Source of the DNA: Streptomyces ruber
GTDB taxonomy: Bacteria; Actinomycetota; Actinomycetes; Streptomycetales; Streptomycetaceae
Reading direction: 5' to 3'
Length of the DNA stretch: 64,000 nucleotides
Assembly (NCBI RefSeq): GCF_014648075.1
Contig: NZ_BMQK01000018.1
Coordinates: 1 to 64,000 of the forward strand
How positions within the stretch are numbered: position 1 is the stretch's first letter; the number at the start of each line of letters is the position of its first letter. Under the pieces are notes generated by a model. The model saw only the letters and a program-made list of their open reading frames with translations, was not told the DNA's origin and ran no database searches. This document shows, piece by piece, positions 1 to 64,000 of this stretch. Position numbers and translations under genes: made by a program.

Positions 1-184
1 AGGTGACCTCGTCCCGCTCGAACTTCATCCGGGCGCCGCGCCCGTAGCCGAGCCGGCGCCGGGCGAGGTGGTCCGCCACCATGTCGGTGGTGATCGGCAC
101 GCCGGCGGGAAGACCCTCCAGCGTCGCGACGAGTGCGGGACCGTGGGACTCCCCCGCGGTCAGCCAGCGCAGCCTGCTCAACAT
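1..184 (-). CDS. aroC: Chorismate synthase, N-terminal part (runs off the window)
   Basis: Chorismate synthase converts 5-enolpyruvylshikimate-3-phosphate to chorismate, using reduced FMN. Only the first 61 codons are in the window. The start reads [20 protein letters not shown], the typical N-terminus of the family, followed by [11 protein letters not shown] and the RRxxGYGRGxRM region that binds substrate and flavin. The ATG follows a GAGGAG site by a few bases and overlaps the end of the broken EPSP synthase gene, so translation was probably coupled. It is the last visible gene of a minus-strand shikimate/chorismate operon. Such a copy next to a PhzE-type enzyme is more likely a pathway-specific supply enzyme than the housekeeping copy (inference). 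Confidence 0.88.
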
Positions 185-821
185 TGCTCCTCACTGCTCG
201 CAACGAAGTCGGGAAAGGGCCGGTGCAGTTCGGCGAGGACCCGGGGAAGGCCGGCGTAGGCGCCGAAGCGGCGCATCGGCGCCAGAGACATGTGGACGTA
301 CGGGCGGCTGACCAGGTTCTCGGGGCGCAGCACCAGTGGGGCGCGCCTCACAGGGGCGCCGCCATCAGCAGGCCGCTCAGGTACTGGCTGCTGGGCGAGC
401 CGTCGAGGACGGGCTCGCCGCCGTCCAGGCCAGCTGCGGTCACCTCCGGCGGCAGGGTGCCGTCCGCCGACCGGACCGTGGCGCCGAGCCGGGCCAGGGA
501 ATCGACCAGGGGCCGCAGGGGGCGCGGGCCCGCGACCGCCCGGAGCCGTCGGACAGGTACCGGCCGCGGTGAATGGCGGCAGGAAGCGGGCCGCCGTCCC
601 GGCGTCGGCGCACCTGACCCGGCTGCCCCGCAGCGGGCCGCCGCCCAGCCCGGTGACGCCGAGGTCGGTGAGGGCCGTGCGGAAGGCCGGCGTGTCGTCG
701 CTGACCGAGGGAGCCGCACGGGCAGTGGTGCCGGTCGCGGCGGCGGCCAGCAGCAGCGCACGGTCGGTGATGCCCTTCGAGCCGGGGACACGGGCGGTAC
801 GGGGAGCGGCTCGGTGTACAT
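178..821 (-). pseudogene. aroA: EPSP synthase (AroA) remnant, frameshifted and C-terminally truncated
   Basis: Pieces of 5-enolpyruvylshikimate-3-phosphate synthase appear in order on the minus strand but in different frames. The start is MYTEPLPV at 821, after a GAGAGGACG site. Next come RVPGSKGITDRALLLAAAA (substrate loop), SDDTPAFRTALTDLGVTG and AGTAARFLPP near 590-780, then RPLVDSLARLGATV and SSQYLSGLLMAAPL (352-520), then LVSRPYVHMSLAPMRRFGAY (190-330). At least four frame changes are needed, near 795, 570, 520 and 357. The whole remnant is 644 bp, about half the usual length, and the C-terminal lobe is absent. It sits between the ADIC synthase and chorismate synthase genes, where an extra EPSP synthase makes biochemical sense. 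Sequencing error is possible for single shifts but does not explain the missing lobe. Confidence 0.85.
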
Positions 822-892
822 GGGCGGTCGTCCTCTCGGGCCGGAGTTGGTTCGGGGGCGGCCGACCGCGGTCGCCGGCCGCCCCCGTGCGG

Positions 893-2809
893 TCACAGCC
901 GGGCGCCCAGGACCTCGGTCATCAGGGCGCCGACGAGGCGTACGCCGTCCTCGGTGAGCACCGACTCCGCGTGGAACTGCATTGAGGCGAAGTGCGGGCC
1001 GCGCAGCGCGTGCACCTCACCGGTCTCCGGGTCGCGGCTGACCTCCACCAGGCCCACGCCCTCGCACTCCGCCTTGGCCTCGGGGCTGCGCGCGGCGAAC
1101 GTGTTGTAGAAGCCGACCCGTTCGCCGGCGCCGAAGAAGTCGATCTCCTGTTGCACGCCCTGGTTCGGCACCTCCCGGCGGACCAGCGGGAAGCCGAGCC
1201 GCATGCTGAGCACCTGGTGGCTGAGGCAGACCGCGAGGAACGGCCGCCGCTCCGCGAGCAGGGTGTCGACCGCCGACCGCAGATGGGCGATCTTCGGGTG
1301 TCCGGCCTCGCGCGGATCGCCGGGGCCGGGGCCCATGATGACCAGGTCGTGGCCGTCGAAGGTGTACGACTCGTCGAAGCGGCGGACCGTCACCCTCAGG
1401 CCCATCGAGCGGAGCTGGTGGTCGATCATCGAGGTGAAGGTGTCCTCGGCGTCCACCACCAGCACCCGGCGGCCTGCCAGACCCGGCACGGACCGCTCCA
1501 GCCTGTTGTCGCCCGCCAGCCAGAACCCGGCGAGCGTGGTGTTGCGCCGTTCCAGAGCGGCCCGTACGTCCGGGTGGTCGCCGAAGCGCACGGCGTCCGC
1601 GCCCGCGGTCCGCCCGGCCGCAGGGCCGTCCACCTGGAGCGCCGCGAGCAGTCCGGCCGCCTTCGCGCGGGTCTCGGCGACCTCGGAGTCCGGGTCGGAG
1701 TGACGGACGAGCGTGGCGCCGACGCCGATCCGCACGTGGCCGGCGTGGTCGATGTCGGCGGTGCGGATGAGGATGGACGAGTCCATCGCGCGGCCGCCCG
1801 AGGCGTCGCGGCCGATGAGGGCCACCACGCCGCTGTAGTAGCCGCGGCCCTCGGGCTCGTACCGTTCGACGACCCGGCAGGCGCTCTCCAGCGGGCTGCC
1901 GGTGACGGTCGGGGCGAACATCGCCTCGCGCAGTATCTCGCGCGGGTCGCGGGTGCTGTGGCCCTTGATGAAGTACTCGGTGTGCGCGAGGCGGGCCATC
2001 TCCTTCAGGTACGGGCCCACCACCCGGCCGCCGGACTCGCAGATCCGGGCCATCATCTTCAGCTCTTCGTCGACGACCATGTACAGCTCGTCGGCTTCCT
2101 TGCGGTCGGCGAGGAAGTCCAGCACCCCGGGCAGGACGGGCCCGGTCGGCGGGTAGCGGTAGGTGCCGCTGATGGGGTTCATCACGGCGGTGCCGCCGAA
2201 GAGGCTGACGTGCCGCTCGGGGGTCGCGCCGACGAAGGTCCGGTCGCCGGTGTGGACGACGAACGTCCAGTAGGCGCCCGACTCGCCGCGCAGCAGCCGG
2301 CGGAAGAACGACAGCGCGCTGTGGGGGGTGTAGTCGGTGATGTCGGCGACGAAGGAGCGCTTGATGACGAAGTTGGCGCCCTCGCCGGTGCCGATCTCGT
2401 CCTTGATGACCCGGCGGACCGTCTCGGCGTAGTCCTCGTCGGACACGTCGAAGTCGCCGCCGGTGAGCGCGATCGGCACGTCCGGCAGCCGGCGCAGGAC
2501 CTCGTCGAGGGAGAGCGCGGCCTGGTCGGTGACGGTCATCGCGATCAGCGGTGCGTCGTCGTCGGGTCCGGCGAAGCCGCGCTCGGTGATCTGCCGGTAC
2601 GGGATCAGCGTCAGCAGCTCGTGGTGAGGGCCGCCGGCCGGCGGGGCCGGCTCGGGCAGGGGCAGGTCCGCCAGGGTCTGCGGCGTCGAGACCGCGCCGA
2701 GCAGGACGTCTACGGTGTCCGGCCCGCCAGCCTCCGGGCGGTGCAGCAGGGCGAAGGGACCGGGCCGTGCTGACAGGATCCGGTCGAGGAGTCGGGCCGC
2801 CCCGGTCAT
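893..2809 (-). CDS. phzE: PhzE-type 2-amino-2-deoxyisochorismate (ADIC) synthase
   Basis: This 638-residue fused enzyme makes 2-amino-2-deoxyisochorismate from chorismate and glutamine. Residues about 1-430 are the chorismate-binding synthase domain ([19 protein letters not shown], a [11 protein letters not shown] helix, [49 protein letters not shown]). Residues about 440-638 are a class I glutamine amidotransferase with nucleophile AVCLSHQ and FHAES for the His/Glu pair. The [13 protein letters not shown] segment and the fusion order are typical of PhzE rather than of TrpE/TrpG. The ATG at 2809 overlaps the isochorismatase stop (ATGA), which sets the start and implies coupling. With the isochorismatase and DAHP synthase genes it forms the module giving trans-2,3-dihydro-3-hydroxyanthranilate. 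A plain anthranilate synthase is the alternative, less likely given the neighbour. Confidence 0.93.
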
Positions 2810-3468
2810 GCGCGCGCTCCGGCCGTGCGGGCGGCGGCGCCGAGTTGGCCGAGGACGGTGTCCGTGGTGGTGACGACGGCGCAGCGCTGGGCGGCGTACT
2901 CCACGGCCAGCCGGTGGTACTCGGCGGAGAAGTCCGCGACCGCGTCGGCGACGAGGAACGGGCGGATGTCGTGGGTGAAGGCCTCGACCGCGGTCATCAG
3001 CACCCCGACGTGCGCGTACACGCCGCACACCACCAGTTGGTCGCGGTCCTGCTCACGCATCCACTCCAGCAGGCCCGAGCGGAAGAAGGCGCTGTAGCGC
3101 CACTTGGTGAACACCCGGTCGTCCGGCCCCGGCGCCAGCGGCTCGACGACCTCGCGGTCGGCGGGGTCCACGCGCATGCCGGGACCCCAGAAGTCCTTCA
3201 GCAGACCGCGCTGTTCGTCGGTCATCCCGCCGGGCTGCGCCGTGTACGCCACCGGCATGGCCGTCGCGACGGCCCGCTCGCGCAGCTGGGCGGCGTTGCG
3301 CACCAGCGGCTCGCGCAGCGGCGCGGGGAAGGGGCGCAGGAAGTAGCGCTGCATGTCGTGGACGAGCAGCACCGCGCGGTCCGGGTCGACGGACCACCCG
3401 GCGATGTTGCCGGGCAAGTCGTCCGCCGACGGCAGCGGATACGACTCGATGGGGGGTATGCCCGCCAT
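2806..3468 (-). CDS. phzD: PhzD-type isochorismatase
   Basis: A 220-residue isochorismatase-fold hydrolase expected to remove pyruvate from ADIC, giving trans-2,3-dihydro-3-hydroxyanthranilate. The start [20 protein letters not shown] and the strand [13 protein letters not shown] with its catalytic Asp match PhzD/EntB proteins. [12 protein letters not shown] carries the catalytic Lys, and [20 protein letters not shown] is the family signature. The ATG at 3468 follows AGAGGACAG. Its stop overlaps the start of the ADIC synthase gene, and it lies about 50 bp downstream of the DAHP synthase gene. No carrier-protein domain follows, so it resembles PhzD rather than the bifunctional EntB. There is no PhzF or PhzG homologue in view, so a phenazine end product cannot be claimed. 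3-Hydroxyanthranilate-type products are equally possible. Confidence 0.93.
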
Positions 3469-3521
3469 GACTGTCCTCTCGAGTGGTTGTCGTCGGTGGG
3501 GATGGCGGCCCGGGGGACGGG

Positions 3522-4724
3522 TTACGCCGCAGCCGGCTGAGCCGGGCGGCCGGTGAGCCACCAGGACGAGGTCACGGCCAGGGCCTGGCCGGGGTTGAGC
3601 CGCGGGTCGCAGAAGCTCGTGTAGCGGGTGCCGACGAGGTCGACCTCGGAGCCGTCGCGGACGCACTCGGTGACGTCGTCGGGAGTGGTCTCCAGGTGCA
3701 GCCCGCCCGCGACACCGCCCGCGGCGTTCACCGCGTGCTGGAACTCGTCGACCTCGCGCGCGACCGTATCCAGGAAGCGGGACTTCAGCCCGTCCGGGGT
3801 GATGACGGTGTTGCCGTGCATCGGGTCGGTCAGCCAGATGACCGGGTGCCCGGCCGCGCGTACCGCCGCCGCCAGCGGGGGCAACCGCTCGGCGACGGTC
3901 CCGGCGCCCATCCGCGCGATGAGGGTCAGCCTGCCCTCCTCCCGTCGCGGGTCGAGGCGTTCACACAGGGCGAGCAGCTCGTCCACCGTCATCCCGGGAC
4001 CGACCTTGCAGGCCACCGGGTTGACGATCTCGGCGAACAGGGCGACGTGGGCGCCGTCGAGCTGCCGGGTCCGCTCGCCTATCCACGGCCAGTGGGTGGA
4101 GGTGAGCAGCAGCCCTCCGTCCGGCTGTCGGCGCAGCATCGGGACCTCGTAGTCGAAGAGCAGCGCCTCGTGGCTGGTCCAGACGGGGGCGCCGATGCGG
4201 GCCCGGCCGGGGGCGTCGAGCCAGCCCAGGTAGCCCATGACGGCGTGGGCGGCCTGGTAGCCGGAGAGCAGCCGCTCCGGGTCGGGGCGCCGCAGCACGG
4301 GGTCGAGCTCCGGGCTGTTGACCATATGGCCGCGGTAGACCGGCAGTTCGAGGTCACCGACCCGCTCGGTGGGGCGGGAGCGGGGCTTGCCGAACTGGCC
4401 GGCCATCCGGCCGACGCGCACCACCGGCAGGCAGGTGTCCATCTCCAACTGACCGGCGAGCATGTTCAGCAGTCCGGCCTTGCGGGCCACATAGCCCGGG
4501 GTGCACTCGGCGGGGTCCTCCGCGCAGTCGCCGGCCTGCACCACATGGGCCTCGCCCACGGCCACCCGCGCCAGCATCGAGCGCAGGGTGTTCACGTCCT
4601 TCGCGTCGACGAGCGCGGGCCGGGCGGCGAGATCCTTGCGCACCCGCAGCACCTGCTCCTCGTCCTCCCAAGAGGGCTGCTGCAACGCCTGTCCGTATCG
4701 AATATCGAGCAGAGCGTTGTCCAC
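3522..4724 (-). CDS. Class II DAHP synthase (PhzC-like)
   Basis: This 400-residue 3-deoxy-D-arabino-heptulosonate-7-phosphate synthase catalyses the first step of the shikimate pathway. Class II signatures seen in order are ALQQPSW.D near the start, VQAGDCAED with the metal-binding Cys, [62 protein letters not shown] and [12 protein letters not shown] place the start at the GTG of [12 protein letters not shown] because GGAG lies about six bases upstream; the open frame continues further but that extension does not look like protein. It is first in the minus-strand operon and likely pulls carbon into the pathway free of primary-metabolism feedback control (inference). Three regularly spaced palindromic elements lie 160-215 bp upstream. 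Confidence 0.93.
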
Positions 4725-4885
4725 TGGTTTCTCCAATCGCGACGGGCGTACGGCGATGCGGGAAGCGAAGAAGGGAACGGGGATGGAGAGCGAAGAGCGG
4801 GGAAGAAGGGCAGGGAGCGAGATCCCCGCGACGCAGAGAATCGTCCGACGGATTCCAGGCGGCCACCAACAAGGTGCGCGGTATC

Positions 4886-4936
4886 CGTCAGGTGACGCGC
4901 GATCCGTCAAGTGACCGGAGATATGTCAAGTCGGCG
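4886..4936. promoter_or_regulatory. Three operator-like elements spaced exactly 19 bp
   Basis: Cores beginning GTCA start at 4887, 4906 and 4925. The first is CGTCAGGTGACG and the second CGTCAAGTGACC, both near-perfect CGTCA-N2-TGACG inverted repeats. The third, TGTCAAGTCGGC, keeps only the left arm. They lie upstream of the DAHP synthase GTG at 4724, with no gene between. The even spacing suggests cooperative binding of a dimeric regulator. Which protein binds is unknown. Confidence 0.5.
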
Positions 4937-5003
4937 CCGACACACTGATGTCGTCCATCCGCAGTACGCCCGTCGAATTCCCGCAGTGTTCTCGGTTCTC
5001 CGC

Positions 5004-5047
5004 ACGTGTACGCGCATGCGACAACACGTGTACGCGCATGCGACAAC
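5004..5047. repeat. Perfect tandem duplication of a 22-bp unit
   Basis: Two adjacent identical 22-bp copies (5004-5025 and 5026-5047) begin ACGTGTACGCGCATGCG. Each contains the palindrome CGCATGCG, and the junction creates CACGTG. It lies in the intergenic region between the DAHP synthase promoter and the end of the first transposase-like gene. It could be a regulatory site. No matching inverted copy was seen beyond the transposase-like genes, so I do not call it a transposon end. Confidence 0.7.
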
Positions 5048-5104
5048 GACCGGCGGGTGGACGGTGGGGGACCGTCCGCCCGCCGGCCGCGGCGGGGGTC
5101 GCTG

Positions 5105-6319
5105 TCAGGCCCGGGTCACCGGGTGCTCAGCGGCGTTGCGGGCGAGCGCGACGACCGCGTGCGCGGCCGACGCCAGGGTCGTATGGCGGTGCCAGCCGCC
5201 GAAGGACCGTCCGGAGAAGTCCCGGATGCCCACCCGGTCGGCGATCTCGGTGAAGTCCCGGTCGACCCGCTCGGCCAGCTTGCTCAGCCGCACCAGGGAC
5301 GCCGGCGGCGTGGTGGAGAGGTTCGTCAGCCAGAGCTTCGCGGGCCAGCGCCCGCCCTCGTCACCGACCCCGAGGAGTACCACCTCACCCTGGCCCGGGG
5401 CCGGTCCGGACAGGGACGGGCCGGCCACTCGCACGGTCGCGGCCCAGTGGGTCCGGGGTGTCGTGTCCGGCCCGTGGTCTCCGGACAAGACGGGCCGCCG
5501 CAGGTCCCTGGCCATGATCATGATCTGCTCGGCGGCCAGCGGCCCCCGTCCGGCGGCGGGAAGGGCGGGGTCCGCGACGGTGAGCGGATGGTCCTCGCAG
5601 ACGCTCACCAGCAGCGGCATGCCCGCAGCGTGCAGCTTCTCGAAGATGGGTACGGCGTGCACCTCGCAGGAGTCGAGCACGAACGGCCGCACCGGCAGTC
5701 GCCAGCGCGTCACCGCCTCCAGACATGCCTGCACCACGCATTCGCTCAGCGTCTCCACCGGCACCCCGTCCGGGATCGCCACCTGGCTGCGCCGGAGGTC
5801 GTCCTTGAGCCAGGCCTGCGGCAGGTGGAGGCGCCAGTTGACCGGAGCACTGATGGTGTCCGAGGCGGCCCACACACCGATGGCGCGCTGTGCGTTGAGT
5901 ACCTGCCCCAGAGACGGGAAGAAGTGCTTGTCCACGCCGACCGAATGGCGTCCGGTCTTCGGGATGATGACCGGCTGCACCATCCATGCCTGCGGTGGGA
6001 CGGCATCGAGCCAGTGACCGGCGAGCGCCCGGCGGATGGGGACCCAGTCCCAGGTGGAGGCCGAGATGAAGTGGTGCAGATTCTGCTCCGACACCTGCTT
6101 GTCGAGCAGCGCGGCGATGTTGCGTATGGACTTGCGGCCCGGTGTCTCGAGCAGGCCCCGTAAGTACTGCATGGCCTTTCTGCATTGGTCGCTGCGGGAC
6201 AGCGAGGTGAAGAGCAAGGAGGAGATCTCGGTGAGGACGGCGTCATGGGAACCGGACTGAAAGGGCGCGGGGGAGGTCCCTCGTGCTGTGGTCGTGGGAT
6301 GCGGGTCAAGGCTGAGCAT
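5105..6319 (-). CDS. IS701-type transposase-like protein, probably catalytically inactive (copy A)
   Basis: A 404-residue protein with the DDE transposase fold of the IS701 type. YLRGLLETPGRKSIRNIA and HHFISASTWDWVPIRRAL match the N-terminal part of the family. SVGVDKHFFPSLGQVLNAQRAIGVWAAS and the C-terminal FSGRSFGGWHRHTTLASAA match the core. Where active members have a VxxDDTGFxKKG strand this protein has AWMVQPVIIPKTG, so the first catalytic Asp is gone, and the C-terminal catalytic Glu (R-V-E-R) appears as Asp (RVDRDF). The ATG at 6319 follows AGGAG by five bases; the longer open frame upstream is not supported. No terminal inverted repeats or target duplication were seen. A homologous gene follows upstream in the same orientation. 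I infer a retained, possibly regulatory, transposase derivative; simple decay is the alternative. Confidence 0.75.
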   Translation of the reverse strand: MLSLDPHPTTTARGTSPAPFQSGSHDAVLTEISSLLFTSLSRSDQCRKAMQYLRGLLETPGRKSIRNIAALLDKQVSEQNLHHFISASTWDWVPIRRALAGHWLDAVPPQAWMVQPVIIPKTGRHSVGVDKHFFPSLGQVLNAQRAIGVWAASDTISAPVNWRLHLPQAWLKDDLRRSQVAIPDGVPVETLSECVVQACLEAVTRWRLPVRPFVLDSCEVHAVPIFEKLHAAGMPLLVSVCEDHPLTVADPALPAAGRGPLAAEQIMIMARDLRRPVLSGDHGPDTTPRTHWAATVRVAGPSLSGPAPGQGEVVLLGVGDEGGRWPAKLWLTNLSTTPPASLVRLSKLAERVDRDFTEIADRVGIRDFSGRSFGGWHRHTTLASAAHAVVALARNAAEHPVTRA

Positions 6320-6547
6320 GAATCTCCTAACTACTGATCCAACCCGTGCTGTGGCACATCCGGGTGTGTTCGAAAGAAGACGCTGGGTGAGGCTCGGCCC
6401 GAGAGCAAGGGGCTTGGGCGAGAGGTGAGTCATCACCGGCTGGGCGAGAGTGCGAAGTTACCGGACGGTAGTCCTGTTGATGTGGGCGGCATCACTCCGG
6501 ATGCCCGCCGGGCCGTACAACGGCCTGCGGCCGTGCCGCGGTGGCGA

Positions 6548-7645
6548 TCAGATGGGCGATATGCACGCCAGCGTGATGTGCCGGTGCCGGCCCGGGAACG
6601 CCCGCTCCGCGAAGTTCCGCAGGCCGATCCCGTCCGAGATCTCCGGGAAGTGCCGCTCAACCAGTTCCGGCAGCCGGGTCGAACGCAGCGCGGACAGCAG
6701 GCAGGAGGCCGTGAAGGCGGTCAGCCACAGCCGCCGGTCCGCCCGTCGGCCGGGGCACCACTCGGCCACCAGCGTCATCGGGGCCCGCCCCGTCGGCGAG
6801 GCCGGCACCGGGACCGCCACGGCCGTCGTGCGTCCGTCCCCCGGATCCACCTGCTGGCGCAGGTGGGGCAGCAACTCGGCCAGTTCGCGCGCGGTGCGCT
6901 GGAGATCGCCGTGCTCGGGCAGCGCCGTCCGGTCGATCCGCGCCGGCGCCGCCGGACTCACCCGCACCACGAACGGCCGTCCGGGGGACGCGACATGCCG
7001 CGCGACCGCCGGTCCGTCCGGCTCCCCTGCATCCACGACCACGGGCAGCGGAGCCATTTCCGGGAGGTTCGGCAGTCCCGCCACCGCCTGCCGCACGCAC
7101 TCCTCGACGATGCCCGACGCCGCGTCCGCCGGGACGCCCGCCCGGTCCCGCAGGGGGTCGGCCGTCCAGCGGGCGGACAGCCGCAGCTCCCGGTCGACCG
7201 GTACCACCGACCGCTCCGGGGCCGGCCGGGTCCCGACCGCCGGCCGGCCGTTGACCGCGCCCAGCGGGGTCGGCTGCGGGTCCGCGCCGACCGGGTGCGA
7301 GCCGGCCCTGGGGGCCAGCGTCGAGCCGATCGTCCACGCCTCCGGGGCCAGGGTCTGCTGCGCCTGGTGGGCCGGGGCGTGCCGGATCGGTGTCCACTCC
7401 CAGGGCGAGGCGGTGACGAAGTGGTGCACGCTCTGCTGCGCCGACGCCCCCACGAACCGCGCCGCCATGCTCCGCAGCGTCTTGCGCCCGCGCACCGACA
7501 GCAACCTGCGAACGTACTGCTCGGCCCTCACCCGCTGCCCGTTGCGGTGCAGCGAGCCGAACAGCCGCCGGCGGAACTTCGCGGCCAGAACCTCCGCTAT
7601 GGGCCACTTTCCCGCCGCGTCCACGTGTCTTCGAAAGTCCCGCAT
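6548..7645 (-). CDS. IS701-type transposase-like protein, probably catalytically inactive (copy B)
   Basis: A 365-residue paralogue of the gene just downstream. It shares YVRRLLSVRGRKTLRSMAA, VHHFVTASPWEWTPIRHA and LRNFAERAFPGRHRHITLA with the other copy. The first catalytic strand reads AWTIGSTLAPRAGSHPVG, so the family DD pair is missing. The second Asp position (VVVDAGEPDG) and the last Glu (LVERHF) remain, giving a different set of losses from copy A. The ATG at 7645 is preceded by GGGGGAG. It is intact over its whole length, unlike neighbouring pseudogenes, which suggests selection on the protein (inference). It lies between copy A and the broken butyrolactone receptor gene. No insertion-sequence ends were found around it. 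Confidence 0.7.
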   Translation of the reverse strand: MRDFRRHVDAAGKWPIAEVLAAKFRRRLFGSLHRNGQRVRAEQYVRRLLSVRGRKTLRSMAARFVGASAQQSVHHFVTASPWEWTPIRHAPAHQAQQTLAPEAWTIGSTLAPRAGSHPVGADPQPTPLGAVNGRPAVGTRPAPERSVVPVDRELRLSARWTADPLRDRAGVPADAASGIVEECVRQAVAGLPNLPEMAPLPVVVDAGEPDGPAVARHVASPGRPFVVRVSPAAPARIDRTALPEHGDLQRTARELAELLPHLRQQVDPGDGRTTAVAVPVPASPTGRAPMTLVAEWCPGRRADRRLWLTAFTASCLLSALRSTRLPELVERHFPEISDGIGLRNFAERAFPGRHRHITLACISPI

Positions 7646-7676
7646 CGCCGCTCCCCCGTGGGTCCGCCCATCGAAA

Positions 7677-7692
7677 CAGGACTAACGTCCTG
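7677..7692. terminator. Short perfect hairpin followed by T-rich DNA
   Basis: CAGGAC-TAAC-GTCCTG forms a 6-bp stem with a 4-base loop, followed on the plus strand by CTTCTTTATA. It separates copy B of the transposase-like genes from the receptor pseudogene, and could be a weak terminator or an operator. Confidence 0.35.
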
Positions 7693-7787
7693 CTTCTTTA
7701 TACGCTGTTACGCGTGGGACCACCGCACATTTGCGCCAGCGGCGGTGTGCGGGACCGGCCTCACGTCGACAGGGGAGCGGTATCGCC

Positions 7788-8313
7788 TCAGGCCGCGGGG
7801 GCCGGGTCCATGTTCCGGTGCGGTGGGGTGACCAGCTTCGCCAGCACTCCGGGCCGGGCGATATCGGGGAGCGCCGGCTCCGGGAAGGCCGACACCTCCT
7901 CGCACACATTTCCGTCGGGCAGCGTCTCGGTGATCAGCTGGATGCCGGTCCAGGAACCGATGAGCTACCGTGCCACCTCCGATCCCGGGGCAGCCAGTAG
8001 GCCGGCGGCAGCGCCAGGTCCACCCATATCTGAAGCGTTACGGTCTGCGGCGGCAGCCGATCCAGGTCGGCCGCCTCGTCCGGGATGGCGCGGGCCAACT
8101 GCTCCTTCGACGCGCGAAGTCGAAGTACGGACCGCCGCGCGTGAGCCGAGTGCGCTCTCGATGAGGCCGCCGATGGCGGTGGCGTCGTACCCGAACTCGT
8201 TGAACACCTCTGCGGCGGTCTCCAGAATGATCTTCCGGGTGTGGACCGCCCGTTCCCGCCTCCCCGGGCAGCGCCTTCCCGACAATGCTTTTTACCCGCG
8301 TTTGGGCTGGCAC
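7788..8313 (-). pseudogene. Gamma-butyrolactone receptor (ArpA/TetR-type) pseudogene
   Basis: The N-terminal helix-turn-helix of a butyrolactone receptor reads RERAVHTRKIILETAAEVFN, EFGYDATAIGGLIE, then after a frame change ERTRLTRGGPYFDFA, and after another SKEQLARAIPDEAADLD. The C-terminal ligand-domain end is again recognisable: LIGSWTGIQLITETLP and LPDIARPGVLAKLV. At least three frame changes are needed, and about 50 residues of the middle are missing (175 codons against the usual 215-230). The gene is divergent from the afsA-like gene, the classical arrangement of receptor and butyrolactone synthase. The dead receptor could leave control to the two intact TetR-type genes nearby (inference). 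Confidence 0.85.
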
Positions 8314-8362
8314 TTACCTATGCAAAATCGAACGGAGGTCCGGTACTTTAACAGCCTACTGA

Positions 8363-9283
8363 TTGGTACCTGGCCAATTCGACTCAGGGGGAACGTTGTT
8401 CGATGTCGCTTTCGCCCCTCGCCCGTCCACCCCGTCACCGACTCTCCTCGGGTCCTACGCGCATCTCAAGCGCGTTGAGAACTTACTCGTCACCGGCTGG
8501 CAGCGGCTGACCGACCGGGACTTCTCACTTGCCGTCAGGTGGCCCGCCGTTCACGGCGACCTGCCGTACGACCCGCGGATCCTCGCGCAGACCGTCCGGC
8601 AGACCGGGCTGGTCGTCGCGCACGCCGAATACGACGTCCCGCTCACGCACCAAACCATGCTGAGCACCCTTTCCTTCACCCTCGCTCCCGGCCTTCGCAT
8701 ACCCCGCGGCCGCACGTCCGCGCCGGACGTGCGGATCGTCGTCGCGGAGAACGGCGGCAGACGGCGTACGACGAGCGCCCTGCGGATGTCTTTCCGGGTA
8801 CTGTTCGACGGAGTCGAAATGGCCCGTGCCGAGGCCGAGTTCGCGTGGGTCTCCGAGCGGGTCTACGCCCGGGTCCGGGGAGCCCGCCGCCATGTCGGCT
8901 GGGGGGCCTGGGCGGTGCCGGCGCCCGTGGACGCTCGGCTGGTGTCCCGACCGTCTGCGGCGGACGTGATGCTGTCTCCCGGGGACCGCCCGCACCACTG
9001 GCTGCTGCGCAACGACCCCGGCAACCACCTGCTCTTCGACCATCCAGTCGACCATGTGCCGGGCCTGGCCCTGCTGGAGGCCGCCGACCAGGCCGCACGT
9101 GCCCTGCTCGCCCCGGCTCCCCTCGCGCCCACCGGCATCGAGGCCGCCTACTGGCGGTACGTCGAGTTCGACCAGCCCTGCCATATCGAGGCCGAGCCGC
9201 TGCCGGAGCCGGGTTCGGTGCGGGTCACCGGGATCCAGCAGGGCGAGGCCGCCTTCCGCGTCGACTTCCGTACGGGCGGCTGA
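8363..9283 (+). CDS. AfsA-like gamma-butyrolactone biosynthesis protein
   Basis: AfsA-type enzymes join a beta-ketoacyl-ACP with dihydroxyacetone phosphate, the key step toward A-factor-type signals. This 306-residue protein shows two copies of the AfsA hotdog-like domain. The first contains VHKR-like YAHLKRVENLLVTGW and the second RRHVGW, followed by HHWLLRNDPGNHLLFDHPVDHVPGLALLEAADQA, which carries the family's conserved His/Asp stretch. The open frame begins with a TTG at 8363. A second TTG at 8396, just after a GGGGGA run, is an equally good start and would give about 295 residues. It is divergent from the receptor pseudogene, and the next gene (an aminotransferase remnant) starts at its stop codon. 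The reading frame is intact, so signal synthesis may persist although one receptor is lost. Confidence 0.88.
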   Translation: MVPGQFDSGGTLFDVAFAPRPSTPSPTLLGSYAHLKRVENLLVTGWQRLTDRDFSLAVRWPAVHGDLPYDPRILAQTVRQTGLVVAHAEYDVPLTHQTMLSTLSFTLAPGLRIPRGRTSAPDVRIVVAENGGRRRTTSALRMSFRVLFDGVEMARAEAEFAWVSERVYARVRGARRHVGWGAWAVPAPVDARLVSRPSAADVMLSPGDRPHHWLLRNDPGNHLLFDHPVDHVPGLALLEAADQAARALLAPAPLAPTGIEAAYWRYVEFDQPCHIEAEPLPEPGSVRVTGIQQGEAAFRVDFRTGG

Positions 9284-9990
9284 TGTCCGGATCGCCGGGC
9301 TCAGCGCCGCGGCGGTCCACTTCACCGCGATGCGGGTGCGCGACGGCCGGGTGCTCTCCTGGCTGCGCGCCGCCCTGGCCGACGCCTCGGCCGACCTCTC
9401 GCTGACGGTGACCGGCTACCTCTCGTCCGGTGCTTTCACGGTGGCCGGAGCCGACGAGACACCCGGACTCCTCGTCCGCACCGCGCCGCCCGCCTCCGGC
9501 CCCGTCGGGGTGCTCACGCTGACCGTCGTCGAGCAACCAGGGGTTCCTGCCGTCGGTGAAGCACGTCGGCGGCGAACCGGCCGCGATCCACTTCCTGCGG
9601 CAGACCGCCGAACAGGGTCGCGGCGATGTCACGTTCACCGACCGCCGCGGCCGGCTGAGCGAGGTGTCCATCTGAAGCCGGTCTTCTGGGACGGGACGAG
9701 ACGGGACTGGACTGAACTGGACTGGACTGGCGTGGTGTGGCCAGCGGCCGGCATGCTCGATGGGGTCACCAGGAGCGTCGTCCGCAGACAGATGGACCAC
9801 CTCGGCGTCGCCCGGCGCATCCGCGAGATCAGGCCCGCCGACCGGCCGGAAATGGCGGGCGTCGCCGTCATGAACTTCGGACGCCGGGTGCCGCGGTCCG
9901 CCGGACCGGCCCGGTGCCGCTGCCCGAGGCGCCTGCCTTCGTGGAACTGCTGCACCGGGCCTACGAGGCCGAGCCGCTCATCTCCCTGTG
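9283..9990 (+). pseudogene. Class IV aminotransferase / aminodeoxychorismate lyase-like pseudogene
   Basis: Segments of a PabC-like fold-type IV PLP enzyme appear in order: VHFTAMRVRDGRVLSWLRAAL near 9310-9380, LTVTGYLSSGAF and VGVLTLTVVEQPG to 9540, then in another frame FLPSVKHVGGEPAAIHFLR, then PAAGMLDGVTRSVVRRQMDHL with RPADRPEMAGVAVMNFGR, and finally LPEAPAFVELLHRAYEAEPL near 9920-9980. At least three frame changes and an in-frame stop after GRLSEVSI break it. It starts at the stop codon of the afsA-like gene. An aminodeoxychorismate lyase would fit a cluster that diverts chorismate to aminated aromatics, as its neighbours on the left do (inference). The assignment to PabC-like rather than branched-chain aminotransferase rests on length and motif order only. 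Confidence 0.7.
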
Positions 9991-10710
9991 GTCCTCGTAC
10001 GGCATGCAGCACAGCTGCGCGTCGGGCATCGCGGCGCACTCGTGGGGCGCCGAACCGTCGTCGAACCGCCAGCGCTCCGACGACGGTTCGCCGGTCGCCG
10101 AGGACGGGCTGCCCGCCACGTCGATCCCGCCGCGCGCCGCCTCCGCTGCCAGCTGCGGCAGCACCAGCCGCCAGAACGGTGTCACCGACCGCGCGGACCA
10201 GGCGCGGGCTGGATCGCGTTCCAGCCCTTCCAGTCCCGCCATCACAGCCGTGATGGCGGAGACCGCGTCGTCGAGGTCAACCCCCGGGGCCAGACCGCCC
10301 TGCCGCCGAGCCAGCGCGAGCAGCCCGCGCACCCAGTCCCGCCAGTGCTGCCACAGACTCACCCCGCTGTGCCAGGACGCGTCGTGCGCCAGGCCGAAAC
10401 CCGCCCTGAGCACCGGGTCGCAGGTGACCCACTCGGCGAGCGTGTGCGAGGTGTCGACGAGCAGTTGGAGCGGTTCTGGGTGCTGGGCCGGGACCTGCCC
10501 GGTCACGCACAGCAGGATCTCGGCCGCGGTCGACTCGACCGCCTCGCCAAGGGCCTGCTTGTTCCCGAAATGGAAGTGCAGAGCGCCCTGGCTGACTCGG
10601 GCGAGGGCGCAGATCTGCCCGATGGAGGATCCGGCGAAGCCGCCCCGGTCGAAGAGCTCGGCGGCGGATCGGATCAGTTGACGACGTGTCTTCGCGGCAC
10701 GGTCCTGCAT
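9961..10710 (-). CDS. TetR-family regulator, butyrolactone receptor-like
   Basis: A 249-residue TetR-type repressor. The N-terminus AAKTRRQLIRSAAELFDRGGFAGSSIGQICALARVSQGALHFHFGNKQALGEAV is a complete helix-turn-helix of the ArpA/ScbR class, where S/TRGALYFHF is usual. The ligand domain contains LLVDTSHTLAEWVTCDPVLRAGF and the C-terminal FWRLVLPQLAAEA helix. The last roughly 40 residues look unlike the family and overlap the aminotransferase remnant on the other strand, so the true stop may once have been earlier. I choose the ATG at 10710, with GGAG 11 bases upstream; a GTG four codons earlier is possible. It is divergent from the broken quinone oxidoreductase gene, which it may once have controlled (inference). 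Confidence 0.85.
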   Translation of the reverse strand: MQDRAAKTRRQLIRSAAELFDRGGFAGSSIGQICALARVSQGALHFHFGNKQALGEAVESTAAEILLCVTGQVPAQHPEPLQLLVDTSHTLAEWVTCDPVLRAGFGLAHDASWHSGVSLWQHWRDWVRGLLALARRQGGLAPGVDLDDAVSAITAVMAGLEGLERDPARAWSARSVTPFWRLVLPQLAAEAARGGIDVAGSPSSATGEPSSERWRFDDGSAPHECAAMPDAQLCCMPYEDHREMSGSAS

Positions 10711-10904
10711 GTCTATGCGCACTCCGGGAGAGAGGAGAGGGGAGCGAGGTGGTGAACGAGGAGTGACCCGCGCGCGGACGTGCCGGAGGCGATACCGGGC
10801 GTCCGACCACGGCAGATCCGCCGGTGCACGTCCCGTGCACCGTCCACTCTTACCACGTCAACAACGCGATATGTGCGGACGGTTACCGGCACTGGCGAGA
10901 TCTC

Positions 10905-11420
10905 ATGCCCACTGTGATCGTTCTACGGTTCGACCGCTTCGGCGGTCCGGGGGTGCTCACTGTTGTCGACATACCCGCTCCCCGGCCCGGTCCGGACGAG
11001 GTACTGACACCGTTGAGACGGCCGGTGCGAACTTCGCCGACGTCCACCGGACCGACGGCTCCTACCTGGCCGCGGACCAGCTGCCCCGCATTCCCGGCAG
11101 CGAGGTCGCGGGCCGCACGAGGACGGCCGGCGGGTGCCGGCGCGGGTGTCCCACGGCTGTGCTCAGCAGTCGGTTGCCACGGAGTTTTCGCCTGTTGGAG
11201 ATTCCCGATGACCGGGACGCAGGAACGGCCCTCGCGCTGCTTGTGCAGGACCCGGCCGCCTGGCCTCTGCTGCGGACCGCGGCCCGGCTGCGGACCGGCG
11301 AGACCGTGGTCGTGCACTCGGCGGCGAGCGGCGGGCGGCGTCGGCAGCCTCGCCGTGCGGCTCGCCCGGGAGTTCGGCGCCGACCGGGTCTGGGCGCGGG
11401 CCTCCACGCCGGCGAAGCGG
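10905..11420 (+). pseudogene. NADPH:quinone oxidoreductase (MDR family), broken and cut by an IS630 remnant
   Basis: The start VIVLRFDRFGGPGVLTVVDI and PRPGPDEVL are typical of quinone oxidoreductases. The frame then changes to ETAGANFADVHRTDGSYLAA, DQLPRIPGSEVAGRT, EIPDDRDAGTALALLVQ and RLRTGETVVVHSA. It changes back for VGSLAVRLAREFGADRV and ASTPAKR. The cofactor GxGxxG-type region is thus split by a frameshift near 11335. The gene stops being recognisable at about 11420, where antisense transposase sequence begins. The last third of the enzyme is absent. It probably belonged to the same biosynthetic region as the flanking genes. Confidence 0.8.
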
Positions 11421-11830
11421 CAGCCACCACCGCTCGACCTGGTTGAGCCAGGAGCTGCTGGTGGAGGTGAAGTGGACATGGAAGCGGGGGTGGGCGGCCA
11501 GCCACCGCCGCGTGGCGGGAGTGTTGTGAACTGCGATGAACTGCGATGAACTGCGCCTTCGACAGCTTGGAGGTGTCCACCTGGTGTGACTTGAGCCCGC
11601 GGGCCCGCCAGATCCGCGAGACGGTGGTGTGCGACGTCCCGGTGGCCTTCGCCATCGACCGCGTCGACCAGTGGGCATCACCCTTCGGTGGCGGTGACTC
11701 CGGCGTCTTCACCACTACCTGCTCGACCTGGTCGTCACCGACCGTGCGTGGCCGGCCCGGACGCGGTGCGTCCTCGCCGTCGGCGGCACGCCGCGCACTT
11801 TCTACCGTGCCGACGGACGGAGCACGGGCC
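11421..11830 (-). mobile_element. IS630-family transposase remnant with internal deletion
   Basis: On the minus strand, PRPGRPRTVGDDQVEQVVVK, THWSTRSMAKATGTSHTTVSRIW-like and GLKSHQVDTSKLS match the N-terminal half of IS630 transposases. In the next frame HNTPATRRWLAAHPRFHVHF and SSSWLNQVERWW match the C-terminal catalytic region. The part between them, holding the first two catalytic acids, is deleted, and both ends of the gene are missing. The left edge abuts the quinone oxidoreductase remnant at about 11420. The right edge abuts a carboxylic acid reductase remnant near 11835. No inverted repeats remain. Confidence 0.8.
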
Positions 11831-11837
11831 GACGACG

Positions 11838-12299
11838 ACGGCCTGCCCCTCGACCGCCGGTGCCGCCGTAGACCTGGGCGGACTCGGCGGCACCGGAACC
11901 ACCGCCGAATATCGGACATTCAGCCTGGTGAGGTGAGACCGAACGACGACGGGGGCCCTGGACACCTTCGCCGACTGGCTGGTGGAGGCGGGCCACCGCA
12001 TCGAGCGGGTCGACGACCACGCCGACTGGTACGTGCGGTTCGATGCGGCGATGCGTGCGCTGCCCGAGGACCGGCGGCACTATGAGGCCTGCCCATCCTG
12101 CTGCACGGCCTCAAGGAGCCCGAAGAGCCCGAGGAGCCCGAGGAGCCTGAGGAGCCCGAGGAGCCGGTGTCCGGCTCCGTCATCCCGTCCGACCGGTTCC
12201 GCGCGGCCGTCCGCGCCGGTGCCGTCGACGGGCAGCGGGACATCCCGGGCTTCACCCGCGGCCCTGGCGCGAAGTACGCGAGGACCTGAAGGCCCTGAT
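11838..12299 (+). pseudogene. C-terminal remnant of a carboxylic acid reductase-type enzyme
   Basis: In shifting frames the plus strand spells the end of the reductase domain of CAR/FadD9-type enzymes: AVDLGGLGGTGTTAEYRTFS, then LDTFADWLVEAGHRIERVDD, HADWYVRFDAAMRALPEDRR, then SGSVIPSDRFRAAVRAGAVD, GQRDIPGFTRG and EDLKALM. CARs reduce carboxylic acids to aldehydes by adenylation, thiolation and NADPH reduction. Only about 140 of roughly 1,150 residues remain. Between the last two blocks a short GAGCCC/GAGGAG tandem repeat (12115-12165) encodes Glu-Glu-Pro repeats, probably an expansion after loss of function. It suggests that an aryl or alkyl acid reductase was once part of this region. Confidence 0.72.
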
Positions 12300-12323
12300 G
12301 TCACTTGTGGTAGGCACGCGGGC

Positions 12324-13088
12324 ATGAACAGTGATCTTCTCGCTGGGAAAGTCGTCCTGATCACCGGAGCGAGCAGCGGCATAGGCGCTGCCGCGGCCAG
12401 GGTGTTCTGCCAGGAGGGCGCGACCGTGGTGCTCGCCGCGCGCCGGGCGGAACGTCTGGCGGAACTGACCGAGCAGGTGCGGGCGAAGGGCGCCGAGGCG
12501 GCGTACATGGTCTGCGACGTCACCGACGCCGACGACGCGGCGCGCGCCGTGCAGTTCGCGGAGTCCGAATACGGGCGGCTGGACGGGGCGTTCAACAACG
12601 CCGGCATCGGGGGCGACCGCACCCCGCTGCACCTGATGTCCGACGACGTCTACGACACCGTCATGGACGTCAACGTGCGCGGCGTCTGGAACTGCATACG
12701 TCCCGAGATCGCCGCCATGCTGCGGCACGGTGGCGGTGCCGTTGTCAACAACAGCAGTGTTGCCGGGCTGGTGGCGATACCCGCCGCCGCGCCCTACATC
12801 GCGGCCAAGCACGCGGTGATCGGCCTGACCAGGGCGGCGGCGGACGAGTACGCCCAGCAGGGCATCCGGGTCAACGCGGTGGCCCCGGGAACCACGCGCA
12901 GCGAGATCACCGAGGACTGGTTCCGGCGCAACCCCGGCCTGGAGCAGAGGGTTGACTCGATGACCCCGCAAGGCCGTACGGCCGCTCCGGAGGAGGTCGC
13001 GGCCGCCGCCGCCTGGCTGCTGAGCGACCGCTGCCCGTTCCTCACCGGGACCGTGCTGCCCGTGGACGGCGGTTTCGTCAACCAGTGA
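12324..13088 (+). CDS. Short-chain dehydrogenase/reductase
   Basis: A 254-residue classical SDR. The cofactor motif is VVLITGASSGIGAAAARVF, with NNAG in GAFNNAGIGG. The catalytic Ser is in NNSSVAG, and the Tyr/Lys pair is in APYIAAKHAVIG. VNAVAPGTTRSEI and the C-terminal FLTGTVLPVDGGFVNQ are usual for 3-oxoacyl-ACP reductase-like members. The second residue pattern after the glycine motif (AARRAERL) favours NADP(H). The ATG at 12324 is chosen because it is the first in the coding-biased region; no strong ribosome site is seen. The substrate cannot be told. It sits just after the reductase remnant and before a butyrolactone-receptor-like gene in the same orientation. Confidence 0.92.
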   Translation: MNSDLLAGKVVLITGASSGIGAAAARVFCQEGATVVLAARRAERLAELTEQVRAKGAEAAYMVCDVTDADDAARAVQFAESEYGRLDGAFNNAGIGGDRTPLHLMSDDVYDTVMDVNVRGVWNCIRPEIAAMLRHGGGAVVNNSSVAGLVAIPAAAPYIAAKHAVIGLTRAAADEYAQQGIRVNAVAPGTTRSEITEDWFRRNPGLEQRVDSMTPQGRTAAPEEVAAAAAWLLSDRCPFLTGTVLPVDGGFVNQ

Positions 13089-13174
13089 CGTCCACCGCCC
13101 GGGACGCGGAGCCGGGGGATCCCCGGCTCCGCGTCCCGCTCTATGAAGGCGTCCCGCTCTATGAGGGCTTGGTA

Positions 13175-13194
13175 ACATACCGACCCTTCGGCAG
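13175..13194. promoter_or_regulatory. Autoregulatory-element-like site for a butyrolactone receptor
   Basis: ACATACCGACCCTTCGGCAG lies about 75 bp before the receptor-like gene start at 13271. From memory, the element bound by ArpA-type receptors is ANAWACNNACYNNNCGGTWTG. The first 15 positions fit (ACATAC, AC, C, CGG), but the right-hand TWTG does not. Its position suggests autoregulation. Confidence 0.45.
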
Positions 13195-13270
13195 CGCATA
13201 GTTGAAACCTGAACGAAGACTGAAATGTGAACGACGGATCGACGTTCCGATGGGGCGTAGGGAGTCTGGG

Positions 13271-13933
13271 GTGGCCGAGCGGCAGGAACGTGCGATCCGC
13301 ACGCGTGAGTCCATTCTCGAGGCCATGGCAAGCCTCTTCATCGAGGTCGGCTACGAGGCGGCCACCATCGCGGCGCTCGTCGAGCGCACCGGGCTGACCC
13401 GCGGAGCGCTGTACTTCCACTTCCCGACCAAGGAGGCGATGGCGCGCGGCGTGCTCGCGAGGGCGGTGACCCGCGAGGGCATCCTGCCCCAGACGCACAA
13501 GCTCCAGGAATGGGTCGACCTCGGCCTCCTGCTCGCCTACCGGCTGCCCCGGGAGCCGATGCTGCGCGCAGCGGTCCAGCTGTCCGTCGATCCCAGGGCG
13601 CGCGGTCTGTTCGGTACGCGCTGGCCGGACTGGATCGACCTGGGCGAGGACCTGCTCGTCGAGGCCAAGGAGCGCGGCGAGCTGCTGCCGCACGCCGTCC
13701 CCGCCGAGATAGCCCGGCTGGCCGTGGGCGCCTGGACCGGGGTGCAGCTGGTGACGGAGGCGCTGCCGGACAGGCTCGACCTGTCCGAGGAGATCGCCCG
13801 GCTCTACCAGCTGATCCTGCCCAACGTCGCCAGCATCGGCGTCCTCGCCAAGTTGGACACCTCCCCGTACCGCGCGGAACGGCTGCTCGGCCCGGCGGCG
13901 GACGCGGACGCTGCGGGAAAGCCCTTGACGTGA
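13271..13933 (+). CDS. Gamma-butyrolactone receptor-like TetR regulator
   Basis: A 220-residue protein of the ArpA/ScbR/BarA class, which binds DNA until a butyrolactone releases it. The DNA-binding part is RAIRTRESILEAMASLFIEV, GYEAATIAALVERTGLTRGALYFHFPTKEAM, which matches the class closely. The ligand-domain landmarks LQEWVDLGLLLAYRLPREPMLRAAVQLS, WPDWIDLGEDLLVEAKERGEL and WTGVQLVTEALP are in place, including the conserved Trp of the ligand pocket. I choose the GTG at 13271, which follows AGGGAG by seven bases; an ATG at 13250 is the alternative. A candidate binding element lies just upstream. Whether it is a true receptor or a pseudo-receptor that senses antibiotics cannot be decided from sequence. 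Confidence 0.9.
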   Translation: MAERQERAIRTRESILEAMASLFIEVGYEAATIAALVERTGLTRGALYFHFPTKEAMARGVLARAVTREGILPQTHKLQEWVDLGLLLAYRLPREPMLRAAVQLSVDPRARGLFGTRWPDWIDLGEDLLVEAKERGELLPHAVPAEIARLAVGAWTGVQLVTEALPDRLDLSEEIARLYQLILPNVASIGVLAKLDTSPYRAERLLGPAADADAAGKPLT

Positions 13934-14387
13934 ATCGGTGATGGAGCCGAAGAGCATGGCGCCGAGGACCGGCAAGTACCGTGCCATCGGCACGGACCCG
14001 GCGCACCGCCGTGAGGTGAGCGTCCTCGCGTCCCGTCCGGCCCGGTCGCCGGCGCGACGGCGAAGCCGACGCGCACCAGCACCCGACACGAACGAGCAAC
14101 ATCGGGCGCTTCGAGAAACCCGACAGGTCGTCAGGGGCGTCTGTCGTGAGCTGGTCCGGTGTCGGTGGGGGGGCGGCCCGTCAGAGCCGACAGGGAAAGT
14201 GCGGGGGCTGTAGCCTCCGTAGGTGGGGGCCAGGCCCCGGCTTCCTGTCTGCCGGAGGCAGGCTCACCCCGAGCAGCTCTGCCGACCGATCGACTCATCA
14301 GCGTGGAAGGCCGCCATCGCTTCTCCTCCCAGGACCGGCTCGACGTAACGGAGCAGTGACGCTCTCTCGTCGGCAGTGGGGACCGGT
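13934..14387. other. Intergenic DNA without a confident gene
   Basis: No open frame here has convincing domain content. On the minus strand near 14290-14400 a short stretch, VPVPTADERASLLRYVEPVLGG, looks protein-like but leads into no recognisable gene. Confidence 0.5.
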
Positions 14388-14555
14388 ACCTGTAAGCCCC
14401 GGACCCACGACCTGCGGCGCATCCCATTGCGCGAACCGACCCCGGTGTACCCGCACGTGCTGTTGTCCCGCACCGGAGACCCGCACCCCGTGCTGACCGC
14501 GCTACACGACCATCTGCGCACCTCAGGGTCGCGCACCCCATACGGGGTCTGTCAA
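14388..14555 (+). pseudogene. C-terminal tail of a LysR-type regulator
   Basis: DLRRIPLREPTPVYPHVLL and RTGDPHPVLTALHDHLRTSG match the last 45 or so residues of LysR-type effector domains. Nothing upstream on this strand continues the protein, so this is a fragment. Confidence 0.5.
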
Positions 14556-15453
14556 ACGAGCGGTGTATCCAGAATTGAAGGTCACCGACGGGCTGCGGAG
14601 AGGCGGCCGCGCTGTGGGGCGCGCATGCGCCCAGGACCGTCACGGCACAGTCGCACACGTACGCCTGCCGGCTGCGCACAGCGTTGGGCCCATCGGCCGG
14701 TCCGGAGCGGCGCGGCCACGGCTACGTGCTGCCCGGGTGCCGCCAGGACTGGTTCGACGACTGCGCCGGACCCGGCCTGAGCGTTCCGAGCCTGGTGGCG
14801 GGCCCCGGCGACTTGGTCGGATGGTTCTCGGCCGTCGACACCGAGGGGCGGAGCCTGAGCCGGGACAGTCCGGCCGAAGGTCCGCCCCTGCACGCCCTCG
14901 CCGCGTTCGTCTACGCAGGCCTCGTCCCGATGCCGGAGCAACCCCCGGAGCAGGCCGAACCCGTACCCCACTTCCCTGGACGCAACCTTCGACCGATGGC
15001 GTCCAGCGCCGACGTACAGGCGTCGATCGCTGCCTGGATCTCGTCCGGGGTGGTGTCCTCCGCTTCGAGGGCGGCGGCGAGATGCCGGTCTCTCCTCCCC
15101 GGACCGGGCCACGGCCCGGTCCGCGGAGGACCCCTCGCGCGGCTCGCTGTCGGAAGGCCCGGCGTTCCCGCCGCCGACGGCAGGCGTACCCGGAGGGCGG
15201 CTCCGTAGGCGGCGACGGCGCGTTCGAGGTGGTTGCACGGCAGTAACCACTGTTCCCAGGACCGATCAGGAACCGCCATATGTGGCAGCACGGATGTCTC
15301 TGTGACGCCACTCTCCCGGCTGCTCCGGACAATAGCCGCCATCACAGGCCGTGGCCGCGCCGATGCCAGTAGACAACACAGGCTGAGCGCTTCCGGGGAC
15401 ACCGATGGCACGCGATCTCCGTGAGCGTGGGAGGCACACCCTAGACCCGGGCG
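14556..15453. other. About 900 bp with no confident gene
   Basis: Several overlapping open frames exist on both strands but none carries a recognisable domain. The minus-strand piece around 14990-15110 (RHLAAALEAEDTTPDEIQAA, DACTSALDAIGRRLR) looks helical and protein-like and may be the end of a broken gene. The promoter for the phosphatase gene at 15454 should lie at the right end. Confidence 0.45.
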
Positions 15454-17757
15454 ATGGAACCTGTGAACGAAATGGGGAAGTGGCATGGTTCGGCACCGCG
15501 AGAGGCAGTCGGTCCACAGCCGTGGGCCGCGTCGTCACGCATGGACCGCCTGAACCAGGTCGCGGAGCTGTTCGCGGAATGCCTCGGGTGTGATGAGGAG
15601 GCGGCGCGCACGTACACGCGGCGACTCCTCGAAGAGCCCGTCGCGCAGTCGCCCCCGGGCTCCTCCGGCGGCGGCTCGCGGCCGGCGGCTGCGGGCGGCC
15701 CGGTGACGCAGGACGGTGCCGGCGGAGCCCGGCGGACGGCCGCGGGCGACAGCGACGTCCCGGACGGCCACGAGATGCTCGCGGAGGTGAGCCGTGCACC
15801 GAGTCCCGTCGGACTGGCGCGACTCCTGCACGATCAGGTCCGGCCGCACGGCGCCTCGGCGGTGCTGCTGGCGGTCATCGACCGGCAGGGGGAACTTCGC
15901 ATGAGCGGTGTCGCCGGCGCATCGGCGCGGGAGGCCGACACCCGGTCGCGAATCCCACTGCGGTGCGTGCTCCCCCTCGCCCGGACGGCTCCCGAGGATC
16001 AGCTGCTGTGGATCGACGACGACAGCGGCGACCGGATCCTGGCGTGGGTCTCGTCCCGGAGCGGACCGTCGAGATCACCCGGTGACCGGGCCGGCGGCCG
16101 GGACAGCAGCTCTCCGGCGGAGCGTCTCCTGTGCGTAGTGATCGCTGTCTGGCCGGCCGGTCCGCCGCTGGAACCGGCGGTCCGGGAACGTGCGGAGGCA
16201 CTGACGGGGTCCGCCGGACGGAGGCTGTGCGGCCTGGCCGGCCGGGGACTTCCGGAGGAGGACCTGCATGCGCCGTGGCTCGCCGCGGTCCTCGATGTGA
16301 TCCCCATTCCCGCCGCACTGCTCTTCCCGATCCGGGACGCCCATGGCCGGGTCGTCGAATTCCACATCGACCGCTGCAACGGGCACGCCACGGACCTCCT
16401 GGGACGACCGCCCGAGCAGATCAACGGCGGCCGGCTCCTGGAGGTCCTCCCCGGCCTGAGCAACGCCGGCATCTTCGACGCCTACGTGAAGGTGCTGGAG
16501 ACCGGTACGCCCCTGCACCGCGAACCCTTCCCCTACGAGGAGCCGTTCCGCGGAGTGCGCTACCCCGCCGTGCTGAGCGTGCGGGCTCAGCGGATCGGTG
16601 GCGGGCTGCTGGTCAGCTGGCAGTTCCACGACGAGCAGGCCCGGATGGCGGCCCGGATCGACGACGCCGAAAGGCTGGTGGACCTCGCGTGGGCCGAGTG
16701 GAACCTGGTCACCGGCGAGATCACGTGGTCACCGCGCATGTACGACATCTTCGACCTGGATCCGGCGCTGGGCCCGCTCCCCCTGGACCGACTTTCCCGG
16801 CACGTTCGAGAGAACGACACCCCGGTCCTCACCCAGGCCGTGGAGACACTCTGCGAACAGCGTGAACCGGTGACGTTCGAGGTCCGCACGCGCCATGCCG
16901 ACCCCCCACGCCATGTGCGCGTCACTGCGGAACTGGTCCGGGACAGTCTCGGAAACCTGATCGCGGCACACGGAGTCGTCCAGGACGTCTCCGCCGCCCG
17001 ACGGATGGAGGCGGCGCTCGAAGCCTCACGCCGCGAGGCGGAACGTCAACGGCTGCGCATGGCCGAAGAGCTGCAACTGGCGCTGCTGCCCCGGCAGCAC
17101 AACAGACTCCCCGGCCTGTCGATGGCGCTGCGCTACCAGCCGGCGGAGGACAGTGCGCGCATCGGCGGCGACTGGTTCGAAGCGGCTCCGCTTCCCGACG
17201 GCCGGGTACTGATCGCCATCGGGGACGTCAGCGGGCACGGCCTGCTCGCGGCGGCGGGCATGGCGCAGCTGCGCCATGCCCTGCTGGGCATCGCGCATAC
17301 GGGCGCCGACGCGGCCCGCATCCTCGACTGCCTCAATCTCGTCGCCTATCACAGCCACGAGGAGACCGTGATGGCCACCGTGATCGTCGGGCACTTCCAC
17401 CCGCGCGACCGAACCCTCGCCTGGGCCCGGGGCGGCCACCCCCCTCCCGTCCTCGTCCGGGCGGGACAGGCCCGTGAGCTGCACAACGCCGACGGGATCT
17501 CACTGGGTGTCAGCCTGGATCCGGGATACGGGCTCGCAGCCGTCCGGCTTCAGCCCGGCGACCGCGTCATCCTCTACACCGACGGCCTGGTGGAACGCCG
17601 CGACGACCGGCGCGACGAGCGCTCGGCCCTGCTCCTGGACGCCGCCCGGCAAGGCGCCCTCGGCGGACCCGAGGAGCATCTCCAGACCCTGCTGTCCACG
17701 CTGGACACCAATCCGGAGGACGACACGTGCGTCATCGTCCTCCACGTGAGGAAGTGA
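15454..17757 (+). CDS. PAS-domain PP2C (SpoIIE-type) phosphatase
   Basis: A 767-residue soluble sensor phosphatase of the type that acts on anti-sigma-factor antagonists in Streptomyces. Residues about 90-270 look GAF-like, although part is low complexity. Residues about 275-390 form a PAS domain (VLDVIPIPAALLFPIRDAHG, NGHATDLLGRPPEQI). Residues about 400-525 form a second PAS domain (EWNLVTGEITWSPRMYDIFD, TFEVRTRH...HVRVTAEL), joined by a helix to the phosphatase domain at about 545-767. That domain shows LQLALLPRQ, IGGDWFEA, IGDVSGHGLLAA, GHPPPVLVR, LYTDGLVERR and DDTCVIVLHV. The usual GGDWYD is GGDWFE. The start is uncertain: ATGs at 15454, 15472 and 15541 are in frame. It ends 38 bp before the first hydrogenase-island gene and may be co-transcribed with it. 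Confidence 0.9.
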   Translation: MEPVNEMGKWHGSAPREAVGPQPWAASSRMDRLNQVAELFAECLGCDEEAARTYTRRLLEEPVAQSPPGSSGGGSRPAAAGGPVTQDGAGGARRTAAGDSDVPDGHEMLAEVSRAPSPVGLARLLHDQVRPHGASAVLLAVIDRQGELRMSGVAGASAREADTRSRIPLRCVLPLARTAPEDQLLWIDDDSGDRILAWVSSRSGPSRSPGDRAGGRDSSSPAERLLCVVIAVWPAGPPLEPAVRERAEALTGSAGRRLCGLAGRGLPEEDLHAPWLAAVLDVIPIPAALLFPIRDAHGRVVEFHIDRCNGHATDLLGRPPEQINGGRLLEVLPGLSNAGIFDAYVKVLETGTPLHREPFPYEEPFRGVRYPAVLSVRAQRIGGGLLVSWQFHDEQARMAARIDDAERLVDLAWAEWNLVTGEITWSPRMYDIFDLDPALGPLPLDRLSRHVRENDTPVLTQAVETLCEQREPVTFEVRTRHADPPRHVRVTAELVRDSLGNLIAAHGVVQDVSAARRMEAALEASRREAERQRLRMAEELQLALLPRQHNRLPGLSMALRYQPAEDSARIGGDWFEAAPLPDGRVLIAIGDVSGHGLLAAAGMAQLRHALLGIAHTGADAARILDCLNLVAYHSHEETVMATVIVGHFHPRDRTLAWARGGHPPPVLVRAGQARELHNADGISLGVSLDPGYGLAAVRLQPGDRVILYTDGLVERRDDRRDERSALLLDAARQGALGGPEEHLQTLLSTLDTNPEDDTCVIVLHVRK

Positions 17758-17795
17758 GCGATGACGCCCGGGACCCCGTGCGAGGGAGCACGCCC

Positions 17796-18398
17796 ATGAG
17801 CTTCTCCCCGGTCGGCGAGGCGGCCGTGCACCGCGCCTTCGCCCGTCGCGAGGCGGCCGCGCAGCACCTGGCGGACACCGCCGGGCAGGTGGCCGCGGTC
17901 TGCCGCGACATGGCCGCCCGATTCCGGCGCGGCGGCAAGCTGATCGTGTTCGGCAACGGCGAGTCGGCGGCCGACGCGAGCCACCTCGCGGTCGAGTTCA
18001 TGCATCCCGTCATGGTGGGGAAACGGGCCCTGCCGGCCGTGGCGCTCGGCAACGACTCGGCGACCCTGAGCGGAGTCGGCGCGCGGGAGGGGTTCGCCGG
18101 GGTCTTCGAGCACCAGCTGCGGGCATTCGCCGGCAGCGAGGACATCGCGCTCGGGATCTCGCCGGACGGCCGCTGCCGGAACGTACACCGCGGCCTGGCG
18201 GCGGCCCGGCGACTCGGCCTGCTCACCGTCGTCCTCAGCGGTGGCGTGCCGGAGGAGGCTCCCGCCGCCGACCATCTGCTGGTGGTGCCGGCCACCGATC
18301 CCCTGGTGGTCAAGGAGATGCACATGACCACCTACCACATGCTGTGGGAACTGGTGCAGGTTTTCCTTGAACAGTACGGGACGGAGCCGCCCGCATGA
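17796..18398 (+). CDS. SIS-domain protein, hydrogenase operon (first copy)
   Basis: A 200-residue sugar-isomerase (SIS) domain protein related to phosphoheptose isomerase GmhA. The phosphosugar loop reads KLIVFGNGESAADASHLAVEF where GmhA has GNGGSAADAQH. ALGISPDGRCRNVHRGLAAARRLGLLTVVLSGG is the second SIS strand pair. The end, KEMHMTTYHMLWELVQVFLE, resembles the GmhA C-terminal helix with its active-site His. The start ATG follows GAGGGAGC. Its stop overlaps the start of the small HypC-like gene (ATGA). As I recall, GmhA-like genes are reported with group 1h hydrogenases in actinobacteria, but their role is unclear. Two copies flanking a HypC-like gene suggest a heterodimer or a dedicated ligand-handling step (inference). 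Confidence 0.87.
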   Translation: MSFSPVGEAAVHRAFARREAAAQHLADTAGQVAAVCRDMAARFRRGGKLIVFGNGESAADASHLAVEFMHPVMVGKRALPAVALGNDSATLSGVGAREGFAGVFEHQLRAFAGSEDIALGISPDGRCRNVHRGLAAARRLGLLTVVLSGGVPEEAPAADHLLVVPATDPLVVKEMHMTTYHMLWELVQVFLEQYGTEPPA

Positions 18399-18670
18399 GG
18401 TCATGGGACGGCCGGGACCGGCCGGAATGCCCCGAGGACGTCTGCGTCACCTGCTCGGACGAAGCGCGCTTGCTGCGGGTCGTGAGGTCGCTGCCCGGCG
18501 ACATGGCGTTGGCCGCCGCCGACGGGTCGGCCGAGGAACCGGAGGAGATCAGCGTGGCGCTCGTCGTGGCGCCGGCCGGGACGACCGTACTCGTCCACGC
18601 CGGGGAGGCCATCGCGGCCGTGCCGGACGCCGCGCCGGGAGACACGAGGACGGGAGAGGTGGATGGGTGA
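18395..18670 (+). CDS. HypC/HupF-like hydrogenase assembly protein, divergent
   Basis: A 91-residue protein with a HypC-like barrel: CVTCSDEARLLRVVRSLPGD, then SVALVVAPAGTTVLVHAGEAIA, matching the HypC pattern V.V......A.V...G....V.L.......GDYVLVHAGFAI. In true HypC the protein begins MC with an essential Cys2. Here the CVTC motif is about 15 residues in, after an acidic stretch. A second, canonical HypC is encoded at 25422, so this copy probably has a separate role, perhaps with the SIS proteins that flank and overlap it on both sides. ATGA and GTGA overlaps indicate coupled translation. Confidence 0.75.
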   Translation: MRSWDGRDRPECPEDVCVTCSDEARLLRVVRSLPGDMALAAADGSAEEPEEISVALVVAPAGTTVLVHAGEAIAAVPDAAPGDTRTGEVDG

Positions 18671-19359
18671 CACGGATGGGTGACATGCCCGGCGGGATGC
18701 GGGAGCTGTATCCCTTCCTCTACGAGCGGCACGCCGATGCCGACACCGTGGTCGCCGAGGTGGCGGACGCCGTCCGGGAGAAGGCCGCCGAGATCACGGC
18801 ACTCCGGCGGGGTGTCGCGCACGGCTGTGCGCCGCGGATCGCCGCGTGCGCCGAAGCCATGGCGGAGCGGTTCGCAGCCGGGGGGCGTCTGTTCGTCTTC
18901 GGCAACGGCGGAAGCAGTACCGACGCCCAGGGCCTCGCCACCGTGTTCCTGCATCCGCCGGCCGGCTTCCGGGTCCTGCCCGCGCTCTCACTGACCAGCG
19001 ACGCGGCTGTCGTGACCGCGCTGTCCAACGACGTCGGTTTCGAAGCCGTCTTCGCGCGCCAGCTGGCGGCCCTGGCGCAGCCCGGAGACATCGCCGTCGG
19101 GCTGTCGACCAGCGGGGGCTCCGCGAACGTGGGGGCGGCCCTCCAGGTGGCGGCCGGGCGCGGCCTGCTCACCGTCGGCATGGCGGGCCACCACGGCGGA
19201 CTGCTGGCCGAACTCGACGCCCTGGACCATCTCTTCGTCATCCCGTCCGCTTCGGTCCACCGCATCCAGGAGGCGCAGACGACCGTGTACCACACCCTGT
19301 GGGAACTCACTCAGCTGAGGCTGCGCGCGGCACGGCCGACCTGCGGTGATACACGATGA
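18667..19359 (+). CDS. SIS-domain protein, hydrogenase operon (second copy)
   Basis: A 230-residue SIS-domain protein with GRLFVFGNGGSSTDAQGLAT (classical GmhA-type GNGGS loop), LSNDVGFEAVFARQLAALA, VGLSTSGGSANVGAALQVAA and the C-terminal helix VHRIQEAQTTVYHTLWELTQ. The GLSTSGGSxNV motif is closer to true phosphoheptose isomerases than in the first copy, where it is GISPDGRCRNV. The two copies are clearly related, but the first has a degenerate second loop, so one may be catalytic and the other structural (inference). I choose the GTG at 18667, which overlaps the previous stop (GTGA) and follows GGAGAGG; ATGs at 18676 and 18685 are alternatives. Its stop overlaps the small-subunit start. Confidence 0.87.
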   Translation: MTRMGDMPGGMRELYPFLYERHADADTVVAEVADAVREKAAEITALRRGVAHGCAPRIAACAEAMAERFAAGGRLFVFGNGGSSTDAQGLATVFLHPPAGFRVLPALSLTSDAAVVTALSNDVGFEAVFARQLAALAQPGDIAVGLSTSGGSANVGAALQVAAGRGLLTVGMAGHHGGLLAELDALDHLFVIPSASVHRIQEAQTTVYHTLWELTQLRLRAARPTCGDTR

Positions 19360-20447
19360 GCCGTCCTGCCGCGACTGACGGGAAATCCACGGAGGCCGAC
19401 GACCTCGTGGTCCACCTGCTGTGGATCAACGCCGGGCTCAGCTGCGACGGCGACTCGGTCGCGCTCACGGCCGCCACCCAGCCGAGCATCGAGGAGATCG
19501 CGCTGGGTGCCCTGCCGGGACTGCCGAAGGTCGCCCTGCACTGGCCGCTGCTGGACTACGAGTGCGGACCGGACGGCGGGGCCGACGCCTTCATCGACTG
19601 GTTCCACCGGGCCGGCCGCGGCGAGCTGGAGCCGTTCGTCCTGGTCGTCGAGGGCTCCGTACCGAACGAGGCGATCAAGCGGGAGGGGTACTGGAGCGGG
19701 TTCGGCATCGACCCGGCGACAGGTCAGCCCATCACCGTGTGCGAGTGGCTGGACCGGCTGGCGCCCAAGGCCACCGTGGTGCTCGCGGCGGGTACCTGCG
19801 CCGCGTACGGAGGCGTGCACGCGATGGCCGGCAATCCGACCGGCGCCATGGGCGTGCCCGACTATCTGGGCTGGGACTGGCGGTCGAAGGCGGACGTCCC
19901 GATCGTGTGCGTGCCGGGCTGCCCGGTCCAGCCCGACAACCTCTCCGAGACCATCGTCCACCTGCTCTACCAGATCGCCGGCCGGGCCCCCGCGATCCCG
20001 CTGGACGAGAACCTCCGTCCCGCCTGGCTGTTCGACCGGACCGTGCACGAGGGCTGCAGTCTGGCCGGCTACTACGAGCAGGGCGACTTCTCCGCCGTGT
20101 TCGGTCAGGACAGATGCCTGGTCAAGATCGGCTGCTGGGGCCCCGCGGTGAAGTGCAACGTGCCCAAACGCGGGTGGATCAACGGAGTCGGCGGCTGCCC
20201 CAATGTCGGAGGCATCTGCATCGCGTGCACCATGCCCGGCTTCCCCGACCGGTTCATGCCCTTCATGGACCAGCCGTCCGGCCTGCACACCCCGGAAACG
20301 GACGAGGGGCTGTACGGGATCCTCATCCGCACCCTCCGCGGCCTGACCCTGCACGACGTCGAGAAGGAACCGGAGTGGCGCCGCAGGGGCCACGAGCTGA
20401 CCACGGGCTACGAGCCCCCCTGGGAAGGAAGGGACGGACATGGGTGA
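19356..20447 (+). CDS. hhyS: [NiFe]-hydrogenase small subunit, group 1h-like
   Basis: The 363-residue electron-transfer subunit carries three iron-sulfur clusters that pass electrons from the NiFe site. Cluster ligands are visible in NAGLSCDGDSVAL, LAAGTCAAYGG and PGCPVQPDN for the proximal cluster, and in CSLAGYY, CLVKIGCWGPAVKC, GGCPNVGGICIACTMPGF for the others. The usual CxxC of the proximal cluster is CxxD here. As I recall, a 3Cys-1Asp proximal cluster is typical of the oxygen-insensitive, high-affinity group 1h enzymes. There is no twin-arginine signal peptide, consistent with a cytosolic or membrane-associated enzyme. The gene overlaps both neighbours. In Streptomyces such enzymes let spores and stationary cells oxidise atmospheric H2. 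Confidence 0.93.
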   Translation: MSRPAATDGKSTEADDLVVHLLWINAGLSCDGDSVALTAATQPSIEEIALGALPGLPKVALHWPLLDYECGPDGGADAFIDWFHRAGRGELEPFVLVVEGSVPNEAIKREGYWSGFGIDPATGQPITVCEWLDRLAPKATVVLAAGTCAAYGGVHAMAGNPTGAMGVPDYLGWDWRSKADVPIVCVPGCPVQPDNLSETIVHLLYQIAGRAPAIPLDENLRPAWLFDRTVHEGCSLAGYYEQGDFSAVFGQDRCLVKIGCWGPAVKCNVPKRGWINGVGGCPNVGGICIACTMPGFPDRFMPFMDQPSGLHTPETDEGLYGILIRTLRGLTLHDVEKEPEWRRRGHELTTGYEPPWEGRDGHG

Positions 20448-22209
20448 CGACGGTCTGGTCGAGATGGCGTGGGACCCCATCACCCGCATCGTGGGCAGCC
20501 TGGGAATCCACACGAAGATCGACTTCGGGCGCGGCCGGGTGGCCGAGTGCTACAGCACCTCGTCGGTCTTCCGCGGCTACAGCGTCTTCATGCAGGGGAA
20601 GGACCCCCGGGACGCGCACTTCATCACCAGCCGCATCTGCGGCATCTGCGGGGACAACCACTCCACGTGCTCGGTGTACGCGCAGAACATGGCCTACGGC
20701 GTCCGGCCGCCGGCCCTGGGGGAGTGGATCCTCAACCTCGGCGAGGCCGCCGAGTACATGTTCGACCACAACCTCTTCCAGGAGAACCTGGTCGGCGTGG
20801 ACTACTGCGAACGCATGGTCCGCGAGACCAACCCGGGTGTGTACGAACTCGCCGAACGCACCGAGGCTCCCCACGCGGCCGAGCACGGCCACCGGACCAT
20901 CGCGTCCATCATGCGCTCGCTCAATCCGCTCCAGGGCGAGTTCTACCGGGAGGCGCTCCAGGTCAGCCGCTCCACGAGGGAGATGTTCTGCCTGATGGAG
21001 GGGCGGCACGTGCACCCGTCGACCGTCTATCCGGGCGGTGTCAGCACCGTCGCCACGGTGCAGCTGTTCACCGACTACCTCACCCGCCTGATGCGCTACG
21101 TCGAGTTCATGAAGAAGGTCGTGCCCCTGCACGACGACCTGTTCGACTTCATCTACCAGGCCATGCCCGGGTACGAGGAGGTCGGCCGGCGCAGAGTGCT
21201 GCTCGGCTGCTGGGGCGCCCTCAACGACCCCGCGCACTGCGACTTCCGCTACCGCACCATGGCGGACTGGGGGCGCAGGATGTTCGTGACCCCGGGCGTG
21301 GTGGTCGACGGCCGCCTGGTGACCAGCAACCTGGTGGACATCAACCTCGGCATCCGCATCCTGCTCGGCAGCTCCTTCTACCAGGACTGGGACGACGGGG
21401 AGCCGTTCGTCACCGAGGACCCGCTGGGCAACCCGGTCGACCAGCGGCACCCTTGGAACCAGCGCACGGTCCCGCGGCCGCAGAAGCGCGACTTCGCGGA
21501 CAAGTACAGCTGGGTGATGTCCCCCCGGTGGTTCGACGGAAGCGAGCACCTGGCGCTGGACACCGGCGGCGGCCCGCTGGCCCGGCTGTGGTCGACGGCA
21601 CTGTCCGGTCTGGTCGACACCGGCCATCTCAAGGCCACGGGACACAGCGTCCTCATCCACCTGCCACGCACCGTCACCAAGCCCGAGGTCACCTTCGAGT
21701 GGAAGATCCCGGAGCACAACGGACAGCCGCTGAGCAACACCATCGAACGCAACCGGGCCCGCACCTACTTCCAGGCGTACGCGGCCGCGGCGGCACTGCA
21801 CTTCGCCGAACAGGCGCTGTACGAGGTACGAGCCGGGCGGACCGCGACCTGGACGCCCTTCGAGGTGCCCGACGAAGCCGTCAGCTGCGGATTCAGCGAG
21901 GCGGTCCGAGGCGCTCTCTCCCACCACATGGTGATCAGAGACGGCCTGATCGCCAACTACCACCCCTATCCGCCCACGCCGTGGAACGCCAGTGCGCGCG
22001 ACGTCCACGGCACTCCGGGGCCGTACGAGGACGCGGTGCAGAACACACCGATCTTCGAGGAGAACCCGCCGGAGACCTTCAAAGGCATCGACATCATGCG
22101 GACCGTACGCAGCTTCGACCCATGCCTGCCCTGCGGCGTCCATATGCACCTCGGCGCGGGCCGGGTGCTGCAGAAAACGCACTCGCCCACCGTCTACGGC
22201 GGGAGCTGA
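20440..22209 (+). CDS. hhyL: [NiFe]-hydrogenase large subunit, group 1h-like
   Basis: The 589-residue catalytic subunit binds the NiFe(CN)2CO centre. The N-terminal motif is TSRICGICGDNHSTCS, holding the first CxxC and the proton-path His. The C-terminal motif is FDPCLPCGVHMHLGAG. The residues after the HMH are the peptide removed by the maturation protease, so the cleaved tail here is long, about 20 residues. WDPITRIVGSLGIH near the start is the usual large-subunit beginning. The gene overlaps the small subunit by 8 bp, and the ATG follows GGAAGGAAGG. Both active-site cysteine pairs are intact, so the enzyme should be functional if matured by the Hyp proteins encoded downstream. Confidence 0.95.
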   Translation: MGDDGLVEMAWDPITRIVGSLGIHTKIDFGRGRVAECYSTSSVFRGYSVFMQGKDPRDAHFITSRICGICGDNHSTCSVYAQNMAYGVRPPALGEWILNLGEAAEYMFDHNLFQENLVGVDYCERMVRETNPGVYELAERTEAPHAAEHGHRTIASIMRSLNPLQGEFYREALQVSRSTREMFCLMEGRHVHPSTVYPGGVSTVATVQLFTDYLTRLMRYVEFMKKVVPLHDDLFDFIYQAMPGYEEVGRRRVLLGCWGALNDPAHCDFRYRTMADWGRRMFVTPGVVVDGRLVTSNLVDINLGIRILLGSSFYQDWDDGEPFVTEDPLGNPVDQRHPWNQRTVPRPQKRDFADKYSWVMSPRWFDGSEHLALDTGGGPLARLWSTALSGLVDTGHLKATGHSVLIHLPRTVTKPEVTFEWKIPEHNGQPLSNTIERNRARTYFQAYAAAAALHFAEQALYEVRAGRTATWTPFEVPDEAVSCGFSEAVRGALSHHMVIRDGLIANYHPYPPTPWNASARDVHGTPGPYEDAVQNTPIFEENPPETFKGIDIMRTVRSFDPCLPCGVHMHLGAGRVLQKTHSPTVYGGS

Positions 22210-22212
22210 ACC

Positions 22213-22755
22213 ATGGACGCACTGCGGGAGACCGAAGCCCGAGTGGCGCAGCTCGTCGCACAGCTCTCCGCGACGCCGCGGGTGGGTGAACGCGCCGAAG
22301 AACTCGTACGGCTGCTGATGCGGCTGTACGGGGCCGGTCTCGCCCGGATCACCGGGGTGCTGCCCCCCGACACGGTGGCGCGGCTGGCCGCCGACGATCT
22401 CGTGGGCAGCCTGCTGATCCTCCATGATCTGCACCCGAGCTCCACCGCGGAGCGGATCGGGAAGGCCCTCGACCAGGCCCGGCATCGACTGGCGACGCAC
22501 GCGGCGGACCTCGAGCTGCTCGGTGTGGAGGAAGGCGACGAAGGGGATGTCGTACGGGTCCTGCTGCGGGAGGAGCGCAGCGGCTGCCCCTCCTCCGTCG
22601 CCGAGGAGGTGATCGAGCGCGCTGTCCTGACGGCGGCGCCCGAGATCGCCGCGGTCCGGGTGCAGCGCCCGCCCCGGGAGCCGGACCTGCTGCAGATCCT
22701 GCCCGGTCCGCCGCGGGAGGATCCCGCGGCGCCTCGCCGGGAGGCGCGGCGGTGA
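22213..22755 (+). CDS. NifU-like accessory protein
   Basis: A 180-residue protein starting 3 bp after the large-subunit gene. The helical region LVRLLMRLYGAGLARITG and ADDLVGSLLILHDLHPSSTA match NifU-like accessory proteins in hydrogenase clusters. The C-terminal part VVRVLLREERSGCPSSVAEEVIERAVLTAAPEIAAVRV corresponds to the NifU C-terminal Fe-S scaffold domain. That domain usually has CGxC; here only one Cys remains (SGCPSS), so stable cluster binding as a monomer is doubtful. It may help deliver Fe-S clusters to the small subunit or act in electron transfer (inference). The last 40 residues are Pro/Arg-rich. Its stop overlaps the next start (ATGA-type). Confidence 0.8.
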   Translation: MDALRETEARVAQLVAQLSATPRVGERAEELVRLLMRLYGAGLARITGVLPPDTVARLAADDLVGSLLILHDLHPSSTAERIGKALDQARHRLATHAADLELLGVEEGDEGDVVRVLLREERSGCPSSVAEEVIERAVLTAAPEIAAVRVQRPPREPDLLQILPGPPREDPAAPRREARR

Positions 22756-23387
22756 CCGCGCGAGGCGGTCTGCGCCGGTACCTCGGGCCGCCCGTCGACG
22801 GCAGCGGCCGGACGGCGCGCTGCGAACTGTGCGACGCCGCCCTCGACGCCGGGCACGGCCACGCCGTGGACCTGGACGACCGGGGCCTGCTGTGCGTCTG
22901 CCGGGCGTGCCGGCTGCTGCTCGCCCAGCGAGGCGACAGGAGCGAGAGCACAGGCACGGCTCGTGGGCGGTACCGCACCGTCCCGGACCGGTACCACTAC
23001 GCTCCCGGACTCGCTCCCACCACCGCACAGTGGGAGGAACTGCAGATCCCGGTCGGTATCTGCTTCCTTCTGCGCAACTCCCGTCTGGACCGCCTGGTGG
23101 CGTTCTTCCCCAGTCCCGCCGGGGCCACCGAGATGCCGCTGCCGGACGTCAGCTGGCAACGGATCCTGGGGGCCGGACCGGACGTCGTCGCACCGGCCGA
23201 CGACGTCGAGGCGCTGCTCCTGCGACGCCGGAAGGCCGACGTCGAGTGCGCGCTGGTCCCCGTCGACGCGTGCTACCGGCTCGTGGGGAAGCTGCGGCTG
23301 CACTGGACGGGGTTCGGCGGTGGCGCCCGGGTCCACAGCGAGCTGGACGCTTTCTTCACGAGCCTGCGCGAGCGGGGCAGGCCATGA
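22752..23387 (+). CDS. DUF5947-type protein with a zinc-ribbon-like start
   Basis: A 211-residue protein that I believe belongs to DUF5947, found in actinobacterial hydrogenase loci. The N-terminal third has CELC (about residue 24) and, after VDLDDRGLLC, CVCRACRLLLAQRG, a rubredoxin- or zinc-ribbon-like CxxC...CxxC arrangement. The rest (WEELQIPVGICFLLRNSRLD, RLVAFFPSPAGATEM, ECALVPVDACYRLVGKLRLHW, GFGGGARVHSELDAFFTSL) is a mixed alpha/beta domain of unknown function. It overlaps both neighbours by 4 bp, so it is made with the hydrogenase. Electron transfer through a rubredoxin-like site is possible but unproven. Confidence 0.72.
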   Translation: MTARGGLRRYLGPPVDGSGRTARCELCDAALDAGHGHAVDLDDRGLLCVCRACRLLLAQRGDRSESTGTARGRYRTVPDRYHYAPGLAPTTAQWEELQIPVGICFLLRNSRLDRLVAFFPSPAGATEMPLPDVSWQRILGAGPDVVAPADDVEALLLRRRKADVECALVPVDACYRLVGKLRLHWTGFGGGARVHSELDAFFTSLRERGRP

Positions 23388-24637
23388 CCGGTGACAGTGG
23401 CGGCGCCTCACCCGTCCGGCCGCCGACGGGGTTCGAGCGGGCCCGCGCCGTGGCGGACGCCGTCCTCTTCGAGGGATACGTCCTGTACCCCTACCGGGCG
23501 TCCGCGCCCAAGAACCGGCTGCGCTGGCAGTTCGGGGTGCTGGCCCCGCCGGGCGCGGACCCGTCGGAGACCTCCCACGCGCAGACCGAGTGCCTGCTCG
23601 TGTCGCGGAACGCCGCGCCGGACGTCGTCGTGCGGGTCAGGTTCCTGCAGATCCAGCGGCGATACGCAAGCGCACCGGAGGAACAGCCCTGGGACGAGGG
23701 CGTGGTGCGGGAGATCGACGCGGGCGCGTCCCTCGTGCCCGGCGTCACCATGACCGTCCCCTTCGAGGTTCCCGGAGCGGAGGAGGAGGGGCGCCGCCGG
23801 TGGGATCTGTCCGGCGTCCTGCGGATGCGTGCCGACCGCCTGCCAGGCCCGTACGACCTGCTCAAAGTACGGGTCCGCGTGGAGAACCGCACCGTCGGCC
23901 CCGTGACGCCGCGGCCGGAGATGCTGTGCCGCTCCCTCGCCGGCACGCACACGCTCCTCGCGGCCGTCCAGGGCCGCTTCCTCTCCCTGACCGACCCGCC
24001 CGCGTGGGCCGCGGCCGCCGCCGCCGGATGCGACAACCAGCACGCCTGGCCCGTGCTGATCGACGACAGCACACTCCTCTCCGCGCCGATCATCCTGGGC
24101 GACCGTCCGCGGATCGCTCCGGAGAGCCCCGTCGACCTGCACGACGGGACGGAGATCGACGAACTGCTGACGCTGCGCACGATGACCCTCACCGACGCGG
24201 AGAAGGACGAGGCCAGGAGAACCGATGAGCGAGCCGCGGCGATCATCGAGCACGCCGAGGCGGTCACGCCCGCCGTGCTGGAGCGGTTGCACGGCGTACT
24301 GCGCGGCCCGCGCCGCCCGGAAGCCGACGCGGGGACCGACACGGGGTGTGGGAGTCCCGCCACCGGTCGCCCCGTACGCCCGCCGGGCGGTGCCGTGCGG
24401 GTGTCCGGCGGCTGGGCCGGTCCGGGTGCGCGGGTGCGGCTGCGCCCCGGCGAGCGGCGCGCCGACGCGCAGGACATGTTCCTGCGCGACCGCACCGCAC
24501 GGGTGGCAGCGGTCCTGGAGGATGTCGACGGCAGAACGCACCTGGCCGTGACCCTGGACGACGACCCGGCCGCGGACCTGCATGAATCCGTCGGCCGTCA
24601 CTGGTACTTCGCGCCCGACGAGGTGGAGCTGCTGTGA
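23384..24637 (+). CDS. Conserved hydrogenase-locus protein of unknown function
   Basis: I do not recognise a named domain in this 417-residue protein. Residues about 1-290 contain FEGYVLYPYRASAPKNRLRW, SHAQTECLLV, RRYASAPEEQPWDEG, DLLKVRVRVENRT and RSLAGTHTLLAAVQGRFLSL, reading like a beta-rich domain. Residues about 340-417 (GPGARVRLRPGERRADAQDM, RVAAVLEDVDGRTHLAVTLD, RHWYFAPDEVELL) look like a small separate barrel. There are very few cysteines and no signal peptide or membrane helix. The ATG at 23384 overlaps the previous stop, and the stop overlaps the protease gene (GTGA). Its place in an unbroken chain of overlapping genes makes a role in hydrogenase assembly or electron transfer likely. 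Confidence 0.8.
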   Translation: MTGDSGGASPVRPPTGFERARAVADAVLFEGYVLYPYRASAPKNRLRWQFGVLAPPGADPSETSHAQTECLLVSRNAAPDVVVRVRFLQIQRRYASAPEEQPWDEGVVREIDAGASLVPGVTMTVPFEVPGAEEEGRRRWDLSGVLRMRADRLPGPYDLLKVRVRVENRTVGPVTPRPEMLCRSLAGTHTLLAAVQGRFLSLTDPPAWAAAAAAGCDNQHAWPVLIDDSTLLSAPIILGDRPRIAPESPVDLHDGTEIDELLTLRTMTLTDAEKDEARRTDERAAAIIEHAEAVTPAVLERLHGVLRGPRRPEADAGTDTGCGSPATGRPVRPPGGAVRVSGGWAGPGARVRLRPGERRADAQDMFLRDRTARVAAVLEDVDGRTHLAVTLDDDPAADLHESVGRHWYFAPDEVELL

Positions 24638-25155
24638 GGGTGATGGTCGCGGGCGTGGGCAACGTCCTCCGCCGGGACGACGGCTTCGGCGTGGAGGTCG
24701 CCCGGCGGCTGGCCGGGGTGCCGTTGCCGCGGGGGACGCGGGTGGCGGACTACGGCATCCGCGGCGTGCACCTCGCGTACGAGCTGATGGCCGGCTATGA
24801 CGGCCTGATCCTCGTCGACGCGATGCGGTGCGGAGAACCTCCGGGCACGGTGTGCGTCCTGGACCCCGAACGGCCCGGCGGCACCCGGGAGACCGCGGAG
24901 GTGGCCGCGGTGCCCATGGACGCGCACGACATGGGGCCCGAGGCAGTGCTCGTGCTGCTGGACCGGCTGGGCGTGCGCCTGCCGTGGGTGCTCGTCGTGG
25001 GCTGCGAACCCGCGGAGCTGGGCGAGGGGATGGGGCTCAGCGCCGCCGCTTCCGCAGCGGTGGGGGAGGCCGTGCGGCTCGTACGGCAGCTGCTGGACGA
25101 GCGGGTGACAGAGGTGACAGACGTGACGGAGAAGGGAACGGGGCGCCGTGCATGA
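24634..25155 (+). CDS. Hydrogenase maturation protease
   Basis: A 173-residue endopeptidase of the HycI/HybD family that removes the large-subunit C-terminal tail after nickel insertion. The start VMVAGVGNVLRRDDGFGVEV contains the family GxGN...DDG.G motif with the first nickel-binding acid. LILVDAMRCGEPPGTV carries the second Asp, and MDAHDMGPEAVL the His ligand. The length is normal. The GTG start at 24634 overlaps the preceding stop. It should act on the product of the hhyL-like gene in the same operon. Confidence 0.92.
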   Translation: MRVMVAGVGNVLRRDDGFGVEVARRLAGVPLPRGTRVADYGIRGVHLAYELMAGYDGLILVDAMRCGEPPGTVCVLDPERPGGTRETAEVAAVPMDAHDMGPEAVLVLLDRLGVRLPWVLVVGCEPAELGEGMGLSAAASAAVGEAVRLVRQLLDERVTEVTDVTEKGTGRRA

Positions 25156-25444
25156 GGTCGGGTTGTGCGAAGAGATCCTTCGGGCGGTGGAACGCCGGGC
25201 GCGGGGACGCCGGGTCACCGGGGTCACGGTGCGGATCGGAAGCCTGCACGCGGTGGTCGAACCGGCCCTGGCGCAGTCCTTCGAGCTGGTGGCGCAGGGC
25301 AGCGTCGCCGACGGCGCCGGCATCGAGCTCGTCACGGTGCCCGGCGACGAGTTCACCCTCCAGTCCATCACGCTCACGCAGCAGGCAGCGGACCAGGCAG
25401 CGGCGGACCAGGGAGCGGCGGATGTGCCTCGGCATCCCGGGTGA
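25148..25444 (+). CDS. hypA: HypA-like protein without the zinc-binding cysteines
   Basis: The N-terminus MHEVGLCEEILRAVERRA carries the nickel-binding MHE start of HypA, a nickel metallochaperone. VTVRIGSLHAVVEPALAQSF and ELVAQGSVADGAGIEL follow the family pattern. The protein is 98 residues, against about 113. Where HypA has two CxxC zinc motifs, this one has VPGDEFTLQSITLTQQAADQ and no cysteine pair. It may be a minimal nickel carrier or need a partner. Its start overlaps the protease gene, and its stop lies inside the hypC start region. No HypB GTPase, the usual partner, is encoded nearby. Confidence 0.82.
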   Translation: MHEVGLCEEILRAVERRARGRRVTGVTVRIGSLHAVVEPALAQSFELVAQGSVADGAGIELVTVPGDEFTLQSITLTQQAADQAAADQGAADVPRHPG

Positions 25445-25694
25445 GGTCGTCGAACTCCTCACCGACCAGCCGGACCTGGCCCAGGTCGAGGTGAGCGGCG
25501 TGCGCCGGGCCATCAATATCGCGCTGCTCGAAGAGGAGGGCGTCGCGCCCGGCGACTGGATCCTCATCCATGTCGGGTTCGCCCTGTCAAAGATCGACGA
25601 AGCGGAGGCGCGGGCCGCCATGGAGTTCCTCGAACAGATGGGCGCCGCCTACGACGACGAGATCGACGCACTGAAGGAGTCGGGAGACGGCTGA
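25422..25694 (+). CDS. hypC: Hydrogenase assembly chaperone HypC
   Basis: A 90-residue canonical HypC beginning MCLGIPGEVVEL, where Cys2 is essential for holding iron and contacting HypD. VSGVRRAINIALL, APGDWILIHVGFALSKID and EAEARAAMEFLEQM follow the family pattern to the end. The ATG is preceded by GGGAGCGGCGG. The gene overlaps the end of hypA, and its stop overlaps the hypD start. HypC and HypD form the scaffold on which Fe(CN)2CO is built. Confidence 0.94.
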   Translation: MCLGIPGEVVELLTDQPDLAQVEVSGVRRAINIALLEEEGVAPGDWILIHVGFALSKIDEAEARAAMEFLEQMGAAYDDEIDALKESGDG

Positions 25695-26821
25695 TGCGCT
25701 ATGTCGACGAGTACCGAGACGCCGGCAAGGCCCGCGCCCTGGCCGCAAGAATCGCCGAGCTGTGTGATCCGGGCCGCACGTACACCTTCATGGAGGTGTG
25801 CGGCGGGCACACGTACACCATCTACAAGCACGGCATCGAGGACCACCTCCCGGACAACGTCCGCCTCGTGCACGGACCGGGCTGTCCCGTCTGCGTGATC
25901 CCGATGGGCCGGGTCGACGACGCCCTCCACATCGCCGGGCAGCCGGACGTCATCATGACCTCGTTCGGGGACATGATGCGGGTCCCCGGGGGCAGCGCCT
26001 CGTTCCTCGACGCCAAGGCCGCGGGCGCGGACATCCGCATGGTCTACTCGCCGCTCGACGCGCTGAAGATCGCCCGGCGGAACCCCGGACGGCGGGTGGT
26101 GTTCATGGCCATCGGCTTCGAGACGACCACGCCCTCGACCGCGATGACCGTGCTGCGGGCCGCGGACGAAGGACTCGACAACTTCTCGGTCTTCTGCAAC
26201 CACGTCACGATCATCCCGGCGATCAAGGCGATCCTCGACTCGCCCGATCTGCGTCTGGACGGGTTCATCGGCCCCGGCCACGTGTCCACGGTCATCGGCT
26301 GCCGGCCGTACGAGTTCATCGCGGCCGAGTACGGCCGTCCGCTGGTCGTCGCCGGGTTCGAGCCCCTGGACATCCTTCAGTCGATCCATCTGCTCCTGAC
26401 CCAGCTCGCGGAGGACCGCGTGGCCGTGGAGAACCAGTACGGCCGGGTCGTGCCCTGGGACGGCAACGGCAAGGCGCTGCACGTCTTGAGCCAGGTGATG
26501 GAGGTGCGCCCGCACTTCGAATGGCGCGGCCTCGGCTTCATCTCCCACTCCGCGCTGCGGCTGAGGGAGGCGTACGCCGCGTACGACGCGGAGCGGATCT
26601 TCGACCTGCCGGGGGTCCGGGTCGCCGACCCCAAGTCGTGCCAGTGCGGCGAGGTGCTCAAGGGCGTGCTCAAGCCGTGGCAGTGCAAGGTCTTCGGCAC
26701 CGCGTGCACTCCCGAGACACCGATCGGCACCTGCATGGTCTCCTCCGAGGGAGCGTGCGCGGCGTACTACAACTTCGGCCGGTTCGACCGGGCCGGGGTG
26801 CGGGAGGCGATCCGGTCATGA
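25694..26821 (+). CDS. hypD: Hydrogenase maturation factor HypD
   Basis: A 375-residue HypD. Signatures are FMEVCGGHTYTIYKHGI with the iron-binding Cys, LVHGPGCPVCVIPMGRVD, MTSFGDMMRVPGG, VFMAIGFETTTPSTAM, FCNHVTIIPAIKAIL and DGFIGPGHVSTVIG. The four cysteines of the [4Fe-4S] cluster are visible in the C-terminal part (KSCQCGEVLKGVLKPWQC and GTACTPETPIGTCMVSSEGAC). The length is usual. It is coupled to hypC and hypE by overlapping start and stop codons. Confidence 0.96.
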   Translation: MRYVDEYRDAGKARALAARIAELCDPGRTYTFMEVCGGHTYTIYKHGIEDHLPDNVRLVHGPGCPVCVIPMGRVDDALHIAGQPDVIMTSFGDMMRVPGGSASFLDAKAAGADIRMVYSPLDALKIARRNPGRRVVFMAIGFETTTPSTAMTVLRAADEGLDNFSVFCNHVTIIPAIKAILDSPDLRLDGFIGPGHVSTVIGCRPYEFIAAEYGRPLVVAGFEPLDILQSIHLLLTQLAEDRVAVENQYGRVVPWDGNGKALHVLSQVMEVRPHFEWRGLGFISHSALRLREAYAAYDAERIFDLPGVRVADPKSCQCGEVLKGVLKPWQCKVFGTACTPETPIGTCMVSSEGACAAYYNFGRFDRAGVREAIRS

Positions 26822-27921
26822 CCACGGGGCGCAGGGCGTCGCGGCCCGCACCCGGCGAGGAAGAGGTGCTGCGGCGCATCGAACGGGCACACCGTCGCAA
26901 GCCCCGGATGCGGGACGAGCGCATCACGCTCGCGCACGGCGCGGGCGGCAAGGCCACGCAGACGCTGATCGAGGCCGTCTTCCTCACCGCCTTCCACAAC
27001 CCGGTGCTGGCACGTCTGGAGGACCAGGCGGTGCTCACGGTGGGAGGGGCTCGACTGGCCTTCACCACCGACTCCTACGTGGTCTCCCCGCTCTTCTTCC
27101 CCGGTGGCGACATCGGTGACCTCGCCGTGAACGGGACGGTGAACGACCTGGCCATGGCCGGGGCGCGCCCGCTCCACCTCTCGGCCGGCTTCATCCTCGA
27201 AGAGGGGTTCCCCGTCGCGGACCTGACCCGCATCGCCGCCTCCATGGCCGAGGCGGCCGCCGCGGCGGAGGTCGACATCGTCACGGGCGACACCAAGGTC
27301 GTGGAGCGCGGCAAGGCCGACGGCTGCTACATCACCACCGCCGGAGTGGGCGTGCTGGAACACGGCTTCGCTCTCGGCGCCGGGCTGGCGCGGCCCGGTG
27401 ACGCCGTCCTGGTCTCCGGGCCGATCGGCGAACACGGCACCACCGTCCTGCTGGCCCGGGGCGACCTGGACATCGCAAGCGAACTCACGTCGGACACCGC
27501 GCCGTTGGCGGGCCTGGTGGCGGCGCTGCTCGACGCCTGCGGCGGCGGTGTACGGTGCCTGCGCGACGCCACCCGCGGCGGCGTGGCCACGGTGCTCAAC
27601 GAGATCGCGCGCGCCTCCGACGTCGCGGTCGTCCTCGACGAGGCCGCCGTACCGGTCCGGCCCGAGGTACGGGGGGCCGCGGAGCTGCTCGGCATCGATC
27701 CGCTCTACATCGCCTGCGAGGGCCGGATGGTCGCCGTCGTGGACGCCGCCGACGCCGAGGCGTCGCTGGGCGCGTTGCGCGCGCACCCGCTCGGCGAGCA
27801 GGCCGCGGTCATCGGCCACGTGGTCGCGGAACCGGCCCCGCTGGTGCTGTGCAGGACCGGGTTCGGCGGTACCCGCATCGTCGATGTGCTCATCGGCGAT
27901 CCGCTGCCGCGTATCTGCTGA
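26818..27921 (+). CDS. hypE: Hydrogenase maturation factor HypE
   Basis: A 367-residue PurM-like enzyme that dehydrates the C-terminal thiocarboxamide to thiocyanate, the source of the cyanide ligands. ITLAHGAGGKATQTLIEAVF, FTTDSYVVSPLFFPGGDIGD, GTVNDLAMAGARPLHLSAGF and DIVTGDTKVVERGKAD are family motifs. The C-terminus ends PRIC, as required for Cys modification. The first about 30 residues (MTTGRRASRPAPGEEEVLRR) are an extension not usual in HypE. The ATG overlaps hypD. It is the last gene of the plus-strand operon and converges on hypF with a gap of 21 bp. Confidence 0.95.
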   Translation: MTTGRRASRPAPGEEEVLRRIERAHRRKPRMRDERITLAHGAGGKATQTLIEAVFLTAFHNPVLARLEDQAVLTVGGARLAFTTDSYVVSPLFFPGGDIGDLAVNGTVNDLAMAGARPLHLSAGFILEEGFPVADLTRIAASMAEAAAAAEVDIVTGDTKVVERGKADGCYITTAGVGVLEHGFALGAGLARPGDAVLVSGPIGEHGTTVLLARGDLDIASELTSDTAPLAGLVAALLDACGGGVRCLRDATRGGVATVLNEIARASDVAVVLDEAAVPVRPEVRGAAELLGIDPLYIACEGRMVAVVDAADAEASLGALRAHPLGEQAAVIGHVVAEPAPLVLCRTGFGGTRIVDVLIGDPLPRIC

Positions 27922-27942
27922 GGACCGGCCCGGGGACGGTGG

Positions 27943-30315
27943 TCAGGAGGACGCCGGTCCGAGGGCACCCGCGGCGTCGAGCGCGGCGGCGACCGCGACC
28001 TGCCCCAGGCTGATGCCGCCGTCGTTCGGCGGCACACGGCGGTGTGTGAGCACCTCGAAGCCGTGCCGTCGGAGCGCCGGGACGGTGCGGTCGACGAGCA
28101 GCGCGTTCTGAAAGACACCGCCGGAGAGGGCGACGACGCCGATACCGGTGGTCTCGCGCAACCGGCGACTGACCTCGACGATGACGCGGGCGAGGCTGTT
28201 GTGGAAACGGGCGGCGATGGTCCCGGTGGCGGTTCCCGCACGCAGGTCGTCGACCACCGCACGGACCAGATCCGCGCCGTCGATCCGGCCGCCGTCGATC
28301 CGTACGGCGTAGTCGTCCCGAACCGACGGGTCGGCGCTCTCCTCCAGCTCGGCCGCCGCCTGCCCCTCATGGTCCACGGTGTCGCGGATCCCCAGGATCG
28401 CGGCGACCGCGTCGAACAGCCGGCCCACACTGGAGGTGAGGGGCGAGTTCACCCCGGACCGGGCCACCGCCCGCACCTTCTCCCAGCGGTCACCGTGCCG
28501 ACGGCGTACGGACGGACCGCCCTCACGTCCGCCGTACTCCTCCCCGCACGCGTCCAGGTACGCGACGGCCATCCGCCACGGCTCCCTGATCGCGGCCGTC
28601 CCCCCGGGCAGCGGAACGGGAACGAAGTGGGCCGCGCGGCGGAAACCGCACAGATCGGCGACCAGGAACTCGCCACCCCACAGCGTGCCGTCGGTGCCGT
28701 ACCCCAGCCCGTCGAAGGCCACGCCGATGACCGGTCCGCGCATCTCGTTGTCGGCCAGGCAGGAGGCGATGTGCGCGTGATGGTGCTGCACGCCGACCAG
28801 CTCCGCACCGGTCGCCTCGGCGAGGTCGTACGCGTACTTCGAGGACAGGTACTCCGGATGCGGATCGTGGGCGATCAGCGCGGGCTCGATGCCGAAGAGC
28901 CGCTGGAAGTGGGCGACACCCTCGACGAAGGACCGCAACGTCTCATGGTTCTCCAGATCTCCCAGATGCGGGGACAGCACGGCGGTGCGGTCCTCGGCGA
29001 GGCAGAAGGTGTTCTTCAGCTCCGCTCCGCAGCCCAGGACCGGGCGCGGTGCGGGTGCGGTGAGGGACAGCGGCTCAGGCGCATAGCCGCGCGCACGGCG
29101 TACGGGGATCGCCCTGCCCGCGCGCACGCGGATCACGGAGTCGTCGGTACGGGCGTGGATCGGCCGGTCATGGCTGAGGAACGCGTCGGCGATCCCGGCG
29201 AGGCCCGCGAAGGCGTCGGCATCGCGGAAAGCGAGGGGCTCGTCGCTCACGTTGCCACTGGTCAGGACGTACGGTCCGGTCAGCTCGGCGGACAGCAACA
29301 GGTGAAGTGGGGTGTAGGGGAGCAGCAGCCCGAGATCGCGGCGGCCCGGGGCCACCGCCGCCGCGAGAGGAGTTTCCCCGGCTTCCTCCCGGCGGGGCAG
29401 CAGCACGATGGGACGGCGTACGCCCGTGAGCAGCTCCCGGCCGGCCGGGCCGACCTCGCACAGGCGCTCCGCCGCGAGCAGGTCGGGCACCATGACCGCG
29501 AAGGGCTTGCCGGCGCGGTGCTTGCGGGAGCGCAGCGCGCGGACGGCCGTCTCGTTCCCGGCGTCCACCGCGAGGTGGTATCCGCCGAGTCCCTTGACGG
29601 CGAGGATCCGGCCGGCCCGCAGCAGACCGGCGGCCCCGGCCAGCGGGTCCCCGTGGAGCGCGGCGCCGGAGGAGTCGACGAGCCGGAGAGCCGGGCCACA
29701 GGCCGGACAGCACAGCGGTTGCGCGTGGAAACGCCGGTCGGACGGATCGTGGTATTCGTCCGCGCAGGCGGGACACATCGTGAACTCCGCCATCGTCGTC
29801 CGGACCCGGTCGTAGGGCGTGCCCCGGACGACCGTGAAGCGCGGTCCGCAGTTGGTGCAGTTGATGAAGGGGTACCGAAAGCGCCGGTCGGCCGGTGCGA
29901 AGAGCTCACGCGTGCAGTCGGCACAGGTGGCGATGTCCGGGCAGACCAGGGCCCCGCGCCCGCCCGCCACCCTCTCACCACCGGTGCCGCACGCAGGGCC
30001 GCCGTCGGTGGTGCCGCGACTGGCGGCAATGGTGAATCCGGCGTCGGGAGTCCCCTCCACGGGCACGGGCTCCGCGCTGACGCGCTCGATCACGGCCAGC
30101 GGCGGAGCCTCCTCCTCCAGCGTCCGCCGGAACCGCCGCACGGCGTCCGCGGCACCCTCCACCTCGATGAGGACTCCGGCGTCGTCGTTGGCGACCAGAC
30201 CGGAGAGCGCGTACCGACCGGCGGCCGCATGGACGAAGGGCCGGAACCCGACCCCTTGCACGATGCCTTCGACACGGAACCTGACCCGTGAGCGCTCGCT
30301 GTCCATGCCGCCCAT
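27943..30315 (-). CDS. hypF: Carbamoyltransferase HypF
   Basis: A 790-residue carbamoyltransferase that supplies carbamoyl adenylate to HypE for cyanide ligand synthesis. Residues about 1-90 are an acylphosphatase domain (RFRVEGIVQGVGFRPFVH). Zinc-finger cysteines follow in CPDIATCADC, NCTNCGPRF, MCPACADEYHD and PLCCPACGPAL. A YrdC-like domain comes next (GRILAVKGLGGYHLAVDAGN), then the Kae1-like domain with HHHAHIASCLADN, GVAFDGLGYGTDGTLWGGEF and the C-terminal VALSGGVFQNALL. All parts are present. It is on the opposite strand from the other hyp genes and converges on hypE, so it has its own promoter near 30320-30740. Two starts, 30315 and 30306, are possible. Confidence 0.95.
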   Translation of the reverse strand: MGGMDSERSRVRFRVEGIVQGVGFRPFVHAAAGRYALSGLVANDDAGVLIEVEGAADAVRRFRRTLEEEAPPLAVIERVSAEPVPVEGTPDAGFTIAASRGTTDGGPACGTGGERVAGGRGALVCPDIATCADCTRELFAPADRRFRYPFINCTNCGPRFTVVRGTPYDRVRTTMAEFTMCPACADEYHDPSDRRFHAQPLCCPACGPALRLVDSSGAALHGDPLAGAAGLLRAGRILAVKGLGGYHLAVDAGNETAVRALRSRKHRAGKPFAVMVPDLLAAERLCEVGPAGRELLTGVRRPIVLLPRREEAGETPLAAAVAPGRRDLGLLLPYTPLHLLLSAELTGPYVLTSGNVSDEPLAFRDADAFAGLAGIADAFLSHDRPIHARTDDSVIRVRAGRAIPVRRARGYAPEPLSLTAPAPRPVLGCGAELKNTFCLAEDRTAVLSPHLGDLENHETLRSFVEGVAHFQRLFGIEPALIAHDPHPEYLSSKYAYDLAEATGAELVGVQHHHAHIASCLADNEMRGPVIGVAFDGLGYGTDGTLWGGEFLVADLCGFRRAAHFVPVPLPGGTAAIREPWRMAVAYLDACGEEYGGREGGPSVRRRHGDRWEKVRAVARSGVNSPLTSSVGRLFDAVAAILGIRDTVDHEGQAAAELEESADPSVRDDYAVRIDGGRIDGADLVRAVVDDLRAGTATGTIAARFHNSLARVIVEVSRRLRETTGIGVVALSGGVFQNALLVDRTVPALRRHGFEVLTHRRVPPNDGGISLGQVAVAAALDAAGALGPASS

Positions 30316-30743
30316 CGTGGTACGCGGTCAGCCGTCGCACGGGCCATGTGCGCATTCCGCAAGAAGTACCACCAGTACTGCATTACCACCGATCCTTTGG
30401 CGGACGGTCCGTACCGTGTGCCGACCGAAGCGGCCTCCGACTCCTGCGCTCAGGAACAGCCAGTACCTTCGCGGTGAAGCCGAAGCCCCGGACAGGGACC
30501 GGCCGGCGTCGCACAAGCACACGGGCACCGATTCACTGCCATGACAGAAGCGCGCAGCACATTGGTCAGGATCGGTCAGTTGCAATCCGCAACGCCGAAT
30601 TCCGCCTCCCGCAGGGCACAGGCCAGCAACTTCGGCACATCACATCCGCGTTGACCGACAGCGCTGACACACTGCACTCAGCTCATCGGGGCTCCGTTGG
30701 ATGTCTCCGGTTCGCATCCCTCAGGGAATGGAACGCCGTTGTG
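30316..30743. other. Divergent promoter region between hypF and an ATPase gene
   Basis: About 430 bp without a supported gene. It should hold the hypF promoter (leftward) and that of the ATP-binding protein (rightward). I saw no clear repeated operator. Confidence 0.5.
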
Positions 30744-31178
30744 ATGGCAGATCACCGCCACGCTTCCCTCAGCCTCCCGAGCGACTCCGCGTCGGTCCGC
30801 GGAGCGCGTACGTATGTCGCGGACGTGCTGTCCGAGTGGGGCCTGCCGGACGAAGCCGAGACCATCCACGGCGTGCAGCTGATCGTCTCCGAACTCGCCA
30901 CCAACGCCGTGCAGCACACCTGTGGCCGGTCGCCCACCTTCACTGTGCACCTGCGACTCGACGAGGACAGGAAGCTGCACATCGGCGTGACCGACAGCCA
31001 TCCGCGCTGGCCGCAGCGGCTCCCCGCCGCCGTACAGCAGGACAACGGCCGCGGCATGCTCATCGTCCGCACGCTGACCGCGGAGTTCGCCGGCTCCGTG
31101 TCCGTCGTCCCCACCGAAGAAGGCGGCAAGACCGTGCGGGTCACTTTCCCCTGGCCCGCCCTGCCGCCCAACGAGTAA
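30744..31178 (+). CDS. Anti-sigma-factor-like ATP-binding protein (RsbW/SpoIIAB type)
   Basis: A 144-residue GHKL ATPase of the kind that binds and phosphorylates anti-sigma antagonists. The N box is VQLIVSELATNAVQHTCG, the G1 box LHIGVTDSHPRWPQ and the G2 box QDNGRGMLIVRTLTAEF, ending GGKTVRVTFPWP. The start is ATG 30744, with an adjacent GTG at 30741. Streptomyces have many such proteins. Its substrate could be linked to the SpoIIE phosphatase at 15454, 13 kb away, but no evidence ties them together. Confidence 0.9.
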   Translation: MADHRHASLSLPSDSASVRGARTYVADVLSEWGLPDEAETIHGVQLIVSELATNAVQHTCGRSPTFTVHLRLDEDRKLHIGVTDSHPRWPQRLPAAVQQDNGRGMLIVRTLTAEFAGSVSVVPTEEGGKTVRVTFPWPALPPNE

Positions 31179-31369
31179 CCACTCCTCGCCTCCCCTTCTC
31201 GCTCAACCACCCCGCTCCGGCGAGGAACACCGGACAGCGCTGGGCAGGGCTCGAAACGCCCGGGGACTGCTCGCCGCGGCCTGGCGACGAACGGCAGGTG
31301 GCTCCCGTACAGGTATCACCTGACGGTCCGCTCGGAGTGCCGTGTACGCAGGACTCCCCGGCAGCGCAG

Positions 31370-31610
31370 CGCGATCACTGAGGACGATGGGGACCTTGAG
31401 CTGGATGTGAGCGCGGACGATGAGGTCGCGGCAGTCGGTCCGGGCGAAGCTGTTACGCCCGGTGCCGCGATGCTTGCGGTGGCGGCGGGGCCGGTAGATC
31501 AGCCGGGCGGGCTCGCCCGGCCGGTAGCAGCACAGGGCGGCGATCGAGTAGCGGGGGATGCCGCCTTGGCCAGCCCGGCGAGAGCGGTTCGGGCGCGCTT
31601 GCTTCCACAC
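31370..31610 (-). mobile_element. IS630-type transposase remnant
   Basis: The minus strand spells RRAGQGGIPRYSIAALCCYR, PGEPARLIYRPRRHRKHRGT and DLIVRAHIQLKVPIVLSD, the central catalytic stretch of IS630-type transposases around the second Asp. Both ends are missing, and the following WDNL motif is lost. It differs from the remnant at 11421, so at least two separate insertions have decayed in this window. Confidence 0.65.
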
Positions 31611-32056
31611 CACGAGCGTGTCGAACTCGGCCGCCGCCGGTTGCCTCCCACACCTGCGCTCGCCGCTTCCAAAAGGGTCGCCACAGGGCGAGCCCCCGTG
31701 CGTAGCTCTTGAGGTGTTGAGCAGCCCTGCGGGAGCGGCGCGCGGGGTACGTCGGTCCGTGGCGGCGCTGATTCGGTGTCCGAGTCGACGGGGTTCGCCG
31801 TGTGCGAGCCGTTGTCCGACGGCTTCTGCAGGCGTCCGTCCATGGGAGACGTGGCCGAACGAACGCGCTTCTGCCCGTGTTCCGGGGGGCGGGCCGGCGA
31901 CGCTGGGGGAGAAACCGGGTGATGTTCCCCGTAGTCGGCCCGCGAAGACCTCCCGGGCCATGGGCGGCCGTCCGCGGACCAGGGGCAGCGCCCGCTTGCT
32001 TCCATAGGGACGGATAGGGTGACGCCGTCAGCGACACGTGTGGAAGGACGACGGAC
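31611..32056. other. Non-coding stretch before the EF-hand gene
   Basis: No protein-like open frame with recognisable content was found. The right end should hold the promoter of the EF-hand gene. Confidence 0.45.
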
Positions 32057-32275
32057 ATGGCGGACATAGTGGAGACGGCGGCGCGCAAGGTCTTCGAACG
32101 CTACGACGTGGACGGGGACGGCCTGGTCACCGCGGACGAGTACCGGAAGGTCGTGGCGGAGCTGGAGGGCTCCGAGATCACCGAGTCCGAGGCCCGGGAA
32201 CTGATCGATTCGCTGGACGTCGACGGTGACAGCCGGATGTCCTTCGAGGAGTTCTGGGCAGCCATGAATCGCTGA
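32057..32275 (+). CDS. Small EF-hand calcium-binding protein
   Basis: A 72-residue protein with two EF-hands. The loops are DVDGDGLVTADE and DVDGDSRMSFEE, each with acidic residues at positions 1, 3, 5 and 12 as required for calcium. Helices RKVFERYD, YRKVVAELEG, ARELIDSL and FWAAMNR flank them. The ATG follows GGAAGGACG. The size and the paired loops fit the calmodulin-like CabD-type proteins of Streptomyces. The gene is single and isolated among transposase remnants, and likely acts as a calcium buffer or signal protein (inference). Confidence 0.92.
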   Translation: MADIVETAARKVFERYDVDGDGLVTADEYRKVVAELEGSEITESEARELIDSLDVDGDSRMSFEEFWAAMNR

Positions 32276-34285
32276 CTTCGCCGACTCTGCAGGCGTGTGT
32301 GTCGGCCCGGCCGTGCCGCTCCGTGTGCCCCGGGTGTCCCGGCCGATCTGCTCATGCCGCCGACAGCCGAGCGCATGCCCGGAGTCACGGCTCGCAGGGC
32401 CCGTCCGGGCACTCGCCGGGCCACCCGGCAGGGGGCGACAGGTCTCATGAGGCGAGGCTGAGGCCGCCTGGGGGCTCCTGCGGATCGAGCAGCCCTCGCG
32501 CGACCACGACCGTATCGTCGGCGGCTGACTCCTGGATACACAATCACCTCCCGCCGCCCCAGCTCTGGGCAAGCGTGCCCAACTGCCCTCCGGCCTCCTC
32601 GTCAGCGCCTCCGACCCATATGCCCGTCCGGTCCGCGCGCTGACGACAACCAGCAGCACCGCGACCCCGTGGCGCAGGATGAGTACCTCGGTGTTCTTTG
32701 CTGTGGTGTATCTGCACAGCGGGGTCAGCCATGCGAAGGGCCGCGTCGCGAACCGGTAGGTCGGCATCAACCGGGCTTCTGCGTCGTCGGGTTGAGGCGT
32801 CGAGCGCCTCTACCCAACGGCGCGCCGGCCCTGTCCGTCGCGGCCTTCGCTCTCACGCTGCCTACGGCACACCGTCGGAGGTCACGCTGAGGATGCTCAA
32901 CGGGAGGCGCCCTAGGAAGCGGCCTGGGCTCCGAGGAAGCCGGCCCCCTCTCGGCGCACGGGATGCCGACACGGTGCGGAGCCGAGAACCGGGGTACGGA
33001 GGACGCGCCGTACCGTGGCGGCACTTGCCTCTGTGCCCGGGGCGGCGCAGTTCGCCGTGCGGGCGGCGAGCGCCCCAGGGCGATACGGGCCTGGCCGCCG
33101 GCGACAGGTGCATGCCTTCTTCCGGACCCGCCCACCCAGCCGGCTTCTGGCCATCTGTCGGTGACTGGTCGTGAATCAGGGGCCGGTGCAAGGAGCGGCG
33201 AGGGGACGGAGCATGTCGCGATCACGACGTGCGGGGAAGATGGTCGGCTTTTCGTCGCCCTCCGAGGACCGGGTCGGCATGGACGACAGAAGAACTTTCG
33301 AGAGGATGCCAATGGCCTCCGGCCCGGCCGTTCATCCTGGTGGCGCGAGTCGAGAGGGCCGATGCGGCGAAATCTTTCGATGAGTATGCCGATTCTTGCG
33401 AGAGGTGTTGACGGTTCCCGTCGGCTTCATATCATCCAGAGAACCCGATGAGTCGACCGGTGTTCGGTACTTCGAATATGAGCGCACTGGTCGCTCGGCG
33501 TCGGCGTCGTACGAACGAGCGGGGCGTCCTGCAGCACCGCGCGTCGGCACGGCACCCGCCGCCGCCGTGGCGCTTGTGGCGGCGCGGGGTGCTCCGACTC
33601 GGTGGTCCGGCCGCACAAGGAGGACGAGTTTTGCGGTGTGTCATGTACGCATTAATGTGTCATGTTCGCGTCAGAAGACATGCCCCTTGGCGTCCGCCGT
33701 CGCCACCGGTCCCGGTCCCCATCGCCGTCACCGCACTCCGGCTCGGTCACCCCGGGACGCGAGGAGGTGACCGAACCGGTCTGGCGCCGCCGCGTGACTC
33801 CTCCGTTTGCACCGGGGCCGAGCCCGACGGCGCCGCGACGCGGGTGGTGACGATCCGCGCGCTGACCACGAGCGGTAACCGGAACACCGCTGGTGCGGCC
33901 AACGGGCAAGCGAGCGCACCCGTCTGCGTCGGCCGGGTCCGACCGCGGGCGAGCCGGACACTCGGCGCCGGCACGTACGCCTTCGGCCACCTTCGGGAGC
34001 TCCCCCCTCGCCAGGTCGGACAACGTGACCGTCCCCGCCGGTTCCCGGACACGGCACACCGGCCACGGCGACACGGCGAGATGGTCCGTGCGGGTCACGA
34101 CCGGACGGGAGCACGGACGCTCCTGCTCAGTCATGGAGGAAAGGAGGCTCGAGGCTCAGACCGTCTCCACACATGATGACCGGCGCTGCGAGCGCCCGGT
34201 CGTCGTGCCACCGCACTTCCTCAGCGCGTCGCACGCTCGGGACGAGAGTGTGCGGCGCATCCCTGCCAGAGATCGAGGTACAGTC
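32276..34285. other. Two kilobases almost without genes
   Basis: The open frames here show no recognisable domains. At about 32670-32770 on the minus strand a short piece, YRFATRPFAWLTPLC and AKNTEVLILRHGVAVL, resembles the start of an integrase-core (IS3-like) transposase. Near 33637-33669 the sequence TGTGTCATGT occurs twice, 19 bp apart, in an AT-richer spot. A minus-strand frame at 33652-34134 starts plausibly, but its codon bias fades and no domain is visible. The endoglucanase promoter must be at the right end. Confidence 0.5.
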
Positions 34286-35251
34286 ATGCGCCGCAGACTT
34301 CACGCCATCGTGGCAGCGCTCGCCGCCCTGCCGCTGGCGCTCGCCCTCGCACCGTCCGCCCACGCGGCCGACCCCACCACCATGACCAACGGGTTCTACG
34401 TGGATCCCGACTCGAGTCCGAAGCGGTGGGTCACCGCCAACCCCGGCGACGGCCGGGCGCCCGCGGTCAACGCGTCCATCGCGAACACACCGATGGCCCG
34501 CTGGTTCGGCTCCTGGAGCGGCACCATCGGCTCCGCCACCGGCGCGTACGTGGGGGCGGCGGACCACGTGGACAAGCTGCCCGTTCTCGTCGCGTACAAC
34601 ATCTACAACCGCGACTACTGCGGTGGCCATTCCGCGGGCGGAGCCGCCTCCCCGTCCGCCTACGCGAACTGGATCGCCCAGTTCGCCGGCGGCATCGGCA
34701 ACCGCCCGGCGGTCGTGCTCCTCGAACCGGACTCTCTCGGGGACTACGGCTGCATGACCCAGGCGCAGATCGACGAACGCGAGAACATGCTGACCGGCGC
34801 CCTGACCGAGTTCAACCGCCAGGCCCCCAACACCTGGGTCTACCTCGATGCCGGCAACCCGGGCTGGGCGAGTCCGGCAACCATGGCCCAGCGCCTGCAC
34901 GAAGCCGGCCTCCGACAGGCCCACGGCTTCTCGCTCAACATCTCCAACTACTTCACCACCGGCGAGAACACCGCCTACGGCAACGCCGTCAACAGCGAAC
35001 TCAGCGCCCGTTACGGCTACACCAAGCCGTACGTCGTGGACACCAGCCGTAACGGCAACGGCTCCAACGGCCAGTGGTGCAACCCCTCGGGCCGCCGCAT
35101 CGGCACGCCCACCCGGCTGGGCGGAGGCGCCGAGATGCTCCTGTGGATCAAAACGCCGGGCGAGTCCGACGGCAACTGCGGCTCCGGAGCCGGCTCCACG
35201 GCCGGACAGTTCCTCCCCGAGGTCGCCTACAAGATGATCTACGGCTACTGA
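34286..35251 (+). CDS. Secreted GH6 endoglucanase
   Basis: A 321-residue cellulase of glycoside hydrolase family 6, which cuts beta-1,4-glucan with inversion. A signal peptide is clear: MRRRLHAIVAALAALPLALA then an APSAHA cleavage site. The catalytic core shows GFYVDPDSSPKRWV, PVLVAYNIYNRDYCGGHSAG with the first catalytic-region Asp and Cys, VVLLEPDSLGDYGCM with the catalytic Asp, TWVYLDAGNPGWA, GFSLNISNYFTT, and WCNPSGRRIGTPT with LLWIKTPGESDGNC near the end. It lacks a cellulose-binding module, unlike the two neighbouring esterase and xylanase genes. The ATG follows GAGG. I did not find the 14-bp TGGGAGCGCTCCCA CebR site upstream. Confidence 0.94.
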   Translation: MRRRLHAIVAALAALPLALALAPSAHAADPTTMTNGFYVDPDSSPKRWVTANPGDGRAPAVNASIANTPMARWFGSWSGTIGSATGAYVGAADHVDKLPVLVAYNIYNRDYCGGHSAGGAASPSAYANWIAQFAGGIGNRPAVVLLEPDSLGDYGCMTQAQIDERENMLTGALTEFNRQAPNTWVYLDAGNPGWASPATMAQRLHEAGLRQAHGFSLNISNYFTTGENTAYGNAVNSELSARYGYTKPYVVDTSRNGNGSNGQWCNPSGRRIGTPTRLGGGAEMLLWIKTPGESDGNCGSGAGSTAGQFLPEVAYKMIYGY

Positions 35252-35544
35252 TCCAGGGCTCCCGTGGCCCGGTGCCTCCACGCGCCGTACCGGGTCACGG
35301 GCACCGTCCGCCCACCGGTCCGCCACCGTTCGCGACATCGAGCCCAAAAGATCGGCAGGGGGCGGGGCGGCCGGTACTGCCTGCATGACGCGGCGTACGT
35401 AGGCGCGGTGGACCGGGCGGCGCTCGGTGACGAGGAAGGCTCTCGTCAACCGCGTGACGACCGAGCCGGGCGCGCCATGGCGTCCGGCTCGGTCGTCCTC
35501 GCCCGCCTGTCAGCCGGGCCGGCCGCCGTGCGGGGCCGGTGACC

Positions 35545-35818
35545 GTCAGCTCGTACTGCAGGAGACGGTCGGCCAGGTCCGGTTGCCGTTGTGCTGGATG
35601 GTGACACCGAAGTTGTTGCCGTTGCCGTTGGGCCTGGCGGTGAGGGTCTGGGAGTTGGGGTAGGTGGCGCTGGTGTTCCAGGTGGAGAGGACCTTGGCGG
35701 GGGAGGGGATGTTCATGGTGACGGTCCAGTTGCTGGAGCCGCTGACGGAGACGTTGAGGTTGTAGCGGTCGCTCCACTGCTGGCCCGCGGAGAGGGTCGC
35801 GGAGCACCCGGTGCCGCC
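35545..35818. repeat. CBM2 coding repeat, copy 1
   Basis: This 274-bp stretch matches 36557-36830 with a single base difference that I could find (CTGG/CTCG), changing Gln to Glu. It encodes the CBM2 at the end of the CE4 esterase. Copy 2 encodes the CBM2 of the xylanase. Confidence 0.9.
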
Positions 35819-36526
35819 ACTGTCGCCGCCGCCCCCGTCGGGGGCCACCGCGCGGCCGGTTCGGGGGGAGATCATGCCGGAACACAGACCGCGGGCGGCC
35901 AGCCCCTGCGCGATGCGCGGGATCGCGGCGAGTGTGTTGGCCGGCCAGTCGTGCATGAGGATGACCTGGCCGTCGGTGAGCCGTGCGGCGGCCTGCACGA
36001 TCGCGTCGGTGCTCGCGTTGTTCCAGTCCTGTGAGTCGATGTCCCACATGACCTCGGTCAGACCGTACTTGGCCTCGACCGAACGCAGGGTCGCGTTGCT
36101 CTCTCCGTACGGGGGGCGGAAGAGTCTGGGTGTCCCGCCGCCCGCGTTGGCGATGGCCTGCTGGGTCCGGGACACCTCGGAGTCCATCTGCGACTGGCTC
36201 AGCTGGGTCATGTGCGGATGGGTGTAGCTGTGGTTGCCGATCCACATGCCGGCGTCGACCTGGGCCTTGACCTGACCGGGGTTGGCGGCGGCGTACTGGC
36301 CCTGGTTGAACATCGTGGCCCGCAGCCCGTTCTGCTTGAGCGCGTTGAGCAGGGCCGGGGTGCTGCCGGACGGTCCGTCGTCGAAGGTGAGCCCGACGTA
36401 ACCGTTGCAGGCGGCGGCAGCCTGTGCCGGGGCCGCATCGACGGCGGCGGTGCCCGTCACGGCCAATGTGCCGGCGGCGATTCCCGTGATCAGGGTGCGC
36501 AGGGACAGGGATGGTGTGATGCGCAT
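35546..36526 (-). CDS. axeA: Secreted CE4 acetylxylan esterase / polysaccharide deacetylase with CBM2
   Basis: A 326-residue two-domain secreted enzyme that removes acetyl groups from xylan. The signal peptide ends near APAQAAAA. The NodB/CE4 domain has [19 protein letters not shown] (motif 1, with the metal-binding Asp), [13 protein letters not shown] (motif 2 His pair), [14 protein letters not shown] (motif 3), [10 protein letters not shown] (motif 4) and VILMHDW (motif 5). A Gly/Asp linker leads to a C-terminal CBM2 ([20 protein letters not shown]). The ATG follows AGGAGG. It is 31 bp downstream of the xylanase gene. This xlnB-axeA order and enzyme pair is as described in Streptomyces lividans, on which the symbol is based. 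Confidence 0.93.
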
Positions 36527-36556
36527 GCGGGTGTCCTCCTGTGCGGCTCCGTGAGG

Positions 36557-36830
36557 GTCAGCTCGTACTGCAGGAGACGGTCGGCCAGGTCCGGTTGCCG
36601 TTGTGCTGGATGGTGACACCGAAGTTGTTGCCGTTGCCGTTGGGCCTGGCGGTGAGGGTCTGGGAGTTGGGGTAGGTGGCGCTGGTGTTCCAGGTGGAGA
36701 GGACCTTGGCGGGGGAGGGGATGTTCATGGTGACGGTCCAGTTGCTGGAGCCGCTGACGGAGACGTTGAGGTTGTAGCGGTCGCTCCACTGCTCGCCCGC
36801 GGAGAGGGTCGCGGAGCACCCGGTGCCGCC
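36557..36830. repeat. CBM2 coding repeat, copy 2
   Basis: Direct repeat of 35545-35818, 1,012 bp apart, at the 3' end of the xylanase gene. Confidence 0.9.
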
Positions 36831-37526
36831 GCCCCCGCCCCCGCCGCCGCCCGAACCGGTGCCGCCCACCGTGATGTTGGAACTGCCGCTGCTCTGGTAA
36901 CCCTCGGTCGCCATGATCATGTAGTAGTTGAAGGAGCCCATGCGCATTCCGGCGCGGGACCAGGCGTCGAAGTGGTTGCCGGTGGTGATGGTTCCGCCGG
37001 TCCGCTTCGACTGCCGGACGCTCCAGTACTGGTCGAAGGTGCGCGTGCCCTCCACGGACGGGGCGTTGTACCGCGTCGTCCTGTAGATGTCGTACGTACC
37101 GCCGTCACTGTTGACGGTGCCCATGAACGTTCCCGTGGGCCGGTAGGTGCCCCAGTTGTCGACGATGTAGTACTCGACGAGCGGGTTCGACGTCCACCCG
37201 TAGAGCGTCAGGTAGGCGTTGCCGGACGGGTTGAAGGTGCCCGAGTAGGTCACGGTCCTGCGGCTGCCGGTGCTCCAGCCCTTGCCGGCGACGAAGTTGC
37301 CGGTGTTGCGCCAGGAGGTGCTGTAGTTGCCGCCGGAACTCAGGTTCATGGACACCGTGTTGGGTGCGTCGGTCCAGAACGAGTAGTAGTAGCCCTCGTG
37401 TGTTCCGGTCTGGTTCGTGGTGACGACCGTGTCGGCGTGGGCGGCCGACGGGAGCAGCAGTGTGATCACGGCAGCGAGCACGACGGCCCAGCCGTGTTGG
37501 AGACTTCTGTGACTCAACGCGTTCAT
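36558..37526 (-). CDS. xlnB: Secreted GH11 endo-1,4-beta-xylanase with CBM2
   Basis: A 322-residue secreted xylanase. The signal peptide runs to LLLPSAAHA. The GH11 jelly roll shows [38 protein letters not shown] with catalytic Glu in LVEYYIV, and the second catalytic Glu in [17 protein letters not shown] Gly-rich linker joins a CBM2 nearly identical to that of the downstream esterase. The ATG follows AGGAGG. Inverted repeats with TTTCG/CGAAA arms lie 90-250 bp upstream, at a likely regulatory position. Xylan backbone cutting here and deacetylation by the next gene are complementary. Confidence 0.95.
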
Positions 37527-37615
37527 CTCCGTGCTTCCTCCTGCGGGAGAGGGGTGCGGGTAGGCGCGGGACGCGAATGGCGAACAGTGTTGGCGTGGCC
37601 TCGTCAAGTGTCAAT

Positions 37616-37639
37616 AGTTTCGGTATACATGTCGAAACT
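37616..37639. promoter_or_regulatory. Inverted repeat upstream of the xylanase gene
   Basis: AGTTTCG (37616-37622) and CGAAACT (37633-37639) are perfect 7-bp arms around a 10-bp spacer, about 90 bp before the xylanase ATG. A second palindrome, CGAAAGTTTCG, is at 37763-37773. The same CGAAA arm in both suggests one regulator. GAAA/TTTC palindromes are reported at Streptomyces xylanase promoters, as I recall. Confidence 0.55.
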
Positions 37640-37799
37640 TGCGGCTGCCGAGTAGCAGTCCCGTTGAGGCTGCAGGCCAGGTCAGATGACCTGCATCGCC
37701 GACCTGAATCTTGCTTCGAAGCGCGCTGCCGCCTTGTGAACGGGTGGACCGACTCGCGATGTCGAAAGTTTCGAAGCAGGTTCGAAGCGTGTACGGAGT

Positions 37800-38383
37800 G
37801 GTCTCAGAGCACGCCTCTGCGTCCGAGGAACGTGCGGTGCGGGTCGTCTTCGACCCGGTCGGCCGAATGCCACGGCGGCCGACCTGACGGTGGTCCTGGG
37901 TGCCCCCGCGGTGGGCGAGCAGCGAGAGAACGCCGCCGGACCGTCTCGGTCGGGTACGGCGGATCAACGGGTACGGTACGGCTGGCCCGGAAGGCGGCCG
38001 GACAACTCCCCGAGGGAGGGGTGACCGCCCTCGTCCTCTCCGATTCCGCGCACGAGCCGGTACCCGGCCTCACCCTGTCCAACGGCCTCCGCCCCGGCCC
38101 GGCCGCATTCGCCAAGTCCCTGGCGAACGAGGTGGGTCCGCGTGGCATCAGGGCGGTGGGCCTCCTCCCGTACCGCATCGCCACCGACAGGGCGCTCGAG
38201 ATCGATGCCCGCACCGGTGACGTGGAGGCCGCCCGTGCGCGCGACTCCGCGGACATCCCGTTGCGGCGGTACGGCACTCTGGAGGAGTTCGGGAAGGTGG
38301 CCGCGATCCTGTTGCCCCCTGCCGCCTCCTACCTGACGGGCGTCACGGTCCCGGTGGACGGTGGCGGTCTGCGCGGCTTCTGA
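37800..38383 (+). pseudogene. Short-chain dehydrogenase remnant, N-terminus lost
   Basis: From about 37960 to the stop the plus strand encodes the second half of an SDR: GTVRLARKAAGQLPEGGVTA, GPAAFAKSLANEVGPRGIRA, PLRRYGTLEEFGKVAAILLP and YLTGVTVPVDGGGLRGF. The glycine-rich cofactor motif is absent, and the region before it needs frame changes (ADLTVVLGAPAVGEQREN in another frame). The catalytic Tyr/Lys pair is not recognisable. It is therefore called a remnant. Confidence 0.7.
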
Positions 38384-38442
38384 CACCGACCCGCGACCGT
38401 GCCCGGGTGACCCCGCATCGATGACTCCGCGAGGGAGGAACG

Positions 38443-38736
38443 ATGATCTGCCACGTGGTCCTGTTCAAGTTCCATGACGGGGTGCGCCATGACGACCCAC
38501 GATTCCTCGAAGCGGACAGGGACGTCCGTGTCCTTCCGGAAGCGATTCCCGGGATCCTGGAGTGCGGGTGCGGCCGGGACTTCGCCGACCGGGACATGGC
38601 GTACGACTACGCCGTCATCGGCACCTTCGAGAACGGGAGCGCCGTGGCGTCGTACCCCCACCACCCGGTCCACGTGCGCGGCGTGGACCAGTGGCGGCAG
38701 TTCTCCACCTGGGTGGTGACGGACTTCGAGCTGTAG
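38443..38736 (+). CDS. Dabb (stress-responsive A/B barrel) family protein
   Basis: A 97-residue dimeric alpha/beta barrel protein. MICHVVLFKFHDGVRHDD is the typical first strand with the conserved His and Phe, and DYAVIGTFENGSAVASYPHHPVH matches the centre of the family, ending WVVTDFEL. The ATG follows GGGAGGAACG. Members include olivetolic-acid-cyclase-like enzymes and proteins without known activity. It is convergent with the amidotransferase gene of the AurF operon and need not be part of it. Confidence 0.85.
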   Translation: MICHVVLFKFHDGVRHDDPRFLEADRDVRVLPEAIPGILECGCGRDFADRDMAYDYAVIGTFENGSAVASYPHHPVHVRGVDQWRQFSTWVVTDFEL

Positions 38737-38811
38737 CCGACACCGGAGGCGCTGGGCGACAGCTCGTACGGCGTCCTTCCGCCCTCCGCCGCGGACGCGC
38801 CGGTGGGCCGT

Positions 38812-39513
38812 TCACGACAGTACGTCGTCCAGCCAGCGGTTGAAGAACCTCCTGCCCTGGCTCTCGAGCGAGCTCGCGTGCTGTCGCGTATCCGCCCGGA
38901 TCTCCTCCACGGACACCCCCGGAGACTGCGCTATCTCAAAGGCATGGCCGATCAGCCAGGATTCGACGGCGGCACCGAGAACTTCCGCATGGAACTGCAG
39001 TCCCAGGGCAGAGCGCCCGACAGCGAAGGCCTGGTTCCCGCACACTGGTGTGGAAGCGAGACGGGAGGCCCCCGTCGGTAGATCGAAAGTGTCGCCGTGC
39101 CAGTGCAGTACCGGTGTGGTCAACTCGGCGAGAGGGGATGCGGCCCCTGTTCCGGACAGTTCGACCGTCCCCCAGCCGATCTCCTTGCTCTCGGCCGGAT
39201 AGACCCTGGCGCCCAGCGCAGCAGCGATCAACTGCGCACCCAGGCAGATTCCCAGCAGGGGTTCCGCACGGGACAGACGCATGTCGATCAGGGCCAACTC
39301 CTCCTTCAGGAAGGGGTACTCCGCTGTCTCACATGCTCTTACCGGCCCGCCGAGAATGGTGAGCAACCGGGGGGAGCGCCGTTCGACCTGTTCCAGCAGT
39401 CGCCCCTGACCGGCATCCACGTACGTGACGTCGATGCCTCGTTCCTGCAACACCTGCTCGAAGGAGCCCAGGTCCTCGAAAGCGACGTGTCGGATCGCCA
39501 CAGCTTCTGTCAT
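38812..39513 (-). CDS. Class I glutamine amidotransferase-like protein (GMP-synthase type)
   Basis: A 233-residue stand-alone class I amidotransferase. LLTILGGPVRACETAEYPFL is the oxyanion strand, LLGICLGAQLIAAALGARVY holds the nucleophile Cys, and ALGLQFHAEVLGAAVESWL holds the His/Glu pair, so the triad is complete. The N-terminus AIRHVAFEDLGSFEQVLQER is as in GMP-synthase-like proteins. The ATG follows GAGGACGAG. It is the last gene of a four-gene minus-strand operon after the reductase gene (59 bp gap). Such proteins transfer ammonia or hydrolyse gamma-glutamyl amides (as in polyamine catabolism); here the acceptor is unknown. Confidence 0.88.
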   Translation of the reverse strand: MTEAVAIRHVAFEDLGSFEQVLQERGIDVTYVDAGQGRLLEQVERRSPRLLTILGGPVRACETAEYPFLKEELALIDMRLSRAEPLLGICLGAQLIAAALGARVYPAESKEIGWGTVELSGTGAASPLAELTTPVLHWHGDTFDLPTGASRLASTPVCGNQAFAVGRSALGLQFHAEVLGAAVESWLIGHAFEIAQSPGVSVEEIRADTRQHASSLESQGRRFFNRWLDDVLS

Positions 39514-39572
39514 CGCCTCGTCCTCGGGAACGGATGGTGCATCGGATCTCTTCGACCGGTAGTGCCCTCTGC

Positions 39573-40580
39573 TCAGAGGTCCAGCACGAGCCGGGAGCCG
39601 CCGCGGGCCCGGGAGACGCAGATCAGCATGCTGGATCCGGACGCCCTCTGCTGCTCGGTGAGCAACGAGTCCCGATGCTCGGGAGCTCCTTCGATGACGT
39701 TTGTCTCGCACGTCCCGCAGAAGCCTTCGCGACAGGCCGAAAGCGTCACCACGCCCGCCCGATCAGCCACATCGAGGATCGACTCGTGCGGTGGGACCGT
39801 CAGGGTCGTGTCCGAGCGCCGGCACACCACCTCGAAGGTCGTGACGTGGTTCGCCTCATCGGCTGTCACCGGTCGGGCCCCGAAGCGCTCCGTGCGCAGG
39901 CTGCCGGCCGGCCACCTGACGCAGTGACTCTCGACAGCGCCGATCAGGGGCTCGGGCCCGCAGCAGTACACCAGGCAGTCCAGGCGCGGTGTGCCCAGTG
40001 CCTTCGCCAGCGGCAGCAGCCCCGCTTCGTCCTGCGGATGGACCCGCACCCGGTCACCGTAGCCCGTCAGCTCGTCGAGGAAGGCCATGGACGCCCGCGA
40101 CCGCCCGCCGTAGAGCAACTCCCAGTTCCGGCCGTCGGCCTCGGCCGAGGCCACCATCGGCAGAAGCGGCGTGATGCCTATACCGCCCGCGATGAAGAGA
40201 CAGCGGTCGGAAGGCGCCAGCGGGAAATGGTTGCGCGGGCCTCTGGCCCGCACGGTCACCCCGACTCCGAGTGCCTGGTGCACGAGGCGGGACCCGCCAC
40301 GACCGCCCGGCTCGAACAGGACGGCAATGCGCCACGCGTACCGATCGGCCGGACTCCCGCAGAGCGAGTACTGCCGTACCAGGTCGCCCCCCGGCAGGAT
40401 GAGATCGATGTGGGCCCCCGGTGTCCAGCTGGGCAGTTCTCGCCCCGACGGATCGACCAGGGTGAGGGCGACCACACCGTCCGCGACTCTTGTCCGTTCG
40501 CTCACGCGAAGGACAAGGGTGTGTTCGTGGTGAGGTTCGGGCACCCTCGGGGCTGACGGACTCGCATGGTGATTAGCCAT
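39573..40580 (-). CDS. Flavin/[2Fe-2S] oxidoreductase (PDR/VanB type)
   Basis: A 335-residue electron-transfer reductase in the order flavin domain (about 20-120: RQYSLCGSPADRYAWRIAV), NAD(P)H domain (about 120-235: CLFIAGGIGITPLLPMVASA, YCCGPEPLIGAVE) and C-terminal ferredoxin domain (about 250-335). The iron-sulfur ligands are C-x4-C-x2-C in LSACREGFCGTCETNV and a last Cys in MLICVSRA. The domain order and RQYSLCG motif are those of phthalate-dioxygenase-reductase-type proteins, usually FMN-dependent. It lies 87 bp after the AurF-like gene in the same operon, so it is the natural electron donor for that diiron enzyme (inference). Confidence 0.93.
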   Translation of the reverse strand: MANHHASPSAPRVPEPHHEHTLVLRVSERTRVADGVVALTLVDPSGRELPSWTPGAHIDLILPGGDLVRQYSLCGSPADRYAWRIAVLFEPGGRGGSRLVHQALGVGVTVRARGPRNHFPLAPSDRCLFIAGGIGITPLLPMVASAEADGRNWELLYGGRSRASMAFLDELTGYGDRVRVHPQDEAGLLPLAKALGTPRLDCLVYCCGPEPLIGAVESHCVRWPAGSLRTERFGARPVTADEANHVTTFEVVCRRSDTTLTVPPHESILDVADRAGVVTLSACREGFCGTCETNVIEGAPEHRDSLLTEQQRASGSSMLICVSRARGGSRLVLDL

Positions 40581-40667
40581 CTTCTGCCTGCTTCGCGGTC
40601 GTTCATTTCTCGGGTGCGAGTCGGCCGATGCGCTCTCATGGTCGCGTACCGGCCCTACTCGGTCAGG

Positions 40668-41642
40668 TCAGGGGATCAGGCCCTGCCGGGCGAAGCTGTC
40701 GTGGGCCGCGGCGGAGTCCAGGAGGCCGATCTCCTCCGCCAGTGAGACGACTCCCGAAGAGTCAAGCGACGCCAGGTCGGCAGTACCCGACATTTTGCAT
40801 TCGCGTATCATCTCGTCAGCCTGAGGGAATCCGATCTGCCGCAGAAGCAACAGCCAGACGTCCAGCTCACGGTCCGCGAACCAGAGCACTGGTTCGGGCA
40901 GCATGCCGGCGAAGACGGCGCGCTGGTCAACCGTCAGCTCGTGGGAGAAGAGGTGAGCCAGAGACCTGAAGAGCGGACTGTGCGCCATCTCGTCGTGGCG
41001 GTGTGCCGCCACGGTCATGCGGTTGAAGGACTGGATCTCGTCGCTCTCGCTGAGCAGATGCAGGTAGTCGCTGATGAATATCTCCGAGACCACCGCTGTG
41101 GCGAACTGAATCATGCGCCTCTGCCACGGATCGCTGAGATCGCGCTGGCGTTCCCGCATCCGCCGGACCAGGTTGAACTGTGGAACCACCACGTCGTCCA
41201 GCCCTCGACGACTGCGCGTCAGCCGACTCGCCTGCTCGACGAGGTGCACGTGGTACACCTCATCCACCATCGTCTCGCAGACCGCTTTCTGTGAGGCGGC
41301 CGCACGTAGGCCGGGCATCGCTCCTCCGATGATGTCGAGGCAGGCCGGGTTCACGATCTCCGTCTCGATCTGCACAGTTTTTGCGTTGTACATCAGCCAG
41401 CCGCAGCTCAGAACGCGGGACCGCATGTCGGGCGAGCACGACTGGTACTGCGGATGTTGTCTGAACGGGAGAAGGTGTTCCAGGAAATCCTCCTTGTCCG
41501 ATTCGAAGAAGGGCTCGAGTTCTTGTTTCTTGACATAAGCCCGCCTGGGCCAACTGTCGGCGAGCCGATCAAGTATGAGCTTGGTCTGGGACAGGGAACG
41601 GTCCTCGGCCCGGGACACCGGGCCGCCGTCGTCCGTCGTCAT
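40668..41642 (-). CDS. AurF-type diiron N-oxygenase
   Basis: A 324-residue ferritin-like diiron oxygenase related to p-aminobenzoate N-oxygenase AurF and to CmlI, which turn aryl amines into hydroxylamines or nitro groups. The ligand pattern is complete by eye: Glu in VQIETEIVNPACLD, ExxH in VDEVYHVHLVE, Glu in AVVSEIFISDYL, and His-x3-Glu-x2-His in AAHRHDEMAHS. The rest is helical, as expected. The ATG follows GAAGGAATCG. The gene is 31 bp after the beta-propeller gene and before a matching reductase. The amine substrate is not obvious: no carrier protein, NRPS or PKS lies nearby, so a free aromatic or aliphatic amine is likely. Confidence 0.9.
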   Translation of the reverse strand: MTTDDGGPVSRAEDRSLSQTKLILDRLADSWPRRAYVKKQELEPFFESDKEDFLEHLLPFRQHPQYQSCSPDMRSRVLSCGWLMYNAKTVQIETEIVNPACLDIIGGAMPGLRAAASQKAVCETMVDEVYHVHLVEQASRLTRSRRGLDDVVVPQFNLVRRMRERQRDLSDPWQRRMIQFATAVVSEIFISDYLHLLSESDEIQSFNRMTVAAHRHDEMAHSPLFRSLAHLFSHELTVDQRAVFAGMLPEPVLWFADRELDVWLLLLRQIGFPQADEMIRECKMSGTADLASLDSSGVVSLAEEIGLLDSAAAHDSFARQGLIP

Positions 41643-41673
41643 CGGTTCGATTCCTTCGTCCGGTCGCCTGCGG

Positions 41674-42900
41674 TCAGCGAGTTCGCCCGGCGGCGAACTC
41701 CCCGTGGAACATGCTCAGCCCGTCATCGGCGTCGTAGACTTTGGCCACTGTGTCCGTGCTGGTGTCGATCCGGATGAGGTGGTCACTGACGAAGCTGGAG
41801 ATGAACACGGAATCCTCCTCGTACATGGCCGTGGCGGTGTGGGCGTTGCGGAAGCCGGTCGGCAGTTCGCGGCCAGGACGCAGTCGTTTGATGAAAGAGG
41901 GCCTGTCGCGGTCGTAGATGTTCCAGATGGAGATGTAGCCGTCCCGTCCGTAGTCGAAGGGATCTTCCGTTCGCCCACCCCATGAATCCTCTTCCGCCAC
42001 GTACAATTTGCCCTTCGCGATCGCCAGATCCGAGGGGGGCCTGTACATGCCCGCTCCGTCCGGTGTGCCCGTGGGACCGATGACGCGTTCGGCGGTGTCC
42101 AGCCGGGTGTCGATCAGCCAGACGCTCGGCCCGACGACCGTGGCACCTGGAGGGGTCCGTGACGTGGACCCGGCCTGCATGGCCCCGACATAGGCGAAGC
42201 GGTTGTCGATCCATGCCGCATAGTGCGCGAATGCGCCGTACTCGGTCTCCGTGCCCAACGCGATCGCATGTGTCGCCTTGACCGTCCCGGTGTGCCGGTC
42301 GGGCCGGTAGACACGCACCTCAGCGATGTCGTAGTCATACCCGACGCCCAGTCCGACGGTGCCCTTCCTGTTGAAGTTCACCCCGTGGGTCTGCCTGGTC
42401 AATTCGCGCCTCGAATACAGAACCCGCTGTTTGAGCTTGCCGTCATGGTCGATCCTGAATCCGCGCACGCGATCGTCCGTGTAGTGCGTGACGTAGGTGA
42501 ACCTCGAACGCGGCAGGAATGTCGGGCCGTGCGTCTGCGTGTAGAGAGGCCTCGTCCACGGCATGATCGGCTGGTCCGGGGTCGTCTGCATGAGGTTCGG
42601 CATGTCGGACGGCGTACCGGTCGGGTCCAGCGGGACGTTCTGCCGCAGCTCCACGTCGGCGGCTCCCGCATCCCAGTTGATGTCGTTCACACGCAGGACG
42701 ACGATGGACGCGTCGAAGGGCGGAACAGCGTCCGTTGCGATGTACACCGTCTCCTCGTCGTCGGCGATCCACGTGTGCTGAGGGCTGGCCGGCTGCCAGC
42801 CTTCGATGTCCTCGAGCGGCACCTTGACCAGCTTGTCCTCGTCGGCATTGACCAGGACGAGCTCCTTGGACTTCATGTTCACTCCGGTGAGAATATGCAT
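41674..42900 (-). CDS. Beta-propeller protein heading the AurF operon
   Basis: A 408-residue protein whose repeated strands (TWIADDEETVYIATDAVPPF, TYVTHYTDDRVRGFRIDHDG, GVGYDYDIAEVRVYRPDRHT, RFAYVGAMQAG, KLYVAEEDSWGG, GYISIWNIYDRDRPSFIKRL, SVFISSFVSDHLIRIDTSTD) are spaced like the blades of a seven-bladed YVTN/NHL-type propeller. There is no signal peptide or membrane helix, so it should be cytosolic, which is unusual for this fold class. I see no enzyme motif. The ATG at 42900 follows GAGGAG; the open frame extends upstream but loses protein character. As first gene of the operon it may bind the substrate or product of the N-oxygenase, or act as an enzyme of the lactonase/sugar-oxidase kind. 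Confidence 0.75.
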   Translation of the reverse strand: MHILTGVNMKSKELVLVNADEDKLVKVPLEDIEGWQPASPQHTWIADDEETVYIATDAVPPFDASIVVLRVNDINWDAGAADVELRQNVPLDPTGTPSDMPNLMQTTPDQPIMPWTRPLYTQTHGPTFLPRSRFTYVTHYTDDRVRGFRIDHDGKLKQRVLYSRRELTRQTHGVNFNRKGTVGLGVGYDYDIAEVRVYRPDRHTGTVKATHAIALGTETEYGAFAHYAAWIDNRFAYVGAMQAGSTSRTPPGATVVGPSVWLIDTRLDTAERVIGPTGTPDGAGMYRPPSDLAIAKGKLYVAEEDSWGGRTEDPFDYGRDGYISIWNIYDRDRPSFIKRLRPGRELPTGFRNAHTATAMYEEDSVFISSFVSDHLIRIDTSTDTVAKVYDADDGLSMFHGEFAAGRTR

Positions 42901-43799
42901 CCTCTTGCTCTCCTCGTTCGACGTGGATGTGCGATGGGCGTGTGAATACGCGAACGCAACAGGCGCTGAAATGCGCTGAACGGCTGTGCCGCTGCGGTTG
43001 ACAGAGAACCCCATGACCGTCGTTCGGGATCTGGCGCGCCGAGTAAACGGAACGTGCGCGGGAAAATGCCGGCGCAGTGCGCACGGCAGGAAGTCGTCCG
43101 TGGACTTCTGAGGTGCACCTGTCTTACAGATATCTCGAAGGTGCACAGTGGCGCGGAATCGTGGCGCCAGGCATGTGAATCATGGTCGCTTCGCCTCCCC
43201 CGTTGGCCTTAGCGACGAACCCCAGGCTAACAGCATCCCCCCTCATTCGGTCATCGCGAGGAACAGCGCGACGCATGTACATGTAATCAGTCGGTAGTTG
43301 ATTGTCGATGCTTCTCGCGCCTGGTTGGAGATAGCTGGAATGCACAGAGAAGCAATCGGGAAGTTCCGTTTCCCGAGGTAGCTGTGCGGGGCCGCTGGTT
43401 GCCTTCCGTACCGTGCCGACGCCGCCACGGACGGCCGGGTACGCCACCGGTGTGCACGTCAAGACGGCGGCGAAGGAGGCGGCCGACGACGTGTCCGCGT
43501 CCGGACGAATCGGTACCGGTGACCGCTGAGAGCGGCGTACCGGTGCTCCGCCTCGGACGGGCGCGGCGGGCTGCCGCAGACAGCAGCCGGGCCGTACACG
43601 GCAGCACATGGTCTCGCGAGCCGAAGCGGCATGGCCCGGCCGCCGTAGAGCGACTGCGCTCCTCCGGCCGGACCTACTGGCCGGAGACGAGGACTGCGCG
43701 CATGAGGACGTCCATCCGACGGTCAGCGGGAACGGAGCCTGCCAGCGGCTGCTCGTCGCTCAAGGCGTGTACTGGGTTGTGAACAAGGCGGTCGCCCGG
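42901..43799. other. About 900 bp intergenic region
   Basis: It should contain the promoter of the AurF operon at its left end. Open frames on both strands here have no recognisable domain. A mildly AT-richer zone lies near 43120-43380. Confidence 0.5.
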
Positions 43800-44060
43800 G
43801 ATCCGGCATCCACGAGGAGATCCTGCGGCAGTGGCTCCGCCAGGCCGGGCCGGCCAGGGCGACCGGCCCGGCCGGCCCGGCACGGCCGGGAAGCAGGAAC
43901 TCGCCCGGATCCGCGAGGAGGCCGCCGGGCTGCGGCGGGCCGGCGGCATCCCGGAGGCCGCATCGGTGCTCTCGGGCGGCCGGAGCCGGCCCGGCGCCTG
44001 CGCGACGAGCAGCTGCTGACGCGGGTCCGCGCTGAGCGCGCCGCCTCGACGAGACCTCGA
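43800..44060 (+). mobile_element. IS3-type transposase remnant
   Basis: GIHEEILRQWLRQAG, then in another frame QELARIREEAAGLRRAGGIP and EAASVL, resemble the OrfA helix-turn-helix and leucine zipper of IS3 elements. LRDEQLLTRVRAERAAS resembles the start of OrfB. Frames shift, and neither end is intact. Confidence 0.5.
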
Positions 44061-44340
44061 AGGCCGCCTGACCCCGGGCAGCACCTCGACACCCGACAAC
44101 CGGGATCAGCCGTCTGGTCGACACCTTTCGCCGGCCGGATGACGGCCTGCTGCAACACAGGTGAATCATGGCTGGATCGTGCATCGGCAGCACAAGGCCT
44201 CGGCGGCGACCGGACCCGAGCAGCTGTAGTGACCAGGCTGTTCGATATCTGTTCGATGCCGTGCGGCCGATGGCCCGTCTAAGGCGGCGAGCGCAAGGCT
44301 GGAAGTGGCCTTTCCTGGCCACGGCTGTTGGGGGAGAAGG

Positions 44341-44769
44341 ATGGATCCATTGACGATGGCCGCGGGGTCGGCGCTGGTGGGAGCCATGGCGACCGACGCG
44401 TGGAAGCAGGCCCGGGACGGCGTGGTCGCATTGTGGCGACGGGTGCGTCCGGAGCGGGCCGAGGAAGTCGGCCGCGATCTGGACGCGCTGCACGGGCAGG
44501 TTCTCCGTGCCCGCGAGGCCGAGGATGCCGACACCGAGCAGGCCCTGCAGGGATGGTGGCGAGTACGGCTGCAGGAGCTGCTGCAACAGGATCCGCACGC
44601 GGCCGATGAACTGCGACGGCTGCTGGACGACCGGCTCGCTCCAGCCCTCGCTTTTGAGGAGCGCGATCGGATCTACTCCGTCATCCAGCATCAGACCGTC
44701 AAGGGCGGCTCCGGCACCCAGGTCGGGCGCGACTGCCACCAAGGCAACGCCTCGCTCCCAAAAGCCTGA
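44341..44769 (+). CDS. Small helical protein paired with an NB-ARC/TPR gene
   Basis: A 142-residue protein beginning MDPLTMAAGSALVGAMATDA, a start common to a Streptomyces family of unknown function, followed by WKQARDGVVALWRRVRPERA and long amphipathic helices (EAEDADTEQALQGWWRVRLQ, ELLQQDPHAADELRRLLDD). Near the end GGSGTQVGRDCHQGN resembles TSLTAGRDVHQS at the start of the NB-ARC protein encoded next (29 bp gap), so the two may share an interaction motif. The ATG follows GGGGGAGAAGG. I suspect a signalling adaptor of the STAND system, but no domain name is certain. Confidence 0.75.
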   Translation: MDPLTMAAGSALVGAMATDAWKQARDGVVALWRRVRPERAEEVGRDLDALHGQVLRAREAEDADTEQALQGWWRVRLQELLQQDPHAADELRRLLDDRLAPALAFEERDRIYSVIQHQTVKGGSGTQVGRDCHQGNASLPKA

Positions 44770-44798
44770 CCGCCCCGGGCGAGCCGCCGGTCGCGCGT

Positions 44799-47477
44799 GT
44801 GCAGCAGAACCTGCGGCAGGACGGTGGGACATCGCTGACGGCCGGAAGGGATGTGCACCAGAGCACCGTGGTGGAGGCTCCGGCCCCTGACCGCCCAGTG
44901 GTCACGCACGGCCTGCCACCGGACATCGTCAGTTTCACCGGCCGGGAATACGAACTGGAACAGCTGCTGGCCGCGGCGGCGCCGGGGCGGGTGGTGAACA
45001 TCTACACCGTGGACGGGATGCCCGGCATCGGTAAGACAGCCCTGGTCACCCACGCCGCACACCGGCTCACCGAGCGCTTCCCGGACGGGCAGTTCTTCCA
45101 CAACCTGCACGCCCACACCCCCGGCCAGACTCCCGCCGACCCCGTCGACGTCCTGGCTGTGCTGCTGACCGAACTGGGCATCGACCCCCGCAACCTTCCC
45201 GCGACCCTGGAAGGACGCTCCGCTCTGTGGCGCGACCGGCTCACCGACAAGAGAGCGCTGCTGGTCCTCGACGACGCGGCCGGGCACGCCCAGATCGCTC
45301 CGCTCCTGCCCAGCAACCCGGGCTGCCTGACCTTGGTCACCAGCCGCGCCCGCCTGATTGCCCTGGACGGCGCCCACCCCCTGTCCCTGGACCCCCTTGA
45401 ACCCGGCGCCGCCGCCGACCTCTTCACCCGCCTGGCCCACCGCACTCCGATCGGCGGCGAGAAGGACGCGGTGGACGAGGCGGTGCGGCTGTGCGGGTAC
45501 CTGCCGCTGGCCATCACCCTGCTCGCCGGACGCCTCTGCCACAGACGCAAGTGGCCCATTGCCGAGTTCACCGTCGAGTTCGCCGCCGCCCAGGACCGCC
45601 TGGGCGAGTTCGACGGCAGCGGCGATCGCGCGATCTACACCGCCTTCACCCTCTCCTACCAGGACCTCACCTCCGGCCAGCAACTCCTGTTCCGCCGCAT
45701 CGGTATGCACCCCGGCCCCGACATCGACACCTATGCCGCAGCCGCCCTCAACAACACGTCCCTCCCCGAGACCCGCCACAGCCTGGAAGCCCTCTTCACC
45801 CACCACCTCCTCGAAGAAACCGCCCCCAACCGCTACCAGCCCCACGACCTCCTGCGCGCCTACGCACGCACCCTCACCGCCGACACCGACCCCGCCGACG
45901 ACCGCGCCCAGGCCCTTGCCCGACTTCTGGACTACTACCTGCACACCGCCCAGACCGCTGATCGCCGCCTTCGGATCACCCCCCGCCACGATCCTCCTCC
46001 CACCCCCGCGCCAGTGGCCTCACCGCCCCTCGCCACCTGGGCGGATGCCCTGAGGTGGATGCGCATCGAACGCGCCAACCTCTTCGCCTGCCTCGACGCC
46101 CCGGCCCCCGACCGAGCCACCCGCAGCATCCACCTGACCGAGGCCATGGCCTCCTTCCTCCGACGGGAAGGACCATGGCCTCAGGCCGCCACCCTCCACC
46201 AACACGCCGCCGGCACCGCTTACCACCAGCGCGACCGCCAGAGCCTCGCCAACGCGCTCCATGACCTCGGTGTCACGCGTCGCCTGACCGACGACTACAA
46301 GGAGGCGTACGCCGTCCTGCAACGTGCGCGGGACCTGTACCAGGACCTCGGTGACCGGCTCGGGCAGGCCAACGCCCTCAACGAGCTCGGGGTCGTGCGG
46401 TACCTGACCGACGACTACGTCGAGGCGTCCGCATACCTGCGGCGGGGCCGGGATCTCTACCAGGACCTCGGTGACCGGCTCGGCCAGGCCAACGCCCTCA
46501 ACGAACTCGGCGCCGTGTGCCGCCTGACCTGCGACTACGTGCAGGCGTCCGATCTTCAGCAGCGTGCCCGGGACCTGTACCAGGACCTCGGTGACCGGCT
46601 CGGCCAGGCCAACGCCCTCAACGAGCTCGGGGTCGTGCGGTACCTGATGGGCACTTACACGCAGGCGTCCGATCTCCTGCAGCAGGCCCGGAACCTGTAC
46701 TGGGACATCGGCGACCGGCTCGGCCAGGCCTGCACACTCAACCGGCTCGGGGTCGTGCGGTACCTGATGGGCGACTACGCGGAGGCGTCCGATCTCCTGC
46801 AACAGGCCCAGGACCTCTATCAGGGTCTGGGCAGCCCGCTCGGTCAGGCCAACACCCTGAACCGGCTCGGGGTGGTGCGCTACCTGACGGGCGACTACGA
46901 AGGCGCATCCGCACTGGTAGAGCAGGCCCTGTGCCTGTGCCGGGAAGTCGGCAGCCGGCTCGGCCAGGCAAGCACCCTCAACGAACTCGGTGTCGTACGC
47001 CGCCTGACCGGCGACTATGAGGAGGCGTCCGATCTCCTGGAGCAGGCGCGAGGCCTGTACCGAAGCCTCGGTGACCGGCTCGGTCAGGCCAACGCGCTGC
47101 ACCGGCTCGGCGTGGTGCGCCGCCTGACGGGCCATCACGTCGAGGCGTCCGATCTCCTGCAGCGAGCCCGGACTCTCTACCAGGACCTCGGCAGCCCGCT
47201 CGGCGAGGCCGAGGTGATGAACAGCCTGGGAACGCTTCTCGCCGAGTGCGGGAAGGCACGGGAAGGACGTGCGCGACATCAGCGAGCCCTGCAGCTGGCC
47301 CGGGGAATACACAATCCCCTGGAAGAGGCCCGCGCCCTGGAAGGGTCGGCACGCTGCCTGGTCCGGACCGGCGACCGCGCGGCCGCCGTGCGGGAGCTAC
47401 GTCAGGCCGTCGACATCTACCGGCGTATCGGAGCCGCCGGGACCAGTTCCGCCGCTGAGTACCTGGCGCGCCTTTAG
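44799..47477 (+). CDS. STAND ATPase: NB-ARC domain with a long TPR array
   Basis: An 892-residue signal-transduction ATPase. It starts (GTG) with GGTSLTAGRDVHQSTVV, then VSFTGREYELEQLL leads to the NB-ARC domain: Walker A GMPGIGKTAL (residues 73-82), Walker B ALLVLDDAAGHAQ, TLVTSRARL (sensor region) and CGYLPLAITLLAGRL (GxP). A winged-helix region, FRRIGMHPGPDIDTYAAAAL, HDLLRAYARTLT, follows. From about residue 480 to the end there are at least nine 40-residue TPRs of the form LYQDLGDRLGQANALNELGV. Their DNA is highly repetitive with a 120-bp period. There is no HTH or SARP domain. In such proteins the repeats sense a ligand and the ATPase oligomerises; the effector may be the small gene upstream (inference). 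Confidence 0.92.
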   Translation: MQQNLRQDGGTSLTAGRDVHQSTVVEAPAPDRPVVTHGLPPDIVSFTGREYELEQLLAAAAPGRVVNIYTVDGMPGIGKTALVTHAAHRLTERFPDGQFFHNLHAHTPGQTPADPVDVLAVLLTELGIDPRNLPATLEGRSALWRDRLTDKRALLVLDDAAGHAQIAPLLPSNPGCLTLVTSRARLIALDGAHPLSLDPLEPGAAADLFTRLAHRTPIGGEKDAVDEAVRLCGYLPLAITLLAGRLCHRRKWPIAEFTVEFAAAQDRLGEFDGSGDRAIYTAFTLSYQDLTSGQQLLFRRIGMHPGPDIDTYAAAALNNTSLPETRHSLEALFTHHLLEETAPNRYQPHDLLRAYARTLTADTDPADDRAQALARLLDYYLHTAQTADRRLRITPRHDPPPTPAPVASPPLATWADALRWMRIERANLFACLDAPAPDRATRSIHLTEAMASFLRREGPWPQAATLHQHAAGTAYHQRDRQSLANALHDLGVTRRLTDDYKEAYAVLQRARDLYQDLGDRLGQANALNELGVVRYLTDDYVEASAYLRRGRDLYQDLGDRLGQANALNELGAVCRLTCDYVQASDLQQRARDLYQDLGDRLGQANALNELGVVRYLMGTYTQASDLLQQARNLYWDIGDRLGQACTLNRLGVVRYLMGDYAEASDLLQQAQDLYQGLGSPLGQANTLNRLGVVRYLTGDYEGASALVEQALCLCREVGSRLGQASTLNELGVVRRLTGDYEEASDLLEQARGLYRSLGDRLGQANALHRLGVVRRLTGHHVEASDLLQRARTLYQDLGSPLGEAEVMNSLGTLLAECGKAREGRARHQRALQLARGIHNPLEEARALEGSARCLVRTGDRAAAVRELRQAVDIYRRIGAAGTSSAAEYLARL
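46321..47220. repeat. 120-bp tandem repeats encoding TPRs
   Basis: About eight tandem units, recognised by CTCGGTGACCGGCTCGG near 46350, 46470, 46590 and onward at 120-bp steps, with decreasing identity toward the 3' end. The first three units are nearly identical in places. Confidence 0.85.
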
Positions 47478-47747
47478 GCGGAGGACACGGAGCAGGTCAC
47501 CGACATCGCGCCCGTCGAAGGCGGCGAGCGGACCGGGCTTTCGTGTCGGGCGAGAGGAAACAGAACACGATGAGGGCCACCGCCATCGCCGACCGCACGA
47601 CGCCTGGCAACGGCGCTTGCCCTGCGTACTCCATTGGCCGTGGGTAGTGCGCCAAAACGCACCTGCGGACGCCACCTGGTGGCACACTTGCCCACATTAT
47701 CGGGCTTCGTCTGTTCAACCGGAGCAGCCGCTGAGTATGTTCGCAGT

Positions 47748-48173
47748 GTGGAAGCAGGCTCCTCCATTCTGCGCATCACGCTGACCGGGCCGCGATCCCA
47801 GGACGAACTGCGCTCGCTGTACGTCTGGTTGACAGCGGAGAGCGAACTGCGCGGCCGCGTGGACATGGCCGGGCAGGTGCCTGCCCCCGGCAAGCTCGGC
47901 ACGGCCGCCCAAGAGCTCGTCATCGCCCTGGGCCCCGCCGGGGCGACCGTACTGGCGACGACAGTCGTCACCTGGCTCCGTCAGCGCACCGCCACTGTCC
48001 GGTGCAAGGCATCCACCGAGGACGGGCGGAGTGTCGAACTGACAGCCACGCGGGTTCGTGGGGCCGACCCCGACACCCTGCAGTCATTGATCGGCCGGCT
48101 CACTGCGCTCGGCACGGACACCAGTGGCGCGAGTAGCGAACATGGCGGCACCACCATGGGATCCGAGCCGTGA
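47748..48173 (+). CDS. EACC1-type effector-associated protein
   Basis: A 141-residue protein matching what I know as effector-associated constant component EACC1: ILRITLTGPRSQDELRSLYV, WLTAESELRGRVDMAGQVPA, PGKLGTAAQELVIALGPAGA and TVVTWLRQRTATVRCKAS. The family accompanies caspase-like and other effectors in bacterial conflict systems. The GTG at 47748 is my preferred start; the frame is open back to 47634 but the extension is not typical. Its 3' end overlaps the start of the caspase-like gene by about 30 bp. The protein has a likely membrane helix (VIALGPAGATVLATTVVTWL). Confidence 0.8.
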   Translation: MEAGSSILRITLTGPRSQDELRSLYVWLTAESELRGRVDMAGQVPAPGKLGTAAQELVIALGPAGATVLATTVVTWLRQRTATVRCKASTEDGRSVELTATRVRGADPDTLQSLIGRLTALGTDTSGASSEHGGTTMGSEP

Positions 48174-50000
48174 TGCGGCGATCGGGCTGGCCTCGCCCGG
48201 CACCCGCGCGCTGCTGATCGGCACCGGCAGGTACACGGCGTCCCGCGGAATGCCTGACGTACCCGCGGTGGCGAGTTCACTCGCGGATCCGGGACAGACC
48301 CTCGTCGAGCGATGCGGGCTGGCCGAACGTCCCCTGCGGCTCGTGTGCGACCCGGCCCACCCCACCGAGTTGGGTTCTCGCCCTGGCCGAGCAGTCCGAG
48401 CGGGCGGAACAGGCATTGCTCGGCTACTACGTCGGGCACGGACTGGTCAGTCCCAGCGGAGAACTCCACCTGGCCACGCAGGTGACCGACCCCCGCCCCA
48501 ACCGCCTGGCGCACACCTCCCTGGCCTACGCCGCGGTGCGCGACTGTCTGCTCTCCAGCCGGGCACGGACCGTGGTCGTCGTCCTGGACTGCTGCTTCTC
48601 GGGCCGTGCCGTGGGAACGCTGGGAGACGATGACGTCGGCGACACCGCGGGGATCGCCCGGATCCACGGTGGGTACGTCCTCACCGCGGCGGCCCGCGAT
48701 GCGTCGGCTCTCGCCCCGCGCGGCGCGCCGCACACGGCGTTCACCGGGGAACTGATCAACCTGCTCGTGCGCGGTGATCCGTCGGGGCCGGCCGAGCTCA
48801 CCCTGCACGACGCGTACCGCTACCTCTATCACGCGCTGCCCGCACGCGGCTGTCCGCGGCCGTGCCACCGGGCCACCGAATGGGCGCAGGACCTCGTCCT
48901 CGCTTCGAATCCCGCCTACCGGCCCCCGGCCGACCCCCCGTCCACGACCCGCGCCGCACGGCCGGAGCCGACCGTATGCCCGTACCCGGGGCTGGCCTCC
49001 TTCGGTCCCGGTGACAACGCCGACCGCATCGGCCTCCGCACCCATCAGCGGCTCGCCGCCGACGCGGACGCCTGGGACCGCCAGCACCGGGCCCCTTCCC
49101 TGTTGTATCGCGGAAGCCGACTGGGCGTCTCGCGTGACTGGGCGGCCGACGCCGCCGGCCAACGGCGCCTCACAACGGTGCAGAGAGCGTTCCTGGACGC
49201 CGCCTCCGCCCTGGAGACCGGCGAACTGCGCACCGAGCGGAAACGCACCCGTCGCCTGCGGGTGCTGATCGTCGCGCTCAGCGTCATCCTCCTCGTGGCG
49301 CTGGGCGCGGGGGGCGTGGCCCTGCAACAGCGGCAGAAGGCCCTGCTGGGGCAGCACGTCGCCCTGTCGCGGGCCCTGGCCTTCAAGGCCAGTTCGCTGG
49401 CCACGCAGCACCCCGACGCACAGATGCTGCTCGCGCTGGAGGCGTACCACCAGTTCCTGACCGCGGAAGCGCGCAGTGCGCTCCTCAGCCAGCAGTCCAA
49501 TCTGTTCGCCGGGACCGCCGAGGGGCACACGGGCACAGTCAACGCGGTCGTCTGCTCACCGGACGGCACAATGCTCGCCTCCGCCGGTGCCGACGGCGGC
49601 GTACGGCTGTGGGAGCCCACCGCACGCCGTACCGTCGCCGTTCTGAAGGGACACCACGGCTCTGTCAACGCGGTGGCCTTCAGTCCCGACGGCCGGACCC
49701 TCGCCTCCGCCGGCGCCGACCGCACCGTCAGGATCCGGAGCACTCCGAGGTGGCAGTCCGAAGCCGTGCTCGAAGGACACGGCGCCGGATCGCAGGGCAA
49801 TGGAGTACGGGACGTGGCCTTCGCCCCACAGGGGCGCGTCCTGGCGACCGCGGGCGACGACCGGACCGTCCGGCTGTGGGACCTCGACACTCACAAGGTA
49901 ACCGCCACGCTCACCGGCCATCGCGACAGTGTGGCCACGGTGGCCTTCTCCCCCGACGGGAAGTACCTGGCCTCGCTCTCCGTCGCGGCGTCGTCGGCCG
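48142..50000 (+). pseudogene. Caspase-like/WD40 conflict protein, frameshifted and missing its NTPase
   Basis: The first frame (start 48142 or GTG 48124) gives RALLIGTGRYTASRGMPDVP and LTDP-like DPAHPTELG. After a frame change near 48375 the caspase domain continues: LLGYYVGHGLVSPSGELHLA (catalytic His) and VVVVLDCCFSGRAVG (catalytic Cys). CPYPGLASFGPGD, which normally opens a STAND NTPase, is followed at once by DAWDRQHRAPSLLYRGSRL. No Walker A or B remains, so roughly 300 residues are deleted. A transmembrane helix (VLIVALSVILLVALGAGG) and three to four WD40 blades (HTGTVNAVVCSPDGTMLASA, HHGSVNAVAFSPDGRTLASA) follow. The propeller stops near 49975, and unrelated sequence continues to a stop at 50329. 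It was probably a suicide effector and is now likely inactive. Confidence 0.82.
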
Positions 50001-50184
50001 CCGCACCACCGATGTCGTTGCCTACGTCCGGTACGTGTGGTGCCGGGTGTGCCGCAGACGGGGGCGGCCTGCCCACGGATGGAGGGAGGGGCCTCCCCGG
50101 ACGCGTGTCCCCCGTGTCATGCCCGGCGGCCGGGCGCCGTCGGCGGCTGGGGGAGTACGTCCACAGGGGGCCGGCTCGGTGGGA

Positions 50185-52944
50185 TCACCGTCCGGGGCAG
50201 GGGTGGTGGGCCGGCTGCCCCGGAAGATACGAGGAGCGTTCCTCCCGGGTGAGCTCCCGGTGCACGGCACGACAGATCGTGCGGACCGCCTCGTGCGGCT
50301 CGGTGGGTACATCGGTGTCCCAGACCTGAACGTCGTCCATGCTGCCCGCCACCAGGATCTTGCCGGCCGGACCGGCCGGACCGAACACCATCGACGTGAT
50401 GGAACCGGTGCCGGTCAGGGTGGCGCGCAGCCTCCGGGTGCCCGTGTCGTACAGCCGTATCTGGCCGTCGTCGTTCCCGGCGGCCAGAGTACGGCCGTCC
50501 GGGCTGGACGCCACTTCGACTGTGTCGTCATCGGGCAGGGAAGCCAGTTCTCTCCGAGCACGTACGTTCCACAGGTGGACCGAGCCTTCCTGGTCGGCGG
50601 TGGCGAGGGTGCCGTCGGGGGCGAAGGTCATCGAATACACGTCGTCGGTGTCGGGGAGGGTGGTGAGTTTCTTCCTGGTGGTCACGTCCCATAGGCGGAC
50701 CGGGCCCTCCTGGTCGATGGTGGCGAGGGTGCCGTCGGGTCCGAAGGTCACCGACCACACGTCGTCGGTGTCGGGGAGGGTGGTGAGTTTCTTCCTGGTG
50801 GTCACGTCCCATAGGCGGACCGGACCCTTCAGGTCGATGGTGGCGAGGGTGCCGTCGGGTCCGAAGGTCACCGACCACACGTCGTCGGTGTCGGGGAGGG
50901 TGGTGAGTTTCTTCCTGGTGGTCACGTCCCATAGGCGGACCGGGCCCTTCTGGTCGGCGGTGGCGAGGGTGCCGTCGGGTCCGAAGGTCACCGACCACAC
51001 GTCGCCGGTGCCGGGGAGGGCCGTGAGTGCCTTCCTGGTGGTCACGTCCCACAGACGGACCGGACCCTTCGACACGTCGGTGGCCATGGTGTGGCCGTCC
51101 GGGCTCAACGCCACGCGGAACCCGGCGTAGCGGTCTTCGGTCAGAAGACGCTTGTGAGGCAGGGCGGCAGCAACACGCAGACTGTCGACGGCCTCGTCGG
51201 TCGCGTACGCCTGGTAGGCATGCAGGGCCAGCAGGGAGGCCAGGTCCGGGTTGTTGCGCATGAGCTCTTTGGACTGGGCGGCGAGTCGCCAGGACAGGTT
51301 GGTCCGCTGTGCGGCGACGGTCTCCCGCTGCTGTTTCCAGGCGATCGCGCCCGCGGTCAGTGCCACGGCCAGCAGGAGGGAGACGGTGACGGCGAACCGG
51401 CGGAGGCGGCGGGCCGCCGCCCGCGCCGCCCGCCGCTCGCGGTCGCGGGCGGCGGTGCTGGCGGTCAGGAAGGTGTTCTCCAGCGGGGTCAGGTCGTCCG
51501 GGCGGGCCGTGGCGGGAAAGGCCTCCTCGGCAGCGTCGAGCCGGGTGCCGCGATAGAGCGCGCCGGGGTCGTGCTCCAGGTCGTGCCACGCTGTGGCGGC
51601 CTCGGTGAGGTGGCGGTGGATGCGCAGCCGGTCGCGCTCGGTGTCGAGCCAGGCGCTCAGGCGGGGCCAGGCGGTGATCAGGGCCTCGTGGGCGAGGTCG
51701 ACGGTGGTGTCGTCGCAGGTGATCAGGCGGGCACGGGTGAGGTGCTCGAGAACGGCGGCGGTGTCGGACCGGTCGCCGAAGTCCAGTTCGGTGCGGGGCG
51801 CGGGGCGGCGGGTGTCGGGGGTGCCGTCGCCGGGGGTGATCAGACGGAGCAGCAGGGAGCGGGCCTGGACGGCCTGAGCGGGGGTCAGGCCGGTGTAGCA
51901 GTCCTCGGCGGTGCGGGCGATGGCACCGTGCAGCCCGCCGGCCGCCTCGTAGGCGGCTTCCGTCAGCCTGCGGCCCTGGCGGCGGCGCCAGGTCTCCAGC
52001 AGTGCGTGGGACATCAGCGGCAGCCCGCCGGGCCGGCCGTCGGTCTCGGCCAGCAGCCGGGCGGTCAGTGACCGCTCCACGATGAGTCCGGCCGCCTGGG
52101 CCGGTCCCACGATGGCCTGGCGCAGTTCATCGCGGCTCATCGGTCCCACCAGCAGCAGGGTGCCGCGCAGTGCGGTGGCCAGGGGCGCGTGTTCGGCGCA
52201 GCGGCCGAGGAAGTCGGCGCGGACCGCGATGACCACCCGCAGACGGCTGCCGGGTTCGCGTGCGGCCAGCAGCCGGCCGAGGAACTCGGTGCGTTCGGCC
52301 GGGTCGGTGCACAGGGTGAACAGCTCTTCGAACTGGTCGACGACGACCACGGTGTCCCCGGTGGTGTCGTCCTTCGCGACCAGCGCGGTGGCGTGGGTGC
52401 GGGCCGGGTGCGGGCCGGGCGCGAGGATGCGCAGAGCGGCCAGGCGCAGCCGCGTGGCGTTCCCGTGTTGCAGGGCGGGCAGCAGACCTGCCCGCAGCAG
52501 CGAGGACTTGCCGCTGCCCGACGGGCCGGCCAGGGCGGTGAACGGTTCCCGGCCGACCGTGTGCAGCAGGTCGCCGACGAGTTCGTCGCGGCCGAAGAAC
52601 AGGGCGGCGTCGGCGGGCTCGTAGCGGGCCAGGCCCCGGTAAGGCGCTCCCGCCGCGTCCTCCGGAGCCAGGCGGGCGGCGACCACGGCGGCCGTGACCC
52701 GCCAGCGCTCTTCCCACTCGCCGGGGTCGGCGCCGCAGGCGGTCACGTAGGCGAGGGTGACGGCCAGTGACGGCAGCCGTTCCCCGGCAGCGGCCTCGGA
52801 CAAGGTGCTCGGCGAGTACCCGGCCCGCTGGGCCATGACCCGGTAGGTCGGCTGCCCCGCCTGCCTGCGCACGACCCGTAGCGCATGAGCGAACTCCTGC
52901 ACCGGCCCGGCGTCCGGATCCAGCGGCTTCTCCTGACGTGCCAT
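50185..52944 (-). CDS. HTH-STAND-WD40 protein
   Basis: A 919-residue protein. Residues about 15-75 form a Cro/Xre-like HTH (GQPTYRVMAQRAGYSPSTLS). Residues about 98-440 form a STAND NTPase: YRGLARYEPADAALFFGRDE, Walker A AGPSGSGKSSLLRAG, Walker B VVVVDQFEELF, and GLPLMSHALLETW. A membrane helix (FAVTVSLLLAVALTAGAIAW) lies at about 540-560. WD40 blades fill about 600-880. Five central blades share SVTFGPDGTLAT and KGPVRLWDVTTRKKLTTLPD nearly unchanged, with DNA identical over long runs. The C-terminus RTICRAVHRELTREE...YLPG is usual for the family. The ATG follows GGAAGAAGG. It converges on the caspase remnant. I expect a membrane-anchored sensor whose blades vary or homogenise under selection. 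Confidence 0.92.
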   Translation of the reverse strand: MARQEKPLDPDAGPVQEFAHALRVVRRQAGQPTYRVMAQRAGYSPSTLSEAAAGERLPSLAVTLAYVTACGADPGEWEERWRVTAAVVAARLAPEDAAGAPYRGLARYEPADAALFFGRDELVGDLLHTVGREPFTALAGPSGSGKSSLLRAGLLPALQHGNATRLRLAALRILAPGPHPARTHATALVAKDDTTGDTVVVVDQFEELFTLCTDPAERTEFLGRLLAAREPGSRLRVVIAVRADFLGRCAEHAPLATALRGTLLLVGPMSRDELRQAIVGPAQAAGLIVERSLTARLLAETDGRPGGLPLMSHALLETWRRRQGRRLTEAAYEAAGGLHGAIARTAEDCYTGLTPAQAVQARSLLLRLITPGDGTPDTRRPAPRTELDFGDRSDTAAVLEHLTRARLITCDDTTVDLAHEALITAWPRLSAWLDTERDRLRIHRHLTEAATAWHDLEHDPGALYRGTRLDAAEEAFPATARPDDLTPLENTFLTASTAARDRERRAARAAARRLRRFAVTVSLLLAVALTAGAIAWKQQRETVAAQRTNLSWRLAAQSKELMRNNPDLASLLALHAYQAYATDEAVDSLRVAAALPHKRLLTEDRYAGFRVALSPDGHTMATDVSKGPVRLWDVTTRKALTALPGTGDVWSVTFGPDGTLATADQKGPVRLWDVTTRKKLTTLPDTDDVWSVTFGPDGTLATIDLKGPVRLWDVTTRKKLTTLPDTDDVWSVTFGPDGTLATIDQEGPVRLWDVTTRKKLTTLPDTDDVYSMTFAPDGTLATADQEGSVHLWNVRARRELASLPDDDTVEVASSPDGRTLAAGNDDGQIRLYDTGTRRLRATLTGTGSITSMVFGPAGPAGKILVAGSMDDVQVWDTDVPTEPHEAVRTICRAVHRELTREERSSYLPGQPAHHPCPGR
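50590..51075. repeat. Four nearly identical 120-bp WD40 repeats
   Basis: Each unit contains GTGGCGAGGGTGCCGTCGGG and GTGGTCACGTCCCA at exact 120-bp steps (for example 50668, 50788, 50908 and 51028). The inner copies differ by only a few bases. This is much less divergence than between the outer blades of the same gene, implying recent amplification or gene conversion. Confidence 0.9.
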
Positions 52945-53395
52945 GATCGCCTTCTTCCGAGGCGTGGCATGCCTTTACCCGCCAGACTAGACAGCCGGCC
53001 CGCAGCCAGGAAGGAGCAGTGCGCGCGGGCAGACCGCGGCGCTGCGGCCCGTCCGCCCGCACCTCCCACCGGTTGATCGGTGCGGGCAACGGGGTTGCCC
53101 GTCAATCCGGGATTCCGCACCTTCGCACACGTCCTCCTGCCCTGGGCCGCTGTTCCCGATCGGCGGGGCGGACCAGGGCTGCCAATCAACGCCCCGGACG
53201 CTGCACTGGGTACAGCACTTCGCCCCGCAGCCGGCAGTCACCGCGCCCGCGGGAGGGCGAGCACCTCGAAGCGCAGCGTCGCGGACACCCTGCGATCGTG
53301 AGGTCGCGCAGCGCCGTCCGGGACGAAGCGGAGCCGGGGACGTGCGGCCGGCGCGGCAGCGGATGGTGCCGGTGGTGCTGTCGTCGCACGTGGAC
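52945..53395. other. Intergenic region between divergent STAND genes
   Basis: Promoter space for the HTH-STAND-WD40 gene (leftward). It may also include decayed sequence of the DNA-binding part of an AfsR-like gene, but I could not recognise it. Confidence 0.4.
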
Positions 53396-53667
53396 CGGTC
53401 GGCACCAGGGGAGAAGCTGATGCGCGCGGCAGGGGCGGGAGTGCCCGCGGAGCGGCCGAGAGCCGATCTGCGACCGGGCAGGCACGCGGCGGTGGGCGAG
53501 CCGGCCGGGCCGGTGAGCGCGCAACCGTCGGGAGAGCGGCTGCGCGCCCCATGACGGCCGGCGCCGTGCCGGTCGGAGCGGCGGGTCGAAGCGCTGACGA
53601 TCCACCGCCGGGCCCGGGCGCTGCCGGCGGACGAACCGGGCCCCGAGCCCGGCCGGGAGGTGGGAAC
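53396..53667 (+). pseudogene. Remnant of a SARP-type BTAD domain
   Basis: In shifting frames this stretch reads MRAAGAGVPAERPRADLRPG, RHAAVGEPAG, GERLRAP and then VEALTIHRRARALPADEPGP, EPGREV. This is the end of a bacterial transcriptional activation domain as in AfsR/SARP proteins (pattern RxxEALxxYRRxRxLLxDELGxEPG). The OmpR-like DNA-binding part expected upstream is not recognisable. It leads directly into the NB-ARC gene, which was therefore once an AfsR-like regulator. Confidence 0.6.
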
Positions 53668-55872
53668 GTGATCCGAGCAGCGCTGAGCGACAGGTCCGGC
53701 CTGGCGGGACCTGACGGGAAACACCCGGCACCGGCGCCGTGTTCGCTGCCCGGTGACGTCGCCGGCTTCACCGGCCGCGAGCGGCAGGTGGAGTGGCTCC
53801 ACCGGCTGGCGACGCCGGACAGGACCTCCACGGCGGCGGTGATCGGTCTGCTCTCCGGTGCCCCGGGAGTGGGCAAGACCGCGCTGGCGGTGCACTGGGC
53901 CCACCGGACCCGCGCGGCCTTCCCCGACGGCCAGCTGTACGTGAACCTGCGCGGCTACGACCCCGAACAGCCCATGACCGCGGGCGAGGCACTGGCCCAC
54001 CTGCTGGCCGCACTCGGCTTGCGCGGACCGGACATTCCCCTGGACGTGGACGACCGTTCCGCACGCTACCGCAGCGAACTGGCCGGACGGCGCATGCTGA
54101 TCGTTCTGGACAACGCGGCCACCGCCGAACAGGTGCGGCCGCTACTGCCCGGTACCCCGGCCTGCGTGACGCTGGTGACCAGCCGCGACGCCCTGCCCGG
54201 CCTGGTCGCCCGGCACGGCGCCCACCGTCTCGTCCTGGACACGCTGCCCGCCGCCGATGCCCGCACCCTGCTGCGGCGGCTGATCGGCCCTCAGGAACAG
54301 GTGGAACACCAGGCCGTGGCCACACTGGCGGAGTTGTGCGGACGGATGCCCCTGGCGTTACGGCTGGTCGCCGAGCTGGCCGTCGCCCGCCCCCACCACA
54401 GCCCGACCGTCCTGGCCGCCGAACTGGCCGACCGGCGACGACGACTGGATCTCCTGGACGGTGACGCGGACACGAGCGCCGGTGTCCGGGCGGTGATCTC
54501 CTGGTCCTGCCAGCGCCTCCCCGCCCACGCGGCCCGTGCCTTCCGCTCGCTGGCGCTGCACCCCGGCGCCGACTGGGACCCCTACGCAGCTGCCGCCCTC
54601 ACCGGCACCCCCGTCGGCACGGCACGGCGGCTGCTGGACCGGCTGGCCCGCGCCCACCTCGTGCAGCCCACCGGTCCGGACCGGTACACGATGCACGACC
54701 TGCTGCGCGCCTACGGCGCCGAACTGGCCGCCGCCACCGACCCGGAACCCGACCGGCACGCCGCGCTGACCCGCCTGTTCGACCACTACCTGGCCACCGC
54801 CACCACCGCCACCGCCACCCTCGGCCTCCCCGCGGTGGACCGGCGCCCCCGGCCCTTCCGGTTCCGACAGGTCGCACCCGCCCCGCCGGTCGGTGACCCG
54901 GACACGGCGCGGGCCTGGCTGAACGCCGAGCGCGCCAACCTGGTCACCGTCTGCGCCCACACCGCCGGCCACGGCTGGCGGGAACATGCCGCGCGCCTGG
55001 CCGCCGTACTGTTCGGTTTCCTGCTCGCCAGCGGGCACTACACCGAGTCCCTGACCCTTCACACCCATGCCCGCCGGGCCGCCTGCACCAGCGGCGACCC
55101 CCACAGCGAGGCCTACGCACTGACCAGCCTGGGCTTCGTCCACTGGCGCCGTGGCTCCTACCCGGACGCCCGTGCGCACCACCGGTTGGCCCTGGACCGG
55201 TTCCGGCAGGCCGGCGACCGTACCGGCGAGGCCTTTGCCCTGCTCAGCCTGGGCCTGGTCCATATGCGGCAGGGAAAGTGCCGGCGAGCCGCGGAACACT
55301 GCCGCGAGGCCCTCCGCCTCTTCGAACAGCTGGGTGAGCGGCGGGGCCAGGCATATGGGTGGACGGCCCTGGGCCTGGCCTGCCTGCGGCAGGAGGACGG
55401 CCGGCAGGCCCTGGAGTACCAGCACAGGGCTCTGGACCTCTTCGAGCGTCTGGGCAACCCGTTCGGCATGGCCTGTACGCTGACCAACCTGGGCCTTGCC
55501 CACTGCCGGCAGGGGCACTACCAGCAGGCTGTGGAGTGCCACCGCCGGAGTCTGGACTACGCCCGGCAGATCGGTCACCGGACCACGGAGACCGAGGCGC
55601 TCAACGGCTTGGGCGAAGCCCTCCAGGCAAGTGGCCGGGCCGTGCAGGCCGGCGCCCGGCACACCGACGCGCTGGCCGTCGCCGAGCGGATCGGGGAACG
55701 GTACGAACAGGCTCGCGCGCACCAGGGCATCGCCGTCGCCCATCACACCACGGGCGACTTCCACCGGGCCCGTCGGCATTGGGAGAACGCCTTGCAGCTG
55801 CACACAGAACTCGGCGTGCCCGACGGCGAGGCCCTCGCAGCACGATGGCGAGCCCTGGCCCGTCCACGCTGA
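53668..55872 (+). CDS. NB-ARC/TPR protein derived from an AfsR-like regulator
   Basis: A 734-residue protein from the GTG at 53668, which has GGGAGGTGGGAAC just upstream; the same frame is open from 53551. LPGDVAGFTGRERQVEWLHR opens the NB-ARC domain. Walker A is SGAPGVGKTALAV, Walker B MLIVLDNAATAEQV, then TLVTSRDALPGL, LCGRMPLALRLVAEL and HDLLRAYGAELAA. The C-terminal half has six TPRs such as GQAYGWTALGLACLRQEDGR. The DNA-binding and activation domains normally in front of this architecture survive only as a frameshifted remnant. The protein may therefore keep ATPase and sensor functions without DNA binding, or the break may be recent. Confidence 0.88.
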   Translation: MIRAALSDRSGLAGPDGKHPAPAPCSLPGDVAGFTGRERQVEWLHRLATPDRTSTAAVIGLLSGAPGVGKTALAVHWAHRTRAAFPDGQLYVNLRGYDPEQPMTAGEALAHLLAALGLRGPDIPLDVDDRSARYRSELAGRRMLIVLDNAATAEQVRPLLPGTPACVTLVTSRDALPGLVARHGAHRLVLDTLPAADARTLLRRLIGPQEQVEHQAVATLAELCGRMPLALRLVAELAVARPHHSPTVLAAELADRRRRLDLLDGDADTSAGVRAVISWSCQRLPAHAARAFRSLALHPGADWDPYAAAALTGTPVGTARRLLDRLARAHLVQPTGPDRYTMHDLLRAYGAELAAATDPEPDRHAALTRLFDHYLATATTATATLGLPAVDRRPRPFRFRQVAPAPPVGDPDTARAWLNAERANLVTVCAHTAGHGWREHAARLAAVLFGFLLASGHYTESLTLHTHARRAACTSGDPHSEAYALTSLGFVHWRRGSYPDARAHHRLALDRFRQAGDRTGEAFALLSLGLVHMRQGKCRRAAEHCREALRLFEQLGERRGQAYGWTALGLACLRQEDGRQALEYQHRALDLFERLGNPFGMACTLTNLGLAHCRQGHYQQAVECHRRSLDYARQIGHRTTETEALNGLGEALQASGRAVQAGARHTDALAVAERIGERYEQARAHQGIAVAHHTTGDFHRARRHWENALQLHTELGVPDGEALAARWRALARPR

Positions 55873-55879
55873 CACGATC

Positions 55880-55956
55880 CCGGTCCGGTCCGGTCCGGTC
55901 CGGTCCGATCCGATCCGGTCCGATCCGGCTCCGGTCCGGTCCGATCCGGCTCCGGG
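55880..55956. repeat. Simple tandem repeat of TCCGG/TCCGA units
   Basis: After the stop of the NB-ARC/TPR gene, a run of GGTCC and GATCC pentamers (GGTCCGGTCCGGTCCGGTCC and variants) covers about 75 bp. It is a microsatellite-like tract prone to slippage and could also fold as a terminator-like structure. Confidence 0.8.
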
Positions 55957-56020
55957 GCGAGGAGATCGGCGATGCCGTCCGGCGCGCGGCACCGGCCCGT
56001 GGAGGCGGGGACCCGGCCGG

Positions 56021-56275
56021 TCACTTGACCCGGACTCCTGCCTTCCAGACCCCGGTGATGTGCTCGGGCTGCGCCAGTACCTCGATGTCCACGAGCGGAT
56101 CCTCGTCGCGGACCAGCACGTCGGCGTCGTATCCCTCGCGCGGTCGCCCGGACAGGGGTGCCCGCGGTCCCGGCGTGGCGGGACCGGTCGCGGTGCCGGA
56201 CTCGACGGCGTCCAGCGGGGTCATGCCCGTCACCACCGGCAGGGGCGGCTCGCGGCCGTTGCGGCACATTCATGG
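56021..56275 (-). pseudogene. C-terminal fragment of an amidohydrolase
   Basis: On the minus strand GMTPLDAVESGTATG, then GRPREGYDADVLVRDEDPLV and ITGVWKAGVRVK match the last 80 residues of imidazolonepropionase-like metal-dependent amidohydrolases. The metal-binding part is absent, and nothing upstream continues it. Confidence 0.72.
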
Positions 56276-56743
56276 GGCACGGGCCGGAACACCGTGAACT
56301 GGACCGTGTGATGCGGGCCTTCGCCGATGCTCACTGGCCGGAGGCCGGAGCCGGTGCTGCGACTCCATGAGTGCGCCGGGGCGGTGGCCGTGACGGCCGG
56401 ACGGGCGGTGACGCCCGTTCCGGCCGCTGGAGACGGGGCGTCCGCGGCAGCGCCCGGCCCGGTCACGTGGTCCTGAACGGGCGACCTGTCGGGGCGCGGC
56501 ACCGCCTCTTCGGGCGAGCCGGGGACCGTCACGACCGCCGCACTCGAGGCCATCACCGGCACACCCTGCCGTGGGCCACCGGAGCCGGTTCCGAGCCTGG
56601 CGTTCCTGGCCGGGGTGGCCGTGGAGGTCGTCGGCCACGGTCCACCCGACGGCGGCCCCACGCCGCCGATGCGGATGGTGGACCGGCGTTCGCTGTCGTA
56701 CGGCCGGTCCGGGAGCTACGAGGTCACGAGAGTGAGCCTGCCG
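56276..56743. other. Stretch of about 470 bp with no supported gene
   Basis: The open frames here (both strands) are low complexity and unrecognised. It separates the amidohydrolase fragment from the end of the response-regulator gene. Confidence 0.45.
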
Positions 56744-57190
56744 TCAGGCCCTGCGCCGGGGGAGGCGTACCACCTGGACGAAGAAGTCGTCGATCTGCCG
56801 GACCGCGGCGATGAACTGGTCCAGGTCGACCGGCTTGGTGACGTACGCGTTGGCGTGCAGCTTGTAGCTGCGCAGGATGTCCTCCTCGGCGGCCGACGTG
56901 GTGAGCACGACCACCGGGATGTCGCTCAGGTCCGCGTCGGACTTGATGCGCTCCAGGACCTGCCGCCCGTCGTACTTCGGCAGGTTGAGGTCGAGGAGGA
57001 TCAGGTCGGGGCGCGGCGCCTCGCCGTGCCGGCCGCGGCGGTAGAGGAAGTCGAGGGCTTCCTCCCCGTCCCGTACGACGTGCAGGGTGTTGCCGATCTT
57101 GTTGTCCTCGAACGCCTCGCGCGTCATCAGTTCGTCGCCGGGGTCGTCCTCGACGAGGAGGACGTCGATCGGGGTGGCGGGGGTCGTCAT
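56744..57190 (-). CDS. Single-domain response regulator (Rcp1-like)
   Basis: A 148-residue receiver protein without output domain. The acidic pair is in VLLVEDDPGDELMTREAF, the phospho-acceptor Asp in LILLDLNLPKYDGRQVL, Thr in VVVLTTSAAEEDI, and Lys in NAYVTKPVDLDQF. The EDDPGDxxL start and the RGRHGEAPRPDLILLDLNLPKYDG stretch are those of Rcp1-type regulators that work with CHASE3 or phytochrome kinases. The start overlaps the kinase stop (ATGA). It is expected to receive phosphate from that kinase. Confidence 0.94.
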   Translation of the reverse strand: MTTPATPIDVLLVEDDPGDELMTREAFEDNKIGNTLHVVRDGEEALDFLYRRGRHGEAPRPDLILLDLNLPKYDGRQVLERIKSDADLSDIPVVVLTTSAAEEDILRSYKLHANAYVTKPVDLDQFIAAVRQIDDFFVQVVRLPRRRA

Positions 57191-58827
57191 GACGGGATGT
57201 TCTCCTCGGTGCGGGCGTCGGCGCCGTCAGCGGCGTCGTCGGGGCTGAACGGCAGGGTGAAGCAGACGCGGGTGCCGCCGGTGTGCGCGGTGTCGATCCA
57301 GATGCGGCCGCCGTGGTGCTCGACGATCTTCTTGCAGAGCGCGAGGCCGATGCCGGTGCCCCCGTAGGCGTCGCGGCTGTGCAGCCGCTGGAAGATGACG
57401 AAGACCTTCTCGGCGAACTCCTCGGGGATGCCGATGCCGTTGTCGGTGACGCACAGCCGCCAGGTGCCGGGGGCGTCCGGGTCCTCGTCGCACGTGATCC
57501 GGATCCGTGGCGGGCGCTCGGGGTGGTGGAACTTGACGGCGTTGCCGACCAGGTTCTGCAGCAGCATGGTGAGCAGCGTCGGGTCGCCGACGATCCGGGG
57601 CAGGTGCTCGGGGCGTTCGATCCGTGTGCCGGTCTCGGTGACGGCGGCGTCCAGGTTGGCCAGGGCCTTGGTGAGGGTCTGGCCGAGGTCCACGTCCACG
57701 CGGGCGTCGTTGAGGCGCCCGACGCGGGAGAAGGTGAGCAGGTCGTTGATGAGGACCTGCATGCGTTTGGCGCCGTCGACGGCGAAGTCGATGTACTGCC
57801 GGCCGCGGTCGTCGAGCTTGTCGCCGTACCGCTTCTCGAGCAGCTGGCAGAAGGAGGCGACCTTGCGCAGGGGCTCCTGCAGGTCGTGGGAGGCGACATA
57901 GGCGAACTGCTCCAGCTCGGCGTTGGAGCGGCGCAGTTCCACGGCCTGGGCGTCCAGGTCGGCCGCCTGCCGGGAGAGGGTGTCGTGCTGTTGGCGGGAT
58001 GCCTCCAGTTCGGCGACGATCCGCTGCCGCATGTCCTCGACGTCCCCGGCCACCGCCGCGAGGTCGGCCGGCCCCCTGCCGGTGATGACGTGGCCGAAGT
58101 CGCCGCGGGCCACGCGGCGGGAGGAGTCGCGCAGACCCTGGAGCGGGCGGGCGACCAGCAGCCGGACCAGGACCGCCAGGACCACGCCGGTCAGCACGAA
58201 GAGCACCACCATGGCGACGAGGATCACCGTGCGGACCGCGCGGACGCGGTCCAGCTCCTCCTTGCCGTCCCTGACGGCCTGCGTCAGGTGCTCGTTCTGG
58301 GTGCCCCACAGGGCGCGGACCTCGTCGAAGACCTCCTTGCCGCGTTCGGCGGTCTGCCGGTCGACGGTCCGGGGCTCCCCGGGGGTGACGTCGGTGACGA
58401 GCGGTTCGGCATAGGCCCGCCGCCAGTCCGCCGCCTGACGCTCGACCGCCTCCAGGTCGGCGAGCAGCCGGGGCTGGTCGCCGATGAGCTCGCGCATCCG
58501 GCGCACGGCGCGCGCCTCGTCCTCGACGCCCTGCGTGTACGGGTCGAGGAACTGGCGGTCGGCGGCGATCGCGTAGCCGCGCACGCCGGTCTCCTGGTTG
58601 ACCAGGGCCGCCTGCAGCCGGTACGCCTCCGTCCGGGCCGGCTGGATGCGGTCGGTCAGCCGGTCGGTGACGTCCGCGGTCTCTCCCAGCAGCCGGGCGC
58701 CGACCACGGTGCCGATCACCACCATCAGCACCATCAGCGCCAGGACCACCTGGAACCAGCCCTGCACCGTCAGCCGGCGCCAGGCTCGCATCCTGCCTGT
58801 CTTCTCACTCACCGTGTTCTCCGACAC
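57187..58827 (-). CDS. Membrane histidine kinase with CHASE3-like sensor
   Basis: A 546-residue kinase. Residues about 17-45 form the first membrane helix (VQGWFQVVLALMVLMVVIGT). A periplasmic four-helix CHASE3-like domain follows (QTGVRGYAIAADRQFLDPYT). A second helix (VILVAMVVLFVLTGVVLAVL) leads to HAMP, and a coiled coil to the HisKA box VASHDLQEPLRKVASFCQLL with the phosphorylated His. The ATPase domain shows N box LLQNLVGNAVKF, G1 VTDNGIGIP and G2 YGGTGIGLALCKKIVEHHGG. The GTG start is weakly supported by GGAAACG. It overlaps the response-regulator gene and follows the phosphatase gene by 50 bp in one operon. Confidence 0.94.
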   Translation of the reverse strand: MSENTVSEKTGRMRAWRRLTVQGWFQVVLALMVLMVVIGTVVGARLLGETADVTDRLTDRIQPARTEAYRLQAALVNQETGVRGYAIAADRQFLDPYTQGVEDEARAVRRMRELIGDQPRLLADLEAVERQAADWRRAYAEPLVTDVTPGEPRTVDRQTAERGKEVFDEVRALWGTQNEHLTQAVRDGKEELDRVRAVRTVILVAMVVLFVLTGVVLAVLVRLLVARPLQGLRDSSRRVARGDFGHVITGRGPADLAAVAGDVEDMRQRIVAELEASRQQHDTLSRQAADLDAQAVELRRSNAELEQFAYVASHDLQEPLRKVASFCQLLEKRYGDKLDDRGRQYIDFAVDGAKRMQVLINDLLTFSRVGRLNDARVDVDLGQTLTKALANLDAAVTETGTRIERPEHLPRIVGDPTLLTMLLQNLVGNAVKFHHPERPPRIRITCDEDPDAPGTWRLCVTDNGIGIPEEFAEKVFVIFQRLHSRDAYGGTGIGLALCKKIVEHHGGRIWIDTAHTGGTRVCFTLPFSPDDAADGADARTEENIPS

Positions 58828-58877
58828 CGTTTCCGTTCGCCCGTCTCATCTCCGGCGCGGGCTGGTTCCGCCCCGGC

Positions 58878-60104
58878 TCAGTTCCAGCGCAGGTGCAGGA
58901 CGGCCACGTCGTCGTCCAGGCCGCCCTGGCTCTCCGCGTGGGCCTCCGCCCGCTCGATCAGCTCGTCGACGAAGGCCTCGGGCGGCAGACCGGCCACTTC
59001 GCGCGCCAGGCGCAGCAGCCCCTCCTCGCCCAGCCGCTCCCTGCCGCGGCCGATGTGCCCCTCGAAGAGACCGTCGGTGAACAACACGAGTGCCCCACCC
59101 GCCGCCACCGTCAGTTCCTCCTCCGGCCAGTGCGCTCCGGACACGACGCCGAGCGCGGGCCCGCCGGCGACCTCCACCCACTCCACGCCGCCGTCCCCGG
59201 TGCGCCGCAGCAGGCCCGGGTGGCCGGCGCGGATCAGACGGACGCGCGGCGTCCCGGGTTCGGCCGTGAGGACCGTGAGGGTGGCGAAGATGTACGGTGC
59301 GGCCCGCTCGGCCATCAGGATCTCCTGCAGCCGGCTCACCTGCTCGGCGCCGGTGACGCCGCTGAGGACCAGGGTGCGCCAGGCGATGCGCAGGGCGACG
59401 CCGAGCGCGGCCTCGTCGGGGCCGTGCCCGGAGACGTCACCGATGAGGGCGTGCACGGCGCCGTCGGTGCTCTGCACGATGTCGTAGAAGTCGCCGCCCA
59501 GCAGTGCCTGGGCCCGGCCGGGCCGGTAGCGGGTCACCACGTCCACCGCGGCGCTGTGCAGCAGCGGCCGCGGCAGCAGGCCGCGCTCCAGCCGGGCGTT
59601 CTCCTGGGCCTGCATCTGGCTGGCCTGCAGGGCGACGGCCGCCTGTTCGGCCTGCTTGCGCTGGATCGCGTACCGCACCGCCCGGCCGAACAGCTCCGGC
59701 TCCACCCGGCCCTTGACCAGGTAGTCCTGGGCGCCGGCCGTCACCGCCGCGAGACCGGTCTCCTCCTCCGCCAGGCCCGTGAGGACGACGACCGCGACCT
59801 GATCGGTACGGGCCCGGATACGGTGGAGGGCCTCCAGTCCGTGGGTGTCCGGCAGGTTCAGGTCCAGCAGCACGCAGTCCGGCACCTCGGCCGCGAGCGC
59901 CTCCCGCGCCTCGGCCATGGAGCGGACCCAGCGCAGGTGCACCTTCAGGGTGCTGTCGGCGACCAGTTCCTCGACCAGCAGGGCATCGCCGGGGTCGTCC
60001 TCGACCAGCAGCACCGAGGGCTCCCACCACTGTCCGGCTGCCGCCTCCGCCCCGTTCCTGGCCGATGAGGGCAAGCGGGCAGCCCACGGCTGTGACGCCG
60101 ACAC
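58878..60104 (-). CDS. Response regulator fused to a PP2C (SpoIIE-type) phosphatase
   Basis: A 408-residue protein. Residues about 25-150 form a receiver domain (VLLVEDDPGDALLVEELVAD, VLLDLNLPDTHGLEAL with the phospho-acceptor, VVVLTGLAEEE, YLVKGRVEPELF). A coiled coil (AVALQASQMQAQENARLERG) leads to the PP2C domain at about 175-408 (LLPRPLLHSA, LLGGDFYDIVQ, LIGDVSGHGPDEAALG, RAGHPGLLRR, LVLFTDGLFEGH). Metal-binding acids are present. The GTG at 60104 follows GGAAGGCGGG. First gene of the operon, it resembles RsbU/RssB-type switches in which phosphorylation controls a phosphatase acting on an anti-sigma antagonist. Confidence 0.94.
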   Translation of the reverse strand: MSASQPWAARLPSSARNGAEAAAGQWWEPSVLLVEDDPGDALLVEELVADSTLKVHLRWVRSMAEAREALAAEVPDCVLLDLNLPDTHGLEALHRIRARTDQVAVVVLTGLAEEETGLAAVTAGAQDYLVKGRVEPELFGRAVRYAIQRKQAEQAAVALQASQMQAQENARLERGLLPRPLLHSAAVDVVTRYRPGRAQALLGGDFYDIVQSTDGAVHALIGDVSGHGPDEAALGVALRIAWRTLVLSGVTGAEQVSRLQEILMAERAAPYIFATLTVLTAEPGTPRVRLIRAGHPGLLRRTGDGGVEWVEVAGGPALGVVSGAHWPEEELTVAAGGALVLFTDGLFEGHIGRGRERLGEEGLLRLAREVAGLPPEAFVDELIERAEAHAESQGGLDDDVAVLHLRWN

Positions 60105-60387
60105 GATCCCGCCTTCCCGCCCTTGCGCTCATATGTTCTTTCGTGGCCACCGGAGAGTGACCACGTCGAGTTTACCCGCGTCCGCCGATTGAGATTTCTT
60201 CGAATACTTGCAGAAAGTTCACAGCATCCGGCCCAGGCGCGCGCCGCCGGTTTGTGCAGGTCATGCCATGGCCGACGACGGCAGTCCCCCGGTGGGACGG
60301 CTGCGGAGCCCCGGGGCCGGGGCGGGGCGGGATCAGGTGCGCGCGGGCATGGGAGCTCCCCCGCCGGGCAGCACGTAGGAGACCCGC

Positions 60388-60427
60388 ACCGGTCACCGTA
60401 CGGATCAACCGGTCACCGTACGGATCA
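60388..60427. repeat. Perfect tandem 20-bp repeat upstream of the EVE-like gene
   Basis: ACCGGTCACCGTACGGATCA occurs twice back to back (60388-60407, 60408-60427), 27 bp before the GTG of the next gene. The position between promoter and start suggests a regulatory element or slippage. Confidence 0.85.
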
Positions 60428-60453
60428 AGGCGCACAGGAGTGGAGAAGCGTCC

Positions 60454-60849
60454 GTGGACTGGCTGTTCATCGTGAAACCCGCAGACACCGCCCCGGACGG
60501 GGGCTCCTCCGCCAAGGACCGCATGCTGGAACTCGCCGAGAGAGCGCCCCACCGGGTGTGGTGCCTGTCCAGGTGGCGGCGCATGGCGCCCGGTGACCGC
60601 CTGTGGATCTACTTCGCCGCGCCGGTGCGGGAGATCGCCGCGGTGGCCGAGATCGACGACGAGCCGTACGAGGTCGCCGGAAGCCCCCGTCAGCCGTGGC
60701 GGTTCCCGGCGACACTGCACCTGGACGCGACTCGCCGGCTGCACCGCGACCCCGTCCCGCTGCACGCCCTGTCCAACCGGCACCCGCAGGGCGTCACCCG
60801 GGTGAAGGACAGCGACCTGCGACTCCTGCTGGATCACGCCGGCCTGTGA
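60454..60849 (+). CDS. Small EVE/PUA-like protein
   Basis: A 131-residue protein with the pattern of EVE-type PUA-like folds: DWLFIVKPADTAPDGGSSAKDRM, VWCLSRWRRMAPGDRLWIYFAAPVREIAAVAEI, then RHPQGVTRVKDSDLRLLLDHAGL. EVE and related domains bind modified bases in DNA or RNA; the key aromatic cage cannot be judged by eye. The GTG start follows AGGAGTGGAGAAGC. It stands alone between a signalling operon and a transposon, a setting often seen for defence-related small genes. Confidence 0.6.
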   Translation: MDWLFIVKPADTAPDGGSSAKDRMLELAERAPHRVWCLSRWRRMAPGDRLWIYFAAPVREIAAVAEIDDEPYEVAGSPRQPWRFPATLHLDATRRLHRDPVPLHALSNRHPQGVTRVKDSDLRLLLDHAGL

Positions 60850-60921
60850 CGGCCTCCGGGGCGGGAGCGGGGGCGGGTACCGGAGCAGCACAGCCCGGTC
60901 TCCGGCGCGGCCGCGAGGCGT

Positions 60922-60960
60922 CGTGGGGAACGTCGTAATAACAGGCCCTTCGGCCGGCGC
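60922..60960 (+). mobile_element. Candidate left end of a Tn3-family transposon
   Basis: GGGGAACGTCGTAATAACAG begins with GGGG as Tn3-family terminal repeats do, and lies between the EVE-like gene and the resolvase. The partner end is outside the window, so this cannot be confirmed here. Confidence 0.3.
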
Positions 60961-61079
60961 GCACATCGTGGCGGTGGCCGTCTGCCGCGGTGGCGGAGTG
61001 ACGGAGCGCTGCGGCCCTACCGGGTGTGAGTAGGTGAGGTGCAGAAAGTGCCGCTGAGATTGATCTTGTTCGGGTTCGC

Positions 61080-61745
61080 CTATCGCGCGGGAGCTTCGAG
61101 CTGACGTGGGACGCCGCCGGCGCGGAGCTCGCGCAGGTCCGGGATGTGGTGGTGGAGCGTGCCCGGGGAGACCCCGAGGAGCTTGGCGATCGAGGTGATC
61201 GAGCGGCCCGGGCCGGGCAGCAGGTCCCGGGCGGCGCGAATGATCTCCTCGGTGGCGACGCCGGGGCGTCCACCGACTCGGCCGCGGGCGCGGGCCGCGG
61301 CCAAGCCCTCCTTGGTGCCGAAGACGATGAGTTCGCGGATGAACTCCGCGAGAGCGGCGAACACATGGAGAACGAGCCGCCCGCCCGGGGTGGTGGTGTC
61401 GAGGTTCTCGTGCAGTGAGGTGAAGCCGACGCCGCGCTCGCGCAGCTCGGCGACCATGTTGATGAGGTCCTGGAGGCTGCGGCCGTAGCGGTCGAGCGAG
61501 GGGCCCACGAGTGTGTCGCCCGGATCGAGGAAGGCGTGGCACGCCTTCAGCTCGGGGCGGAGTGCGTCTTTGCCGGACCTCTTGTCCGCGAAGATCTTCC
61601 GGCATCCGGCGGCGGTGAGCGCGTCGATCTGCCGCTCCAGTTTCCGCCCGCCGGTCGACACCCGGGCGTACCCGATCTCGATGCGTACGAGCGGCTCGGC
61701 GACGAGCACGTCCGCGCCGTCCGCGGGCTCCTGAGGGGCCGTCAT
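61080..61745 (-). CDS. tnpR: Serine resolvase/invertase (Tn3 type)
   Basis: A 221-residue serine recombinase. The catalytic Ser is in IGYARVSTGGRKLERQIDAL. ADKRSGKDALRPELKA, then LVGPSLDRYGRSLQDLINMV (catalytic Arg pair), VGFTSLHENLDTTTPGGRLV and LAEFIRELI.GTKEGLAAAR follow. The C-terminal HTH is RSITSIAKLLGVSPGTLHHH. The length is slightly above the usual 185-200 because of about 20 extra residues at each end. The ATG is at 61745. Together with the transposase end at 63814 it marks a Tn3-type transposon, in which it resolves cointegrates at a res site, probably just upstream. Confidence 0.92.
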   Translation of the reverse strand: MTAPQEPADGADVLVAEPLVRIEIGYARVSTGGRKLERQIDALTAAGCRKIFADKRSGKDALRPELKACHAFLDPGDTLVGPSLDRYGRSLQDLINMVAELRERGVGFTSLHENLDTTTPGGRLVLHVFAALAEFIRELIVFGTKEGLAAARARGRVGGRPGVATEEIIRAARDLLPGPGRSITSIAKLLGVSPGTLHHHIPDLRELRAGGVPRQLEAPAR

Positions 61746-61754
61746 GGCCCCGGA

Positions 61755-61895
61755 TCACGTTCAGGAAACGGCGGTCTGGGGTTCTTGGACGACCCGGGTT
61801 TCGGAAGGGTTTCCTGAAGGCTCCAGGGGGTCGGACAGCTCTCCGGGAGGGGTCTTCAGGGACGAAGGTTCCTTGACGAACCGGCAAGTGCTCAG
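61755..61895. other. Possible res site upstream of the resolvase gene
   Basis: The 140 bp before the resolvase ATG hold several overlapping imperfect repeats of TTCAGGAAAC and its complement (GTTTCCTGAA), with further CTTCAGGGACGAAGG and TTCCTTGACGAA motifs. Tn3 resolvases bind three such subsites. The exact subsite limits cannot be set by eye. Confidence 0.4.
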
Positions 61896-62051
61896 GCGCC
61901 CCGGAGGATAGTGCGGACGGCTTCCGCAACCGGCAGAGCGAAGGCACCCAGGAGGTGCAGGTTGAGCGAGACGAGAAGGAGAGCATCAGCTCGCCGCGGG
62001 TCCTCGCCGTCCTCGCGCGGGGCGTCTGCCGTCGAGGGGCCGTGGGCGTCG

Positions 62052-62699
62052 CTATGTCATTTCACCGGCGTCCGTGACCATGCGGACGAGGGTGTCGACG
62101 AGTTCGTCGACGGTGGTGTGCCACTTGTCCGTGTCGAGGTGGCCGCTGAGCTCCATGCCCGCGATGCCGTGGGCGCTGGTCAGCAGCAGGGCGCCGTAAT
62201 GCCGTGCGTTCCGCTCTCCCGCGAGGGCGGCGACGATGTCCAGGAACTCGTCCTGAAAGCGTTCGGCCGCGCGGTCGGCCACGGCCGGGTCGCCTTCCGG
62301 CCCGCATAGCTGACGCCGGATGCGATCCATCCCGTCACCGAGTTGCCCAGGAAGGTTCGCGCGCCGCCTGAACAACACCTGGTACAGGTGCGGCTGGTTC
62401 CGGCCGACGTCGATGAGGGCGCGGAGAGCGCCGCGCAGCTTCTCGGAGGCGGACAGGGCCGGGTCGGTCCGAAGGGCGTGCACCTGGTCGCCGATCCGTT
62501 CCCAGCTTTCGGCCGCGACGGCGGTCAGCAGGCTGTCCTTGCCCGTGAAGTGCCGGTACGGCGCTCCCCGGGTCACGCCTGCCCGCGCGCCCACCTCGCG
62601 CAAGGTGACCGCTTCGGGGCCGCCGAGGTCGAGGAGCTCGGCGGCCGCGTCGAGCAGGGCGCGGCGGGTGGCGGCGGCGGACTCGGCACGGGTGGTCAT
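62052..62699 (-). CDS. TetR-family repressor of the transposon-borne pair
   Basis: A 215-residue TetR protein. The HTH reads TRRALLDAAAELLDLGGPEA, VTLREVGARAGVTRGAPYRHFTGKDSLLTAV. The ligand domain includes LYQVLFRRRANLPGQLGDG and HGIAGMELSGHLDTDKWHTT, as in TetR_C_13/WHG-like families. The ATG at 62699 fits the conserved start; one at 62711 is also possible. It is divergent from an SDR gene, with two palindromes between and over the starts (62717-62727, 62752-62762) that are good operator candidates. It therefore probably represses both genes until an inducer, perhaps an SDR substrate, binds. Confidence 0.9.
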   Translation of the reverse strand: MTTRAESAAATRRALLDAAAELLDLGGPEAVTLREVGARAGVTRGAPYRHFTGKDSLLTAVAAESWERIGDQVHALRTDPALSASEKLRGALRALIDVGRNQPHLYQVLFRRRANLPGQLGDGMDRIRRQLCGPEGDPAVADRAAERFQDEFLDIVAALAGERNARHYGALLLTSAHGIAGMELSGHLDTDKWHTTVDELVDTLVRMVTDAGEMT

Positions 62700-62716
62700 G
62701 ACGCCCATCATACAGT

Positions 62717-62762
62717 TGACAGTGTCATCTAAACCGGTACCGTAGCCAAGGTGACAACGTCA
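62717..62762. promoter_or_regulatory. Paired operators in the TetR/SDR divergent promoter
   Basis: TGACAGTGTCA (62717-62727) has perfect TGACA/TGTCA arms. TGACAACGTCA (62752-62762) has one mismatch and overlaps the SDR start codon. Both are followed by TCT, and their starts are 35 bp apart. This fits control of both genes by the adjacent TetR protein. Confidence 0.65.
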
Positions 62763-63671
62763 TCTGAAACTCAGAAGCTGATCGTCGTGACCGGAGCCTC
62801 CACGGGCATGGGCGCGTCAGCCGCCCGCGAACTGGCTCGCCAGGGATTCCACGTCCTGGCCGGCGTGCGACGCGACCGTGACGCCGACGCCATCCGATCG
62901 ACCGGCATCGAGCCGGTCATCCTCGACATCACCGAGTCCGAGCAGGTGGAGGCACTCGCCGCCCGGGTCGCCGACGACCCGCGCGCGCTGCACGCGCTCG
63001 TCAACAACGCCGGCGTCCAGGTGAACGCCCCGGTCGAAGTCCTGCCGATGTCAGAGTGGCGGCGGGTGTTCGAAGTCAACCTCTTCGGCCACATCGCCGT
63101 CACTCAAGCGCTCCTACCCGCGCTGCTGCGCAGCAAGGGTCGTGTGATCAACATCAGCTCGGTCGGCGGCAAGTTCGCCATGGCCACATACGGCGCGTAC
63201 GCCGGCGCGAAGTTCGCCCTGGAGGCGGTCAGCGACTCGCTCCGCCGGGAGGTCGCTCCGCTGGGCGTACAGGTGGTCGTGGTCGAGCCCGGCGGCGTCC
63301 GCACGGAGATGGCTGCCCGCGGGGTCGAGACGGCGAACCACCTGGCTGCCCAGATGACGCCGGAGCAGGACGAGCGTTACGGCAGCCTGGTCCAGGCGAA
63401 CAACAAGTTGATGACCTCGGGTACTGCTTCAGGCCTGACCGCCGACGCCGCCGCCCGGGTCATCACGAGGGCCGTGACGACGCGTAGACCGCGCACCCGC
63501 TACACCGCCGGCCGGGATGCCGCCCTGATCATGCGCCTGGGCCCGATGCTGTCCGACCGCACGCTCGACCGCGTCCTCGCCGCCAACCTGCGCCGCCACT
63601 ACCCGAAGAAAGCCGTTGGCCGACGAGTACTCCACGAACGGCTCCGTCCCCTGTGGTGCGGCCACCGGTGA
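62751..63671 (+). CDS. Short-chain dehydrogenase, transposon cargo
   Basis: A 306-residue SDR. The cofactor loop is VVTGASTGMGASAARELARQ, NNAG is in LVNNAGVQVNAPVEVL, the catalytic Ser in VINISSVGGKFAMATYGAYA, and Tyr/Lys in YGAYAGAKFALEAV. GVQVVVVEPGGVRTEMAARG is as in retinol-dehydrogenase-like SDRs. The C-terminal 90 residues (RYTAGRDAALIMRLGPMLSD) are typical of that larger class. The GTG at 62751 is coupled to the operator overlapping the start. With the TetR gene it forms a self-regulated unit between resolvase and transposase. The substrate is unknown. Confidence 0.92.
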   Translation: MTTSSETQKLIVVTGASTGMGASAARELARQGFHVLAGVRRDRDADAIRSTGIEPVILDITESEQVEALAARVADDPRALHALVNNAGVQVNAPVEVLPMSEWRRVFEVNLFGHIAVTQALLPALLRSKGRVINISSVGGKFAMATYGAYAGAKFALEAVSDSLRREVAPLGVQVVVVEPGGVRTEMAARGVETANHLAAQMTPEQDERYGSLVQANNKLMTSGTASGLTADAAARVITRAVTTRRPRTRYTAGRDAALIMRLGPMLSDRTLDRVLAANLRRHYPKKAVGRRVLHERLRPLWCGHR

Positions 63672-63813
63672 GCTCACAGTCAACGGACAACTTGCCCTCC
63701 TGCCCGGGACGAGGACTGCCCCGGCGTCGAGCCGCGGGCTCACTGCACGAGCGTCGCACCGCGGCCAGACCACAGGCCACGGCTTTCATGCGCAGGGCAT
63801 CCACATCAGGTTC

Positions 63814-64000
63814 TCAGGCTTCGTCCTCGTCGTCCTCGATGGCGTCCGGGGCCCGGAAGGGCCGCAGGCCCTGGCCGGGGCCACTGGCCTTGATGTTGAA
63901 GAGGTAACGGCCCAGGAAGGTGATGCGCCGGTCCTCGAGCGGGGAGAGGCGGGCGACGTCCTCGTCCTTGATGTCGTGGCCCCCGGCGCGGAGCTGGGCG
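63814..64000 (-). CDS. tnpA: Tn3-family transposase, C-terminal end (runs off the window)
   Basis: Only the last 61 codons are present. AQLRAGGHDIKDEDVARLSP, LEDRRITFLGRYLFNIKASG and an acidic tail ending EDDEDEA match the C-terminus of Tn3-family transposases (usual pattern DEDVARLSPLxHxHINxLGRYxF). The orientation is the same as the resolvase. The catalytic part lies beyond 64000, so activity cannot be judged. Confidence 0.85.
   Translation of the reverse strand, partial: AQLRAGGHDIKDEDVARLSPLEDRRITFLGRYLFNIKASGPGQGLRPFRAPDAIEDDEDEA

Follow-up and report, generated by a model that had tools for sequence, protein, structure and literature searches.

The IS701L locus and its integrity

The window, a stretch of 64,000 nucleotides from Streptomyces ruber, carries two minus-strand genes in tandem, copy A and copy B, which the initial annotation had described as IS701-like and which are both present where it had placed them (Table 1). 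Both match the Pfam DDE_5 and NCBIfam transpos_IS701 (NF033540) profiles and, with NF033540 scores of 297 bits for A and 187.5 bits for B against a cut-off of 150, fall within the curated IS701 model, while sharing only about 32-34% identity with each other. We refer to these proteins and their catalytically dead relatives as IS701L. Downstream of the pair lies a string of DAHP synthase (DAHPS), PhzD-type and PhzE-type genes, and upstream are the butyrolactone regulatory genes that had been noted as neighbors, namely AfsA, the TetR fragments and a receptor-type TetR. As the window begins at the first base of the contig (G000:C18), it lacks the left part of the metabolite cluster.

Table 1. Features of the IS701L locus (positions in the window)
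Feature	Position	Strand	Remarks
PhzE-type (ADIC/anthranilate synthase) gene, same string	893..2809	-	Position kept in relatives, 76-85% identical genes
PhzD-type isochorismatase gene	2806..3468	-	
PhzC-type DAHP synthase gene	3522..4685	-	Directly downstream of A
Copy A, catalytically dead IS701-like protein (IS701L)	5105..6319	-	Intact; probable 404 aa
Conserved element AACAGGACTACCGTCCGGTAA, upstream of A	6458..6478	-	Directly ahead of the -35
Copy B, second IS701L, butyrolactone-cassette clade	6548..7645	-	365 aa, C-terminus truncated
TATAAAG and palindrome CAGGAC-GTTA-GTCCTG, upstream of B	7674..7702	-	Operator-like; conserved
TetR pseudogene	7815..8285	-	Broken by several frameshifts; a number of related species have it intact upstream of B
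AfsA-type butyrolactone synthase gene	8396..9280	+	Divergent from the TetR-B-A string
Butyrolactone-receptor-type TetR regulator	9961..10710	-	Conserved in relatives' loci

The open frame of A extends to 6436 (5105-6436, 443 aa), and its true start is probably the ATG at 6319, as this codon is preceded by AGGAG and opens an M(L/C)SLD-type start common to the relatives. The earlier view that both genes are full-length and open holds for A and fails for B: alignment places a 2-bp insertion near 6578 that is found in the window only and is absent from relatives, ending B early (the G320 relative runs to 384 aa) and removing part of a conserved C-terminal helix. Similarly, the description of the neighboring genes as full of frameshifts is correct for the TetR pseudogene, but AfsA, DAHPS, PhzD and PhzE are open. 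Copy B thus appears, on sequence, to be decaying in this strain along with its TetR. An intact TetR at 13202-13933 (+) is 58-71% identical to the TetR found upstream of B in relatives, and may have replaced the broken one. Two further features accompany the locus, a perfect 22-bp tandem direct repeat (CACGTGTACGCGCATGCGACAA, 5003-5046) in the gap that separates A, at its 3' end, from the DAHP synthase gene, and, beside the cluster remnant (15541-30315), a SpoIIE-type gene followed by [NiFe] hydrogenase and maturation genes (HypD, HypF and others).

A search of the window's own genome with A returned A and B as the sole long matches, the remainder being short pieces of 23-41% identity, and gave no near-identical multiple copies of A. 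An ordinary IS701 with an internal stop codon is also present in that genome (G000:C12:128211-129227, NF033540 E 1e-112).

Loss of the catalytic residues and family history

Active-type controls, taken from 30 IS701 loci of the same genus, carry DD or DE, then D, then E in RW.IE..[FY]..(L/A)K, and often occur as several identical copies per genome. When A and B are aligned with about 30 active-type relatives, both have the second Asp. The first Asp gives way to Q in A (QPV) and to G in B (GST), and at the YREK-type Glu (RW.IE) A has Asp and B still has Glu, so that the triads read Q/D/D and G/D/E. The alignment thereby confirms what had been read from the sequence alone, that the first catalytic Asp pair is absent (QPV and GST in place of DDT) and that A has Asp for the last Glu. 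An alternative placement of the catalytic Glu at the E of YEGRSW was rejected, as active relatives carry Q at that column.

The loss extends to the whole family. Among 122 distinct family proteins, the DD pair survives in a single one, the pSV2 transposase, included as the active reference. Across the family, almost no change is seen at the second Asp, the first Asp column varies freely (R, Q, H, G, S, D, L and others), and neither the Trp nor the Lys of the YREK region survives, so that the catalytic D, D, E set of IS701 is not retained. Two relatives of B (G320 and NRRL S-1022) do show D, D and E in the catalytic columns; this looks like drift, given that the first column holds G, R, S or L in sister sequences and that the Glu has lost its surrounding Trp and Lys.

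In a maximum-likelihood tree, IS701L forms a single clade of about 120 distinct actinobacterial proteins, split from all active IS701 by a branch of length 1.03 (SH-aLRT 99). A and B belong to separate clades within the inactive side, and their subtrees are congruent, each pairing the window with S. thermovulgaris, G320 with NRRL S-1022, and G382 with G360. A single inactive clade with congruent A and B subtrees indicates that the inactivation is old and shared, and that the tandem pair was inherited together. The initial annotation spoke of different losses in the two copies; the residues do differ between A and B, but they reflect one anciently inactivated clade and not two recent independent events. 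A search of the genus with A found clear orthologs (71-82%) in seven species, with a B-like copy directly upstream in three of the seven as listed and in six by inspection of the neighborhoods; altogether, the tandem pair and its position are kept in about ten species. In four loci (L052 7654-9183, L063 8246-9859, L087 8731-9930 and L088 8338-9819), an A-clade gene has a different, independent kind of tandem partner upstream (VWTAKPVLLRKRG type), farther from A than B is.

Predicted structure and selection

An AlphaFold2 model of A built from 63 aligned sequences reached a pLDDT of 91.4 and a pTM of 0.90. Among PDB entries, it comes closest to Tn5 transposase-DNA complexes (Foldseek E 4e-10; VIA Z 24 over 340 residues, with the N-terminal part covered), and it also matches the Tn5 inhibitor 1b7e (Z 16.7), so that the predicted protein has a Tn5-like DDE fold over its whole length; a search by sequence for a solved structure found none. 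Identity between active and inactive proteins is 39% in the N-terminal segment and 37% in the C-terminal GRS..GWHRH segment, and is lowest, at 20%, in the middle. Such a pattern would be expected if DNA binding had been kept and cutting lost.

A comparison of dN/dS with orthologs, proposed as a check when the genes were first described, separates the two copies. Pairwise NG86 medians, computed for A across ten species, are 0.277 for A compared with 0.258 for DAHPS, 0.234 for PhzD and 0.290 for PhzE; the value for B is 0.447, rising to 0.687 for the window B against its nearest relative. A is under purifying selection about as strong as that on the neighboring enzymes, and B is constrained weakly. 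Purifying selection without mobility, the hallmark of a domesticated transposase, is thus found for A and only weakly for B.

Gene neighborhoods and partner regulators

Scanning 84,980 species genomes by alignment yielded 80 named loci, from Streptomyces, Kitasatospora, Kutzneria, Saccharothrix, Actinokineospora, Kibdelosporangium, Longimycelium, Microtetraspora and other genera. These were selected by similarity to A and are kin to one another, so the counts that follow overstate independence. At most orthologs of A the order is a divergent AfsA, then TetR, B, A, DAHPS, PhzD and PhzE in one direction. Of the 80 loci, 37 have two or more of the three DHHA genes within 10 kb, 15 have SARP and 8 have AfsA. 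The commonest neighbor is a GAF and PucR-type (HTH_30) regulator, which is convergent with IS701L in most PucR loci and often overlaps its 3' end by a few bases. Among 20 arbitrary control regions of the same genus, PhzD, PhzE and PucR did not occur, and DAHPS occurred once. IS701L host clusters would often make precursors of the DHHA/3-hydroxyanthranilate type.

The association is also seen from the other side. A search with the PucR subfamily on its own gave 30 loci, of which 27 have IS701L adjacent and convergent; two of the remaining three have an IS701L a few kilobases off. A second sample of 20 weaker family members, picked without regard to context, showed the same partners in most loci, with AfsA-TetR-IS701L-SARP cassettes in two, an arrangement much like that on a plasmid of S. 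exfoliatus. The company kept follows the clade: A-clade genes commonly stand by DAHP synthase, PhzD and PhzE or are convergent with GAF-PucR, and B-clade genes stand in AfsA-TetR(-SARP) cassettes. More distant members (L208, L209, L210 and L211) lie in other gene strings, with no adjacent PucR, SARP or AfsA.

Promoter elements and the absence of IS ends

The initial annotation found no terminal repeats around the two genes. Repeats of the active type, which in five active IS701 relatives span 20-127 nt at 96-100% identity, are indeed not found near A or B in the window, but one inverted pair (6463-6489/7664-7690, 81%) does flank B. We rejected this pair as IS ends, as each arm is a self-palindromic promoter element conserved in other species. 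In the butyrolactone-linked clade of the window, a AACAGGAC-N4-GTCCTGTT-type palindrome (AACRGGAC-N4-GTCC) stands ahead of both A and B; the -35 of A is TTGACA in most relatives and TTCGCA in the window. Between TetR and B in relatives, AAACAGGAC-N4-GTCCTGTTT overlaps the TATAAAG box, and it may resemble the ARE consensus of butyrolactone receptors (ScbR/ArpA-type).

Loci with other partners have other elements. PucR loci carry two GGTGG-N5-CCACC palindromes exactly 32 bp, or three helical turns, apart, mostly 90-260 bp ahead of the predicted IS701L start. The pair is present in 23 PucR loci and in one locus without PucR (L125, where the contig ends just past the gene), and by a strict rule is absent from 22 PucR loci and 34 others. 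Among noncoding GGTGG-N5-CCACC sites, 39 of 56 lie before IS701L, 5 before a methyltransferase gene and 4 before PucR. The sites ahead of PucR (L083 13368, L086 13259, L092 13377 and L097 13215) suggest an autoregulated PucR-IS701L module. CTTGG direct repeats with an 11-bp period are found in 5 of 15 SARP loci, in none of 32 PucR upstream regions and in one other locus of the same clade, with 1.2 expected in all from shuffles.

IS701L thus looks like a shared downstream node, being the constant member of loci in which the type of element tracks the partner regulator. Autoregulation by IS701L alone is a less likely source of these operators, given that the element type shifts with the neighboring regulator. 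Taken by themselves, the elements show control over IS701L and not control by it.

Origin and possible role of IS701L

That the genes were domesticated, as the initial annotation had suggested, is strongly supported by the combination of family-wide inactivity, purifying selection on A, a tandem position conserved in about ten species, the lack of bounding IS ends, and placement in regulatory cassettes. What the proteins now do is less certain. With modest confidence, we favor the explanation that A and B belong to an old, domesticated and catalytically dead IS701-type family that is controlled by a cluster regulator and itself acts as a DNA-binding regulator of the cluster, with A as the intact working copy beside DAHPS, PhzD and PhzE in the window. 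A role as a DNA-binding regulator is the most likely one in view of a predicted Tn5-like fold that is complete, N-terminal part included, and of the IS701L gene being the main target of operators of the cluster-regulator type.

In such a mechanism, the partner regulator (GAF-PucR, SARP or a butyrolactone-responsive TetR) would read the signal, a GAF ligand or a butyrolactone, and set the level of IS701L, a step that the promoter elements support. From its fold and the company of its gene, IS701L would then bind DNA in or near the cluster through the old transposon-end-binding part, without cutting, and DNA-bound IS701L would control the DHHA and tailoring operons. Whether this extends to a general rule, with DDE-derived transcription factors as a standard part of actinobacterial clusters and a common node through which GAF-PucR, SARP and butyrolactone-TetR switch biosynthetic operons, seems to us an evenly balanced question.

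A possible, though less probable, alternative is that IS701L was domesticated as an effector and is merely switched on by the cluster regulator, serving to protect DNA against the product, to shape nucleoid architecture, or to help form or export the product. The operators by themselves show just joint control of IS701L with biosynthetic genes, and the precursors made here belong to pathways with possibly DNA-active products, both of which suit an effector. However, the density of sites at the IS701L promoter far exceeds that at biosynthetic genes, as would be the case for a regulator in a cascade, and B-clade genes stand between TetR and SARP in cassettes that are purely regulatory.

We think it improbable that IS701L inhibits transposition in the manner of the Tn5 inhibitor, with a dead relative blocking active IS701 through mixed complexes or by binding its ends. 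Active IS701 elements are common in the genus, and the fold of A does match 1b7e, but the long branch and low identity to active elements speak against it, and the genes are tied in their placement to metabolite genes and not to IS elements, with no active-type repeats close by. Plain dead remnants whose decay is still to come are more improbable still: the truncated window B with its high dN/dS would fit, but for A this reading is refuted by frames that are open and under purifying selection in ten species, and more generally order and partners are conserved and fold residues are kept family-wide. Least probable of all is that IS701L still works as a nuclease or transposase with its active site rearranged, a reading which the near-invariant second Asp and the D/D/E columns of G320 and NRRL S-1022 might suggest, but which is at odds with a freely varying first-Asp column, the missing Trp and Lys, and the absence of both active-type terminal repeats and multicopy spread in its own genome.

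Comparison with known systems

IS701L resembles IS701 transposases (DDE_5, NF033540) in profile, length and order of regions, with the N-terminal ...DQ..K..YLRGLL..GRKS... and C-terminal GRS..GWHRH motifs in common, and differs from them in lacking the catalytic DDE and the YREK-region Trp and Lys, and in that A and B are without terminal repeats and reside by cluster regulators. The likeness to Tn5 transposase (1mus) and its inhibitor is one of predicted fold over the whole length, with sequences about 10% identical. The inhibitor arises from the transposase gene as a truncated product and resides in the transposon, whereas IS701L is a separate cluster gene. In principle, the role proposed here resembles that of TldR proteins, TnpB-derived, RNA-guided transcription factors in which a mobile-element enzyme has become a bacterial regulator (PMC13418256); these have an unrelated fold, and IS701L derives from a DDE transposase with no known guide. 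A further parallel is Pzm10, a 432-aa “transposase” beside the DAHP synthase of the penzonemycin cluster with no assigned role (PMC9323291), which by its description is similar in size and has the same place by DAHP synthase in a 3-hydroxyanthranilate cluster. In a search of the open literature, no such protein other than Pzm10 was found described as a cluster component. We know of no description of a DDE-transposase family in a cluster-regulator role.

The label “transposase” in an annotation is usually read as noise or as the border of a cluster; here, it belongs to a conserved and selected cluster member, and hides a tie to a dedicated regulator and defined promoter elements. If IS701L is a regulator, it would provide a new means of activating silent clusters and a bacterial instance of a domesticated DDE transposase, and many “IS701 family transposases” in databases would be misnamed regulators. 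One member carries no annotation: on a plasmid of Streptomyces sp. NBC_01276 (L138), a gene at 5899-7266 is convergent with a helix-turn-helix gene and stands by a type I polyketide synthase gene string.

Follow-up and report, generated by a model that had tools for sequence, protein, structure and literature searches.

A propeller-led and probably dnf-like operon of oxygenase, reductase and amidotransferase genes in Streptomyces ruber

Organization of the operon and its surroundings

Four intact genes, for a beta-propeller, a diiron oxygenase, a reductase and a glutamine amidotransferase, follow one another on the minus strand of the window, the analysed stretch of 64,000 nucleotides of DNA from the soil bacterium Streptomyces ruber (Table 1). 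The gaps between them are 31 bp (propeller to oxygenase), 87 bp (oxygenase to reductase) and 59 bp (reductase to amidotransferase), and coordinates and strand are exactly as claimed in an earlier reading made from the DNA letters alone (the sequence-only reading). As no terminator-like hairpin is found on the coding strand inside these gaps, it is plausible that all four genes, the propeller gene included, share a single transcript. Relatives keep the start codon of the propeller gene and the AGGAG before it; a search upstream of this gene for a conserved operator returned the ribosome-binding site alone, and no sigma-70-like promoter was found.

Table 1. Features of the S. ruber operon, in window coordinates
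Feature	Position	Strand	Remarks
Seven-bladed beta-propeller gene	41674-42900	-	408 aa; without Pfam family; first in operon
AurF-family diiron oxygenase (nox), DnfA-like	40668-41642	-	324 aa
Flavin/NAD(P)H/[2Fe-2S] reductase (pdr), DnfB-like	39573-40580	-	335 aa
Stand-alone class I glutamine amidotransferase (gat), DnfC-like	38812-39513	-	233 aa
Ribosome-binding region of propeller gene	42901-42920	-	AGGAG before ATG, conserved

Near the operon, 38000-38383 (+) encodes some 125 C-terminal residues like those of a short-chain dehydrogenase; a convincing N-terminal half is lacking, and the piece is probably what is left of a gene. A Dabb-domain gene comes next (38443-38736). The C-terminal domains of a polysaccharide deacetylase and a GH11 xylanase (35546-36619 and 36558-37607, both on the minus strand) are almost identical, which suggests that the domain was copied recently. 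Elsewhere in the window, three STAND-type NTPase genes lie close to one another: NB-ARC/TPR at 44799-47477, nSTAND1 with WD40 and HTH at 50185-52944, and NB-ARC/TPR at 53551-55872.

Sequence features of the three enzymes

The sequence-only reading described a diiron oxygenase with an apparently complete ligand set, a matching flavin/[2Fe-2S] reductase and a class I amidotransferase with a full triad, with no assembly line nearby, and domain searches and alignments of relatives bear it out on each point. The oxygenase matches the Pfam family AurF (PF11583) at 2e-47, and its diiron ligands E93, E128, H131, E187, H214, E218 and H221 line up with the ligands of AurF and CmlI and are all invariant in relatives. 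In the reductase, Pfam identifies Fer2 (8.9e-13) and an NAD-binding domain. The amidotransferase matches GATase (PF00117, 5.5e-15) and the NCBIfam model PRK07053 (310 bits, cut-off 250), and its C90, H175 and E177 are invariant. The conserved gene set includes no carrier or acyl-activating protein.

Distribution and conservation of the cassette

A scan for close relatives of the oxygenase, with one genome for each of 84,980 species, yielded three loci, in Streptomyces spiroverticillatus, Streptomyces sp. KL109B and Actinoplanes aureus (L002-L004). All four genes are contiguous in each of the three, although the reductase and amidotransferase have swapped places in A. aureus; the occurrence of the four genes together elsewhere, which the sequence-only reading had named as the check on its operon, is thus seen in three other genomes. 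The propeller gene comes first in 4/4 cassettes, at no more than 31 bp from the oxygenase gene in three of them and at 46 bp in L002. Flanking genes differ between loci, except that a large SARP-type regulator lies immediately downstream in both other Streptomyces (L002, L003). The propeller is the most conserved protein of the four (73-81% identical in L002-L004). Estimates of dN/dS inside the clade are about 0.2-0.25 (propeller, oxygenase) and 0.2-0.37 (reductase, amidotransferase); at these values (about 0.2-0.37 overall), the cassette is under purifying selection.

In sampled genomes the propeller is rare, being present in one of 393 Streptomyces and one of 396 Actinomycetota. As a control set, 35 AurF-family loci from other Streptomyces genomes were taken with up to about 6 kb on each side, and none has any of the cassette's reductase, amidotransferase and propeller genes in that range (0/35). 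Together with the co-occurrence in three other genomes, this rules out chance clustering. Among the close-relative loci the three-enzyme set has so far been found only with the propeller. Searches of plasmids, viral contigs and PHROGs found nothing. The S. ruber genome also carries a second, different AurF-family gene outside the window (G000:C3:480650-481456, locus L028), which scores 329 bits to Pfam AurF.

Placement of the oxygenase among AurF-family enzymes

In a tree of 46 oxygenase sequences, the S. ruber clade falls outside the AurF/CmlI clade (support 98/97) and outside the TsnB7 clade. The S. ruber oxygenase has the Pfam family, fold and seven ligands in common with AurF and CmlI, but it differs from them in clade and in ligand spacing, AurF and CmlI carrying insertions of 1 and 2 residues between ligands 3 and 4; AurF and CmlI also have an assembly-line context and no amidotransferase. 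The NCBIfam AurF score is 112 against a cut-off of 620. On tree and ligand spacing, identity as an arylamine N-oxygenase is rejected.

TsnB7 is an AurF-family enzyme that acts on glutamine (PMC13418202). The TsnB6/TsnB7/TsnB9 system of trichostatin A and benzohydroxamic acid resembles the S. ruber operon in using such an oxygenase, with glutamine converted to glutamate gamma-hydroxamate. However, it works with the helper TsnB6 and an AsnB-type hydroxyamidotransferase, whereas S. ruber has a reductase and a class I amidotransferase. The S. ruber oxygenase is about 25% identical to TsnB7, and no matches to TsnB6 or to the AsnB-type TsnB9 were found in L002-L004. Membership in a trichostatin-type hydroxamate cassette is rejected on the clade and on the lack of TsnB6/TsnB9 matches in L002-L004.

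By path, the nearest row to the S. ruber clade is Tistrella, although the fork joining them is drawn open. This nearest relative outside the clade (45% identity) is encoded on plasmid pTM3 of Tistrella mobilis and is adjoined by an amidotransferase of the same NCBIfam family as that of S. ruber (47%), a MocR-like regulator and a serine hydroxymethyltransferase (SHMT), while the adjacent flavoprotein differs in type from the S. ruber reductase. Neighbours of these classes (MocR-like regulator, amidotransferase, SHMT-type) are reported for dnf clusters (PMC11440038). The Tistrella locus (L006:4438-9957: MocR-like regulator, PRK07053 amidotransferase, SHMT and AurF-family oxygenase; no propeller) is itself a probable dnf-type cluster. 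On a Pantoea agglomerans plasmid (L007:5393-11176) an AurF-family oxygenase has a [2Fe-2S] protein and an ATP-grasp protein after it and an MFS transporter, an alpha/beta hydrolase and an N-acetyltransferase before it, and this locus looks like a small biosynthetic cluster.

Comparison with dnfABC

In Alcaligenes the gene order dnfA-dnfB-dnfC corresponds to oxygenase, reductase and amidotransferase (PMC8629993, PMC9478400, PMC11160463). These are the genes of direct ammonia oxidation (dirammox), a system defined by hydroxylamine (and N2) formed from the nitrogen of glutamine. The three enzyme classes and their order are the same in S. ruber as in dnfABC of Alcaligenes ammonioxydans and A. faecalis, in both cases with no carrier protein. 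The ligands published for DnfA are residues 88, 123, 126, 182, 209, 213 and 216 (PMC9478400); those of the S. ruber oxygenase are displaced by +5 throughout, with identical spacing. The Alcaligenes cluster differs in having a MocR regulator, PLP enzymes and dnfD, with no propeller reported, whereas the S. ruber cassette is in an actinomycete host and begins with the propeller. No MocR-like regulator or PLP enzymes (DnfR, DnfT) were found around the S. ruber cassette or in L002-L004, and the MocR/PLP genes are regarded as an accessory rather than a catalytic trait of dnf.

The sequence-only reading had suggested a small nitro, nitroso or hydroxylamine compound made from a free amine by a route that it did not recognise. 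The route can now be given a probable name, since an oxygenase, a reductase and a stand-alone amidotransferase in that order are the dnfABC set. A free amine as nitrogen source gives way to glutamine, which is reported for dnfABC (PMC11440038, PMC11160463, PMC9478400). As for the product, the hydroxylamine type is retained; the position of the oxygenase outside the arylamine clade of AurF and CmlI makes a nitro or nitroso compound less likely.

Predicted fold and putative histidine ring of the propeller

The propeller has no match to a Pfam family, a PDB sequence search with it gave none, and a literature search found no work joining AurF and a propeller. Two structure models of moderate confidence (mean pLDDT 66 and 69) have seven blades closed by a C-terminal strand, upholding the seven-bladed fold of the sequence-only reading; model confidence is lowest around residues 94-144, near blade 3, which carries H124. 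Foldseek matches include seven-bladed propellers such as 6-phosphogluconolactonase (structural matches at 11-13% identity), as well as the propellers of hydrazine synthase and cytochrome cd1; all are of low identity and point to the fold rather than to a function.

The equivalent position in the first strand (strand A) of the seven blades is occupied by H399, H42, H124, H172, H226, D291 and H354. For His at six of seven equivalent positions p is about 1e-9 with a fixed register; as the register was picked by eye, this overstates the significance. Six of the seven ring residues are invariant in the six known propeller sequences, H124 being Asn in two stand-alone paralogues, and 218/408 positions, dozens of them polar, do not vary among the six. 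The six histidines are predicted to line the central channel, where the ring side chains may meet on the axis and bind a metal, as a putative metal site.

To 6-phosphogluconolactonase and other YVTN-type propellers the protein is likened by a common predicted fold and a weak profile match. E. coli Pgl has no comparable His ring, and the propeller profile has no significant match to E. coli Pgl or YncE. Against PRK11028 (cut-off 370) the S. ruber protein scores 12.9 bits and its best relative 25.4 bits. Identity as a 6-phosphogluconolactonase is rejected on this score, far below the cut-off, and on the lack of a matching ring. Nitrous oxide reductase (NosZ) has many axial His ligands at its CuZ centre, and hydrazine synthase uses hydroxylamine-level nitrogen. 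These two propellers are works-like parallels alone, with no sequence relation found; the propeller subunit of hydrazine synthase is among the generic fold matches, and the S. ruber propeller is cytosolic.

The two stand-alone paralogues (64-67% identical) are in two Actinoplanes genomes (L019:9087-10301 and L020:9173-10387). The genes around them form a shared set that comprises an ECF sigma factor (L019), a TPR-like protein, a subtilase-family peptidase and an epoxide-hydrolase-like protein; the three enzyme genes are absent, and the oxygenase profile finds nothing in one of the two genomes. Thus, the function of the propeller can exist apart from the cassette, and it need not involve hydroxylamine.

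Proposed chemistry and alternative explanations

In E. coli with dnfABC, hydroxylamine is formed from glutamine, and glnA (glutamine synthetase) is required for all other nitrogen sources (PMC11440038). As cited in PMC11440038 and PMC11160463, Miao et al. (2023) reported that DnfAB forms glutamate gamma-hydroxamate and that DnfC hydrolyses both glutamine and glutamate gamma-hydroxamate. This is disputed, as DnfA bound hydroxylamine and no glutamine binding was seen (PMC11440038). By gene order and ligand positions, which liken it to Alcaligenes, and with Tistrella as a stand-in, the S. ruber operon is probably, though far from certainly, a dnf-like, hydroxylamine-forming cassette with a new propeller that would handle the product. 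In such a cassette, the reductase would take electrons from NAD(P)H and deliver them to the diiron oxygenase. The oxygenase would then N-hydroxylate glutamine at its side-chain amide and so form glutamate gamma-hydroxamate. The amidotransferase would act on this as a hydrolase, so that hydroxylamine is released or handed on, and the propeller, encoded first, would be a dedicated partner of the three enzymes. Glutamine as substrate and hydroxylamine as product are inferred from the characterised relatives.

The oxygenase and reductase may instead supply glutamate gamma-hydroxamate for a natural product. An acceptor acid would then receive hydroxylamine from the amidotransferase, and the product would be shaped or protected by the propeller. 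The activity of TsnB7 on glutamine and the SARP-type regulators, which are typical of secondary metabolism, are consistent with this, but the oxygenase groups outside the TsnB7 clade, neither a TsnB6 helper nor an AsnB-type transferase is nearby, and the set is conserved without acyl-activating or carrier proteins, so that we consider such a supply rather doubtful. Lower still is the probability of classic amine N-oxygenation, by which a small free amine would become a nitro, nitroso or hydroxylamino compound while the amidotransferase feeds ammonia to a separate amidation. Although the AurF-family fold and complete ligand set would suit it, this is improbable given the position of the oxygenase outside the AurF/CmlI clade, an amidotransferase without a synthase partner, and the lack of an amine-making or amine-activating gene conserved with the set.

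If the dnf-like reading of the three enzymes is kept, the leading but tentative reading of the propeller is a metal-dependent enzyme whose central His6Asp ring would oxidise, condense or detoxify hydroxylamine or the hydroxamate. A non-catalytic propeller, which would bind the three enzymes or the product as a scaffold, an inhibitor or a sensor and use the His positions for structure, is also possible without being the expected case: propellers commonly act as scaffolds, His is frequent in the inner strands of YVTN-type propellers, and the paralogues occur without the enzymes, but the many invariant positions, with dozens of polar ones and six of the seven ring residues among them, exceed the needs of a scaffold. 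That the propeller is merely a neighbour, with another transcript or function, is highly improbable. The stand-alone paralogues would allow it, yet its first place and close spacing in all four cassettes and its rarity elsewhere argue against it. More speculatively, and with considerable doubt, the propeller could be the founder of a new metalloenzyme family in which the on-axis His6Asp ring carries a metal centre for converting hydroxylamine produced in situ (e.g. by forming an N-N bond or by oxidising it to NO or nitrite), and the operon would then be a new actinomycete nitrogen-oxidation pathway.

Significance

The novel part of the cassette is the added propeller and not the three enzymes. 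Its His ring is a candidate for a new metal site. Why heterotrophs oxidise ammonia, and by what means, has long been asked, and the role of dnf is disputed between nitrogen loss, redox balance and secondary metabolism. The secondary-metabolite view can be put to the test with so compact a set of four genes, which in relatives has SARP regulators beside it. If the operon is dnf-like, hydroxylamine chemistry of the dnf type, described so far from Proteobacteria in the papers cited here, would extend to Streptomyces and Actinoplanes, and the dedicated extra protein of the actinomycete cassette may reveal what the hydroxylamine is for.
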